A DNA stretch of 64,000 bases from Paracyclopina nana (lineage: Eukaryota; Arthropoda; Copepoda; Cyclopoida; Cyclopettidae): NCBI GenBank assembly GCA_019096065.1, contig JAGUCH010000008.1:4097001-4161000 (forward strand), written 5' to 3'. Position 1 is the stretch's first letter. Every line of letters starts with the position of its first letter. The position numbers and the translations under genes are program-made. Positions 1-64,000 of this stretch are shown piece after piece. Under the pieces are notes generated by a model, which did no database searches, was not told where the DNA came from, and saw nothing but the letters and a program-made list of their open reading frames with translations.

Positions 1-639
1 AGTGTGTGCAGTCATATGCAGGTTTTAGACACAGCGCAGGGTAGGTTGACTAGTTTTTCAAAAGGGTTGCCTTATAGGACGGCAGCAAAAAATAAGAAAG
101 AATCACTTAATCTGCGTACATTTCTGAATGTGGCACCTTTTAACAAGTCTCAAAGGGCAAGAAACTCGGGAACTCGAGCATTTTTACTTTTCAGAAAATG
201 TTCAAAAAGGTAATAATTTGGAAAAATACTCATACCAAAAAATATGTACGAATGACTATGAAAGAAAAAAATACTCTAATTTTCAACTTTAATTCTGCCA
301 TTTGTCATTAGCTTCAGCTATTTTTTTAAATGCAAATTGGATTGCACAGAGGGACATTTTTCACGAGCTGAGTAGAATCCTTGGTCAGTTCTTAGAACAA
401 CACCCAAAGTTGCCGGAAAACAAAGGTAAATTACCGTTGTTCCAGTAGGTAGATTCTCAGAATTTTTAGGTCCTGTTGTACTGTCGCAATAAACTTAGTT
501 TCGATTTATTTTCATGGCTTTTTTGAACGTATTTCTGTGAGTGTACAGAAATATAAGACTTATTACATCCGTTTAATGATATCAGAGTCTCGTTGACAGT
601 GAGCAATTCAACTTGATGCTAGCATTAATTAGCTATAAA
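1..639. other. Gene-free 5' flank
   Basis: I see no coding exon, RNA gene or repeat that I can support here. It is AT-rich with only short chance ORFs. The last ~100 bases should hold the promoter and 5' UTR of the gene starting at 640, but no convincing TATA or initiator can be fixed. Confidence 0.5.
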
Positions 640-1372
640 ATGCTGAAGTCGTCATTTTTTATTTTCTTAGGCCTATTTTCACTATGCGTATCAGGTAACA
701 ACTAAAACAATTATTATAACTTTTCGTGTCATCTCAGCAATTTAATTTTAGTTCATGGAGGCAGTTTTTTCTCACTGGAGCAAAAATGCCAGATTTTCAT
801 GGATGTTGCTGACAAAATGGAGCAGGAAAAGTTTTTATCAAATGGTGAAAAGCAATTTTTTACGTTTTATAAAAGCTTGAAAAATTATGGGTTTTTTTCA
901 CTTAAAAAGATGACTACTTGAAAAGTTACACTTTGTGTCGTGATGTTTTGCATCTGGATGACTTTGACACAATCCCCACTCGACGTAAGAATCTACCAAC
1001 AAAGATTGGAATTGACAAGACTTTTGACTCGCGGAATTTGCAATATTATTTTGATGGCGATGGTTTTTGTGCCATCATGCTGTTTGAAAGTGGTTTCTTC
1101 AAAGGCAAGCCAACAACTTTGGTCAAATCTTCGCGATTTGTCAGTAGCAAAACTGTTCACAGCATCAAGAACATTGGAAATTGCTGCTGGACCATTTACA
1201 AGTATACAGCAATTTTGAAATTAAATGTATAACGTGCGAACTTATACTAAAAATCCATTTTTGCAGTAACGGCTCAAAATGGGATGTCATCAGGGCCCAA
1301 GAAGAAAAAGCAGTTCTGAAGCATCCTTTGAGGCCACCATTTCTCTTCAAGAAATCAACTGATTGTGAATAG
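640..1372 (+). CDS. Secreted protein with beta/gamma-crystallin-like Greek-key segment
   Basis: Four exons were reconstructed: 640-694, 752-844, 910-1201 and 1267-1372. They join in phase (1, 1, 2) across introns of 57, 65 and 65 bp with GT-AG ends and give 181 residues ending in TAG. Residues 1-18 form a signal peptide (MLKSSFFIFLGLFSLCVS), so the product should enter the secretory path. Residues ~103-153 (CAIMLFESGFFKGK, then SIKNIGNCCWTIYNNGSKW) resemble one Greek-key pair of beta/gamma-crystallin-type proteins: a hydrophobic strand, an F-x-G-K turn, a spaced S-x-K-x-x-G, then W-x-I-Y. The first half (residues 19-95) is unrecognised. Cysteines at 31, 59, 103, 141, 142 and 180 could form disulphides. 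The start is the only ATG that opens a signal peptide. The family assignment is an inference from pattern; the gene structure itself is well supported. Confidence 0.75.
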
Positions 1373-1444
1373 TGTTCTCAGCCATTCCCTCGAGTGCCTT
1401 ACTTTACCATTTTGCCATTCCGGATCCTCCTCCGGATTGGCGTC

Positions 1445-1450
1445 AATAAA
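1445..1450 (+). other. Polyadenylation signal AATAAA
   Basis: A canonical AATAAA lies 73 bases after the TAG stop of the preceding secreted-protein gene, a normal distance for its 3' end. Confidence 0.5.
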
Positions 1451-4400
1451 CTTAACTCTCTTTTTTCAAAAGAGTTATGAATTAGAAATTTCTATATTTT
1501 TTATCATGGCTTCACTGTATGAGCTTTTGTCAGATTGTGTATTAACTTTATGGCATTTGTCATGCATTTTTTGCTGGCTTCGTCGCCATTTATGCCCCCC
1601 AAGGATATGGCATAATAATTTTGTGCCAAAAGCCAAGAAAACTTTTGATGACATATCAATAGCAGCACAAACTGTCAATAACTTTTACCATATTTGCATA
1701 GACGCGCGAGATGCTTTCTTTGTATGCTGGGCCATTTTTGGTCTTTTCATTCGCGCGAGCTACAGATAAGAGCAGTAAATAGAACACGGATTTGATCCAA
1801 TTTTGTCTCAAATTCTGGCAGGAATAAAGCTTTTGCTCGCAAATTGGATTTTTGTTTTTGCAATACGAGAACGCACAGGAGTCTTAACTTTAGTTTACAA
1901 TTATTTCATCCATTTTTCCCGAATAGAAATCAGTCTTTTCCAGTTCTTAAAAAACTCTTATTCTATTTCCCCTTTTATTTTATTTTTTAAAAGGATATCC
2001 GGAACTGAACAAAAGCCGCAAATACAAATGTATGCATGGGAGTAAATCAGATTACTCCATTTTCTCCTGCCATTCCACAGTGGGAAGTCTCATCTTATGT
2101 TAGGATAAAGCCTCCTTGAGATAAGTTTCAAGCTCAATTGCCCAGTGTGCATAAACTGCTCGTATACACTCTTTGCGTGGCATTATAAGCCAAGTCTGAT
2201 AAACACGAACCTATATATAGTGGAAGGCTGCGTAAAGTATGTAGTATTGTAAGCAGAAGATTATGGCATCATTATGCAGCAGAATCTTGAAGGTTACTCC
2301 TTTCACTATAACAATCATAATAATACAGAATCTTCGGCTTGGCTGAGTGGCTTTTATTCACAGCTCATTATGCTTTGTTTGTTGCTTGTCAAATCCTCTC
2401 GGCCTTTCATGCCCAGCTCCAAATAGTTTCAGGTTTAATGACAGCTAAAAGTTAGTGGAACTTGGTATATATGGTGACCTTGTAAGATGTCACCAAGCAA
2501 TTGGGCTAAAACATCCTGCTTCTCCTACTGCAACAACAACAACTGGATGGAGGAAACTTGATGCTGAGAATGGAAACCAAGACGAAGAAAGTCAAACCGC
2601 CGTCGGCTCACTCAAAACAGGTTAAAATCCAGCTCGGTGCTATGCCAAGATTTTCCAAACAGAAAATGACCATGCAATATAAATTAAGGCATTTTCCTAT
2701 TTTTTTTAATCCAAGGTTAGGGCACAAAAGGGGATTTTTATAAAAGGTATTTTGAGTGAGTTTGAAAGTCCTTGCGTTACCCAATGCGTCTTAATGCTTG
2801 GTTGGGCACTCACACGCTCGCATCCTTGCAAGCAAATGTCAGGCAGCAACAACACAACAACATCAACTACACGTGCTCTATGTAGGCCCAAAAGTGGTGC
2901 GTAGCTTCGCTTGATTACAATAATTTCGTCTTGTCCTGATGCACTCTGGAAGAATGGGGCAGAAGATTTAAGCAGACTTTGTGCTGCATAATTTCGACCT
3001 TACTACTTCTAGTAGCATACCACACAGAGAACCAACATGAGAAATGTAACTCAAAACCTGATGCAAAAGAGGAGCATGAAAGTCAATTGTGTTTGTGCGA
3101 GAGCTTATGTCACTTTTTTGCCCCATAGTGACTCAAAGGCATTCTTTGGATAAATACAGTTAGGATACAAGCGTGACTACTTCCGCAGGAAGAAGCAATC
3201 TTACTTTGCCCCCCTAAGTTCACGGTCAAGTTGCATTACATAAATGGTCATCGACAATCAAGGATGGTAAGGCGAGCTTGATTCTCTTCCAAGATGCAGC
3301 TGCTGGGAATTGTGGGACAACTGTTTTTGCCCTTGTATTATCCGCGATGTATTCCATCTCATTGTGAATCAGTAGCCACGCCCACCGCTGCACCAAAGAG
3401 TGACAAAATCGGGGATTTTGTAGCCGGCGAAAAATCGCAAAAAATTCCTGACATCTCTGAAGAGCTTGGAGATAGTCGATGATTATGACGAGGAGCTAGG
3501 GGACAAAAGAAAATCTCGGGCCCCAAGGGAACAATAGTGAAAGCTCAATGACAAGAGAAGAGGATCTCATTTTCATAGAAAGTCAATCAATCTTGCTTTG
3601 GTGGCGAAAAATAGGTATCTCCTGGGTGTGAAAGCAGCGGCAATTTTTGCCATTCTCAGCGAATACGGAGGAGAAATAGCATTGGTAGTCAACCTAATTT
3701 TCAGATTTAGCTAACCTCACGACTAATCTGGAGAGCTTATGCTAATCAAAGAAGGTTTTGCCTCACCACCATCGTCACCAGCTGATGTTTGTTTGTGTCC
3801 CACTTTCGACGCAGTGATTTTCAAGGAAAAGATAATGTCAGCGATCAATCACCGATTATTATTAGTACGCATTGCCCAGTTTGCAAAACATATTACACTC
3901 GGTTTGGTATTTGGGTTGCGAGAGCGCGCGCGTGCTCGCGAAAGCTGCGATACTACGCTACGCTTTTCATTGCATTTTTCTTCCCAATCAAGATCAATGT
4001 CAGACAAATGCAATAATATAATGCTATGCATAGTTTAGTAAAGAGAATGTAACCACGATTTGTAAGGAATGTTGACAAAGTAGATGTTTTAAATCAGACA
4101 TCATGGCCTCTTTCTTATCATAAGCTCATATTGAGTTCCTTTGAAATCGACAAACTGCCAAATTTCGCAGAATGTATGCATGACCTTTGAGATCATTGCT
4201 ATTATTATAATAGAAAAGACAACAAAACTGTGCTAGTAATGTGCTTAAAAAAGTACGAAACTCAACTATATCTAAGGCCTATGCTCTCGATGTGATATAT
4301 TTGAATTGATAAGAAATACATCGTGCTCGACATGGGCATCATTTGTAAAGGCATTATCAACAGAAATTCCTTAGAGATTTCCCTCATTTTTTCCAATTGA

Positions 4401-5079
4401 GAAGTAACCCGATTCGGAAAAATAGAAAACTTGTGTGGCTGCAAAAGGAGCATTGGTGGCCATATGTGACCACTTTTTATGCACCTGGCTAGGAATACAT
4501 ATAGTAATAATATTGCACCAAAATGAATCCATCAACTGAGGAATTAGAAAGGAATGTTCTCGGTCTCAATCCATTTTGTCAACGAAAATCAGGGAATCTT
4601 GGAGCATTAATAAGAAATAGAATTACAATGCAAGCCCTTAAGGATCCAAAGTCTTTAACCTATTAAATAAGATTGCATCGAAAAATCAAGAGATGATACT
4701 TGGATGCCCATCAAAAGCAGTGGAAGTAATGCAGCTGATAAAAAGTAGCACTAGAGGTGAGAAGAACCACTGTGCAGGTTTTGTCAATGTTCAAAAAGTT
4801 TTTCTCTACCAGTAATCGCAAATCCCAGGTAGGCTTTCAATTTCCAAATACTTCTCAGCTTTTTCTCGCACCAGGGATTATTTTTTCCCGGGAAAAAAAA
4901 GTGTCACCCGGCCAATTCGCTATCAAGCTAAAAAAGGATGCAATATTTTTGTCTACGGCCATCAACCAAAAAGAAATGGTGCAAAATCAATCCAAATTCT
5001 CAAATATATCCTCCGAAATTTGCTAAGATGCTAAAGATCATTGCAGAGCTGCATTGCTATTTGCTGAATGTCTAAACAT
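1451..5079. other. Mostly non-coding stretch
   Basis: Apart from the weak two-exon candidate at 3294-3537, I see no gene I can support. ORFs here are short, lack domain patterns and do not join through good splice sites. No RNA gene or repeat was recognised. Confidence 0.4.
3294..3537 (+). CDS. Candidate two-exon small protein (63 aa), unrecognised
   Basis: Exon 3294-3371 (26 codons, hydrophobic start MQLLGIVGQLFLPLYY) joins in phase 0 to exon 3424-3537 across a 52-bp GT-AG intron, the size class seen in confident genes of this window. The second exon encodes a highly charged tail (KNRKKF, VDDYDEELGDKRK) ending in TAG. The N-terminus could be a weak signal peptide, which would make this a small secreted or peptide precursor. 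Against it, the same stretch is also fairly open on the minus strand and no family is recognised. Treat it as a hypothesis only. Confidence 0.22.
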
Positions 5080-5273
5080 TAGTGATGGAACGAGTTTCAG
5101 CTTGGCTTGAAAGCTTGAAACTAAAACTCAGCTTGACCTACATAAGCAAAAGCTTGGGATTGCTCGAACCAAATTTTGAAAAGCTTGAAGCCCAAAAAAT
5201 ACAAAGCTTAAAAAAGCTTGATACCAAAAAATCCTTTGATCAAGCTGAAAATTTCAAACTCGTTCCATCACTA
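5080..5273. mobile_element. MITE, hAT-like termini, 18-bp perfect TIRs
   Basis: TAGTGATGGAACGAGTTT at 5080-5097 is matched exactly, in inverted orientation, at 5256-5273. The 194-bp interior is a degenerate array of AAGCTTGA-type words. The TAGTGATGG start is typical of hAT-family elements, but no matching 8-bp target duplication is visible (the flanks are CTAAACAT and CTCGCTTT), so the superfamily is uncertain. If TA is the target duplication, the TIR would begin GTGATGG. It is too short to code for a transposase. Confidence 0.75.
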
Positions 5274-5392
5274 CTCGCTTTTCTTTCTGACGTCACACTA
5301 ACTTGCATAGTAGCGCGTCGAATTTATAGGTCGCGATAATCTTGGAATTTCAAGCTACCAAGGATTTGCGTTTATTGGTAGAGAAAAATGAA

Positions 5393-5579
5393 TCCCTACC
5401 ACCCTCAGCAAAAGTTAGGCCCCGCGAAAAATCCTGATCGGCCGGGAAAGATTTGAGAACCTCGCAAATTTTTCATTTCCTCGCTACGCTCGGATGAAAA
5501 ATAGTAGCTCGGTTCTCAAATCTTTCCCGACCTCTCAGGGATTTTTCTTGGGGCCTAACTTTTGCTGAGGGGGTAGGGA
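5393..5579. mobile_element. Foldback MITE with ~70-bp inverted arms
   Basis: The arm 5393-5462 (starting TCCCTACC) pairs with 5510-5579 (ending GGTAGGGA) at roughly 85% identity, leaving a short centre of ~47 bp. Shared blocks include CAGCAAAAGTTAGGCCCC and GGGAAAGATTTGAGAACC. This is the structure of a nonautonomous foldback DNA element. No clear target-site duplication is visible and there is no coding capacity. Confidence 0.8.
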
Positions 5580-6736
5580 ACTATTATTCCACATCTAATG
5601 AGCAAAAAGTTGGCGACTAGAAAACTTTTCTTTTATAAAAGAATAATGATGCAGGTAGACAGTCTTCCGCTTTATTTAGTCGAAAGTGGATTAGAGATAG
5701 GAACAAATACATGAAAAGGCGAGTTTGTTTGTAATTGACATAAATGTAATAAGTTGGTAACAGGTGGGAGAGAGGTAGAAGTGAACATGGGCTTTCACTC
5801 AATTGTGCCCAGTTTTCTTCCTGTGAATTTCAAGCTCCTCTCGGGAGCCATAGCTGAAAAAGCAAGTGGTACAGATGAATTTGTCTTCACTCCAATAGTT
5901 TCTCAGTTTTGAGCGCAAGACTGCAAGGGAAAAAAATAGAGTCAAACTTTTTTCGTGTTCTGCTGTGCATTTAAAATGTGTCTGGCTGTCTTTGAGCTGA
6001 CAACTTAACTGGTTATTGTGACAGACTGTTTACAAATCGTGTGCACTGACTTTTTTTCTAATTCTGAATCTTACCAGATACCTTCTTCATTAGTGGAGTC
6101 ATTTTCTTGGAAAATCCAATGTTCCTCTTCAGATTGTAAGACCTGAGTGAATGGTTTTCCTTGAGGAAGAAGTCTGACTAAATACTGTTTTGATTTATCT
6201 TGATAGAATTCAAGAGACAACTGAGGAGACTGCATCAGTGCTAGCGCTCGCCTTATAAAAGACTATTATTAATACAGTGCAGTGATCATGCTGGGAGTAA
6301 AGCTGGAAAAAAGCACACACGTACCGAAAATAATCGCATAACCATTATTAGCCCTCATTTTTCACCTTGACAAACTTGAGCTATGAGGATAAATGTGAAA
6401 GCTCCTCTGTGAAAAATTCTGTGAATTAGGCAGCTTTAAATTGAGCGCACTGGAACAAGGAAAATGCTTTGGCTAGATTTTGTGTAACTTGACACGTTTG
6501 TGAAACTCGTTCTGAAGCATTCCTTAAAAATATAAAAAATGGCCAAAGGCATGACTTCAATTCACCTCATTACAATCTATGGATATGCAGAATGAAATGA
6601 CATCCTTACACATACAGAGGAGCTACTTAAATCATGTTAAAAAGGAGCAAATTTCGAGCAGAGAAACGTAGAACGTATAATCACGTGTAGCGTTATTTGT
6701 GGCGGCCCACATTGAAGTAGCATCATGTGAGCTATT
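5580..6736. other. Gene-free stretch
   Basis: No supported gene, RNA or repeat was seen. Only short ORFs occur, without splice partners. Confidence 0.4.
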
Positions 6737-7150
6737 TTATTGTTGTCGGAGCAAATACAACTGTCCGTGAAAAAGTAGTAGCATAGTAGTTGGTGAAAGC
6801 ACTTCCCTCAGCCGGATTGACCTCGTCAATTGATGATTTGATGCATTTCTTCGCCATGTAGTCTTGACCAAAGCCTTGACATAAATTGCAACAAAGCAAG
6901 CAGCCAATGCAATGAGCCATTCGAGCTCACTAATTAGATCAAGAATTATTGAGGCTGTTCACGCAAAACGTCTCTCTTCACTAATTTTTGTATCTTTTAA
7001 AGCTGCCCACGAGGGCTGCGGGGTCTTCTGGATCAGCCACAGTTCGAGAGCCGCACTTTTTCAGCACTTTGTCCACGAGCCAGTCGAAAAATGACTCACA
7101 GCCGATCATCAGGAAAAAAAGAAGGCCCACTAGTAATGCAGTGCCCACCA
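6737..7150 (-). CDS. Probable 3' exons of a multi-pass membrane protein (partial)
   Basis: Two minus-strand exons, 6982-7150 and 6737-6929, join in phase 2 across a 52-bp GT-AG intron and run to TAA. The first exon opens after an acceptor and encodes a hydrophobic helix (ALLVGLLFFLMIGC), then a charged stretch (DWLVDKVLKKCGSR, DPEDPAALVGSFKRYK). The second encodes another helix (LEWLIALAACFVAIYVKAL) and a basic tail. Two membrane segments in one consistent frame over a typical intron make it likely real, about 119 residues visible. Upstream exons are not fixed; they may be the possible exons at 8861-9443, beyond the inverted-repeat element. AATAAA overlaps the stop region. I do not recognise the family. 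Confidence 0.42.
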
Positions 7151-7664
7151 CTTAATAGGAAGACGGTGAAAAAAGATGCTCATTTTGCCTTATCTATAAA
7201 CAAATACTTGTCACTGGCTGATTCACATAACTTGCTATTTGATAAGGTTAGTTCAAATGCAAATATTTGCAGATTGAATATTAATCACTGCTAATTGAAT
7301 TTCCTAGGGTAGCGAGTTTACGAAAAGAGCGCTAAGCTAAGCAACTACATTGAATTAGAATGAGAATTTGCGAGCACACTCTGTACTACCCCACCAGAAC
7401 TTTGGTTCCCGATTCGAGAACGAATGTTACGCGATTCCTCTAGAGTACATATTCGGTAAAGAATCGTTCTACGATTTTGTCTCGATTAGTCAGTTAATTT
7501 GACCAACAGAAACAATCGTTGATGATTATTACTCAAATTCTTGGCAAAGATTCTTTAACAAAAATGTCAATAAACATTCTTAGATGATTGTTTCATTATC
7601 AATTGATTCATTTTTGTTTTCTCAGCAAACATGATTATTTATCATCTTGACTACTCGGGAACAA

Positions 7665-8245
7665 ATAAGGAACTTAAAGGTCAATAACTTTTCAACATGT
7701 ACTCAGAGTGAAAAGTTACTGATTGCTAATGAACTATTCAAGAGGTTTTGCTCTGTAACTTTTCATTAATGAATACTGCTTGACTATTCAAGAACTATTC
7801 AGGAACTTCTATTTCATGAGCTTTTCATTAATAAATACTTCTTGATAATTCAAGCACTATTCAAGAACTTTCATTCAGTAACTTTTCAACAATAAATTAT
7901 GCTTGATTTTTCAAGAATTATTCAGCTAAGTTCATTTAAGCAACTTTTCAACAGTGAAAGCTTCTTGATAATTTAAGAACTATTCAAAAGCTTATGTTCA
8001 GTAACTTCTCAATAATGAATGAAACCTGAATATTCAATTATAATTCAGGAATGTTGATGTCAACAACTTTTCAAGAATGATTTTTTTTTCATAGTTCAAG
8101 CAAGTTCAAGAAAAATTCACAAACTTTTGGTTGGGAACTAATCAATGTGAATACTTTTTCATGATGTTAAGAGCTATTCATGATTTTTTAATTTCAGTAA
8201 CCTTTCAATTATGAATGCTTCTTAAGCAGTCAAGAACTATTCAGT
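7665..8245 (+). repeat. Degenerate ~65-bp tandem repeat
   Basis: About eight to nine diverged units occur head to tail. Each contains variants of TTCAAGAACTATTCA, then CAGTAACTTTTCAATAATGA, then GCTTCTTGATAA. Related words in inverted orientation (CCTGAAAAGTTCCTGAA) appear at about 8550-8640 nearer the right TIR. The array lies wholly inside the 7385-8860 element and is probably part of its body. Confidence 0.6.
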
Positions 8246-8354
8246 GACATCTGGACTTACAAAAAATTCAAAGTACTCTAAGAATTTAAGCTAGCTCCAT
8301 CTATAGCATTTTCGGCTCAATATTGTAGCTAAAAATATTGTAAATAGCAGTGGG

Positions 8355-8429
8355 TCCTCTGTGGTCTAGAGGCAAGGCACTGGATTCCAAAACTGAGGTT
8401 CATGGGTTCGAATCCACCATGGGTAAACT
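8355..8429 (+). repeat. tRNA-like segment (SINE head or tRNA relic)
   Basis: A perfect A box (TGGTCTAGAGG, 8362-8372) and B box (GGTTCGAATCC, 8405-8415) are spaced as in an intronless tRNA, and a D-stem GTCT/AGGC can form. However, the T-stem pairs only two of five positions and the acceptor stem is poor, so this is not a working tRNA. It is followed by a pyrimidine-rich tract, and CTTTCTAGCTTTT at ~8430 is repeated inverted at ~8503. A tRNA-derived SINE, or an internal pol III promoter captured by the host element, fits best. Confidence 0.55.
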
Positions 8430-8860
8430 ATCTTTCTAGCTTTTCTAACTTTCTTTCTTTCACTTATAATCCATCATAGTCTAAAGATAGTGAAAGCTTA
8501 ATCAAAAAGCTAGAAAGCTCCCCTAAAAAATAATTTTTGACAGGTCCTTGAATAATAACTGAAATCAAGTCCTTGAATATAAACTGAATTCAATTCCTGA
8601 AAAGTTCCTGAAAAGTTCCTGAATATTCTGGTTGGAACATACCTGAAAGGTTGAGAAAGAATTGTTAACAATTGATTAGGAGAGAATCATTAAATAATCT
8701 TTGGTTGATTTAAACAATCATTCGAGTGCTAATCACTTTCTCAACTAGAAAAAACGTCACCCATTTGATACCGATTCAAAAAATAATCAAGAATGTTAAT
8801 AGTTCACGAATTATCCTTGATTTTCAACCAAATTTTCGGGCAAAGTTCTGGTGGGGTAGT

Positions 8861-9443
8861 TGTGATGCTTTGCTGACGTAATGACATGACAAGTTGTCAA
8901 AAGTCCCAGCCACAGATGACATTTTTATGCTAGTAGTAGCTTGACTGAAGAGGTTAAGAAATACATTATTTTCGTAAGCACTTTCTCTAAGTACTGCAAG
9001 TCCCGAGGGAAATAATTTTGCTCTGACACTTTTGCTGCGCGCTCCACTGGCTTTCCGAATTATTATTGTACGCTTATATTTATGGCCAGGGCCGTAACAC
9101 TTCGATTTCACTATGAAATATCAGCCCAAACTAGCTTAGTACAACTTCTAGAGTCCATTCCAATCACTCGATTCCAAAGATCGAGGATCGAACATGGTGT
9201 ACTGTAATTTTCTGCTTTCTAAAAATAGCCCTAGTGTATCCAGATCTTACTGGGCAAATAGCGTGGAAAATTGACGCATCTTTTTTCAAGCTTTCCTATG
9301 GAAAATTGCTGGAAGGCCACAATGGATTCTTCCAGCAAGGTTGTGGATGCCAATTTCACTCCAAGAACTGGAGGACCAGCTAAAAGGCTTTCGTCTCCCA
9401 TGCCTCCATCCACATCACCGACCTCGGTATCATCACCGTCCAT
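8861..9443 (-). CDS. Possible coding exons abutting the inverted-repeat element (partial)
   Basis: A candidate first exon, 9251-9443 (ATG, 64 codons, acidic start MDGDDTEVGDVDGGMGDE), ends at a strong donor (A|GTAAGA). It joins in phase 1 to an exon starting at 9110 (KSKCYGPGHKYKR, KASGARSKSVRAK, LFSQATTSIKMSSVAG) that stays open right up to the TIR at 8860. If the element and one TGT copy are removed, the frame continues for about a dozen codons on the far side. No family is recognised. The plus strand of 9322-9455 is also open (MDSSSKVVDANFTPR, a Ser/Pro-rich tail), so even the coding strand is uncertain. Confidence 0.28.
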
Positions 9444-10392
9444 CCTGAGGCCGTAAAGGAGAACACTTTTTTCACGAGTCAAAAGGATGCACCAGCCTCA
9501 GAAAATTGAGACTTTTCCTCTTCGTCATGATACTTCGATTGTAGTAGTAACTGCAATTGGAAGTTTTGCTGGGATGATCACGTATTCGAGGTATATTATT
9601 GTAAGCTGCCACAGATGGCAAAAAGTGCCAAAAATGCAAGCCAGCCAAGAAATTCCTTCAGACGTGGCCGTGACAATGATGTTGAGTATTATGAAACAGA
9701 TGACATTTTCTAGCTTCTTTCTAAGCTACAGCTAAACTTTTTGCAGTGGAAAGCTTACTTTTACAAAAGCTCCTACGTAAAGAAAATATTTCCCAGCAAA
9801 AGTGTGGTCACCTACCGTGCTGCTGTATATATGCAATTAAATTGTGTCTTCTTCGTTCTCGCATTTTGCGATCTCTTCATCAAATTCACTACCACACATA
9901 CGAGCACACTTACACACTACAATTCATCAAGATCTTGACGAAAATTACATTTTGTTGACAACAATGGAGGCTGCTCCTCCGGCGGCCTCGAAATTGAAGT
10001 AGCAGCCTCCATATTGGCCTCAATTTTCCACAACTTCTACATGATTATTATTGGAATAGTGTCTAACTTTGCTCCACTTACATGTGAGGACTACAAATAA
10101 CACCTATTCAACAGCAGCAGCCTCCGAGGCTGCCGAGGCCGCGTGCATGAGAAATATGTGTCTGCATTTCGAGCATGCAACGTGTTTCCCCCGCAAAAAA
10201 GTTCAAGTTACATTTTTATCATTACAGAGCTAATTACAACCTAGTTGGCTTTCACAAACGCCTGAATAATTTTTTAGTTTTTACAAGAGTCTTCCCCCAA
10301 CGTGTCCCCGCCTCGTGCTGCTCACATAGGCCTTGCTACAAAACTCACGAGCACGCTGATAGTTCTTTTATTGTTTAAAGAATGTGCATATA
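9444..10392. other. Gene-free stretch
   Basis: No gene is supported. GC-rich words related to GGAGGCTGCT and GGCGGCCTCG near 9960-10010, with AGCAGCCTCC and GAGGCTGCC near 10105-10140, form a loose inverted relation, but not a clean repeat. Confidence 0.35.
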
Positions 10393-10780
10393 CCGTCTGA
10401 CCGTTCAAAATTGGACGGTGCGGGAATCAAAAGTTTGTGTTATGAATTCATGAATTTTGAGGCTTAATGGGTATCGTTGGAAAGCTTGAACCTTTGGGCA
10501 TCTTTTTTGTTTTCTGACAAAATGAAAAATATTATTGAGAATTCCGCGTGACAGCAAAAATAAATGATACATCAATTTTTTCGCGATAATGTTCTGGGTT
10601 ACATTTGTAAAAATGAATTTTCCCGGTTTATTTCTTGTTAAATTGATTTTTTCTACTTATACAAAAAAGATGGGAAAAGGCTCAATCTTTCCAATGATAT
10701 CATTTAAAAGTCCTGTATTTATTGAATATGTGACAAAAAGTAAAGATTCCTGTACCGTCCAATTTTGAACGGTCAGACTG
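10393..10780. mobile_element. MITE, Tc1/mariner-like (TA target), 36-bp TIRs
   Basis: The terminal 36 bases (10393-10428 and 10745-10780) are inverted copies with 33 of 36 matches, beginning CMGTCTGACCGTTCAAAATT. The element is flanked by TA on both sides (10391-10392 and 10781-10782), as expected for Tc1/mariner-type insertion. Inside each TIR, ACCGTTCAAAATTGGACGGT is itself a near-palindrome. At 388 bp it cannot encode a transposase. Confidence 0.85.
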
Positions 10781-13702
10781 TATATGTCCCACAAAATCTG
10801 TCCGGTCCCCTCAATTTCCTCCCATGGGAGCTGCCTTGTTTAAGCTACCTGCCAGATTTAATTGACGCGAAACCTGAGACTTAGGGTCGACAGATACCTG
10901 GGCAAGTCCTCGTTTTCCGGCCTTTTCTTGATTGCAAATGACAATCGCTGGATGCTAAAAATATTTCACTTCATGCAGTACAATTGTTACTTTCCATAAG
11001 CTGACAACAGTCATTCTGGGGCTGTGAAGTCCAGATTAGAAATCTAATACTTGGGTTATTTCAAGGTGAAGCAGAAACATGCTGTAAAATTGCCAAAGCA
11101 AAGAGAGCTAAGGAGGCGCGCGCATGTTTGCATCTCATTTTTTCGAGTGGTTCAAACCTATTTGCATTCAGGTGGAGTTGAACGGCTCAAGTAGTATTTT
11201 GAATGCACTTTCGGAAACGCTTGGACTTGCAGTTTTCAGTACACTATGCTACAGCTGTAGAAATGCTATGCAGGAGAAGAAGATGTTGTTTAGTACATGA
11301 CATAAGTAAGCAGGACAATTTAGAAAGCAGAGCATCATGCACTTCACAAATGGAATATTCCTATGCATATAATCTTTGCAGAGGAACCCTCCTGCAGAGT
11401 TGCTAATGTTTTTCATAAAAATAATCGTTTTACTCCTGACGCATCGAGTCTTGCCTTGTATGAAGAGGTAAACGATGAATTCCCACTCACTCACTCAAAA
11501 AGGCAGCAAGAGTCTTTTTCTGCTGTGAATTAGAAAGCAAGCTATACACACTCTACTCGTAGGAGCTGCTGTTGTTGCTGTTGTGTTGATGATTTTTAAA
11601 ACAAGTGACAAGAATGCAAGCTATGTCGGAAACGGCAGAGTTCGAACTCACGCAACTATGAAAAATCCTCAAAGTCATCTGAAAATCCTAGACAAACATA
11701 ATTGTTTGGCCTTGATGCAAAAATGAACACTGTGCTGACTGTGAAAGATATGGAAATTTGCTGACAAGCCTCCGTTTTTCCTTATACGTAGTATAATTGA
11801 GTACAAAAAACGAGTTTGTAAGGTTGTAAGTATATGCCCTAGTGGGGCTTCATCTACGTCCTCATTAATCATATAATGGCTTGTATGTAAATAATAGGTT
11901 TTTCAAATCTTATCTAGAAAGCCAAAGACTCTCCCATGATTAAGTATGGCATGCACCTCATCATGGTAGCATATAGTATCGCAGCCGAAGGGACGTTCCT
12001 CATCTATAGGCATGCACATATGTTTTGGGTTCATTATTTTCAAGGGCTGTAGCCCTTTTTGGCTTGAACGATACGATGATGGGGTGAAAAGTGGCCTTGA
12101 GCCCAGCTGAATTCTTGAGAGTGTTGATGACTTTCTTGAGCAGATAATTTAAAAAAACACTGGAAAACGGCGGCCAATGCAGGAGCATTGCAAGAATGTT
12201 AAACGGACAGAAGATATGGGCCATTAGTATGGGAAAATTGATTTATATACACTTGCAGATGAGCAGGACCCTTCGAAGATTCATGAAGCGTCCAAACTGG
12301 TAGCGCGCGCGTAACTGGATGAGTAATGAGGAAAACACGATGCGCTACTTCATACACACAATACCCTCCCAAAATTACACACTTGCTTCGGATGAGCAGT
12401 TTCCCCAATAAAATAGCTACAAAGTTATAATTGTCGTTGCGTAGAAGTGAAAGGCGTCCTGATTTATTCCATTAGGTGTGAAATTGATCCTATCATGCCT
12501 GACTACACCAAAATCTGACTCAATGTCGTGCAAAATCGAATTTTTACGCAAACTCTGCGGAGACGAGCACTACTACTCTTATGCATGCATGCAAGTCTTT
12601 GATTTTCTTGTCAGTCAACTCAAAAAGTACTGAGGTAGGCATCATGCTAGATTGCCTTTTGAAGTTGAGCGAGAAGTAGGAAAAATTCTCCTTGGCTTCT
12701 ACAACGAGAAGAAATGTCCTTTTATCTGTACGAAATGTAGTAGCTAGTTTGTCCAGGTCCCAAAAATGTAAAAGTGAAAATGATAAGAACATCTGCATTG
12801 GACCACCGTGCACACCCTCGTAATAGGAAGTGTAGAGAGAGAAGTATATATGAGATTTTCAATTAGGAACTGCTCAGAAAGTGTGACCCCATTCTGAAAA
12901 AAGTTTGACCAGTCAGTCTCCAGATCTGTTGCATTCAGGGGCCATTGTGAGTCAGCATCAATTTGGTGAAGTTTTGTAAGACCAGCTCTATTCATTCTAC
13001 TTTTGCGTTGAGATTGACCCAGATGTTCAAGAAGTCCGCCACCACGAAAGGATGATACTTTCATGGTGCGGTGCATTTTCCTTACCAAAATGACCACCAT
13101 ACTAGCAATAGAGAGAGAGCTCGAGTGCATTGAATAAAGGGCCCTTTTCTCCTCGGAGGGTTTTCAAAAATGTATGGAAGCATAAAAAAGTTCAATATGA
13201 TTTATTATTGGTTCGGATCCATAGTCTAGCTGAAGTATAGTATAGCATGAACGAATATATTTGTATAGCAGTTTATTATGGGGGGCAGCAAAAACCATAC
13301 AATCAAACCAAAAGAGAGCAATAAGCATATTGAAAAATGGGGAAAAATAAAAGGTGCAGTAATGTAGACTTTTAGGTAGAAAAATGATGATCATGGAGTA
13401 GTATCACAGGTCTGCATCAATAAAGTCTCATTTTCGACTTTATGCTCATATTATAGTAACGTTTAGCTATTTTTTTCTTGGGAAATTGGATGTGATTTTT
13501 AAAACATAGTAGTAGCAGTATACTTTTTCTTTCTTCAACTAAAGACTGTTTCTCAGATCTATACATACATCATGGTATATGTTACAATAGTAGTAGCAAT
13601 TAGAATGTAATATTGCACTGATTCTGCGCGGATGATGCGACTAGATTTTGACCCTCATCATGCACACATTATTCACACTGGGTAATTGTCACTTAATCGT
13701 AT
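10781..13702. other. Gene-free stretch downstream of the beat-family gene
   Basis: No gene is supported. Minus-strand ORFs near 12.5-13.1 kb (89 and 128 codons) lack domain pattern, codon order or splice partners and look like chance. The 3' UTR of the beat-family gene should begin just below 13703. Confidence 0.4.
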
Positions 13703-16700
13703 TCACCATAGCCACTTTTGGAGTCCGTAGAATAGGAGAGATATCAGGATGGCTGCTTCCGTGGCTGAGCACATCAAATTGGCTGAGCTGGTACCATTTA
13801 AAATCGAGTTGGCCAAAGAGTTGTCACCCCCAACAATGTGACTGGTGGCAGCTGCAAGAATCAGTTGAAGAACGACTGTTTTTTCATTAGAAAGCCCATC
13901 TAGTCTAAAGTTGTGTGCACTATTTAGTTTCATGCAAGGCCACTGTGTATTATAATTTTTGGCTGAGTCATAATGCAGCTCAACTTAAGAAGGCATTATG
14001 ATAAACTACAACTGCTGGTAGATGTAATCAAGCGAAAAATTGCATGCAAGCAACCAACATGAGTTTAATATGCTACAAGAGCAGCAATCTTTCAAATGCT
14101 GCCATTCAACTTCCAAAATGGCACTTAGCAAGTGTCTATGCAATAATTTACATTGCTGCTATGCTATGTTGTTATGGCGTTTGCATACAATATGAAGCAT
14201 TCTGCAGCTGCTCAAAGGCTTTAGAAAGCCACTGTCTCACTTTTATGAGCTTGATGTGAAGAAAAAAATCGGGAAAATACCTGAAGTCCTGCCCCTGGAT
14301 TCGGAGACTGGAGCAGTGTGTGCGTTAAATCCGGACCCCTGGACTGACTCCTCGTTCGACTTCCAATACACAGTGGAAATTGTGGCTGTGCATTTGAGCT
14401 TGAGGTCACCATGCAAAAAGTGCTTGTGTCTCACCTAAAAAAGTGAAAGCCCATTAACTTTTTTGGCTCCACTTTGGAGTGTGGCCAGTTGGTCTGATTA
14501 CTTTGAAAGTGAGGCCAAGCCTCGAGGTCAGAAGGCTGGTTCTGAGGTTAGCCTCGTCGGGGTAGCTCCTCAGGTAGACGGGGTCAGCCTTTTCGCCATT
14601 GATGTACCACGACAGTTTTGCAGCTGGCAAGCTGTTTCGCGAGACGCAGGACACGTTGACGTTATCGCCTATGTTGTAACGAGGTTGGCCTCCACGAATT
14701 TCGGGGCCGTCGTCGGGTAAATCTGAAATGATAAAAAAGATTAAAGGATCACTGAAAGTCACGAGCTGTCTCCTGATGTTCAAGGCCAGGTCATCAGTCT
14801 CGCAATTTTCTTACTCTAAAAGAGTCGCGCAACCTCGCACAATATGCACTAAAATCGATTCCCCAACTTTTGTCCCAGGATTACCCAGTGGGAGCAACAT
14901 TGTTTGTGCTATCAGACTTTTGAAGCAGATTCTGCTGCAGCAGCTATGGGCACAGAGAGATTTATGCCCAGAAAGTATGTGCTGAAGATTCTTTCCTTAC
15001 CGACAACGTATAATATGCCATCAGTGGAAGCCGTTTGGAACATTGGAGCGTCTCCAGACACTTCACATCTGTAGTGGCCTGTTGTGCTGAAATCAACGTC
15101 ATCCAACACAATTTCCCGTTCTGTTGATAATCGAGGCTGAAAAGATGACAGGAGAATAATCTTGGAGCCACCCTAAGATATGGGGCTATTTTAGGGAGAA
15201 AGCTACTTTTCGTAAAGAAGTAAAGTATTAGTAGGCCTTTTGTTGGAAATGGCAGCCATAAAACATGGCGTTTCATTGAGCAAATCATTTGAAGTTGTAA
15301 CATCAGCCTTTCACGAAGAAGGCGCGTTCTTTTGCAGGTTTTTGGAAAGCTTTCAGCTGTATCTTACATCTGATCTGATTGCAGTATTTGCAGCAAAATA
15401 GAAGTATGTACATGGAAAAGGCCCAGCAGAAGTTCCCATTTTTGTCGTCGTCATCATCAGAGGGTCATGATCATATTTCAAGCAGCCAAGGCTAAAAGCT
15501 TACATTAACTCTGACTCCTTCATGATGATTAAAGATGGTGACTTTGGGGTTATCTGACGGGATGTATCTGTAGAACTCCTTTTGGTTGAAATACCACTTG
15601 ACACTGTATAGGTTGTCTCCCTCCAGGTCGTAGTTACATTTTAAGACAGCCTGATGGCCTTTCAAGGCATGCGGAGGAATGATGGAATCCGGAAGCAGCT
15701 TGACACAAACACAACCTGGAAATTGAAAAGAGAGAAAAAATGGCATTAAGAAAGCACTCAACACAATCTACAGAAGCTACAGCCTCTAAAAGGCCATCAT
15801 GGCGTGTACGTTAATTCTCAGCACGTTTTCCTAACAAGGAGGATGACAAAAAAGAAGAAGACACTTTTTAGAGATCAAAAAGAGATAGAGGAGCCTACTT
15901 GAGGCCTCTTTTGAGCTAACCCTGCCCTGGTGGTTTGACCTAAATCCCCCACACCAAATTGGACCTCAGAGGGTCAGTCTGTCAAAAGTGGCATGATGGC
16001 CTTTCTAGTTGAACAAAAAGTAACCTCGAATCTCGTAATTGCCATGAATAATTGTTCAGCCTCATTGGATTGACATAAGATGAAATATTCAGCCTGAAAC
16101 AACCGGGCTTGGCCTTGGTTTGGCCTTTAAGGCCGAGGAAAGGCACGCTGGGGGGAAAATGCGAAACTGAAATGGCTAAATGAGGTAGCGTGGAATCCAT
16201 TGAAAAACCCAGGGAGGAATCCCATTTTTCAGGCGGGAAGAAACGCGACAGTGGAGCATTTTCCCACAGTGTACCAGCTATGGTATGCTACATACAGCTG
16301 GTAAAAAGGGGCCTTTTCCACTACCAACAAAGGTCTTTGCCATTAGCTACCCGGACCTCTTTTGGCCAACCTTCTTCGCATTGTGCCAACTATTCGTCCT
16401 TTTCATTACTTCGACGTCTTCTTCTCTTAGATCGCCAGGCCTGATCGAAAAGGGAGCTCGATGCGATAGAAAACAATCGATGCCTTATACCTACTTTCCG
16501 GTCCTACAGCATATGTACTACTACATGTTCGTGGATTTGAAAAGGAGACATATACCTATTTCAGTTTTTTTGGACCTCCATATACAGGAAGTCCCAAGGG
16601 AAACTTACTTCTCATTTGTCTAGCATGTTTTCTCTCTCGACTGCTTTCCATAACAAAAGGTAATCATTCTGATGAGGAGGAGAGTGAGAAAGCAAGCTTT

Positions 16701-19700
16701 TGAAAGGCAGCTTGTATCTTTTACAGCGAGATAGAGATGATATGTAGCAGTGGTTTGTGCGGTGGTGGCCATTTATTCAAAAGCAGCGAGTCCACTGTAT
16801 AAGCGGCGTTATCATCTGTGAAAGCGACTTCCTTGGCAAAGAGTTCTTATTCTACCTTTCATCTCGATTCTTGTATATGCACAAGGATATGTGTATTATG
16901 AGATCTCAACTTTGTGCGGAGCATTCATCATCATTTTCTCCTTAGCTCTTTTGGCTAAGATAACAATGACGAAAAAATGCAGATTAGAAAGCAGTTCAAG
17001 GATCTGTGTGTGCGGTCAGACAAGCAGAAACACAAGAAGAGTCAATAGTCACTTTTGTTACTGATGGCTTCCTTGATGGCAAACTACCAAGTGTATAAGC
17101 ACAATATCATGATTTTTTGGGCAAATTCTTGGGGCAAAAATAGTATTGCTGTGCACTGAAAATTCTTTAAATTCAGCTCTTCCCCCTTGACTGCTCGCGA
17201 ATGCATTTTTCAAGTGCATTTCCAGAATTATTTGGCTGCTGCTATAGAAACCAATATCAGGTTGAAGACCTACGGCTATAATTGGTCTTCTGCCACCGGT
17301 AAAATGGAGTGTTATGCATGTCATGGATCATTAGACGGGATTTGCACGCAATTGTCCTAGCAGCTAGCAATAAAAAGAGCAAGAAAAGGTGCTTTCCTGC
17401 TGTTTAATTGCACAAACAGCATGCGAAAAAAGTCACTTTCCTCATGACAGCAACACCATCTTGGCCTAATTAATAGTGATTGACACAGCACAGACAAGTT
17501 GATATATCATCATAATTCCTGCGGACATTTGCAATCAATTTGCAGCATATGAATGTAGTGAGAGAGATGTGCAATTGTGTTCTGCATTGCATCAAAATGT
17601 AGAACATTCATTTCTTTTCCCCTAGCTAGCTGCTTTCATGCTGTACTTTTTTCAGTGATGAGGACATTGAATAAAGTATAAAGGAAAAGCTGCGAAGAGG
17701 ATGGATGATCAATCATCTCAAGGGCTTGACTTGATAGTCTTGCTACTTTTTTTCACGGATCGAGACGCGCGACAAAAAAAGTAAGTGCCAATAGAGTAAC
17801 ACACAAGGCAGCACCAAGTTAACCAAAAATGAGAATTGTGACTGGAGGAAAATGTGAAATTGTGCAAGGCTTCAAGGCTGCCGTTTGAGGAGAAAGCCAC
17901 AGATTTATGCTTTTTACACTTCTTTTGATGATATCAAGTTGTTGCCCTCCCATTGAGCAAAGAAATTATCCAAGCTGTGATCATCACCATTATCTTGATA
18001 TTTTTGGGGTATTTTTTGCTTCAGATCTCGGCACGCTCGCGATTTTGACCTTCTCAGCAGCAGCAGCAGCAGCTCTTCTCTGCTTCTCTGGCCTGTTCCA
18101 ATTAAGAAAGTTTTTCCCCTTTCCAAATCTTTATTTGGCACCAATCAAATGAGAGTCAAACTGTGCCAAAGTTTTCGAAGCTCCTCCTTTTGATTTTGGT
18201 CTTTTTCTTGGCAAAATTCTGCCTGTCCGGCCAAATGGGAGCGCGCGCGCCTCTGTGTAAATGGGGGTGAAAGTAACGCCATTTCAGGGGAGCACAAAAA
18301 ATTGTGGGAGCAGCGAAATCTGCTAAAAGCCCATTCCTGCTGCAATAAGGCAAAGGGCCTTGATCATCAAAGTCTCAGACGGAGGCCTTCAAGCTTGATC
18401 CACTTCTGATCTTTGGGAAATTGAGTGAAAAGACGGAAAAGGAGAATCTTGAGCAATGCAGATAAAATCAACTAGACGGTTGAGAATTGGTGATTTACTG
18501 CTCAGATAAAATATACCATAGGGATGACTCACTATGCACTCACTAATACCAAAACTAAAGTAAGAGAGGATTTCTCAATAATGGTTGCTTCGCCTTATCA
18601 ACACCACATAACTATACATAGTAGCATAGGAAATGAACAAAAGCTATCCTGTACTGCAATAAAGAAAAACCAGATATGGATGGAATGAGCTTTTTGCCTA
18701 TGCAAAAGTGCGAGTGTTTGCTATTTATTTCATGGCTGAGACAAGATGATCTATAGTATAAGGTGAGATCTATGCTCAGCTTTACTATAACACGTCATCG
18801 GACTATACTATGGTAGGGTGCAGGACGAAATTTCTATTTAAATCTGTGGAATTTTCTTTGTGTTACAATATATGGATTCAAAGTTATCCCCAAAAACCCA
18901 TAAAAACAGCCAGAATTTATTTTATGATGAGATAAAGTTGGGAAAAGGCTGGTAACACTTTCAGGCATGTGATGCAAGTGAGCGTGAGCGCTCACTCTCA
19001 CACTGGTTTATCCAGTTCATGAATTTGAATTTCGCGCTTTTTTTATGTACTAGCGCTACTGGAGCGCTCCCTATCGGAGGACGAAATAACTATTATAGTT
19101 TCGTGATTCAAAAGTACAATTGTTCCGTCTGGATTGCTCGATAGAGATCCCCCTGGGCTGAGAATGATGTGAGCAGAAAATACAGAAGAGGGCTCCAGCA
19201 TTGAACGCAGAATAAAAGAATGACTCAGCTCTCAAGATGACGACAAAACTGAGTGAGTGACTGAGTGAGTGAGGGGTAGATTTGATGGGAAAACCCTCGA
19301 GCCAGTATTGTCACATACCTTGCCGTCATGAGCAAGTTTTGGCTTCTCAGAGCTATCATCATCTCATAGGACAAGTTAATCTTTTGCGCAAACACACGCG
19401 TGTAAAAAATGGCTCATTACTAGGGGATTTTTCATTCCGCAAAGGCCTAGGTACGCCCACATCACCATTTATTTCAATCAAGGCTGTAGTAGACTCTTTC
19501 CAAGGTGGTTTTCTCTTTGCTTAATAAAAAAGGCAATTTGGGCCTTGTTTCTTTACACTTAAAAATAATGGCACCGTTTCAGCCCTTTTTTTTAATGGGC
19601 AAGTAACTCAGGCAAAATTGCACTACAACAAGAACACACTGAGGAGCAACAGCACAAGCTTGGCTTGAGATTATTCTTTTTATTCACAGCAGCTCTATTC

Positions 19701-22700
19701 TTCTTTTTTCAGGGCATAAACTTTTGTAGAGGCCTTGCCTCTGTTCCCCCCCTGAGGATTATGGGATTTTCTAGATAGAAGAAAAAATCTGTAAGAAAAC
19801 AGAGCAAAATTGACCGTGTTGACAGCTGAAATCCTCGGCTTCTGACAAAACTTCATAATCTGGCAGACAAAGCTGCTGTTGCCTGCTTTAAATTCAATGA
19901 GCAAAGTTGCCTTTTTCCAAATGTCCCCAATTTAATGAAGCTTTTTGTATGCCACCAAAGTTTGGCTGACATGTAAATTCCCAGTATTGCAAGAGTCACT
20001 CTTCATTTAGCATTTTGCTCGAGTGCTCAAAATTTTATGCCTTTCCATACATCAGGTGAATTCCATTTTCTCATGACTTTTCAAGGGATCTTTTGATCTG
20101 GTTGTTGGCTTAAGTACAGAGCATGTTTGCACAAGAGATTTTGCGCCAAGGCTATGTTGGCTTTAAATCGTGGTTTTGCCTGGTGGCTTAGGGTCGTCTC
20201 AGGAGGCCCATGAAGATACAAGATGTGAAGGAATGAGACGAGATATGAGTCTTTAGTGGCAAATGCAAAAAGGGGGCGAAGAATGGAACAAAGAAGACAG
20301 ACGGATTTCACGAGGGACCGATTTTTGCTCTTATCATCATTCTCTATGGGGCACACACAACCACCAAAGCTATATACAGAGTGGGGCCTCTAAAGGGATC
20401 ACAGGTGTTATCAAAAGTTCCTTCTCCTCCTCGTGGCATCCATGTATGTAAATAGGCCTCTGAATGTTTATGGAGACAGTTTCGTGCATGATACTACTCC
20501 AACTTTATGGGAAAAACGGTACATACTCCGTATACGTACACTGTTGTGCAGGCTTGCAAACACGTTTTGTGTATGTGTGGTGGTTATTTTCTTTTTTGTC
20601 CTGCTGACCTTTGAGTCAGCAGAAATGTGAAAAATACTCACATGCCTAGCTTGTTTTCTCCATGATCCATAATACTACAGGTCAGCAAAAGGGTGGTGTA
20701 GTCATTCCTATTCAGCATGAGTCTTCTTCGCATCTTCGTTCTCCTTTGAGGCACAAATTCAAACGAAAGATCGAGGGGATCCCAAACGATGTGACTTTTG
20801 TGTGCGAGGATGACGACAAGGAGGCAATTTAACGATTTACATGACTGCTCTGTCATTCTGCAGACGAAGCAACAACAGCAAGAAGCCAAATGGGGTGCCA
20901 TTGCTTTCGAAAGCTTTGGCATATATTGCACAGATTGTATTGCTTGTCTCACTTTTCTTCTCCTATGAAATGTCAACCCTCCTTCGAAATGGGTGCCAAG
21001 GCTGACTTGGGACGACCTCTACCAGCAGTGAAGAAGAAGAAAAAAATGGGGGAGGGAATTGATTCCCTTGGCACTTTTTTGCTGCTAACATGTGTCAGCT
21101 CTCTATGCGCACTCCTTTTCAGCTTGACTTGCCAAACAAACCAGAAATGAGCCAGTTAAGTGGCCTCAAAATGTGCATGATGATGTAGGGAAAATCCTGA
21201 ACACACATTCAAATATGCCAGGCTAATAGGGACATCATCATCCTGATAGTGCGAGCATGAAGACCGTGTGAGCTTTATGCCTCATTGGCCCTCTAAGATT
21301 CTATTCAAAAGACATCATTGTCAAGCTCTTCATCACCCCCTAGCTCTCAGCTTAGGTATGCAAAGACCGTCATTTCTCTTCCACATGCTAAAGCAGCTAT
21401 TTTTACCATCATGCCAGCCCAATAAATGTGAAGTGGAGCCAGTGCTGCTTGGTGGTAGAGTGTGTGAATTTTGCATAATCTATGGAAAGCCTTTAAATTC
21501 CAGAGCCACAACAAACAGAGACTAAAATCAATAATTAACCTCCCCCTCTCTCTCTCTTCCAACCAACTCCTCTTCTTGCCAACCATCGAGTTCCATTTAG
21601 AATGCATATCATGATGATGATATGGTTTGAGAATGAATGTCCCCAGAGCTCACTTTGAACAATGAACTCTTCCAGTTCCATATAAACAGTTAGGGGCTAC
21701 ATTTACAGCACTCAGCGAGCGCAGCAGAATGAGACATGCTAGCCAAAAAAATAGCCCTCTCTCATTTTTTAATTACATTTGAGTAATAAAAAAGTGCGTT
21801 TGTAGATGGGCTTAAACATATGCTCACTTTTGCCAACTCAATATGTTGGCATAGACTGCATTTATTTCGTGACCTGTTCATCATAACTGTGTGTGTTGTG
21901 ATTGACAGGTCAGGGAGAGCTGTAATTTGCAACACCAACAATCTCTCATTATTTTCTAGTGCATCGCCGTCGTGAAGAGTGCAAAGGTGCAACATTTGCA
22001 GAGCAGTCATCTCGTTACTACGGTTGTTGCTGCATTTCCTTATTGTAGCAAACGACGACGCATGTCATGCAATTGAGTCATCGAGGAAAGGCAGCGGATA
22101 CTTACAGTGTATAATTTGATGAGTGGCGTGAGCACTAATTCTGTATCACATCTCACGATCTTTCGAGAATATTTCCACCACTATGCCATTTTCCCGAGAA
22201 ATTTTGACTAATGGCGGCCAGGAGCTCAATGTCCCCATTTCCGGTCATATCTTCCTTTTCTCTTTTTTTTATCTCCTCGCGAGATGATGAACCATCTGTC
22301 GATAAAAAGCGAGCGCAGAGAGGCTTTATGGCTCTCTTTACCTTGCGTTTGCTCCTCCTGGCGACCCCATAACTATCCATGGGGTCTCAAGGGGCGTTCA
22401 ATGTCCCTCCAATTGTCATTGTTGGACTCTAAGAACTCTCCTAGATCCTCCCAAGACACTCTCTCAAGGCTTTACCTCTTTCAGTGTGTGTCTTTGCAGG
22501 AATTTTCCCCTTCTTTGGCAAAATATGTCAATTAGCTTACGTGATTTAGTTTCATCTCTGGTTTTTTCTTTAGCTAAATTAGATGGAGAGAGGAAAAAGT
22601 TTGAAAATCCCTCATCCAACATCATGCCTGCTTTCCTGCCATTTTTAGTGCGAAGGCCTGCGAATTTCAAGTAGGAGTAGTAGCTCATTTGAGAGGCAAG

Positions 22701-25700
22701 TTTGATGGGACCCACGAGTTGGATAAAAAGAGGGCAAAGCTCATTTCTCGACCGTAGTCGTCGTCTCCAATGGCCTCTTCATCTTGCCATCATCATGACC
22801 CAAAACGGATCCTTGACTTGCTTAGACGCCTGATTCATGAGGGGCCATTTGCAAGGTATGACGTAAAGGAATAAGGAGGAATCAATTTGCGCGCGAGAAA
22901 AATGCGCCGAGGAAAACGTTACCAGAGTCCAATTTGGACGAGCCCCTAGCTCTGATGATGCCCATTTTCGCAGAGGGATAGTATTATTGGGTCTTACAAT
23001 CAATTTGGTGCAAAAAAGAAGATGGCGATAAAAAACCAAGAAACGAGCTGGTACATGAAAAATGTACGCAGCAGCGTATTTTCTTCTTAAGCAGACGTGC
23101 GACGACATATCGTCGCGAAATCCAGGAAAACTGTAAACGAAGATGGCAGGGGAAAAAGCCAGCGCGAGAGATCACAAATAATAAATCAAAGCAGCTAGAC
23201 AATCAATTTTTCATCAGGATTCTGCAGTTGTTGGCTTCTTAACCTTGGTGCCTGTTTTTGTATGTGCAATACTGTGTAATGCCTGTATATACGTATCGTA
23301 CGCAGTAGCATAGCTTTTGCAATCCTGGCTGGACAGAAGTAGAAGTGGATAAAGTGGTACCACAAAATATATTGGCCTGTCATCGCGTCTGAAGCAAAAG
23401 TACACGAACATTTCCTTGTTTGCTGAGCTTCTTAGTAGTAAAAAGTGGAAATAAAACGACGCTCTTCTTCAAGACATCGTAAAAGGCCTGCTGCTGCTTG
23501 TTGTGTGTATATCAGAGCTTTAAAGTCGATACTCTCTGCGATATATATCCTCTCCCATGTAATAGTGCTCGTGGTACAAAGCAAAAAGTATATAGCAACA
23601 CAGGCCCTTTAAGCTTGATTTATTGGCAAAGATTGACAGCTACAGAATGTTGGAGAGCAGTTTTCCCCTTTTACTTTTGTTTCATGCTATTATTACGGCT
23701 CCAAAGCCTTATTTTTTATCATCACCCATTTCTGGATGGTGTTATGTTTGATGGTACATGCCATGAAGGAGAAGGAGGTTCTGGAAAAGGAAGTTCTTTC
23801 CTTATTATTGCCAGCCCAACAAGGACTGCCAATTCATTTTTTCGTGTGTTACTAGTACGTAAAAGAAGTAGGCTGGCCCTCAAACAGTCTCAGGATAATG
23901 CTTAGGAAAGCTACTTTTAGAAATATGAAACTCAGACATGAAAGATGAAACTCAGGAATTGGTAATGATACAGCCTGTATTATGGTGGTTTGTGGCTGTA
24001 ATGACTCAGCACAAGGAGAGGAGGATCTAAATAAGCTAAGTGCTTTTTTCTGGGAATTCTGTAAATTACCAAGAGGAGGCTCGATGAGATTGAGAAAGCA
24101 TGATCTTGTTGCAGCACTACAACTTCCATAGATATACGATGCTACGTACATTCAATTTCATTTTCATCCTAGTTATAGAAGAAGCTCGAAGAGGGCCAAA
24201 GAAAAGCCCCGCAGGCCAAAAGTCAGTAAGGAGAAAAATAAGCCTCAGAAGCTTTGGTTGCTGGCAATGCAGGTACTAAAACATCCAATAAAAGTCGTGA
24301 GACCCAATTTTTCGTCCCAACTACCCTAACAGTATATGTGCTATACGTTATAGCAAAAGTGGTGGTGGTGACACACTTTTCATAAGTAGTGGAAAGCCAA
24401 ATGGCAAATTCAATAATAGCCACCCAAAAAACTGTTGACAAGTTGATAACAGATTGGCAGGAAATTGAGTCTTGACAAGTTATTATGGCCCCCTCAAAAC
24501 AATAATGAGCTCGCACGGGCTACATAATCCTATATCACATGACCTTTTTATAACTGCCGCTATTGTTCCATGTTTTTGTGTGGTGGGCTGCATGCAAAAA
24601 AACTATTCCCAGCCAAACTTATGAGTTCTCACAGCTTGTCGTAAAAATTAGTTGATAAGAATAAAGACAACGCAGCTCCCCTGCTCTTAATTACGAGATC
24701 AAAGCAATGGTTTTTCTTTGATCGAAGCAAAAGATTGGGCTCATTTGCCAATAAAATGGTAAGAATCTGGGCCCATAGAGAAGTAATCTCAAGATTATTC
24801 CATCACTTATTCATGAAGGTCAAAAAACAGATAAGTACAAGTTGGAGTAAGCAAAAAATCCCTAATAAGCTCGTAAGTTTAGTGCAGCCATAAAAAAGGC
24901 TCAATTTCACGAGGGAAACAGCAATGCACGCAGTCAAGGCCAAGTCGCACATACACACACACTAAGAAGTAAGCTCCTATGCTGCTTAGTACATGTACAT
25001 GGTTATGTTAATCAAGTACAAGACGCGAGATGCTTCTTGGCACTTGTCTTGGACTTGTGCATAAAAAAATCTGCTGCCAACCTCGTTATTTCCGCATGTA
25101 TTTTCTGTTCAACATTGTGTTTTTGGCGGCTCAGCTGACATCTTTCTCCCTTGTAGTTCCAGATAATCTGCCAGTTGCCTTCAGGCAATGAAAATCTCTG
25201 ATGGATGGATGCCTCTGCAGTCGTCTGCAATACAGGCTTGGGACACCAAAGCAAGAGAAAAAAATATTTCTCGACAGACTGAGGAGACACTCTCATAGCA
25301 ATTATTATTGTCTAAAGGCAGTCTTGTGTGAGAAGAAGACACACGAGAATTTTTGCTATATTATTCTTCTTCGTCCTCTTCTCCCCTCAGCAATGATGTG
25401 CTTTTAATGGGAATTTCGGTTGGATTCCTTAAATATCAAGTTGACATCGTTTCTCACACTTGCCAAATTCACCAATTTGTGCTTCTTTCAAAGCAAGATG
25501 CTCGTATCTTTACTAAGCCCTAAATACTAAATAAAGCCCACGACTGAGTAATTTATTTTCCCTTACCAAGCCCCCTTGCTTTCAAAATATAGAGTGGTTG
25601 TAGTATTTATTGCAGGGCAAACAAGCTTTTTAGACTGATTAAGCGGGCAGAGTGCAATTAGAGTCCAAATCAATTGACGAGCAACATTTGATTTCCACCA

Positions 25701-28700
25701 CTACTGCAGTAGAACATAAAAGAGGACAATATGGTGCCAAATCGTTATCATTTTGAGCCATTACTGCCATAAAGCAGCAGTAGCAGTATGTGGTCGATTT
25801 TTTTTTGTGGGGGAAGCAAAATCAGCTTTTTCTATTGCTTCCCAAATTGGCAAAAGATGATGATGATGACGAGGAGGAGAATAGACAAATTTGGAGATGT
25901 GCCATGCAAATGAACGCAACTGCTCTTTCTACTATACTATATAAAAGTTTAGAATAGCTCTTCTTCTTCTTGCGAAAGCAAGTTGCCTCAAAGTCCCATG
26001 GGACGGTTTTTTCCTAACTGTAAATGGAGGAAAACCATTTGGCCAAATCTGCCAAGCGAGAAAAATGAGAGTCTTCCCCTCAGACCCATTATTGTTAAAC
26101 CCGTATGCTTTTGAAATTTGTAGCATAGAATACAACTCGAGTGGTATTGTGCATTTAATTCAACTTTCTACATGGCTATCTAGTCTTTTTGCCACCAATT
26201 TGGACTGGTACGAGATAATCAAGAGCTTTCTCCTCAGGTCAAAACTAAATGCACTTAGCAAAAGGGCAGCCAATCGACAAATCATGACAACCAAGGGCCC
26301 TTTCGCACAAAAACAATTTTTTCTACTACTTGGAGAGAGGAAATGTTTGGTGATGAGCAACGGAGAAGCGCGTTGTAATTTGGTTTTGCTGACGCGAAGA
26401 TAAAACTGTCAAAAACATTGGTGAGCTTCGAGGTCACATTCTGGGAACAGAGAGCACGCCAACCTTCGCATATAACCTAGTAGTGTTGTCTGCGAAAAAA
26501 ATGGCGTAGGCTCAAATGACCTCGAAGAACTGTATTTTTCTTTCTCTCCTTTGGATCTCTTTATCAGAGTCCAGACCTTTGATCATGCTACTGCTGTCTT
26601 CGTTTTTTGTCCTGCTCTGCCTTTTTTCTTGTTTCCTTGGGCAATAAAAAATATGAAATTCAATTTCCCCTCTCCCAGTTGGAACACGAGCAAGTAGTTG
26701 TGACCCATGGACTCCCAAAGGACTGGATTTTTTTCTCCGACAATCCAGAAAAAGGTAGGTTTTATGGGCCCTCCAGCCAGACACAAAATTATTAAGTCCT
26801 TTGAGCAGATGGATGAAAGAGCCTTCATCTCCTTGCCCTGCTGGACCGAAAAATGAAGTGACTTCATTTTTTTGATGGCCAAAGGCTTGGTCTCAAGAAA
26901 TCACTTAATTTTTCATTATCTCGGGAGCCCGACGACGACTTCTCTCGACTTGATGAAAAAAGAAAGCCTTTGGCTGGCTGAAAAAGACACTTAGGCCTTT
27001 TTTCTGTGTCTTTTAACTGAAACCTGCTCTTGAAATTAGAAAGCACAAGAGGGCTCAGATCCTTGACCATCAATTGAATCGTGGCCGACCATTCGTTTTC
27101 CAAGGTACTACAAGTGTTCTAGTAGCATCTAGGGGGAAAAATGTTTTCCTAGCTGCTGCTGCTTCCAGGGATTGTCAGACAAGGAGAAAAGCACTTGTGG
27201 AGAATTTACACACCCCATTTGGGGTCCAACTTAGTACATGTCAAGTCAGCTCCCCTGGGAGCATCTCACGAATCTCAGTTTTGACCACAAAACTTGTTAG
27301 CATTATCATGGCTGTAAAGCTGCACTAAAAATCAGGTTTATGCCCTCGCAAAACATCCACGAGCCACCGCCAATTCTTACCTAAAAGAAAGGGAGAGGAA
27401 AAGAAAGATTTTTAGTAAAGAGAAGCTTTTTGTGCCAGATGAGGCGGAATTTTCGTATGGACTTTCCGCTGATCTGGAAAGCCATGGCAACTTTCGATAC
27501 GCATGCAGACTGGGGCAAACCCGTTTTCTTTACTCCCTTGATGTCTGCTTTACATAACTTTTTCATAAAGAAAATTTCATGTTTAGCTTCCTTGAAGAAT
27601 GTGAAGAATGTTGTACTGTACTTTTTAATAGTCTGATTTTCACCCCTCGGATTGGTTGTAGTAGTCCTTTCTTGTGAAAAAACGCGGTACGTGTGGCATC
27701 AAAGCTTTCATCCCTCTTGATCCAAATATGTTTCTACATATTATGAAAGGAACAACTTTACTCTTGAAAACTTTTCTCTTCCCTGCTGAATGCACAACAA
27801 CAGATGATGTAGTAGAAAAGGGTTGTTGATGATGATGTTCTTCTCCACCTAAAACTCCATGTCATTGCTCTTGCTAGTGTTTTCCGAGCTAAAGAAATTG
27901 CAAATCCTTTTTGCTAGTGAAGCAAATCAAGAAAGATGGTCATGAGTTGCTTGCCAAAAGACACCGACTAAAAAGTTGGTACGACAGGCATGCACTTTTC
28001 CTTTGCAGTCTCGACGGACCTGTTCAAAATGATTAAAACCAGGGATTGGCACCCCACCCCACCCCACCTATCTGGCTTTCCAAAGACTTATACTCCTACA
28101 TTGTAGGAATTGGGTCTGATCCACAGACAAAAATGTGGCTGTTGTTTTTCTGAGCTTTCTCCTAAAATCGCACAACAAAGTATTGAGACGCTGAACGATC
28201 CTGCTATCTACCAAAGACTTGGACCCGAGGAAATGATTCGTAATGTCAAAGCGAAACGGGTGGAATTAGCAATGCTAAACCTAACCTAACTCTTGTTCCT
28301 CCAGATGATGAACAAGGGGCCCTGGATGCAATGCCTGGATGGAAGACAAGGTGAGTCAAAAAGCAATGCTTTATGACTTGAAGAAGCAGCCTCTAATTCC
28401 TTTGGAATCAAGCTGCCAATGAGCTATGCTCAAGCTGGAGACAATGGACATGTAAATAGTTAAAGAGTTAATAAAGTACAAAAAGATGAAAAATTGGAGA
28501 CACAAGCTCTATTCTTGGATTCGTTTACAACAATGCTCGAAAAAAACGATGAGTTGGCAGTCCCAAACAGCTGCGTCTTGCCGAGTGCTCGCGGAGAGCC
28601 GGTGCGGTAGCGCAGGCTCGCACAGAGTCCCCCCTTGGAGCCCGTTGGCCTTCATGGCCACTTGGCGGCGAAGGCCACGAAACGGGTCTCCAACACATAA

Positions 28701-31700
28701 CGGGTGATCCCATCGATTTTGGTGACACGATTGTAAGGGAGGAGGCTCACGCAGTTTCCTTCTTTCACCAGCCTCAGACGGAAACCTTCATGAAGTCTGA
28801 AACCTCTGATGCTCAGCAGACTACAAAGGGAGGCTTCCTCGACGAGCTGGAGCCACGGCTTCTTGTAGGTCAGCTCATGATGGGTAGGCTCATGCCCCAG
28901 CTCTTGGCAGAGCTCGCATCTCCTCAGGAGCATCTCGCACACCATTACCGTATGTTCGGTGGAGCCGCATTGCGGATAGATGCACTTCACGGGCCCTGCA
29001 TTGCAGGAGCCCTTGTCATGGTCGAAAGAGCCGCATCGCGTGCAAAAGTGGGGCGCATTGCGCCCCCCGGCAAAAACGACCTCCACAATGTCGTTCCAGG
29101 TGAGGCGGCCTGGCGCTTTGCGCACTACTGCGAGAAAATCTCGGGCCAGATCCTTGTCCACCAAATGAAGGTCCAGCGCATAGCGCCTGGGCCCTTTGCG
29201 GAAATGGGTGCGCGTGGCGAGAATCATGTGCACGGAGGAGGCTTTGTTGTCCCTAAGGAACATCCATTCCGCGAAAAGGCCGTCCTCGCAATGCGAGGAC
29301 GTAGTGGGAGGCTCGGTCTTGTTGAATGGCCTCATCTCCGCGTCGGTCTTCCCCAGCTTCCCCGTGTTGTGATTGTCTCGAATGCGATCCAAAAAGAAGT
29401 GGCAGTGGCGCACAACATCAGTTTTCGGCCCAAAACCATGGCGCAGAAGCCCGCGCACTACCAGTGCCAGAATTGAGGCTGCAGTGACGGCGTGGTTCAT
29501 CCACACGTACATCTGCATTTTAGCCGTCCACTTCTTGTACGACACGCTAAAATCATCGACGTCACGATCGTACTCGAACGCAATTCGTGGAGGCTGGAGT
29601 GCAGGTTTGCTCCTCTTCTTCGTGGTGACCATGACGGGCACAAGATCACTGCCAAGACGATCTGCCAAATAAGTCAGGTTGCTCTTCATGTTGGCGGGCT
29701 TCTCCTCGGGCTGAGGGAAAAGGGCAATGCCCACCAAGTTGGTGTCGCACTTGGTGCGGATGTCGATGCCAATATCCTTATATCTTTTCTCCTCGCTGAT
29801 GTTGAAACCGCCCACTCGTACAGCAGGAGCCTCCAATAGTTCCACAATCCTTTGTGGCACTTTTGCCCCTTTGAACGAGTGCTGGTTGCCCCCGTAGTTG
29901 CACTGAATGATCAAGAGGGTCCCCGTGAGCGTGCCTACTCCAAGGAGGGTGAAACAGCCTTCATTGGGTTTACCGTCGGCGTTGGCCATCCCGGTCCTGG
30001 CGAGAGCAGGCACCGTCCAGCTATACATGTGGCTGGTCATGGCATTCCAGGCGGCCACGTCGGCGAAAAAGGCATATTTTTCTTCTAGCTCCTGCTCTAT
30101 CAAGGGCCATTGATCATCGTTTTCCAGAACAACCACATTGCGCTTGCCCCCCTTGGGCCTGCAGTCCATGGGGCCTGCCCTGAGCTTGACGGCCTCAATG
30201 GCCTCTTCGAGGCTGAGGACTACGTGACATTGTTCGCCCATCTCTCCTCGAACCTGGGCGTCGTGGGGTCCTTCTTGCACTCGGTGGATTGCACAGTTGT
30301 CTGCAGGACAATCTGCATTGCAGGCCGGATCGCGAAGCATTGCTTCGACTCTGGGGCAGTTGTTGGGCGGGGGGTCACTTGCTTGACCAGGTGGAGGTGG
30401 CCGCAATGCGGGGGGGCTCATGCCCGATGACCGCAACGCGGCTATGAGGAGATCGGGATCTTCAAACGGATCAGCCAGCGTGGTGATGGAGGGGTTAAGG
30501 CTGAAATGGTGCCAGAATCTTCCCAGCCATTCCGGAGTATCTCCCTCTTCACCTTGTGCTCCAATGGAGAGTACTCTTCTCAAGCACTCGTCCTTGTTGG
30601 GGGTTATTGCCCCGAACATGCCCCTGGATATCATGGTGGCGAAGCTTTTTCTTTTGAGCCATACCTGTCGGCAGAGCTCCAACATTGTTCCCTGGAGCGG
30701 AGGCCGTCGAAGAGGCTGCACTGGTGGGTTGACATACAGGCAGTTGAACTCATATTTGTCATAAATCTGAGCCAATTTTGGGTGACAAACTGCCATAATG
30801 TCGATCGGAGGGACGCCGCCCAAGAGTCCCGCAATGCGGGTGTGGTCAGCCTTTGAGGATGAGGCTGGATCCGCCGCTCTGACTGCCTCGCTGCGAAGCT
30901 CCCCTTGATCCCTGGGGCCGTAGGACATCGAGTGGCCCAGAATGGCGACTTTTGGGTCGCAGTAAAGCGTCAGTATGGCGTCTCCATCCATGCTTTCCAG
31001 CTCATCTTGAAAAAAGACGCGATCGGCGAACAGACAGGCCTTGAGGACTCGTTCATGGTCTGTGAGCATTGCTCTTCTGTCCTCAAATGTGGAGGGCAGC
31101 CCGAGTCCTGTAAATAGCAAGCTTAGATTATTGGGTCTGATTATACCGAATTCGTCTTTCAAAATTTCGTTGCCACGATCCCTGAATGAGAAAACCTCTC
31201 CAACTATGGACTCCTGCTCGATTTTCTTGTGCTTTTCGGTTTTCCGCTTGGTTTCCCTCGACGATTCACCGAGACGGTCAAACACCGAGGCTCTCGTCGA
31301 TGGCCTTTCTTCCCTACGTGGAGGCAGGCGAGGAATTTTGAAATTGGAAAGATTGGACCTCGTCAAAGACGTCCTTGATGATCTGGTGTCTTCGGATCTT
31401 GATCTTGACTCAGTGGAGGACCTCTTTCTATCCGACTTTGATCTGGCGGAAGACGAGCTCCGTGAGGATGGCTCGCTTCTGCTCCCGTTGGTTTTTCTTT
31501 TTGTGGTCTTCGGCATTTCACCTGGTTGGTCTTCTTCCTCCTCTCGTCCCCCCATTGAGGTGGAGGACCGGTCTTCGTCATCCAGGATCCTCGCATCCAC
31601 GTGAAGTTCTATCTGATCATCGGTCGCTTCGGAGTCAAGGATGCTCGACGACACACTCTCGACTTCCATCCCTCTCGCCGGTGATGAAACGGACAGGTCG

Positions 31701-34700
31701 GAAGGAGCGTACTTGGGAGAGCTCGCCAGCAGATCCGTGTCCATAGGTTCTTCATTCAGGGGGGGCGTAGCAATGCTACTATTACCATTACCTGCGGGGT
31801 TTGTAGCAATGCTACTTGGTGTAGATTGGCCAATGTTGTCGAACGTTTGGAGAACCTCCCGCAATGCGGGAGAAGATTCCTCCTGGATGGCCACGGGGAT
31901 CGCCTCGGTGGGTGATGGAGCCTTCACTGGGACGAGCGTCACTTCGTCTAAATTTTTCTCACCTCCGGTTTCCTCGGTATTTTCTTCCATGATGCACTGA
32001 AAAACTTCTCTCGCGAGGAAATAAATGGCGGAAGCGGCAATGAAAAAGGTAAATAAACAAACCGGTTGAGAGTTGCGGTCGACTGCGCGCATCTTACGCA
32101 ATGCGTGTCAACTCAACCTCGACAATGAGATATATATAAGAGTTAATAAGTCGATTGGGTGCGCAATGCGCTGACTAGATATGAATAACAGATACTTGGA
32201 GTGAATTTAAATCTGTCCCAAGGTTACTGTCCTGTTGGACAGAATGGGATATTCGGCGTTGTTATTGTGAGAGTTGTTCCATGGGGCCGTTCTGTAAGAG
32301 TTGATAGAGTTGACGTACCTTCCAAGGTCGCTCACATTTTCTTCGTTTGTTATGTTATAATCTTGCTCTTGGTCGTCATCAAGCTTTGGATGTATCAGAA
32401 GCTCGTCTGAGTCGCGAAAAACATCGAGTGGTATCAGAAATTGCGTTGATTTTTCATAGAAAACTGGTTGCACGTTGCCGGGCGGAACCATTTTCACTAT
32501 GGCTCTGCGGCATTGCCCATCCTGGTCACGAAAGGCAGTGTGGATGATCCCTAGTGGCCAGCAGTATCTTTTGTGAAACTGAGGTTTTTCCAAAACAGCC
32601 ACAACGTCCCCCACCTTGAGCAGATCTCGATGATGCCTCCAGATTGGCATGTTTCGAAGCTGCTCAACAAGCTCCATGGACCAATAGTCCCATAGATTCT
32701 GCAATGCAGTTTCCAGGAGCTGAAATTTGGCTTCAAGAGTTCTAAGTTGATCTGGATCGATTACTGGGAGAATTTCTCCAGGAGGACCTCTCGTTAAGAA
32801 GTGGTTTGGCGTTAAAAATTGGTTTTCCAGCATTCCTATGGGCCGGCCGTTGACAAATCCTTCAGCTTTTATGACTATGTAGCGGAAATCTTCGATGTTA
32901 GTTGTGCCTTGTGAGAATTCGCGATATAGAGCTCTTTTGAAGAGTTTTATTGCTGCCTCCCCAAGTCCGTTGAAGTTTGGCGAAAGTGGTGGTGAGAGTG
33001 TCCAATTGGCAATGCCAATTTCTCCACCATATTGTCTCAGTTTATCCCAATCTAAAACCTGCAACTTTCTTAACATTTCATTGTACCTTGGGTTTGTTCT
33101 GATGGATTCTCTGCACGCGATGAAATTCGACCCGTTGTCGCTCCTCATGGTGTGTGGGCATCCTCGTCTTGCAACAAATATTTCCATCGCTCTCATTAGA
33201 GAATCCGCCGTCATGTCGTACAATTCCTCACAATGAATTGCTTTTGAGTGTAAGCAGATGAACACTACGACATACATATTGTACTCTGATCTGTTGAATT
33301 GGGTGGTGAAAGGTCCACACATGTCAAAGCTTGTGTATTTGAAAGGCATGAATTCACTGAGTGGGACTGCGTGTGGTGGTAGTTGGCCCATGTGTGGTGG
33401 TAGAGCGTTCAAGCGGTGCCTGGCGCATTTTGCACAATGTGCAAGAATTTCGGTCATGATGCGTTTTCCTCCTGGAATGATGTATTGTAACTGGGCTTCA
33501 TTTAGGTACCTTAACCGGCCAAGACCGTGGCCTAATTTTTGATGAATGTCTTCGAGGACAAGTTTCCTTCCTTTTCCTGGGATGATTAATTGGCGACGGC
33601 CTATCCATTGTACTGGGGAGTGTTCGAGCCTTCCCTTGGATCTGAGTTCTCCATGGGGATGTATGACTGGGTCTAGCGTTGCTAGACGGCTGCCTCTGGG
33701 CCAATGGCCTTTTTCGTAGAAGTAGTCGAGATCTTGTCCGAATTCATTTTGTTGTAGCCAGACAGCAATGCTGTTTTCCGCTTTTTTGAATTCTTCTGAT
33801 GAGATCTCTCCAGAAGGCATGGCATTTGATCCGTACTTGATGTACTGAAAGAAACGTGCACAATAGCATAAAGCTCTTATCATAGTACCCCACCGATTGA
33901 ACCTCTCAAGCTGAACGTGGCAGGGAGAATTTCTCATGTAGTGCCACGCAATGCGTGTATCTACATCTGGCCTTAGATGCTTAGGTACAAAGTATCCACC
34001 CAATCTTTCAAAGTAGGCGATGAGAGTGACTTTCTTTATCAGCTTTTTAACCTTCCTGGTGTTGAGATTGTTTCTTTCGTAGAGTTGAAGTGCTGCGCGT
34101 TCATCATCACTGATGTTCGGAGTCCACTTTGGAAATTTTTCATCAGGGCCTCTCAAGAATCTTGGTCCGTGAATCCATAGGTCTGAGTCAGCAAGCTCAG
34201 CAATGCTGCAGCCTCTACTGACTAAGTCAGCCGGGTTCATCCTTCCTGGGACGTGATGCCATTGAAAATTCATAGTTTTCTCAAAAATTTGCGTCACTCT
34301 TCTAGCTATGAACTTTTTATATTTTCTTGCAGGCTTCGAAATCCATGTGAGCGCACATTGAGAATCCGTCCAAAGATGGACATTATCAACTTGTTCAAGA
34401 GCTCTCAAAACATCTTCGCATATTTCCGAACCGATGACGCATCCTTCCAATTCCATTTCTGGCATGGATCTCGTTTCAGACAGCGACGCAATTTTCATTC
34501 TGCTAGCTAATAATGTACAATCATAGGTGCCTTCTTCGTATTCCATTCTGAGATAAACTGCCGCTCCTTTGGCTGACTCGCTTGCATCGGTGAAGACGTG
34601 TAGAGAGATTGTTTTGGCTGGTCGGGAGCGCATTGCGCGGGGCAGTCTGAAGATCTCCACTCGGGCTACCTGCTCGAGGTAGTCCCCCCATTCCTTGGTG

Positions 34701-37700
34701 ATAAGCTCTATCTCTTCAGAGTCTATCATGTCGAAAACAGTGTCCCAATCTACGTTGTAGACGTGCTTCAAAGCCATGACTCGTTGGATTAGAAGACGAC
34801 CTTTGAGCACCAGAGGGTTAATGAGACCTAATGGGTCAAAAAGTCGTGGGACAAATTGCACCATAAGTCGAAGGGTTAGTGGGGCATCCTTCACAGCTTC
34901 CGTTGAGGGTGGTTGAAATAGAATTTGATCTCCCTCGCAATCCACGTACATACCTAGTGCTTTGGTAATTTCCGCAGATTCAGAGTTTACTGCAAACCCA
35001 GGGAGTTTGTGGGAATCAGGGATGTCCTGAAGAACTGATGGAGCATTGCTCCCCCACTTTCGAAATGGCATGCCCCCCAACTCGCCCACCTCGAGAATTT
35101 GCTTCACTGTTTCCCGACCAACAATATTGTCCTCAACCGAGGCGAAAACATCATCTACATAGAGGCTGGAATCCAGCACCTTGTAGGCCAGAGGATGGCT
35201 TTCTTGGTATTGTGAGATGTGGTGTTTGACGGCGAAGCTTGCCATGCATGGGGCGCTTACCGTACCGAATACCACTGAGTTAGCCTCATAATGTACTCCC
35301 GCCCAAATAAAGCGATGATATTTCCTAGAATCTTCATCCAGAGAAAATCTTAAAAACATCTTAGAAATGTCCGTGAACAGTATTACTGGTTTTTCTCGCG
35401 CTGCGATTAGGATTTCAAAGACGTCACGCTGCAATTTGGGGCCTGGAAGGAGAGCATCATTTAGGCTTTTACCGTTATGTTGTCTAGAACCGTCGAAGAC
35501 GACCCTGACTGGCATCGATGGTTTGTCTCGACGTTCAACTAGAAGCCAATCTAGGTAATATCCAATATCCAGGTCGTCAAAACGAGGATCGAGGATCCTA
35601 ACAAAACCCGCATCCAGCCAGTCCTTCAGTTCTTGGCATGCTTTTTCGTAAGTTGGAAGGTCGAAAAGTTTCAGTCTTCTCTCTACAGCTGAAGTAGCCT
35701 TCATGACAGCTTGTCGATTGCAGATGAAGTTTGGCTCATTGTCTCTCCACATTGGTCTCATCTGATACCTTCGACTTTCCAGCTGGGTGATGGTGGAGGT
35801 GAGAATGTCGAGGGCTTTCTTTTCATTCACGCTGAGCATTGCTAGCGGTGGAGGGCCTAATGGGTCGTCGTATTCCCACAAGGCTTTAAGCAGCTCTGAA
35901 GGAGGAGGAATGTCCTTTCCTTCGCAGAGCTGACATGGCAATGCCGGTGGTCCTGATTCTTCATTTGTTGGTAGAGTGATTGTACCTAGCATGACACCAA
36001 AGTGGGAAGCTCCTTTGACCTATTCTGGGGTGTAATAAGTAATTACCCTGCCCAATGGGCAGTCGTACACATATGGTTCACCTTCCTTTTTATGAATTAC
36101 AGTGTCAGGCATGATCAGGTTGAAATAGTCTATACCGAGGAGAAGATCTGGACATGGTGGTGTGGCGTAGGTGGGCAGTTCCAGGTCTTTCAAGAAGGCA
36201 AATTTCTTTTTGAGCTTGCTTAGTGGGGGTACATTTACTGAGGACGGTAGATCAGCGATGGTATGCACAGAAAGATCATGCACTGGACCTCCTTTCACAG
36301 CTTTGATCTGCAATGTGACTGCTTCGCTGGCCACCGTCACTGTCGTGGCTATCATTTTCAGAATTTGATCGTCCGAAACTCCTTCCAGCTTGAGCTTCTC
36401 CGAAAGATTTTTTGATACCAAGGACAGTTGAGCGCCGGTGTCTAAGAAGGCGTTGACTTTTATGAAGTGGTCGGGTTGCTTGGGATTAGCCACTAACACC
36501 GGAACCACACAAAAGCTAAGCAATTCTCTGCTTCGATTTTGTTTCGGCATTGCCGTAGCCACTTCATTGGCGACCTTTGAGGACGATAGGCAAGGTCGCT
36601 TCAGTTCAGTCAAATTCGCAATGCGAAGCTCGTTAGTTGGAATTGGAAGATCAATTTTATTTATGAAAACCTCATCTTTATTTTCACCCTCCAAGTCTGA
36701 CTCTTCTAAGTCCAGGCTTCCATCTCCCACTTCGCTGGTGGAGATGGATGTGAAATGAGACAGAGAGGTGGAGCCGCTCACTTCAGCTTTTAGTGGATCG
36801 ACGTCTTCTGTGTCTACGTTGAGCCTTCGAAGTACCTCTGCCAGATGAGCAACTGCCTTGGACATGTCTTGATCTGAGGTCGTTTTGTTGGCCTCCACAT
36901 CCTTTTTAGGCTGCGACTTCTCTTTGTCCACATGGTCCCAAGCTCCATGCAGCCTGGTGTGATGACTGTATGGGGAAAATTAGCCTCGTATAAGGAAAAG
37001 GGGTCGCTGAGGTCGCGAGATGGAGCATTGCTCACTATTTCGGGTGGCACGTCTCTCAGCATGTTCCTTAAGGTTTTGATCATGTCATCGCCTTGTAGGA
37101 TGAGGTTGACGTCTCGTTGTTCAGGTTTTCCTCCTTGGGCTTCAAAATTCTGTACAGCTTCCTCCAAAGTGCCCAAAGCGCGCGCATAATTTCTATAATT
37201 TCCCGCTATCTCGCACGGGGGCGTGCCGATGGAAATTTCTTGCGCCATGGCTCCGTGCACTCCTCTGAAAATGCACGCAGCGGCACCATAAGCCATCGCC
37301 GCCTTCGTCAGTGCTGCGGTGTCCGCGTTGGATCCACTGACAGCTGGGTTTCTCGAGCTCGAAGGTCCGATGCGCAGATCGCGCTGCGATCTCCCGTCAA
37401 CATCTGGAGGCTCAACCTCTCCACGGGTCGGTGCGCCCCTGCCGGCATTGCCGGTCGAGTCCTGCTGCTTACCACTCTGCGCGGAGGCGTCGTGATGGGA
37501 TGTGGTCGCTCCAGTTAGCGTGCCGGGTCTCACCTGTAACTGTTGGTTGAGCCAGTCAGCTGTTTCCCTCACGGAGACCTGCTGTGCGGTGAGATAATAA
37601 TAATCTCCGTCTTGCATCACGACATGGCATCCCCCACTCTGTTCATCCATCTCTACCCTGGCCAACTGGGTGTCTCTCTCATCTTGATTGGGTTGAACGG

Positions 37701-40700
37701 CCGAACTTGTTTGAGGTTGAAGCAGGTTTGACTGAGGAGCATTGCTCGAGGTTCCCGCGTGAGAGCTGGGAAAAGTCTTCATGATTTGGTTGGCAGACGC
37801 CAATAGCGTTTGACAAGCCTGATAGTTCTTCACATAGCTGTCCCTCAAAGATTTTGAAGGCTGAACATTGGCTTGCGCGACAGACAGCTCATAAAGACCG
37901 TAAATCCTTTCATATTCTTTGATATAGTACCTGAGATGCTGTAGCACTTCATGTGCGGTGGATTTCGACACGTTACCTTGATCGAAGTCAGCTCGATGCT
38001 TGTTGGTGAAAGGTTGCGTGATTTGGAACAGATTTTGAAGAGATTCCGTGTGTGCGTAGGCTTCGGTTTCGGCCTTCTTCATCTCCTGTAACTGCTTTGC
38101 TGACTTCTTCCCCGCATTGGGGCGACGTTTAGTGCCCCCCGGAACGTACTCGCCTTCGGTGCGGTTTCCTCCGGATCCACGCTTACTGGAGGCTCTTTTC
38201 TTTGCGCCTGCAGGTATGCCATCACCCCTAGGTTTCATTCCCTGGTTGGATCTAGAGCCGTAAGAGGTCTGCGAGGCAGCGTCGTCTTGGGACGAAGGAG
38301 GTGGACCAGGTCGTGGAGGTCGCATGGTGGGAACAAATCTTCCTGAATCGTCACGGAGTGGTAGTTCTTTTTGAACCACCGTGGTTGAAGTAGCATCTAT
38401 TGAGGTTCCGCTAGCGGCATTGCCGAGCGCTGATGCTCCCCCTCCCTGTCCTGGCATTGGAGTGGAGGTACTCAAATTGAACGGAGGGGGCGGCAGCTGC
38501 TGGGCATTGCCCGTTCCTGTTGCAGACGTGGTGGTGGTTGGGGTGACTCCAGGTATAACATGGCGTCTATTTGGATCTGGCATCGGAGTGGGTGGAAATG
38601 ATGATGCATTCGGGTCGAAAGGTCCAGAGGTACCGATGGGAGTCCTAGCGGTCATTTTACTTTGACTAGACTGAATTTCGATACCTTTACAAGAAATTGG
38701 AGCGGCTTCAGAGGTGGGAAGCGAGGGCTCCTCTGGTGAGCGTATGAGATCAACTATGTCATGGGCCAGGCCAGGATCCGGAATGGAATCGGTGACTTCG
38801 TGAAGGAGAGCGAGCCTAGCTTCGGCTTGCCTCTTGGCAGATTTCCTAGCAAACTTGCTAGCCTGATTCAGGTCTCGAAGAGCTTGGTGATAAGGAGAAA
38901 TTTCTAGGTTTACTCTTCCTGAACCACCGTAAGGACTTTGGCCTTGAACTCTTCGACTTCTCCTGGTGCCCGCGTCCTCGAGCTGATCAGTTTTGGCCTT
39001 GAGTTTGCCCCATTTGTTCCTTGGCATGTGAGACTCTTGTGGATCTAGGAAGGGTCGGGAGCCCCACGTTGGGCGCCAACTGAACGATCCTGCTATCTAC
39101 CAAAGACTTGGACCCGAGGAAATGATTCGTAATGTCAAAGCGAAACGGGTGGAATTAGCAATGCTAAACCTAACCTAGCTCTTGTTCCTCCAGATGATGA
39201 ACAAGGGGCCCTGGATGCAATGCCTGGATGGAAGACAAGGTGAGTCAAAAAGCAATGCTTTATGACTTGAAGAAGCAGCCTCTAATTCCTTTGGAATCAA
39301 GCTGCCAATGAGCTATGCTCAAGCTGGAGACAATGGACATGTAAATAGTTAAAGAGTTAATAAAGTACAAAAAGATGAAAAATTGGAGACACAAGTTCTA
39401 TTCTTGGATTCGTTTACAACAATGCTCGAAAAAAACGATGAGTTGGCAGTCCGAAACAGCTGCGTCTTGCCGAGTGCTCGCGGAGAGCCGGTGCGGTAGC
39501 GCAGGCTCGCACAACGCATATAAACTTGCTATTTTGGTAATCATGGTATTTTCCAAGTTAGTGACTCAAGTAGAGCTCTGATCGATTTATGACGTTGAAG
39601 GTAGTTTTAATGTCGATTAATACCAAGTACCAGTAAGGAAAATTGAACATAGTAATGTACAGAGACATGCTAATGATGATGTTTGTAATCAGAGCACGTG
39701 TCAGATTAGTAATCGTATACCATATATAGTAGTAATAGTACAGTGGAGGCAAAATGCAGAATTAATCTGGGAAAATTTCCGCCAATGCGAAAAGATCAAT
39801 ATCAGTACAACTTGGCCTTTTCTCCTCCTGATGGTTGGTGGAGAAAAGTTTCGGTTTACTGGCGATGATCTTCGTCGTTGCTGGTTGCTGTTGTTCGGTC
39901 ATAACTCATCTGACTTTTGTGATCCCAAAAATGAGGAGGGCGGTAGGGTTGCAACTCGAACAGAACTCGCTTACGAAGTGCCAAAAATCAGACACTTGCA
40001 AGCTACAAATTGTGAAAAAAACTCAATTTAGAAGTGCACTCGTTAGTGCAATTTTCCCTTTAGATTCGAAAAAATAGGGAAAGTTGGTTAGACTACAGAC
40101 ACTGTAGTATATGTTGCAATGTGCTCGCGGTATTAATATTTCCCCCCTTTTTTGTTGTTTTTTGCCTCATGGTATTTACAAGGAGATCCTGTTTTAGTAA
40201 TGCTTTTGTATGGGGAAAAGCTATTAGTATGTAAAAGCCGTAAAAGGGGATCACATGTTGAGAAGAGAGAGAGACGAAACTTTTGCCTTATCATATTTCA
40301 CCAGGATCGGGGGTGATGTCTAATTTAATAATAGCTTAGGAAAAAAGGGGTTGAAAGGGGATGATAAGAGGAAGAAGATTTTAAAGGGCTTTCTTTAATG
40401 TGGTCCACGCATTAATTGGGCCAATAGTGGGGTAAAAGTGGGCAAAGGGCTGCTGGATAATTAGAAATCTTGGCCATTTCCAATTTGCACGCGACGGCGA
40501 GAGAGGAATGCACTTTTTTACAGCAAGCAAAATGAGCCAGGGGTGAAACCACGACGTCATGATGATGGAAAAAAGCCATCTCCTGTAGCTAGTCGCAAAA
40601 AAGCTCCCTGTCATTGTTTTGCAAAGCAAAGAAGACCATATTTGAGTTGTCATTTGCATGACTAATGCAGTCTTCTTTTTTGCACTGGGTCAGGATTCTG

Positions 40701-43700
40701 CAGCCGCCTGGTTCGTGGTTGTTTTTCTCAACGCAAGCAAGGATCTTGTCTCGGTAATCGCATTGTGATTCACTGAGACGGATGGCATGATCATCAATGT
40801 GTCGTAGTCCATTGTTCAAAAGAGTCGTTGTCCCCTCCAAGTCTAGATGAGGAGGGGCGTTCGGTTTTACATCGACGACCTACACTAGTCATTTGTCGTG
40901 ATTTTTAGATCTGCTCGGACATGTGCGCATTAATCTGCGGGGATTTATTGTCTTTTTGTGCGGAAGCGATCCACAAGGCCCTTGTCAATGATGGGGCTTT
41001 CTAAGCTGCTCTAAAAATAATTGCAGATCAGAAAATTGCTTTTCTCCTGTTTGCCACACAAGAATGGCCCTTTCTCTTCTTGGCTTTAAATTATTTACAA
41101 GGAGGAAATCCGCTTTCATGGGTTTCTTCCCATTCCCACCCAAAAAAGAGGTGGAAGGTATCAAAAAGCAAAGCCGAGTCTTTTTTGTGCTGACTACAAA
41201 TAAGGCGTGCGCGCGGATTTGAAAAGGCACGCCCAACTGAGCAGTGACCGGCTTTGTTTGTAAACAAAATAGCGCTTCGGCACAGGATATAAATGGATGG
41301 CAGTTTATGCTCGTGAAAATGCCAGAAGGATCTCCTATTGCCAAGTCATTTCTCTCAATCATGATATATACTGCTACTACCCCAGGATATGTGAAGAGCA
41401 CGGCATTATTCACGTTCTCATCTAAAGTGGGCACATCAGGAAGGAAGGGGGCTTTTTGATTAATGTCACTTTTGTTCTGCTATTGACAATACCTACATCC
41501 TATGGTGTGGCAGCTTTCTTCTCGGAAGAAGGGTGGTGTGTCTTAAAATCTGTCCAGATGATGATGATGATCATGATGCAGGTTTATGCATTACTGTCCA
41601 TACATTACATTCTAGTTGGCTATTGGACTATTGGATCATACTCTTGGGATACTTTTTGGCACCGAAGTCACTGCATGTGAGAGATGATATGACTCACTGA
41701 CTCTGACACAGTCTTCTGAGAATAAGATTTGCTGGTTGTAGCAATCCCCGGAGAAAACCAGCAGAAATGGAAGCAAATCCATTAAGGTGTGAGTGAAAAA
41801 TGAACTCTACCAAAATGGAACAAAAAAGCCAACGTGATGGGCTACACAGCAGTGAAGGTGACAAGGTTAGCGCTATATTTCTGTCAGATTTGTTTTGCAA
41901 GAAAAGCACCACATTTCCCCTCTCAGTACATATAGTGAGGTGGTCAATACATAAAGCATCGCAAATGTCCCATCATTCTAGAAGATGAAGTTGCGTTCAC
42001 TCTGCAATTGTTGTGCTAATCAAGTTATTGATTTTATACACATCACAAACTAACAAGATTTGCTCTAACAACGCCATGACTCAATTGGAAGCTTTCCACT
42101 TGGTACACCATAGTAGTTCTGATTGGTAACCCTTTTTCCGCAAAACTAGACAAAATTTCCTTATGCAGATTGAATTTACGCCAGACAATACAATAGTCAG
42201 GGGGAATTCCATGGGCTGATGCAGTCAGACGTTTTTGATATAGCAAGAATGGCGGTGGCCACCCCTGCCCTTTTTTGAATGGACGCGAGCCTACAACCGA
42301 CTATGTTGTTGGTACTACTATATTCTACCCCTAGCTCTCTTGCTTGACAAGTTTTGAAATTGATTGAGTGATAGGAATTTCAATTTTTTTTCCACGAGAG
42401 ATTCCAGAGACTCTAGATATGCTCTACATAGAAATACACATATCTAGCTTTCCCAGAAGGCCATAAATTACAAAATACAACATTACTAATGCCCCTAAAT
42501 GCATCTACTACAACACAGCTTAGCTGAGGAGCATAAACTTTCTGACCACTATTAAGATCACTATGCAAGCACCATTTGAGGCCAAAGCTACACTCACATA
42601 TGCTGCTGAATTCAGGCTTGTTTCTATAGCCTACTTAAAAGTCATTTGAGGTCCATCTCACGTAGTCGTATTAGTTGAAAAAAAAGAACCCCGCGACCCC
42701 TTTCCTTACCCTGATACTACATTTACTATAGTGGAAGTTTCAATATGTCCAGAGAACCCTAATAAAAGCCATGCCATGCCATAATATGAACGGCAGCAAA
42801 AATTGAATTTATGCCACAATATAAGCATACAGTTGCCAAGGTCAATCGTGTTTTGTCTTAATTGATGGATAAGGCCTCAGAGGGGAACAATAGCGTGTGC
42901 CTTGTTCACGTCCCCGTGGGACCACTCTGTAATCGTAAACTCACTTTTGTTTTGCTCTAGCCGTCCCTCGACATCTCACATCAAGAAATCTCTCGGATAT
43001 CGTCCTTCTATTAGTCCAAGCAGCCTGAAAGTCAGCAACTCTTCTCTATACGACCGATTTTATGGTTGCCTCTCTAGCGCTAGAGATCTGGCAGCTCAAG
43101 AGAAAAGTTGTGATATGAACTCAAAAGGAAGAAAAACATTAGTGTTGCCTCGTAGCTTTGACGTTTCCTTGGTTGGCTTAAGTATGCACTAATAAGCAAT
43201 AACAAACAATTAGGCTTTCACTGCTATGACGACGATGACAAAGCAAACATCTTTTCTCTGCCAAGGAGAGACTATAGTTGTAACTACTTCCTTGTTTCCC
43301 AGGGCTTTGCTACAATATTGCATTACACCAAACTTGCTTGTTCATTTCTTCCAATTCCCGACTTTTTGCCAAATGATAAGTAGATTTGAGTTGGTAAAGT
43401 GGGGTGAAAAGTTGACAGGAGCAGCAGCAGCTAAATCCTCCAAAGTAGGTCACATCCATCACACATCCGCATCATTCAAAGTGGCAAATTGCCATTATCT
43501 TCATTTCTTTTTGGCCAATTATTGATGATGGAAAAGCCACCGCAGAAGCAGACACAAACAGCTTTCACTTTGGTTGCTGCTGCTGCTGTTAGTTATGGAA
43601 AGTCAACAAATCCAGATGTCACAAAATGTCGAGGGAATTCCGCAAATGGGTTTTTTGGGTAGCTTGCATCAAATATTGACATAAGTGCACAACTGTAGCA

Positions 43701-46700
43701 GCATCTGTTGCCATATACGAGAGTTAAGGTACCTACCATATACTACAACCAAGGAAATGACCATTTGACGTCGTAATAAGGAGTAAATTATTTCGAGATT
43801 AACTAGGGATTTCCTCTACTTCAAAAAACAAACGTGACTGAGCTCAGTCGTTGTTGGCTAAAAAAGGCTAGATTGAATTGCAACAAATGCACGCTTGAAA
43901 TTCATTGACATGGCAATTTGGCAAATCAAGTGAATATTCCGATTCGCCTCTGACTTTGAGACTAGACACATGGTGGTCGACGGGGCCATTAAACTAATTT
44001 GGTGCAAGGTGAAAAAGGTCTCTTCTTCTTTTTAACGTCTTCCTCTTCTTTCCAAAAAGCTTTTATGGCGGAAGTCAAAAAGCTTGAGCCACGTGCCAAA
44101 CGCTGCCAATGAAGCTTATAGCAGCCAGAGAAACGGCTGAGGAATGAAGAACCATTGTTGTAAAAACAAAAAATTACAGTCATTTGCCAATTACACACCG
44201 CTAGCTGCTAAAAGAGGAAAATCCCAAATTGGCCAAAGGGCGAGGCTCGCTGCAAGGGAAGTGCTTTGAAAATGGGTAAACGACCTAAAATCACGGGTTT
44301 CCAAATCAATTTGCTCACTAAACTTGCTTTTTCTCCCGTCTACCTTCGAAATATAATAGCTCGATTTTTCCTCTCATTTGCGCTGTTATTTACGACACAT
44401 GCATACTCACGCACGAGCTATATGATAATAATGATAGCAGTGGCAGTGGAAAAAAAGTCTGATTGTGATTTACGAGGTTTTTCTGTCTTTGAAAAGTAGC
44501 GAATTGCGGTAGCAAAAATGGCTCGTGCTGCTCCTTCATGCAATATTTTTATGCGATGAAAGGAAGTCAATTTCAAATTCTCTTCTTCACGCACGATTTG
44601 CTAAAAACTCGGATCATGGGAAAAATCGTGAACTTCTCATGAAGAGGAATTATTTAATTGAGAGAATGAATGAAGAAAAGTAGTAAAAATACACAAATTC
44701 AATTGCTTAGATGTTTCAATAGACGTTTCGGAAGAAAGAATCAAGTTGTTTGCAGTTTGCACAAGGCTAAAAAAAGTTTAGCCATCAATCTCTGAAAAAA
44801 ATTAGGCAAGTTAAGGCAGCAAAAAAGTGATTTGTTACACATCACATCCAGCCACCCAGCAAAGCAAGCATAGGCAAGGCAGCTTGGTATGTATGGTATA
44901 TTTGTCTTGAAAACGTGACTTGCAAAGAAGAGGTATGTTTGCATTATATTCAAACAGAAGAGCTATCAATGACCTACATGTAACACCCACAAACTTAACA
45001 TACAGACAACTGCTACCAAATCTGATTATAGGCAAACTTTGTCCTTAAGGGGAATTCACTCACTCTGCGTCTGTGTGTACTTTACAAAGAGTGATTAAGT
45101 TGCCATTATGGCACCCTATTTCTGCTTCCAAAATATAAGCTCTAATTTTAGGAACTAGAATGTTTCTGATAATTTGCATAACATTATGGCATGCCTGCAT
45201 AAAAGTTTATTAATCCATTAACAGGCGTTCTAGCCATTCAGCTATTCTTGACGGGAGGATGTCAAAACTTTTGAAAGAAGGCCTTCCTTGTGAATCAGAA
45301 ATTGGGGGCCAAGGAGGCACAAATTAGAAGGCTCAGGATGACACTGAAAAGAAGCTGAAACTCTGCTAAACAACCAAACTTTGCTACTGCCTCTAGAAAG
45401 ACCTGCTCTATAGCTGTATGCTTCTACTACTGAATTTGATGAGCTTGAAAACTTTTAAGCAATTGGCAAACAACTCAAAATTGCTAAAATCCAAGGAGCA
45501 GCAGGAAAACTTTGGCAGTCCTTATAGCAGGTTCAGAAGCATCTTCTACCAACAGTATTTGACAATTTTTCGCAAAATACACCCATGTACTACTACATGT
45601 TTGCTCTAGATAAATATTCTCGCCAAGCTCTCTATATTAGCTGCTGAACGTAGTTCGTACGTCGTACTTCCCCCATGAGAATTGAGCTAAATCTAACAAA
45701 AGCTTGGTATTGTATGATTTTGGAGGTGCCACGATTCTGCAAAACTGCCAGCAGCTCATTAATACAATCTTCTACTCTTGTCACATCCAGACGAGTTTTT
45801 GAAGTGGCTCGCACGAATAATATTTGCCATGTATGTCAAGCAAAATAATTACGAATGCAGGTTTGGGGTGGAACTCGATCCTGGCTGTAATCATCCCCTC
45901 ATGGGACGCTAGCTACTTGGTCATTCTGAATTCTGATTGTGACAGTTCTGGTTCAAGTTGTAGTACGTACTCTATCTCCTCTCTAATACACAACGCATAG
46001 AAAGTAGGTGGATGCATTATCAGTTGGGTGGTTGTGGTGCTCCAAATACCATTTTCACGTCACCAGGAGAGCATTTCCACGCCATAATAACTCTTCAGAG
46101 AGAGAGAGAGAGGATTGAATTTTATGCGAAATGGGTGCGTTATTATTAGCCTATGTAATAAAAAGTTGAGGAAAGTTAAGCTAGCAGATGTAGAAACGTA
46201 ACATGACTTCTGCAAGCTTCTTCATCCATGAAAGTTAATGTTCTTGCATGAATCAGCGGCCCTGTAAAGCCATTTTTCATCATGATATAAAAGCCAAAAG
46301 CTCATCTACCAAAGTAGTGCACATAAGCAAGAAGCTACTAGGCTACAACTAGGCTACACACACAAACAAATTGGAACTCTTTTTCTTATTTGCTCTTTTC
46401 AATGCAATTTGACATGCCATACCAAGCCTATTTTGAGTGTCATGTCAAAGCTAGACAAGTATAGACAGGTGAGGTGCAGTAGGTTCTCAGAAAAAAAGAA
46501 CTCAAACTCACACTGAGGGAATAATGGCTGGATTAAAGTCAAACAAGGGGAATAATGCTATGCTGGATTTTCTCCCACAGTGCATGAAAAAAAGCAAACA
46601 AAAATGTTCTTTCCCTTTGTAAATCCGCCATAACCTAAGTGGATTGGATTAGATATCCCTCGCGCCATGACAAGTTGGTCTTACCTGAAAGGAAACAAAA

Positions 46701-49700
46701 AGAATAAGTACCAAGAAAAAAAGTGCCCTCTTCCTAAAAATGTGGCTGATATAGCTGGTAGCTTTGCGTAAATGGGGCTTGATGGTCTGGTGTAAGCCAA
46801 GACCAAAGTGAATTAGAAAAATTACTTCCTGGCTGAAAAAAGGAGCAAATTTTCAGAACTTTACAGTCATTGCTCAAGAATTTTAAAAACTCTCCTGTCA
46901 AGCTCAGTAACTGCACTTCCTTTTGTGAGGAAAAAACAGCAAAAAATAGCAGTGGCAACAGCCAATTTCACGTGCTAAGCACAATCTCATTTTTTACATA
47001 AGTAAAGCAAGCAAGAAAATGTAATCCTAGGCTTAAAACTTGCATGCAGCTCGTGAAATGCATGGCCAACGACGATGATGATGCTTGCTGGTGGGATTAC
47101 AAATTCCGGGAAAAATCTGAGTGCACTATGGGTAAAAATGAAAGAGAGAGAGAGGCCCCTTCTTAAGCCTATTTTCAAACGCCTGAATGACTTTGACGAT
47201 GGCTAACGTAGCATGAAACAGCCTGCTGATTTTCCTGACATCAAGGTGAACAACAATAATGGTTGAAGTGGCAGCAGAAGCTGCCTCAGTAGCAGGCACT
47301 GCCAATAATTGACCAAAAAAGGGTGTAGTAGCTCCCGTACACAGATTGCGTGTCCACTGAGTTATTAGATTCATGAGAAATTGCCTAGCTATTTTTTTGG
47401 TTTTTGCTTCTGCATTGAATCCGGTCAGTTTTTGTGTGCTACGCTTTTATTGTTTAAAATGGCAATTTTTGGTAACAGCACATACTCCACCCTTTTTTAG
47501 TGGGTTTGCCACGGTCACGTGACTTTTTCCCTATTTAAGGAAGTTGACAAATTTTCCTGACAACGGCTCATTGAGGGTGATTGAAGCGTGCTTTTGCTCT
47601 TGGCAATCAAAATACATGTAGAAAATACTTGACAATGGGCTTAACTATAAACAGATGTGTGCAGCATGAATAGAAGGTAGCAATTTGAGGATTTCTCTAT
47701 ATAGAATAAAGATATGCTTTGGTGATAGCAAAATCAAAAGCTTTTTTCCGTTGGTGTCCAACTGATTCCATATTTTCAACATTTTGCTTCTACATGTTCC
47801 GAGAAAAATTCAATTTGCTTCGTGAAGTTCAAGGTAATCTTCTTTTTTTTTAACTGAAAAGCCCCTTGCTAATCTAAATTGAAGACAAAGATTACATGTC
47901 ACCAAGCTTGATGGTAATTTTTTACCAAGCAGATGTGAAGCTCGTAAAAAAGGTAGGCTGGGCTACGAGCAGATAGAAACGAGACCGACAAGACAGAAAC
48001 TGAAAAAGTATCACACTTTTTTTCTGTTACCAGAACCGCGAAGAATTTGAGCCTTCCGGTGAAAAAAGGAGAACAAAAGGTTTAGTATATGACACTAATT
48101 GGCAGAGGAAGTCAAATTTGCTACTCCTGCCATTTTCACCAGCAAGCTAAAGCTACTACTACTTCTTATGGTGATGAATTTTGTGCTACCTCATTAATTC
48201 CTCACAGTGTAAAAGCAAGACAGATTAAGACGAAATGGCCGGAACTGCAATTGAGTTGCTGTAATCAACCGCTAATTTAATGTGGCTGGCCAATAAAAAA
48301 CCACAAACCAACCGCAGGCCACCAACTTTTGCGTTGTTCTGACAAATATGTATCATCTGTCAGATTTGATATAGCACACGTTTTTTTGTGCTGCTGTAAC
48401 TTCCATGATGATACAATTTAAAAATGAGGAGTAAACCTGCATTTCTGCTGGGAAAATAAAGGTGGTTTATGCGTTTCAAAAAACAAAAGGGTTCTAATTG
48501 ATGCACACAGCCTCCTTTTGTCCAGCAGAGGTAATTTCCAAAAGAATAGCCTTGCTACCTGCCTAATTTTGATCAGATAAATGTCTGAAAGGAAGTATAG
48601 AAGCAAGGGTTGTAAAATGCGACAACAATCAGCTGTTGATTTCACAAGACTCGATTTTTCAATGAAAATAGAGACAGATGTGTTTCTTGTGGCAATAATT
48701 GAGCAATTTTGCAAATTTGACGGAGAAAAGCTGCATTTTTTGTGAATACAATGTGCATTTTCTTGCTTGTAATAATGCACGCGCTTGTTTTTACAACTTT
48801 CGGACATTTCATGATTTTCAGAGCTTAGCTGCCTGCTTTTGTGCAATGTGTTTTCTCACGACTTTTTTTTGCTCTTTGGTGCTGTTCAGCAGACCTCTTC
48901 TTCTTCATCAATCAATTGATATTGTTAGCGAATAAAAAAGCTCTTTCGCAGGGCCTCATCATAGTAAATACCTTCCACCTACAGAGGAATGTCGATGATC
49001 AGATTTGATTCATGCCGGATTGCCTTTAAGAATGCTCGTAATACTCCTCTCAGTTGTACCATGGAGTAGGAAAAGTTTCCCCAAATTGAATTTTGCAAGT
49101 TGAAGCAAGAATTCGAGCCGTCGTCGTCGAAAGTTCACGACGAGATTGAAAGTTGCTGAATTAAAGGAAATCCAGGAGAGTTACTAAAACTACGATTTCG
49201 GCTGAAAAATGAGCTCGCATGAGCTCGTCGTGCAAGCAAACTTTTCTCCGCCAGCAGAGTAATTTGGAAATATGGTCCAAAATGCATCGTCGTACAGACC
49301 AAAAAACCAGACCTCACATCCTTTTTTACGTGGCCAAATGCACACATGATATTCTGATTGGAAGATTAGCCACACTCCTTGTGGCCTACGGAAGATATCT
49401 ATATTTTTCTCTCAAACCGTGATTTACCCACCACACAATCTCAATCATGCATACATGCGTACATAGTAGTATTTACCAAGATTGTGTGCAAAGCCATGTG
49501 GTCTCATTCTCAGTGGAAACCACAACGGCAGCAGCAGCAGCCGCCCATCTCGGTAAGTAACACGGAGCAATAATTCATCACATCAGACTTTTGATTATTA
49601 GTGTCGTCGCACAAAACGCAAAACTCGTTTGTCTTTATTTAACAGCCCGTGTGTGTATATACATGATGAAGAGCCTCATTTCTTATGTTCTCCACATGTG

Positions 49701-52700
49701 GTAAAGCATGCTTGCGCCTGAGAATAGCCTTTAATTGTTTACATTAGCCAGCCTTTGAGGTCGTTTGTCATCGCCCTCGAGTCAAATTGTAAATTACAAG
49801 GCGAGGACAAACGAAGAGGCACAACAACCGCAAATTTCAATCATTTTCATGCCAGCCAATACTACATATGATAACTTCTTTGTCCGGAACAACAACAATG
49901 CAGACCTACTACGTAGTTGGGCATCTCGAATTTATGGCAATTGCAGCTTTTATGGCTACTTTGCTTTAATTCCTTTTCTGCCTCCATAAAAGCCCCTCGC
50001 GGCCTTATTGTCGCTAATAGATAAAATTGCTGTTCCGGACATTTCCCCTGGATCTTGATAATTATACGACTTCTATTTCGTCGCTCTCTTCCTTTTCTCA
50101 ATAGATACTCGTTCACACCGATTTCAATGCATACAGCCCTGTCATGCAGCTCCATTATTACCAAGTGTGGAATGTTTGTGTGACGACAAAGCCACAACTG
50201 GAATGAGTTGACAACATTGCTCCTGCTGAGGCCTTTATTTTTTGGCCTAAATGGCCCCAAGGCCAATTACTCAAGTCGTAAAAATCTAATTTTATTGCTG
50301 CTGCGCCCATGGAAATTCCTCAGATTGCAGCAGCTTCAATCCCTTTTAGGTATTGTGTCGACAAAGGCAATTTGCTGTTGCGGCGAAACTGGTAGCCTTT
50401 AAACGACTTAAGTATAATATTGAATACAAAGCCAAAAAATGGGATCTTTCTTTGGTAGCCGAGGCACTATCATGCTTTGGTTAAAGTAGCAGCAATAATC
50501 CTGCTCAACTTTTCATCTTTCGGCTGAAAACGGCCTTTGTTGAGCGTCGAAGGTTTTTTCTCCAAAGTTGCTTTGCCTCGGTTGAATGGGTTCCGTTTTG
50601 AAGCTGGGCTGAGGCCGAGTCTGCCAAGATGTCAACCTCGTTTTACATAAAAAGCCCATTGGCCCCATGGCGCGTTACGCAAACTGCTAGTTTGCATCGC
50701 ACCACTAACACTACTCCTACTTCTTCTTCGACATGATCTAAAAGTGGCCAACGAATATGATGATGCACAGTGTCGCGAAATTAGCAAACTTCCGTGAAAA
50801 GTCCTTTGTGGGCAACTTATCTCTTCGTGTACGGCAAAAGCATTTTCGTGCCAAATCTTATCTGATATGTCAGTTAAGTTATGGGGTCACCCTGTACCAC
50901 GTACCAGTATACTATATGCATGTTTTCAAAAAGAGTGCATAAAAGAGCGTGGCCTACAATTTTTCGGATGAACCAGAAAATGCGAACTTTGATGCCCATT
51001 TTTCACGGGGGGATGCAGGAAAATTAGCGACAAGTCACGAGGCAAACTCGGGAACAAGTCGTGACGTGCTGCTGCTTGCTGAGCAAAAACTTTCGTGGGT
51101 GGAAAAATAATCTCGAAATGATGATGCTCTCCCTGGGAAAAACCAGGAGATGGCAATTTGTCAGAAGAACAACTTGGAAAAGTTGCAGCTTAGCTTAGCC
51201 CTAGACCGATTATTAGTAGCCAGGTCGCTAATCCAGGCATTTGGAGCAAGTCTACTCATGCCTATTATTCGCATCATTCTACACATGAAATGCTCATACG
51301 TATGAGAAGGGTCATGAGGCGAGGGAAAAAACGACCACAAGTCTTCGCATAGCTAATGAAAAAGCCCATATTTTACTTCAACTACACGAGCGAGCTGCGA
51401 TGTAGCTGGAAAAATCAAAATCTGGGCCAAGAGCCTTCTCCACCCAAGCATCCACGAGCGAGAGGAATTTTCTGGGTAAATTCGCTGAATAGACGTGTAA
51501 ATTGATGATGAATCGATATACTATAAGAAGATGATAGAGTTTGAAAAGATGCCGGAAATGACCCACTAGGAAGTGACTCACATTTGAGCAAAAGCAGAAA
51601 AAATCTAAATGGCAACTTTCACTGAATCAGAACTTTCCACCTTTCCAATTTTCGCGTATGTCGCAGTGCAGCCGAAGAAATCCCTTTCTGTTTCCCCTTC
51701 TGCTCCTACAGAGAAAGCCTCTTTTTTCTGCAGACAGAATTCAATGCATTTCAATTCATTTGTGGTGCCATTCGAAGAAAAAACAGGGGGCTCTCTCCTT
51801 CGATCCTACTTTCACACTTTTCTACGCATATTTGCAGGTAAATCCGAAAAAGAAACATTAGCACAGAGTAAAGCTGGAAATCTGCAAAATCAACGCAATT
51901 TAGCAGGTTCTGGCTGGATTCCAGAACCGTTAAGAGGTCAAGTTTGCTGCCTTTGTTAATTGCCAGCCCTTTGTGGGCAATGCTATGTAAGAGGCTAAGG
52001 ATAGAATAGAGTGGGCGATTTAAAAAATCTGCCATCTGCTTGCCTCAATGAGCAGTATAGGCAATATCTTCCAATAATTGACGCCATTAGCTTCAAGAAA
52101 CTCAATAAGGTCAAAGTCAACTTTGCTTGGATGGATTATCGGAGATGAAAGTTGGCAACCTAGAGTTGGACATTTCCCGATAATCTACCAAGGACCAAAA
52201 TGTGTAATTTGTCTTGGTTAAAGATCATTATTTCCTACTTTGATAGGACAACAATGACTTTCAGCTCAGGAAATCGGTTTTAAAGCGACTCACAAAGCAT
52301 AGTTCATTGCAGGCCGAAAAAAAAGAGTCTTCCAAACAAGTCATTTCCGGCCATCATTTTTTCGGGAGAATTTTCTTAAAAAGCTATTTGAATCAATGTC
52401 ACAAGTTACACACAGGAAATGAGTTTTGATCGGCTAAGACAACACCACCCATATATGGTCATTATGTCATAAAATCAAATTACTTAATTACCTGGAAATT
52501 CAGCACAATAAACACGCGCAATTCATAATATTCCGTGGATTTTCCTACCCTACCTCGTAAATACTGCAAAGCCTAAAAACCTACTCTCTGCGGATGATTA
52601 ATCAAACTCAATATATCGGATAAAAAAGCGGGGACTTTTTCCTACCTTTGATCAGGAAGATGAGCAATATCAGCTTGTTGAGGCTGAAAGAAGTAACCTC

Positions 52701-52703
52701 CAT
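13703..52703 (-). CDS. beat: Beaten-path (beat) family Ig protein, GPI-anchored type
   Basis: Six minus-strand exons (52646-52703, 15504-15715, 15001-15136, 14502-14722, 14281-14434, 13703-13851) join in phase 1, 0, 1, 0, 1 and give 309 residues. Exon 1 encodes a signal peptide (SLNKLILLIFLIKG) after a purine-start context (AAAATGG). Two Ig domains follow: the first with C46, W60 and C114 and the Beat signature YSVKWYFNQKEFYRYIP; the second with C161, W174 and C224, containing HGDLKLKCTATISTVYW and NEESVQG, typical of the family. The tail has a hydrophobic C-terminus (ATEAAILISLLFYG), fitting a GPI signal. Beat proteins are neuronal adhesion/guidance factors, some binding Sidestep receptors. 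Intron 1 is 36.9 kb and contains the retrotransposon; the other introns are ~67-430 bp. The weakest call is the last acceptor; an in-frame alternative lies a few codons upstream. Paralogue identity is not determined. Confidence 0.85.
15716..28187. other. beat intron 1, downstream part, without supported genes
   Basis: About 12.5 kb of intronic sequence. ORFs of up to 135 codons (for example 16285-16623 and 23498-23905 on plus) have no recognisable domains, lack flanking splice logic and look like chance. A short CAG run (about 18058) and CCCCA repeats (about 28050) are simple sequence. I cannot exclude regulatory elements. Confidence 0.5.
28188..28191. repeat. Target-site duplication (left), ACGC
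   Basis: ACGC directly precedes the left LTR and is repeated directly after the right LTR at 39514-39517. A 4-bp duplication is within the range reported for BEL/Pao integration. Confidence 0.75.
28192..28624 (-). repeat. 3' LTR of the BEL/Pao element
   Basis: 433 bp bounded by TG...CA. It differs from the other LTR only at 28289, 28507 and 28564. It contains three GCAATGC cores, two of them in longer palindromes. Confidence 0.93.
28625..28640 (-). promoter_or_regulatory. Polypurine tract next to the 3' LTR
   Basis: On the minus strand CTCCAAGGGGGGACTC directly precedes the 3' LTR. A G-rich purine run in this place is the usual primer for plus-strand DNA synthesis in LTR elements. Confidence 0.65.
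28652..31990 (-). CDS. Fourth retrotransposon ORF: CCHC zinc-knuckle protein in env position
   Basis: The ORF opens at 32101, but the ATG at 31990 (ATCATGGAAG) gives a better start and 1112 residues; the longer form adds a hydrophobic stretch (TFFIAASAIYFL). The N-terminal third is acidic and then Ser/Arg-rich (SRSSSSARSKSDRKRSS), typical of nucleic-acid-binding linkers. The central ~600 residues are unrecognised. Near the C-terminus are one perfect CX2CX4HX4C knuckle (CTRCGSFDHDKGSC), one CX4CX4HX4C variant and one CX2CX4HX4H variant. There is no convincing envelope signature: no signal/furin/transmembrane order. This looks more like a Gag-nucleocapsid or LINE ORF1-type nucleic-acid-binding protein than an Env. 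It shares its frame with pol but begins 105 bp after the pol stop. Confidence 0.8.
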   Translation of the reverse strand: MEENTEETGGEKNLDEVTLVPVKAPSPTEAIPVAIQEESSPALREVLQTFDNIGQSTPSSIATNPAGNGNSSIATPPLNEEPMDTDLLASSPKYAPSDLSVSSPARGMEVESVSSSILDSEATDDQIELHVDARILDDEDRSSTSMGGREEEEDQPGEMPKTTKRKTNGSRSEPSSRSSSSARSKSDRKRSSTESRSRSEDTRSSRTSLTRSNLSNFKIPRLPPRREERPSTRASVFDRLGESSRETKRKTEKHKKIEQESIVGEVFSFRDRGNEILKDEFGIIRPNNLSLLFTGLGLPSTFEDRRAMLTDHERVLKACLFADRVFFQDELESMDGDAILTLYCDPKVAILGHSMSYGPRDQGELRSEAVRAADPASSSKADHTRIAGLLGGVPPIDIMAVCHPKLAQIYDKYEFNCLYVNPPVQPLRRPPLQGTMLELCRQVWLKRKSFATMISRGMFGAITPNKDECLRRVLSIGAQGEEGDTPEWLGRFWHHFSLNPSITTLADPFEDPDLLIAALRSSGMSPPALRPPPPGQASDPPPNNCPRVEAMLRDPACNADCPADNCAIHRVQEGPHDAQVRGEMGEQCHVVLSLEEAIEAVKLRAGPMDCRPKGGKRNVVVLENDDQWPLIEQELEEKYAFFADVAAWNAMTSHMYSWTVPALARTGMANADGKPNEGCFTLLGVGTLTGTLLIIQCNYGGNQHSFKGAKVPQRIVELLEAPAVRVGGFNISEEKRYKDIGIDIRTKCDTNLVGIALFPQPEEKPANMKSNLTYLADRLGSDLVPVMVTTKKRSKPALQPPRIAFEYDRDVDDFSVSYKKWTAKMQMYVWMNHAVTAASILALVVRGLLRHGFGPKTDVVRHCHFFLDRIRDNHNTGKLGKTDAEMRPFNKTEPPTTSSHCEDGLFAEWMFLRDNKASSVHMILATRTHFRKGPRRYALDLHLVDKDLARDFLAVVRKAPGRLTWNDIVEVVFAGGRNAPHFCTRCGSFDHDKGSCNAGPVKCIYPQCGSTEHTVMVCEMLLRRCELCQELGHEPTHHELTYKKPWLQLVEEASLCSLLSIRGFRLHEGFRLRLVKEGNCVSLLPYNRVTKIDGITRYVLETRFVAFAAKWP
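32207..35992 (-). CDS. Retrotransposon pol: reverse transcriptase, RNase H, integrase
   Basis: 1261 residues from the first ATG after an upstream amber stop. RT carries YVDD at ~277, preceded by FTDISKMFLR. RNase H shows the acidic set in FTDAS (~465), EMELEG (~511) and LWTDSQ (~541). Integrase has an HHCC zinc site (HQKLGHG, then CAKC) and catalytic D, D, E in FDMCGP (~888), SDNGSNF (~950) and NGLGEAAIK (~1010). All key residues I can check are present, so the enzyme looks competent. It sits in the same frame as the protease ORF upstream; the TAG at 36020-36022 is the only stop between them. Confidence 0.93.
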   Translation of the reverse strand: MLGTITLPTNEESGPPALPCQLCEGKDIPPPSELLKALWEYDDPLGPPPLAMLSVNEKKALDILTSTITQLESRRYQMRPMWRDNEPNFICNRQAVMKATSAVERRLKLFDLPTYEKACQELKDWLDAGFVRILDPRFDDLDIGYYLDWLLVERRDKPSMPVRVVFDGSRQHNGKSLNDALLPGPKLQRDVFEILIAAREKPVILFTDISKMFLRFSLDEDSRKYHRFIWAGVHYEANSVVFGTVSAPCMASFAVKHHISQYQESHPLAYKVLDSSLYVDDVFASVEDNIVGRETVKQILEVGELGGMPFRKWGSNAPSVLQDIPDSHKLPGFAVNSESAEITKALGMYVDCEGDQILFQPPSTEAVKDAPLTLRLMVQFVPRLFDPLGLINPLVLKGRLLIQRVMALKHVYNVDWDTVFDMIDSEEIELITKEWGDYLEQVARVEIFRLPRAMRSRPAKTISLHVFTDASESAKGAAVYLRMEYEEGTYDCTLLASRMKIASLSETRSMPEMELEGCVIGSEICEDVLRALEQVDNVHLWTDSQCALTWISKPARKYKKFIARRVTQIFEKTMNFQWHHVPGRMNPADLVSRGCSIAELADSDLWIHGPRFLRGPDEKFPKWTPNISDDERAALQLYERNNLNTRKVKKLIKKVTLIAYFERLGGYFVPKHLRPDVDTRIAWHYMRNSPCHVQLERFNRWGTMIRALCYCARFFQYIKYGSNAMPSGEISSEEFKKAENSIAVWLQQNEFGQDLDYFYEKGHWPRGSRLATLDPVIHPHGELRSKGRLEHSPVQWIGRRQLIIPGKGRKLVLEDIHQKLGHGLGRLRYLNEAQLQYIIPGGKRIMTEILAHCAKCARHRLNALPPHMGQLPPHAVPLSEFMPFKYTSFDMCGPFTTQFNRSEYNMYVVVFICLHSKAIHCEELYDMTADSLMRAMEIFVARRGCPHTMRSDNGSNFIACRESIRTNPRYNEMLRKLQVLDWDKLRQYGGEIGIANWTLSPPLSPNFNGLGEAAIKLFKRALYREFSQGTTNIEDFRYIVIKAEGFVNGRPIGMLENQFLTPNHFLTRGPPGEILPVIDPDQLRTLEAKFQLLETALQNLWDYWSMELVEQLRNMPIWRHHRDLLKVGDVVAVLEKPQFHKRYCWPLGIIHTAFRDQDGQCRRAIVKMVPPGNVQPVFYEKSTQFLIPLDVFRDSDELLIHPKLDDDQEQDYNITNEENVSDLGRYVNSINSYRTAPWNNSHNNNAEYPILSNRTVTLGQI
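36020..36931 (-). CDS. Retrotransposon aspartic protease region of pol
   Basis: This frame contains the retropepsin active site (FLDTGAQLSLVS, about 36430-36450) and a downstream LLGIDYF motif, as in BEL/Pao proteases. It has no ATG at its head: the frame opens at 36979, directly after a TAA at 36980-36982, and overlaps gag by 166 bases. Relative to gag it is in the -1 frame, so a frameshift would be the expected way to translate it. It ends at TAG 36020-36022, and pol resumes in the same frame. That stop could be read through, or it could be an inactivating mutation in this copy. Confidence 0.85.
   Translation of the reverse strand: MDKEKSQPKKDVEANKTTSDQDMSKAVAHLAEVLRRLNVDTEDVDPLKAEVSGSTSLSHFTSISTSEVGDGSLDLEESDLEGENKDEVFINKIDLPIPTNELRIANLTELKRPCLSSSKVANEVATAMPKQNRSRELLSFCVVPVLVANPKQPDHFIKVNAFLDTGAQLSLVSKNLSEKLKLEGVSDDQILKMIATTVTVASEAVTLQIKAVKGGPVHDLSVHTIADLPSSVNVPPLSKLKKKFAFLKDLELPTYATPPCPDLLLGIDYFNLIMPDTVIHKKEGEPYVYDCPLGRVITYYTPE
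36814..39027 (-). CDS. Retrotransposon Gag
   Basis: 737 residues from an ATG 54 bp inside the 5' LTR. The N-terminus is basic and Ser/Thr/Pro-rich (PFDPNASSFPPTPMPDP), and a helical mid region (QEMKKAETEAYAHTES; KSLRDSYVKNYQACQTLLAS) could form the capsid-like part. I see no CCHC zinc knuckle, which BEL/Pao Gags often carry; the knuckles of this element are in the ORF downstream of integrase. Identification rests on position and composition. The last ~50 codons overlap the protease frame. Confidence 0.82.
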   Translation of the reverse strand: MPRNKWGKLKAKTDQLEDAGTRRSRRVQGQSPYGGSGRVNLEISPYHQALRDLNQASKFARKSAKRQAEARLALLHEVTDSIPDPGLAHDIVDLIRSPEEPSLPTSEAAPISCKGIEIQSSQSKMTARTPIGTSGPFDPNASSFPPTPMPDPNRRHVIPGVTPTTTTSATGTGNAQQLPPPPFNLSTSTPMPGQGGGASALGNAASGTSIDATSTTVVQKELPLRDDSGRFVPTMRPPRPGPPPSSQDDAASQTSYGSRSNQGMKPRGDGIPAGAKKRASSKRGSGGNRTEGEYVPGGTKRRPNAGKKSAKQLQEMKKAETEAYAHTESLQNLFQITQPFTNKHRADFDQGNVSKSTAHEVLQHLRYYIKEYERIYGLYELSVAQANVQPSKSLRDSYVKNYQACQTLLASANQIMKTFPSSHAGTSSNAPQSNLLQPQTSSAVQPNQDERDTQLARVEMDEQSGGCHVVMQDGDYYYLTAQQVSVRETADWLNQQLQVRPGTLTGATTSHHDASAQSGKQQDSTGNAGRGAPTRGEVEPPDVDGRSQRDLRIGPSSSRNPAVSGSNADTAALTKAAMAYGAAACIFRGVHGAMAQEISIGTPPCEIAGNYRNYARALGTLEEAVQNFEAQGGKPEQRDVNLILQGDDMIKTLRNMLRDVPPEIVSNAPSRDLSDPFSLYEANFPHTVITPGCMELGTMWTKRSRSLKRMWRPTKRPQIKTCPRQLLIWQRYFEGST
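39061..39078 (-). promoter_or_regulatory. Primer-binding site
   Basis: On the minus strand TGGCGCCCAACGTGGGGC begins two bases inside the 5' LTR. The TGGCGCC start is the usual complement to a tRNA 3' end ending in CCA. I did not assign the tRNA species. Confidence 0.8.
39081..39513 (-). repeat. 5' LTR of the BEL/Pao element
   Basis: 433 bp, TG...CA, the same length as the other LTR with three substitutions (39178, 39396, 39453). It is followed by the ACGC target duplication at 39514-39517. Confidence 0.93.
39518..52645. other. beat intron 1, upstream part
   Basis: About 13 kb of intron. The only coding-like island I noticed is at 40589-40879 (separate entry). Other ORFs (for example 40985-41434 and 48418-48846, minus) have no domain pattern. 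A short GA run lies near 46095. No RNA gene or transposon ends were recognised. Confidence 0.5.
40589..40879 (-). CDS. Possible exon or gene relic with CHCH-like cysteine pattern
   Basis: A 96-codon stretch opens after an AG (GTGTAG) and runs to a stop. It reads VVDVKPNAPPHLDLEG, then SQCDYRDKILACVEKNN, then GGCRILTQCKKEDCISHAN. The KIL-C-x-E-x-N spacing and the paired cysteines resemble the C-terminal CHCH domain of MICOS subunits (Mic19/Mic25 type). However, the cysteine spacings are C-x8-C and C-x10-C rather than the standard C-x9-C, and no partner exons were found. It could be a nested gene exon, a decayed processed copy or chance. Confidence 0.28.
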   Translation of the reverse strand, partial: VVDVKPNAPPHLDLEGTTTLLNNGLRHIDDHAIRLSESQCDYRDKILACVEKNNHEPGGCRILTQCKKEDCISHANDNSNMVFFALQNNDRELFCD

Positions 52704-54119
52704 TTTGGCCGCGAAGTGCAGAGAAAATTCCAGCTTTCAATTTCACTTATCTCTGCTACATCATGAGGACATGCTTTCACTATGCCCAAAATTAGCTGGA
52801 TTTCACTGTAGTTTAAAGAATGAACTCGGCAATTTAAAGGCTTGGTGGGGTGTTGGCAAAACAACGCACTCAAGTCAACTACCGTGCTTTTTCTTCCATG
52901 GTTTCCGTTTGGAGCTCTCGCTGAGCTGATGGTTCCACAACTTTCCACTCTTCGCGCTCACTCCGTGCGCAACGGCATTTGGCGCCACAAAACACCAATG
53001 CACAGTGGGTCAAAAAGCCGATTTCACGCGCACTTGAAAATCCGCCAAATCGCCCGAATTCTAATTTAACCACCAATTTACAACTTCTAATTGGGTTGAC
53101 TTCTTGGCAATGAAAAGACACAAAAATGGTTTGAATTGACAGATACATTTTCAAATTTGACTTCGAAATCAAACTTTGCCTGAAAAAGTGTTCAGCAAGA
53201 AAAATGGTAGAATAGCCATTTTTGGCCATTTTGGGCATCCATAACTTTTGATTGGAATCGAATTGAATTGTTCTTTTATGACTGAGAGGTCAATCAGACC
53301 CCATTTAATGATTATTCATCAAAATTGGCTGCGGAAATTTGCGGACTTGGGAGCTCAGAATGTTAGTTTTTAGCTTACGGCCCTATGAAAATTGACTCCT
53401 ACGATTTCGCGAGTTTTTTTCCCGTGCGCGTCCAGAAGGCATTTTGAGCCACTGTGCAATGAGCTGATCTTCTTCAACACAACTTTCAACTCCAGAAATA
53501 GTGCTCAAGAACTGATGCGAGCCTCTGCTGATCATGAAGACTGGACTCAGCAAGAAATATTGTGAAATTGGAGATAGATCCAATTTTCTGTATACATTCT
53601 TAGAAAACCGGTTAAAGAGACGGAGCCGGCCTTTTAAAGTGTCAAAAGATTAAAGGCATCAATTTGAAGCTGAATTTCAGGTTGTGAAAAAATCAAGCAT
53701 TCGTGTTGAAAAGTACTGATTTATCTCTAATGAATGCGAATGGTGAGAAGCGAGGTGCTGAGATTGTCAGCGTAAGCGAGATTTTGCTGCGCGCGCGTAC
53801 CCACGTGTTGATCGAGGTTGTGTGATTTCAAAACAAACCTTGCGTTTCACAACAAAACACACAACTCCCGAGTTAACAAAAGTGAAATCGGCGAATGGCG
53901 CGGAAATTCAGGATTATTGGGAACTCTAAGGATTCGGGTAAGTCATCACATTTTTTCATGCTTTCCCATGGATGTATTTTTCCGTAATAAGCATAGTCAA
54001 GGTTGCGAGCCAATATGGAAATCCCTTCAAATTGCCAGTTCCATTACGCATTCTGGAGTGTTTCCTCCAATTCTGGATGCATAAAGCGATTCCTTTTTGA
54101 TATTATAATTCGTTAATTT
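52704..54119. other. Intergenic region upstream of the beat-family gene
   Basis: This holds the 5' UTR and promoter side of the minus-strand beat-family gene. A GC-rich patch at about 52950-53050 (TTTGGCGCCA) is a candidate promoter core, but I cannot fix a start site. No gene is supported. Confidence 0.35.
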
Positions 54120-55309
54120 TCATGATTCCTTGTTTACTTGTTCACTCAAAGGTGGTAAATCATGCGAATTTTTCTCGATCCAATCCGAAAAGAATGAGAC
54201 GTCGGTGTAAACTCCAAATAATTTTGAATCTGCACATCCAGCTCCCCAAGCTACAATCCCAGTCAAATATCGCTGGATTTGCCCGGTTTTCGTGGCCATT
54301 TGGCAGACAAAAGGCCCTCCGGAATCACCCTTAAAATTTGACTCAATATTTGACAATTTATTAAGGTTTGACAGTACTTTGCACGAGTCTTTTCCTGGTG
54401 ACCCAGCGCAAAAATTACCCTCATAGAATCTTCTACGATATTTAGATGGATTTTCACGAAGGAAGTTTCCTAGGCAAGTGTCAAAGTTAACCACAGGAAC
54501 TGTCACTTTTTTCAATGTCAGTGGATAGATGCCATCCTTTTGATTCTCACTGTTTGGTCACCCCATGCTTCAAAGCTTCAATTTTTTAAAGATGATCTTA
54601 TGCGAAAAGCTTCAAAGCAATGCAAATGCAATTTTCTGGAAGAAACCAAACAGTGGGATGAGTTGATCCCCAACCAGCCACTTCGCATGAACTTCCAGCT
54701 TAAAGTATAGAAAGGATTTCTTGTGGCATTTTGAAATATGTTAAAGCTCACCTCTTGGCTTCTTTCCATTTGGGGGAATTGGCAAGGCCATGAGGTTGTC
54801 ACGTTGAAATTCAAAAGGCTCTCTAACAGTCACCAGTGCAATGTCATACTTATACTCGTTTTCGTACAGCTCATGAGTCTTAACTGAATATATGCTGTGC
54901 ACTTTATCCGAGTCTTTGGTTGCTGCAAGGTTGAACACTGGCCATAATCTGTAACGCTCTTTTGGCCTACTTATGAAGCAATGAGCTGCGGTGACCACGT
55001 GGTATTTGCTGATAATTGTCCCTGCGCACACGTGGTGGTGGGTGTCACTAAAAAATTGCCTTTTTTCACGGGATGGTCAAAACTTACTTAACCTATTTTT
55101 GTTACTCAGTGTAATACATCATTGACACTATGAATTTCCATCGGTCTAGAACGACTAAGTTTTAGAAAGATTGGAATTTAGAAAAAAATTCTTTTACTTC
55201 GAGCTGCATCTGATCCACCAACAATTCGCTCTCGATAATCTTCAGCTCTGAGTGGAGAAACCTTAATAATCATCAGTAGCACTGTGATGAAAAGAAGCCT
55301 ATTTTCCAT
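54120..55309 (-). CDS. Trypsin-like serine protease (S1A), secreted
   Basis: Six exons (55198-55309, 55106-55145, 54752-55047, 54652-54698, 54378-54536, 54120-54329) give 287 residues. Residues 1-22 form a signal peptide. R28|IVGG is the zymogen cleavage site, followed by VSMMYYTDD. The triad is H73 (TAAHC), D119 (YDIALV) and S221 (GDSGGP). D215, six residues before the serine, and the glycines in VAWGAGC and FGVYT predict cleavage after Arg/Lys. The intron at 54330-54377 is only 48 bp, a multiple of three and without a stop, so a naive ORF reads through it; removing it restores DSCKGDSGGP. The exon 4 donor (GTTTGG) is weak and the exon 2 acceptor has an in-frame alternative 12 bases upstream. 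A digestive or haemolymph protease is likely; the propeptide is short and has no clip domain. Confidence 0.87.
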
Positions 55310-55918
55310 TTTAAGTTCGACTTCAAAAGAAACCTCTTTCAAATTCATACATTTGTAATGCGACGCCTTCGCAAAAAGTCAATTAGAGAATAATTAGTTC
55401 TGTATGTTTCCATGTGACTGATCACGTGGCCATTTTCTCAAAAGTAAACTGTCAGCTCACTTGCACTCAACTTTCATTCGTGTACAAACTTGCAGCCACC
55501 AACACATCATATCTGGAGCACACTCAGCCAAAGTGTTTCAATTAGCATGGGAATTTGTGTGGCGGAGAATATTTTAAAGGTTTTTAGCATATCACAACCA
55601 TATGGCTGGAGGAGTCAATTTGTGCAAAATTTCTCAATTTCAAATTCTTCCTGTATGCGATCAATTTTGCTGAATTCGTTATGCTATTGAGGTATGGTTG
55701 TCTGCAGCCCACCCACAATGCCTATCAGTTCTCCCTTTACCTATGTGGCATTCTTTAGATTCAAGTCTAATATTCTGCATTTCCTTAGAGGCAACTGTAA
55801 AGATAAAATTGCTTTTGGTGAATAAAAGCAGCTACGTGTCTCACGTTGGATTCAATTCCTAGATTCTAGAAGTAACTTTCAGATCATCCGGATTGAAATT
55901 TTTTTTATTGCTATAGTG
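55310..55918. other. Intergenic spacer
   Basis: This is the spacer between two minus-strand genes, the GT14 3' end and the protease 5' end. No feature is recognised. Confidence 0.4.
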
Positions 55919-58094
55919 CTATTTTTTGCTAGGTTTTTGTAATGGTGCTTTTTTCTTGCGCTTTCTAACATGTCTTCTGGATGCCAAGGCTGTATCAAGC
56001 CTTCCCAAGGTCGAGCTATCTTCAGGAAATTTGGGTATGGCAGTTCGATCACGCTCCTCTTGATAAACTGTCCTGGCCATACAGATAATTGCAAGAGGAT
56101 CAACAGTCACATCAAACTTGTTGGCCACAAAGCAATTTTGCCTGCCATCCTTCCACATATTTCTCTTGAAAACTTCTTTCAAGTCATCTAGGCCCAAATG
56201 GCAAATTTGCCTCGAAATTTTCCCAAAGCAATGGTGGTATCGAACTGGCCTTTAATTGGAATCAAATCATTAAGGGCCATTTTAAATTAGATTTCCATTA
56301 TTTACGAGTAAAAGTTAGAATGGTCCCATAAGCTGATCCTCTGGCAAAAACCATCCTTGACATGGTAGTTCTTTTCCAAATCAAATTGAGAAACTTTGTA
56401 ATTTTTCACTTTTGTTCTAAATGATATGAAGTAAAAGTTATCGATGAGGAAAGTTGCCTTAGGGCAGAAACTTTCAGCTACAGCAGGCTTACGTAGTATT
56501 TGTGTTGTCCAGTATTTCCTCAACTTTGTTGATGCGGCTCAATGTTGCGTACAGATGCTCATCTGGAACGCCAGTATGCGACAAAAATTCTCGGTAGGCC
56601 TTGCCTACTGGATGGTTGATGGTGAAGTTGGCCAAGTCTCTTCTCACAATTGTATTCTTGTATCCTTTAAAAACTTTCAATCCGTACGGAGGAGTGATTT
56701 TTTGCTTTGTTCTCTGTATTGCACATTTTGTCCCTTTACTGTAAAAGAATGAAATTGAAGAGGTAGTTCAAGGATATGTGTTAGGTAGCTACCAAACTCT
56801 GTTGTGCACAAAGCTATATCTTGCTTTGAATTCTAGCCAGGCATAGGAATCTGTGAAAATATTTGCAGCTTTCTTCATAGATGTTAGCCTTGATGACAAC
56901 TCATCTACGGAGTAGGTGGGTAGCTCAGTTCCAGCCAAATTGATGAGATACTCCCATGGGCTGTAAAAAAGCTCCCTATAATGAGGGAAGACCTTACCAT
57001 GAGTGAAAAATTGCCTACTGGTCTGTCAATTGTAGTAATTGATCCATACATGTCAAGTCTGCCTGAATGAGTGAAAATTCACCCCATACCACAGCTGAAG
57101 TATTTTTGGCCATGAAGATTTTTGTCTGTGGATACAACATTTGATAGCATTCCACTATTTTCCTGAGGGCTTCTGCTGTTTTGGAGTTGGTGTTTTTCCC
57201 CACATAAATACAGTATGCATTGTAAGGCCTAAATGTAAGGTGAAGTAGAACTTCAAATAGCCCAGGCTGATTATGGGCTACATATGTAAAAGCCAATTTT
57301 GTTGGCTCATTCTTCTCATCCTGGTATTCTGGAAATTTTTTCCTAAAGGCTCATTATTTTTGTCACTTTGCTGCATTACATGAATTACTTACTCAGTGCT
57401 GTACCCTCCATTTGGGAAAATGACATCATAGTAGGATTGCAAATAGTTATTGCAGTTTTTGGTTCTCTGTATGCTGTTGCCCTCTTTTAGTTTATTTTCA
57501 AACAGATGCTCCGTGGCTTTGAGATTTTGGCATGGAATGGCCATAGAAGCTGCTTCTTTTTTTATCTGTTTTGATTTTTTTAGAGCTTTGATGACTGGAG
57601 AGTTTTGCCTTGGCTTCGCATTTTTAAGATTGGTAACGATATTCTTCGCATCTTCGGTATCATTTTTCTCTTGCTCGACTTGAGTTTGGATTTTTGCTTC
57701 TTGTTCTGAAACTATTGGCTGATTTAAAGATGGTTGCTTGATTTCCTCCTCAAGTAGTTCTTGCGATTTAATTATCAAAGGTGGCTCCATTTCAATGTCT
57801 CCTATTTTTGTCACATTGATAATTGAGCCATGGAATGCTCTTTCCTATAAAATACACAGCTTTATGAGATTCCCTCAAATTGTAATATTGGATTTGAAAC
57901 TTACCACTCCGATTGAAACTGGGGGAGGATATTTGACAATGTTTATCTTTTCAAGCTTTTTCACGCTTATAAGCCATGTGTGAGTTAGTAAGGCAACTGA
58001 GCCAAAAACTGTCCATCTGAAAAACCCAAGTAAACCATTATTAATGATTATTACATGTGATGTAGCATTTTACTTACGCCTTGTAATTTAGCAT
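55919..58094 (-). CDS. Core-2/I-branching beta-1,6-GlcNAc transferase family (GT14)
   Basis: Eight exons (58078-58094, 57905-58016, 57393-57844, 57019-57342, 56793-56960, 56493-56738, 56306-56416, 55919-56249) join without frame conflict and give 586 residues. A membrane anchor at ~7-24 (WTVFGSVALLTHTWLISV) makes it a type II Golgi protein. A long charged, Gln/Glu/Lys-rich stem (~44-170) precedes the GT14 domain from ~205: KLAFTYVAHNQPGLFEVLLH, PWEYLINLAGTELP, KVFKGYKNTIVRRDL, VPDEHLYATL (holding the likely catalytic Glu), HHCFGKISRQICHLGLDDL and FVANKFDVTVDPLAI. Such enzymes add beta-1,6-linked GlcNAc branches to O-glycans or related acceptors; the exact acceptor cannot be told. The basic tail (RKRKKK) after the domain is unusual. 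All introns are short. Confidence 0.92.
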
Positions 58095-59235
58095 TGAGTT
58101 TTGCTAGCAGCTACAACAGCAACTGTGTGTCAGCCTTGTCTGTGCTGAATGGATATACTAAAGCTACTAAAGGTGGCTGTTTTAAAAATATTTTTTTTGG
58201 AGGACCATATTTGCGTCCTTGTTTTTCAGCGTTTCTATTTTTATTGCTTGTGATAAATGCAATGGTCCTTTAAATATCCAACTTAAAACTACTTTTTGAC
58301 TAACACATTTCAAGTGCAAGTTGCAATTGCAAGCATTATCCAGCATACCACCCAGAATTCCTTGGAAAACATTGAGAGGAGCTTCGCAACCGATGAAGTG
58401 ATTATAATCTCACTAAAACCATAGTTATTGGCCACCGCCAGTGAAGAAAAACAAGAGAATTTCGGCACCTTGAGCCCCTTAATTAAGTTGAGAGAAAAAC
58501 AAAGACACCCAAGAGGTGGATTGTGATTTGGGCCAATTTGCCAGAAATATTCAATGACTCTTGAAATCGTGACAGAGCAAGAAATAGTCCATATCAAGCA
58601 GTGTCCACCCTTTGGCAGACCACCCACATCTCAATAATGTTTTCCAAGGGGTCAAAACTGAATTTTAAAAGAAACTCGATTGTCAAATTTTGTCGAGTTA
58701 TTTCAAAGTCAGGGTTTGCATTACAATGCCACTTGCATGAGATACGACGTGCAAAAGCCGATTTGACCCGTTTCGCACACATTTGGCCACTGTACTAAGA
58801 ATAGAGCAAAAAATAGGATTATTACTAGAGTTAGGACTACAGTATTGCCTTTAATATATGGCTATTTTTCAACTACACTTGCTTGAAAAAACTAGAGACA
58901 TTCAAGCCCAAAATTGCATTGATATTTTGAGTTCTGAAAGCTGATTTTTGATTGCGGAAAACTGTAGGATTATTTTGTCGGCGATCTGTGAGGCGATAAG
59001 CGGTTCAAATGCTGATACTGAGTGGTGGTATAGTGTTGAGACCGCGCCAGCGCTCAATGCGCATTACACAGCGGGCAAAACTCCTGCTAGCGCCCGAAAA
59101 CGTTCAAGTTTCAGTTGGTGAGTTGCATTCTGACGAAAACTACATCATCCGCGCGGCATTTTGCAAGCCTGAACAAAATCATCATAATCATGAAATCAAA
59201 GTTTGTCATCACAACATAAAAGAAACTGTCTCAAG
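58095..59235. other. Divergent intergenic region between GT14 and robo
   Basis: The two genes start back to back about 1.1 kb apart. The short ORFs (for example 58310-58627 minus, 59009-59251 plus) have no domain support; the latter covers the likely 5' UTR of robo. No TATA or initiator could be fixed. Confidence 0.4.
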
Positions 59236-62200
59236 ATGTCAGTATTACTAACAGCAGTGTTTGCTATCATTTCATTCCAACAGTGGATTCCTTCAGTTCA
59301 AGGTAAGAGCAGTTTTTTTAATAACAAAACCTAGCAAAACAGCTGCTGTGAAAGGAGCTATTTTTGGGAGTGAAATGCAGTATTTTTCAATGCAACGATA
59401 ATGTGTTCAGCTTTTATGGTCTTCTCAATTGGACAGCTAGAGTTCAAAAAGTGAGTGCAAACAATTGTGGCGCCGGCCACGAATTTCCTATTTTTTACAC
59501 TGAGTTGCTACTTCCTTTGAGCATATTCCAATTGTTATCATGACGAGGCAAGCTTAGGTTTTTAAGCTGAGCACCGCAACTAATGTTGCATCCAATATAT
59601 CAAATGATGTTTCAAGTTTCCTGTTTCTCACACATCATATATTCCTATATGATAGGTACTAAAATAGGGGAGGGATGACGATGTCAAAAAGCTTTTTGGC
59701 TCCTTAAAGAAAATTCCTCAGCCAGACGTCATTCACAAAGAGGGCGGAAGAAAGAACTTTTTCTTCTGTTATGGCGGCACTTTTTTGTGTGCGACGTACG
59801 GTCCGCCATAACAGTATTGCGCTATGCAAATTATAAGCATAAATTCATTCAAAAACTCGAGTCATCCCGCGCGCAGCTCGGATATTCACCTCTAATGTTT
59901 TCAGCTGTATTTCTAATGTAGATTAGTGAGCAGTGTTTTTAATGTGCAAAAAGTACAGAATCTGTCTGCTCCGTGGGAAGCCTCGTAATGCCCGTAACAA
60001 TTTGCATGAACATTTGAATAACACAGGGACGTTTTTATTAGGGTTCTAGATATTCCTCCGCGACTTCGTTTTACTACGTAATAGGGTGAACCGTAGAGAA
60101 AATCAGCTGTACTCATTTTGTTCAATTCACTACATAGAAATCCCCATGAACTGAACAAAATGGGGTCAGCTGATGCCTCTACGCGTTACCCTATAACGTA
60201 GTAAAACGAAGTCGCGGAGGAATATCAAGAACACTAGTTTTTATGAAAATAACAGATTTGGCCTGCTCCACTGGAACGAAATATTTGGGGAGATTTTTTC
60301 TCTGTCAAAGCACGTGACTACAAATTAGCGTTTCATGCTTGGCTGATAAAGATTTCTGAAAACTACCAAGTCAAGAGCTGGGGGGAAATGACACAACAAG
60401 CAGCTTATTGTCGTTGCAAAAATTGTTGTAATGCCATATTACAGATTTGGCATGCATCGCTAATCTGCCGCCTCCAATTATATCTAGCAGGCAGATTGCA
60501 AAAAAATCTCCCATTTGTCCCACTTCACTTGGCTCAAATGGAGATGAGTTCAGACAATGTTCCGTTTCACCTTTCAAGGCAGGAGGAAAAATGCTAAGAA
60601 TGAAGTCTGTTGTCAACAAATCTACTTAGCTTATAGGACTAAATGGCAAAAATGCTCAGGGGTTGAAGATACTTTTTGAAAATCTCCAAGAATAGAAGCA
60701 CATCAATTGACTCATCACCAAAATCCCTTGCACTGCTGCTTCACAGAGCAGCCATAGTTAAGAAATTGACTCTTGCTCCAGTCCGTAAAATAGGATTAGG
60801 CTTGTACACATTCTACATTGTGGGGTGACAGATTCTTTCACAACAACCTAAGCTCTTTTCAATGGGAGCTTGATTTTTTGGACACTGCACTGCGCTGAAA
60901 AAACCTAGGCTGTGAGGGAAATGGTGTCACAACAAAGAGTAGATTTTTCAAAGGTTTGACACTAATCAAAAAGTAGAATTTGAAAGGGACAAAAATCACT
61001 CAGTTTTCCCTTTTTCAAGCAAAACTCACAATCATTAAAAGTCAGTCCTTTTTCTTTTGAAAAGCAGCAGTTTGTTGTTGCATAGTTTGTTTCTTCATGC
61101 ATGAGATCATTTAGTAAGATCTTTTGCCTGTTGTCAGTCACGAAAACTTAGGGGGAGATTTTTGCCTCTGAGGACAAATTACTGTCAGCCTTTGTGACAT
61201 CTCTTGTAAATTATCTCAAGGAATTCTTCTTCTCCTTCCAGGCTCGATTCCAGCAATCACTCAGCACCCGTTGAATCAGACTGTCGTTCGGAATGAGCCA
61301 GTTACGTTGGACTGTCGAGCCTCAGCTGAGCCTGAGCCAATTATTGAGTGGTTCAAGGATGGTGAACCTGTCAAAATGGCTCCTGAAGATCCTGCGAGCC
61401 ACCGAATGCTCCTGCCTGATGGATCACTCTTTTTTCTGAGGGCCATGCAGAACAAAAAGGAACAAGATGCTGGAATCTACTGGTGTGTCGCATCCAACTC
61501 CGAGGGCGTGGCCAGAAGTCAAAATGCATCTTTGGACATTGCCTGTAAGTTACCTAAGAACACTCCATGGGAGTTCATCGACAAAGTGAATTTGGGGACA
61601 TGTTTTTGTGTCTAGCTAACAACAATTGATGCACAGAGCTAATACTGGTACTACAACATAAGTTGGGCGCAAAAAAAGCTGTACAATCAGTGAGTGCATC
61701 TCTGTAGCAGCCCTTGGGGTCGTCGATTTGTAAAGAATGAAATCATTAATCAAGTGCTCAGATGCTCTATTACAACTAGCACAAAAAACATTCTGGCTAG
61801 ACAGATGCAGCCTTAGTTGTTGGAACCCCGTTTTTCGTCCCATCTAGATTGATCTTTTACTCGTAGTTGGTTAAAAAGCAATGAGACCGAGCTTGCCCAA
61901 CAACTACTACTTCATGTAATGCATATTTGGAGTGCTACAACATCAGCTATGGCAAACCACATCTGCCCCCTTTTCAGTGACACATTGGACCGTGCTGAAT
62001 CTAGTAGAGAGCATATGCTTTTATGTTGAAACTGGCCAAAAAAGCTCTCATAGCTGACTCCCTTTTTGTCATTTGCTAAAGAGTCTCGTGTGGCTTATGA
62101 TGATGCCACATGAAAATGTATATCACACAAATGGGGAATTCAACTCTTAACAATGTAGAGCATATGTGAAATGATTGTTGAGAGGAAATGAACGCTTTAG

Positions 62201-64000
62201 TATCTTGGCTGGAATTGTTATTTAACATCAGCAGGGGGTTAATCAGATTGTCATAAATTGCACATATCTGGCTCTGGAATTGTAACAACAGATTTCTCTC
62301 TACTTTCCAGATATGAGGGACGATTTTCGAGCAGTTCCAGCGGACACAGATGCCATCCTCAACGAGGATGTTGTCCTCGAATGTAGTCCACCCAAAGGCC
62401 ATCCTGAGCCTGTGGTGAAATGGAAGAAGGATGGAGACAACTTGGACTTGACCTCTTCGAACAGGATCAAAATTGACGAGAGGGGCAACTTGGTCATTTA
62501 CAAGGCCCAAAAGAAGGACCAAGGAAGATACCAATGCTCTGCTGTCAACACTGCCAGCATCAAAACGACCAAGCCAATTCGCATGCGAGTGCATGATCCT
62601 CCTTTCTTTGTCATCAAGCCTCAGGATAGCTCAGCAGTCAAGGGCCAGGATGTCCTCATCAAATGTCAAGCCAGTGGTGATCCTCACCCAGACATTGTTT
62701 GGACCAGAGAAGGTCAAGACATCGACATTTCCAAAGTGAGAATCATCCATGGCAAAGGTCTCAAGATTGAGAACGTTCAGCCTTCAGACGAGGGCACCTA
62801 CATATGCAGTGCAAAGAATCTGGTGGGCAATGTCATCACCAGCTCCCAGCTGAGAGTTTTGGAGCCTCCAGTCATCACTGTGGCCCCAGTTGCATCTGTC
62901 CAGACCAAGGTGGGTGACAGTGTCAAATTGGACTGCTTGGTGGCAGGAAAACCCTCTCCTCTTTTGTTCTGGAGCAAAGAGGGCTCTGGAGATGTTGTTA
63001 TGTTTCCTGGGCACAGCTATGGGCCAAATACTCAAGTATCCGAAGATGGAAGCCTCTTTTTGGTGTCTGCTCAGGAGTCTGACACTGGTTTCTACACATG
63101 CAATGTCATCAATGAAGTGGACACAGTTGTAGCCAGATCTCATGTGCTCATCTATGACCCTTTGGATTTTAAAAATGCCAACAAGCTGGCTCAGTTTCAC
63201 CATTTTGACGACTTGGATCTGACAGAGGCCAGGCTTGCAACAGTAGCAGAGGGTGTTACACTAACTTCTGTGGCAGCTGTTGGGCCTACTTCCATTAAAT
63301 TAGTTTGGGACTTTGTGGCTCCCCACAAGTACCTTGATGGGTACAATATCTGGTACAAGCCCTCCAGGAGCCTAGTGGAAGCTTACAAAATAATATCAGT
63401 CATGCACTCTGAGGCCACCAGCTTCGTCCTCACTCACTTGGAAGAGCACACAGATTATGATGTGTTTGTACAACCTTTGTATAGACAAGTGCCAGGAAAG
63501 CCAGCTCCATTAAGAGTGGTAAGAACCCATCAAGATCTGCCATCAGTTGCCCCAGAAATTGTGGAAGCCAGATACATGAATGAGACCACCCTCTACTTTG
63601 CTTGGAGTCCTCTCCCAGCTTCTGAGATGAATGGACCATTGACTAGCTACAAGGTAGGGATTTTGATGAAAAAGCTCACTTCTGTATTAATTGCTAATGG
63701 CTCTCTCTCCCTTTTTAGGTGGTTGTCAAGGGCACAAATGGCTCACTAATAGCCAACCGGACCCTTTCACCTGATGCAAATGAAATGACATTAACAGTGA
63801 ATGAGAGGCATTTAGGGCAGGTCTACATGATTCAAATTGCTGCTCAAAATGAATTGGGCCAAGGGCCTTTTTCAAACCCACTTGAAGTTGAGTTTGATCC
63901 ACTTGTTCTCATAACCACCACTTCAGGCTCTGAGAGAAGTGAGGAAGAAGACATCAAAGGCACTAGACAAGTTACCCTAATTATTGGCATAGTGTCGGCA
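59236..64000 (+). CDS. robo: Roundabout (Robo) axon-guidance receptor, 5' part
   Basis: Exons are 59236-59302, 61242-61544, 62311-63653 and 63719 to beyond the window. They join in phase 1, 1, 0 and give 665 visible residues. Residues 1-22 are a signal peptide. Ig1 (~24-123) has the Robo-typical EWFKDGEPV and [15 protein letters not shown]. Ig2 begins RDDFRAVP and has [10 protein letters not shown], as in other Robos. Ig3 and Ig4 follow ([27 protein letters not shown]), then two FN3 domains ([39 protein letters not shown]), then [11 protein letters not shown], the start of the transmembrane helix. Ig5 and one FN3 of the usual 5+3 plan are absent. Robo binds Slit through its first Ig domains and mediates midline repulsion. 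The intracellular CC motifs lie outside the window. Ig2 to the second FN3 sit in one 1343-bp exon. Confidence 0.93.
60039..60236. mobile_element. Foldback MITE in robo intron 1
   Basis: The first ~75 bases and the last ~75 bases are inverted copies. The shared block GATATTCCTCCGCGACTTCG is followed by TTTTACTACGT, and an inner CAGCTG...ATTTTGTTCA also pairs. The termini read TAGGGTTCT and TAGTGTTCT. TA at the ends may be the target duplication. There is no coding capacity. It lies in the 1.94-kb first intron of robo. Confidence 0.78.
61545..62310 (+). other. robo intron 2
   Basis: A 766-bp intron with a GTAAGT donor and a TTTCCAG acceptor. No other feature was recognised in it. Confidence 0.8.

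Follow-up and report, generated by a model that had tools for sequence, protein, structure and literature searches.

The window, that is, the whole 64-kb stretch of Paracyclopina nana DNA that was analysed, contains a BEL/Pao element at 28192-39513, coded on the minus strand (Table 1). Pao-type pol domains (with a Pfam score of 114 bits for Peptidase_A17), LTRs and a target duplication were all found, the rve and Integrase_H2C2 matches in pol being slightly below the curated Pfam cut-off. The element shares with other BEL/Pao elements (Belpaoviridae) the Pao peptidase, RT and integrase domains and DUF5641, but differs from them by its third ORF and by an array of putative hairpins. A term search of the main text of a metazoan BEL/Pao survey (PMC3118150) gave no match for palindrom, hairpin or stem-loop. 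ORF3 matched 71 stretches genome-wide and is common to the BEL/Pao lineages of the genome; judging from its sequence, its product is a candidate RNA-binding protein.

Table 1. Features of the BEL/Pao element; 'hairpin' designates a predicted hairpin unit around a GCAWTGC core
Feature	Position	Strand	Remarks
Target-site duplication ACGC, left	28188..28191	.	
3' LTR	28192..28624	-	99% identical copy at 39081-39513; ends refined via 4-bp target duplication ACGC
Hairpin, AWT loop, 3' LTR copy	28267..28277	-	arm 6
Core only, unpaired flanks, 3' LTR copy	28326..28336	-	arm 3
Hairpin, 3' LTR copy	28361..28371	-	arm 6
ORF3, 1149 aa, without Pfam match	28652..32101	-	CCHC-like knuckles near C terminus, seen in sequence
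Hairpin, ORF3	28965..28975	-	arm 5
Hairpin, ORF3	28996..29006	-	arm 6
Hairpin, ORF3	29053..29063	-	arm 8
Hairpin, ORF3	29286..29296	-	arm 10
Hairpin, ORF3	29722..29732	-	arm 5
Hairpin, ORF3	30313..30323	-	arm 5
Hairpin, ORF3	30335..30345	-	arm 7
Hairpin, ORF3 (core start 30403)	30401..30411	-	arm 5
Hairpin, ORF3	30829..30839	-	arm 6
Hairpin, ORF3	31064..31074	-	arm 5
Hairpin, ORF3	31768..31778	-	arm 6
Hairpin, ORF3	31804..31814	-	arm 6
Hairpin, ORF3	31859..31869	-	arm 8
Hairpin spanning ORF3 start	32096..32106	-	arm 5
Hairpin, pol/ORF3 gap	32161..32171	-	arm 5
Pol ORF, 1261 aa	32207..35992	-	RVT_1, Peptidase_A17 (= Pao), Integrase_H2C2, rve, DUF5641
Hairpin, pol	32508..32518	-	arm 4; flank pair 2 unpaired
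Hairpin, pol	32699..32709	-	arm 5; core in 10/10 aligned elements
Hairpin, pol	33007..33017	-	arm 8
Hairpin, pol	33763..33773	-	arm 6; core in 9/10 elements, compensatory flank change
Hairpin, pol	33946..33956	-	arm 6
Hairpin, pol	34198..34208	-	arm 5
Hairpin, pol	34628..34638	-	arm 5; core in 9/10 elements
Hairpin, pol	35041..35051	-	arm 6; compensatory flank change between elements
Hairpin, pol	35834..35844	-	arm 4; flank pair 2 unpaired in window element
Hairpin, pol	35936..35946	-	arm 4; flank pair 2 unpaired in window element
Protease ORF, 303 aa	36020..36931	-	DUF1758, aspartyl protease
Hairpin, protease ORF	36545..36555	-	arm 5
Hairpin, protease ORF	36616..36626	-	arm 6
ORF1, gag position, 737 aa, without Pfam match	36814..39027	-	
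Hairpin, gag	37023..37033	-	arm 5
Hairpin, gag	37443..37453	-	arm 6
Hairpin, gag	37737..37747	-	arm 5
Hairpin, gag	38415..38425	-	arm 5
Hairpin, gag	38502..38512	-	arm 5
5' LTR	39081..39513	-	LTR pair 99% identical; ends set by ACGC duplication
Hairpin, 5' LTR copy	39156..39166	-	arm 6
Core only, unpaired flanks, 5' LTR copy	39215..39225	-	arm 3
Hairpin, 5' LTR copy	39250..39260	-	arm 6
Target-site duplication ACGC, right	39514..39517	.	

The heptamer GCAWTGC occurs 47 times in the window, and 38 of these cores lie inside the element, the number given in an earlier note on this DNA. Of the positions listed there 37 were exact; the core preceding the 30829 site in the ORF3 region starts at 30403 and not at 30404. 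The cores are the centres of odd-length palindromes with arms of 4 to 10 bp, except for the 28328/39217 pair (arm 3), again as had been described. For the 52.7 kb outside the element, about eight copies with arms that do not extend had been reported: eight cores indeed have arm 3, but there are nine in all and one of them (17584) has arm 4. Among odd palindromes with an arm of at least 5, 33 of 48 inside the element are centred on GCAWTGC, compared with 0 of 90 outside, because none of the nine outside cores has an arm longer than 4. Even palindromes were not in excess in the element over the remainder of the window. When GCA and TGC were allowed to be 0 to 8 bases apart in the element, an excess was found at spacing 1 only (38 occurrences, compared with 1 to 6 at every other spacing).

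Thirty of the 38 cores lie wholly inside the four ORFs, where they are dispersed, and the mean spacing of units is 302 nt when one LTR is counted. Codon-preserving shuffles (1000 per ORF for gag, pol and ORF3) reproduced neither the density of cores nor the arm lengths. The numbers of cores, and of cores with an arm of at least 5, were 5 and 5 for gag (shuffle maxima 4 and 2), 10 and 7 for pol (6 and 2), and 13 and 13 for ORF3 (6 and 3). With one LTR counted once, the first flank pair was complementary at 34 of 35 sites of the window element and the second at 32 of 35; when the 3' letters were re-dealt, neither value was reached in 10,000 deals. Other copies do not lack the motif, since the nine closest relatives fetched carry 34 to 49 cores per 15-16 kb stretch. 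The earlier claim of a non-random feature with variable complementary arms, maintained within coding sequence, is thus borne out by the shuffles, and we conclude that the array of GCAWTGC units is a real, selected feature of the BEL/Pao element. An integration signal had also been suggested earlier; as a motif of insertion sites it was rejected, for in four elements read at both ends (target duplications ACGC, TGCC, CAAT and ACAT), GCAWTGC was absent from the 30 flanking bases shown.

Patterns of change in the core were compared among ten related elements; stem positions tend toward paired changes and loop positions toward single ones. At core pair ±3, the complementary double changes numbered 11, 7 and 4 by type, and the single changes, of 6 types, 12 in all; at ±2 the doubles numbered 12, 3 and 2 and the singles, again of 6 types, 16; at ±1 there were 59 single changes of 12 types and 2 complementary doubles over 6 types. 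Doubles are therefore commoner per type on average at ±3 and ±2, whereas the strong reverse holds at ±1, a contrast that argues for a stem and an unpaired loop. At ±2, two of the three double types (3 and 2) are no more frequent than the commoner single types (5 and 4). For a homodimer site in duplex DNA, single changes in a half-site should be better tolerated than symmetric doubles; this candidate was rejected, because the averages show the opposite at ±3 and ±2 and the expected pattern only at ±1.

In 163 comparisons of homologous sites, flank 1 was identical in 154, flank 2 in 128 and flanks 3-8 in 56 to 84; 17 compensatory double changes were found at flank 2 and none at flank 1. Stem pairing is under constraint at ±2 to ±5, the stem letters being otherwise variable, and all four pair types occur in the complementary arms. 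The 'palindrome' is probably best read as a stem-loop, in which a variable complementary stem of 4 bp would close an unpaired AWT triloop. A fold model (RNA parameters, ±60 nt) was applied to the 31 window sites at which both flanks pair: the stem had P > 0.5 at 22 of them, and antisense hairpins folded nearly as well (19 of the 31).

Other private loops were found in the less closely related BEL/Pao lineages of this genome, namely CAU/CAG, GAAA, GNC, UUAA, UUAU, GNNC and GCUA. Loop enrichment exceeded all 200 dinucleotide shuffles in 28 of 33 BEL pieces and in none of 8 host chunks, and the signal was absent from two Gypsy pieces, one examined with shuffles and one without. Two of these pieces, L027 and L049, went beyond the 200 shuffles only just. 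Loop letters thus appear to be fixed within a lineage and to differ between lineages, AWU being that of the window element. The AWT, GNC, UUAA and GNNC sets are self-complementary, as kissing loops would be; overall, RNA dimerisation by kissing is nevertheless unlikely, because GCUA, GAAA, CAU/CAG and UUAU are not.

The even orientation of internal copies (16:16) had been taken as an argument against a single-stranded RNA signal. It is uninformative, since reverse-complementing the AWT set gives back the same set; a strand test is informative for loops that change under this operation, and AWT, GNC and UUAA fall outside it. In five elements with asymmetric loops, 86 hairpins were on the coding strand versus 9 on the other (28 versus 3 in L028, 22 versus 5 in L048, 12 versus 0 in L040, 9 versus 1 in L046 and 15 versus 0 in L034), and GTGC in four C elements was found 15 times on the coding strand versus 4. 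Three other loop types occupy both strands: L031 loops (9 and 6), CAG of L038 (8 and 6), and CGNATTG of L036/L037 (11 on the coding strand, 27 on the other). The CAG case may be a coding effect, because all odd loop lengths are in excess in L038.

An RNA stem on the coding strand is expected to tolerate G-T more than A-C there. Mismatches at sites with at least 3 of 4 pairs, pooled over several loop sets, gave 15 G-T versus 20 A-C on the coding strand, hence no G-T preference overall. By set, the G-T:A-C counts were 5:1 (L040), 1:0 (L046), 2:2 (L034), 2:4 (C35 type), 0:3 (L031 CTAC) and 5:10 (A'). At flanks 1-2, counts were 1:1 for L041, 0:4 for B and 1:9 for L032, in which the second flank pair is barely constrained; over four pairs, clade A gave 15:15. 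At the second flank of L036/L037, 11 G-T and 0 A-C were found on the motif-bearing strand.

Given the observed units, with their constrained stem pairing, loop identity, private loops and coding-strand orientation in five elements, we infer, with an even chance of being right, that they are RNA stem-loops, dispersed and specific to a lineage, by which a protein encoded in the element recognises and packages the element's own RNA. Each unit would be a small stem-loop in the sense RNA, with a stem some 4 bp long, in which any bases are allowed if they pair, closing on a short loop of lineage-fixed letters (AWU in the window element). There would be about one unit per 300 nt along the whole RNA, within coding sequence; the loops would be read by Gag or by the CCHC protein of the third ORF, and each BEL/Pao lineage would bind and package its own RNA amid many co-resident lineages. 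A little more tentatively, we suggest that the private loop word of each co-resident lineage, which recurs tens of times in the coding RNA and would have changed as lineages diverged, serves as a self/non-self code whose reader, a protein encoded in the element, co-evolves with it.

Several observations go against packaging: G-T is not favoured over A-C on the coding strand, some lineages use both strands, antisense hairpins fold nearly as well, and two of the double types at ±2 are no commoner than the more frequent singles. Packaging and dimerisation hairpins of retroviruses (psi, DIS, GACG loops) are few and, as a further point against it, clustered near the 5' end. Like the units proposed here, these hairpins and the kissing loops of Ty1 (PMC5454406) are stem-loops of retroelement RNA used for packaging. 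In layout the units resemble the dispersed packaging signals described for ssRNA viruses (MS2 and others) and reported for HBV pregenomic RNA, where the genome bears numerous small stem-loops with a common loop recognition motif and variable stems (PMC6281560). Stem-loops along the RNA, and a common loop with variable stems, are both present here as sequence features; the units differ in lying in LTR retrotransposons, in a very uniform loop that is private to each co-resident lineage, and in that their contact with a protein is presumed. The relevance of dispersed packaging signals has itself been questioned (PMC6475782).

The units may instead act as mini-hairpins in DNA that is single-stranded or supercoiled, on either strand of the cDNA or of the integrated copy, and their reader would be a DNA-binding protein specific for structure and loop, in the manner of the phage N4 virion RNA polymerase; we consider this unlikely, yet the strongest of the alternatives. 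The N4 promoters combine a conserved heptamer and a 3-base loop with a variable complementary stem (PMC4496689), and the same combination is found in the BEL/Pao units. The absence of a coding-strand G-T excess, pooled or in clade A, points the same way (B and L032 lean to the other strand), as do the two orientations of L031 and of L036/L037, the latter with wobble on the motif-bearing strand. However, N4 has three early promoters on DNA, versus some 35 units per BEL/Pao element, which lie on the coding strand in the five elements with a clear orientation; this bias argues against DNA hairpins, as does the lack of a known source that would keep all 11 kb of an element supercoiled or single-stranded.

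A rather improbable alternative is that sense-RNA stem-loops serve a purpose other than packaging (export of the RNA, control of its translation or stability, or protection against host RNA silencing), with a reader from the element or the host. The whole of the structural evidence for RNA hairpins speaks for it just as much, and ORF3 is common to the lineages, but private loops in co-resident lineages would be better suited to telling self from non-self RNA than to a common host pathway.

It is very doubtful that the units are a duplex DNA motif to which an element-encoded protein binds, as an anti-silencing or chromatin address; double-stranded DNA features are the class favoured in the earlier note, which named a dimeric site as one example. 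Private, dispersed and turnover-prone, they resemble the VANC/VANDAL anti-silencing motifs, which are short, lineage-private and present in many copies per element (PMC5735166). VANC motifs are, however, described there as linear double-stranded DNA words in noncoding tandem repeats, whereas the BEL/Pao units behave as stem-loops with free stem letters, dispersed in coding sequence; a VANC-type motif was rejected on both counts. Stems of any base provided that it is complementary, paired changes in the core, unpaired behaviour at ±1 and the coding-strand orientation of the asymmetric-loop elements (three other loop types using both strands) also speak against duplex DNA. Least credible of all is a functionless mutational bias, in which template switching or repair perfects quasi-palindromes: it would account for complementary arms with all four pair types, but not for lineage-specific loop words with fixed letters and closing pairs, for flanks 1-2 being far more conserved than flanks 3-8, for the lack of an excess of even palindromes in the window element, or for the absence of the signal from Gypsy pieces and host chunks.

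If the self/non-self reading is true, the loop words would form an RNA-level equivalent of the VANC motif systems, and an LTR retrotransposon would possess a dispersed packaging code that spans its whole genome. The array bears on how a retroelement protein selects its own RNA in a cell where relatives abound. The debate on dispersed packaging signals stems from motifs that are, as a rule, weak; that of the window element is readable by eye and statistically testable within one element, and many natural loop variants exist in one genome. Private loops predict specific protein-RNA pairs, and the finding draws attention to the large ORF3 protein that these lineages have in common.

GCAWTGC occurs 47 times in the window, and 38 of these cores lie within a single LTR retrotransposon of the BEL/Pao type (28192-39513), whose LTRs are 99% identical and which is flanked by a 4-bp duplication, ACGC. 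The saturation of one element claimed in the earlier note is real, and the core positions it listed are exact save for one, given as 30404, where the core starts at 30403. Outside the element it had counted about eight copies that did not extend; there are nine, eight with a complementary arm of 3 and one with an arm of 4. Codon-preserving shuffles of gag, pol and the third open reading frame (ORF3) reproduced neither the number of cores nor the arm lengths. Genome-wide, the pair pattern GCAWTGCN{5,35}GCAWTGC was found 201 times in the forward form, compared to 69 for a reversed control.

Coding features of the BEL/Pao element (window positions)
Feature	Position	Strand	Remarks
ORF in gag position	36814-39027	minus	
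Protease	36020-36931	minus	
pol	32207-35992	minus	Pao peptidase, RT, integrase and DUF5641 domains
ORF3	28652-32101	minus	no Pfam match

The motif is also carried by nine related elements of the same 92-Mb genome, with 67 to 79% DNA identity to the window element over matched parts. Nine stretches of 15-16 kb held 382 cores, 358 of them with an arm of at least 4, a count that includes LTR pairs and near-identical copies, some stretches extending into neighbours. Sites in pol differ between elements, with gain and loss through substitution; at sites that have the core, both flanking pairs are in most cases complementary, and compensatory changes were seen at several sites. In clade A (the window element and its nearest relatives), flank pairs 1 to 5 were Watson-Crick in 236, 218, 103, 92 and 76 of 250 sites that are distinct, though not all independent, and all four pair types were in use. 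Since pairing is high at the first two flanks and then drops, the repeat unit is 11 nt, NN GC AWT GC N'N'. In a permutation within the window element, which is unaffected by relatedness among elements, flanks 1 and 2 were paired at 34/35 and 32/35 sites, and none of 10,000 deals reached either value.

Changes were then analyzed at AWT-centred sites in which both flank pairs pair (477 distinct sites, 177 with the full core, from a scan of ten elements totalling 148,823 bases). At position ±3, the complementary double changes numbered 11, 7 and 4, while six types of single change summed to 12. At ±2 the doubles were 12, 3 and 2 against a sum of 16 for six single types, the two rarer doubles not surpassing the most frequent single types (5 and 4). 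At ±1 the pattern was reversed, with 59 singles over 12 types and 2 complementary doubles over 6 types. Because complementary doubles are on average commoner per type at ±3 and ±2, and singles at ±1, the behaviour at ±2 to ±5 is that of base pairs, and that at -1, 0 and +1 is that of an unpaired, recognised loop. A homodimer site in duplex DNA, where changes confined to one half would be expected most often, is rejected on this pattern.

A reverse-transcriptase search of the genome gave 95 matched stretches, sorted by identity into five groups (A, A', B, C and D). In eight pieces of more distant lineages GCAWTGC was found 0 to 3 times each, never with an arm of at least 5; further distant pieces were also poor, except L037, with 7 cores, one of arm 5. 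Other palindromic words were present instead: B has GCGNCGC, A' has GCCWGGC, and C has CTTAAG in one part and CG..CG in another. An unbiased scan for over-represented hairpin loops (stem of at least 3 or 4, loop of 3-7) unified most of these words: the loop is AWT in group A, CAT/CAG in A', GAC/GTC in B, CTAC/GTAG, TTAA, TTAT and GTGC/GNNC in parts of C, and GCTA in one D element. Kissing or dimerisation is rejected for those lineages whose loops are not self-complementary. One A' element, L040, has a GAAA (GNRA-type) tetraloop, whereas the other A' elements have CAU/CAG triloops; this is a loop switch inside a group whose RT is 63-66% identical to that of the window element. A palindrome-only scan gave no signal for L031 and L034 (73 and 44 of 100 shuffles) and a barely visible one for L040 (3/100). 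The loops of these three are not palindromic, and the loop scan recovered them all. The D element L038 also has the word GAGTTGCTC, in four copies over both strands, alongside a weak CAG loop signal. At L013/L014 (C1:11.73-11.75 Mb) two copies of a 3.6-kb stretch, 99.9% identical, lie about 10 kb from each other, an arrangement resembling two elements in tandem.

Of 33 BEL pieces, each compared with 200 dinucleotide shuffles, 28 beat every shuffle (L027 and L049 only just); these are not 33 independent tests, as sites are common to elements of one clade. The loop excess of L030, L033 and L039 was matched by one shuffle of 200, and L036 and L037 gave nothing by exact loop word. As for 4-kb Gypsy controls, the top loop of L050 was reached in 101/200 shuffles, and L051, examined without shuffles, had no hairpin loop word occurring four times. 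Eight host chunks of the window were reached by 1, 19, 50, 50, 70, 71, 73 and 77 of 200 shuffles. The chunk that comes close is 12001-18000, where the loops are those of GCAGC hairpins; in chunk 6001-12000, TGAA.AGTT / TTCA words are abundant (12 and more) and are probably a short repeat family.

The 16:16 orientation of internal copies had been taken as an argument against RNA, but it is uninformative, because the AWT set equals its own reverse complement. Asymmetric loops are informative: hairpins on the coding and the other strand numbered 28 and 3 in L028, 22 and 5 in L048, 12 and 0 in L040, 9 and 1 in L046, and 15 and 0 in L034, coding-strand counts reached by none of 5000 permutations. 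GTGC loops of four C elements lean likewise (15 and 4). This placement points to RNA, and counts against DNA mini-hairpins, as in phage N4 (available part of PMC4496689). The DNA explanation, which we consider rather unlikely, stays alive because two results count against an RNA reading, which leaves them unexplained. Firstly, both strands are used in L031 (9 and 6), in L038 (8 and 6) and in L036/L037 of clade C, whose core CGNATTG is found in either orientation, its first flanks being complementary at 32/38 sites. Secondly, G-T was not preferred over A-C on the coding strand, either in the summed loop sets (15:20; L040 5:1, L046 1:0, L034 2:2, C35 type 2:4, L031 CTAC 0:3, A' 5:10) or in clade A (15:15); L041 gave 1:1, and flanks 1-2 gave 0:4 in B and 1:9 in L032. 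On the motif strand of L036/L037, the second flank pair was Watson-Crick at 20 sites, G-T at 11 and A-C at 0. RNA stem-loops with some other RNA role appear less probable still. Duplex anti-silencing motifs, as in VANDAL (available part of PMC5735166), are very improbable given the paired stem and unpaired loop, and mutational bias is scarcely credible. An integration-target role is rejected, the 4-bp target duplications of the four elements with both ends read being without the core.

ORF3 (1149 aa) has 71 matched stretches in the genome, a count in which a single ORF sometimes appears as more than one piece. They adjoin A, A', B and several C and D elements, most lying beside the BEL/Pao elements of the RT search; among the matches listed, none adjoins L032. 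CCHC-like knuckles are visible in its sequence, the N-terminal part of which is RS-rich. Residues 440-1149 had no homolog at E ≤ 0.001 in a large protein database, the viral contigs searched held no relative, and solved structures gave only a weak similarity to the LIN-28 zinc knuckle (E 1.7). ORF3 is apparently an undescribed protein family.

Searches of the open-access literature on related wording found nothing of this kind among the papers listed, which is weak evidence of absence, and a term search in the available main text of a BEL/Pao survey (PMC3118150) returned no palindromes, hairpins or stem-loops. Dispersed packaging signals, by the available part of PMC6281560, are typified by numerous small stem-loops that vary freely in the stem but have a single loop word, and the BEL arrays resemble them in having many small stem-loops, variable stems and one loop word. 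We give about even weight to the proposal that the arrays are lineage-private RNA stem-loops, read by an element-encoded protein for packaging of the element's own RNA. The private loop of each lineage would be read by its own Gag or ORF3 protein, the candidate readers, and the element's own RNA would so be selected among many resident relatives. More tentatively, the private loop words of co-resident BEL/Pao lineages may constitute a self/non-self RNA code, read by a co-evolving element protein.
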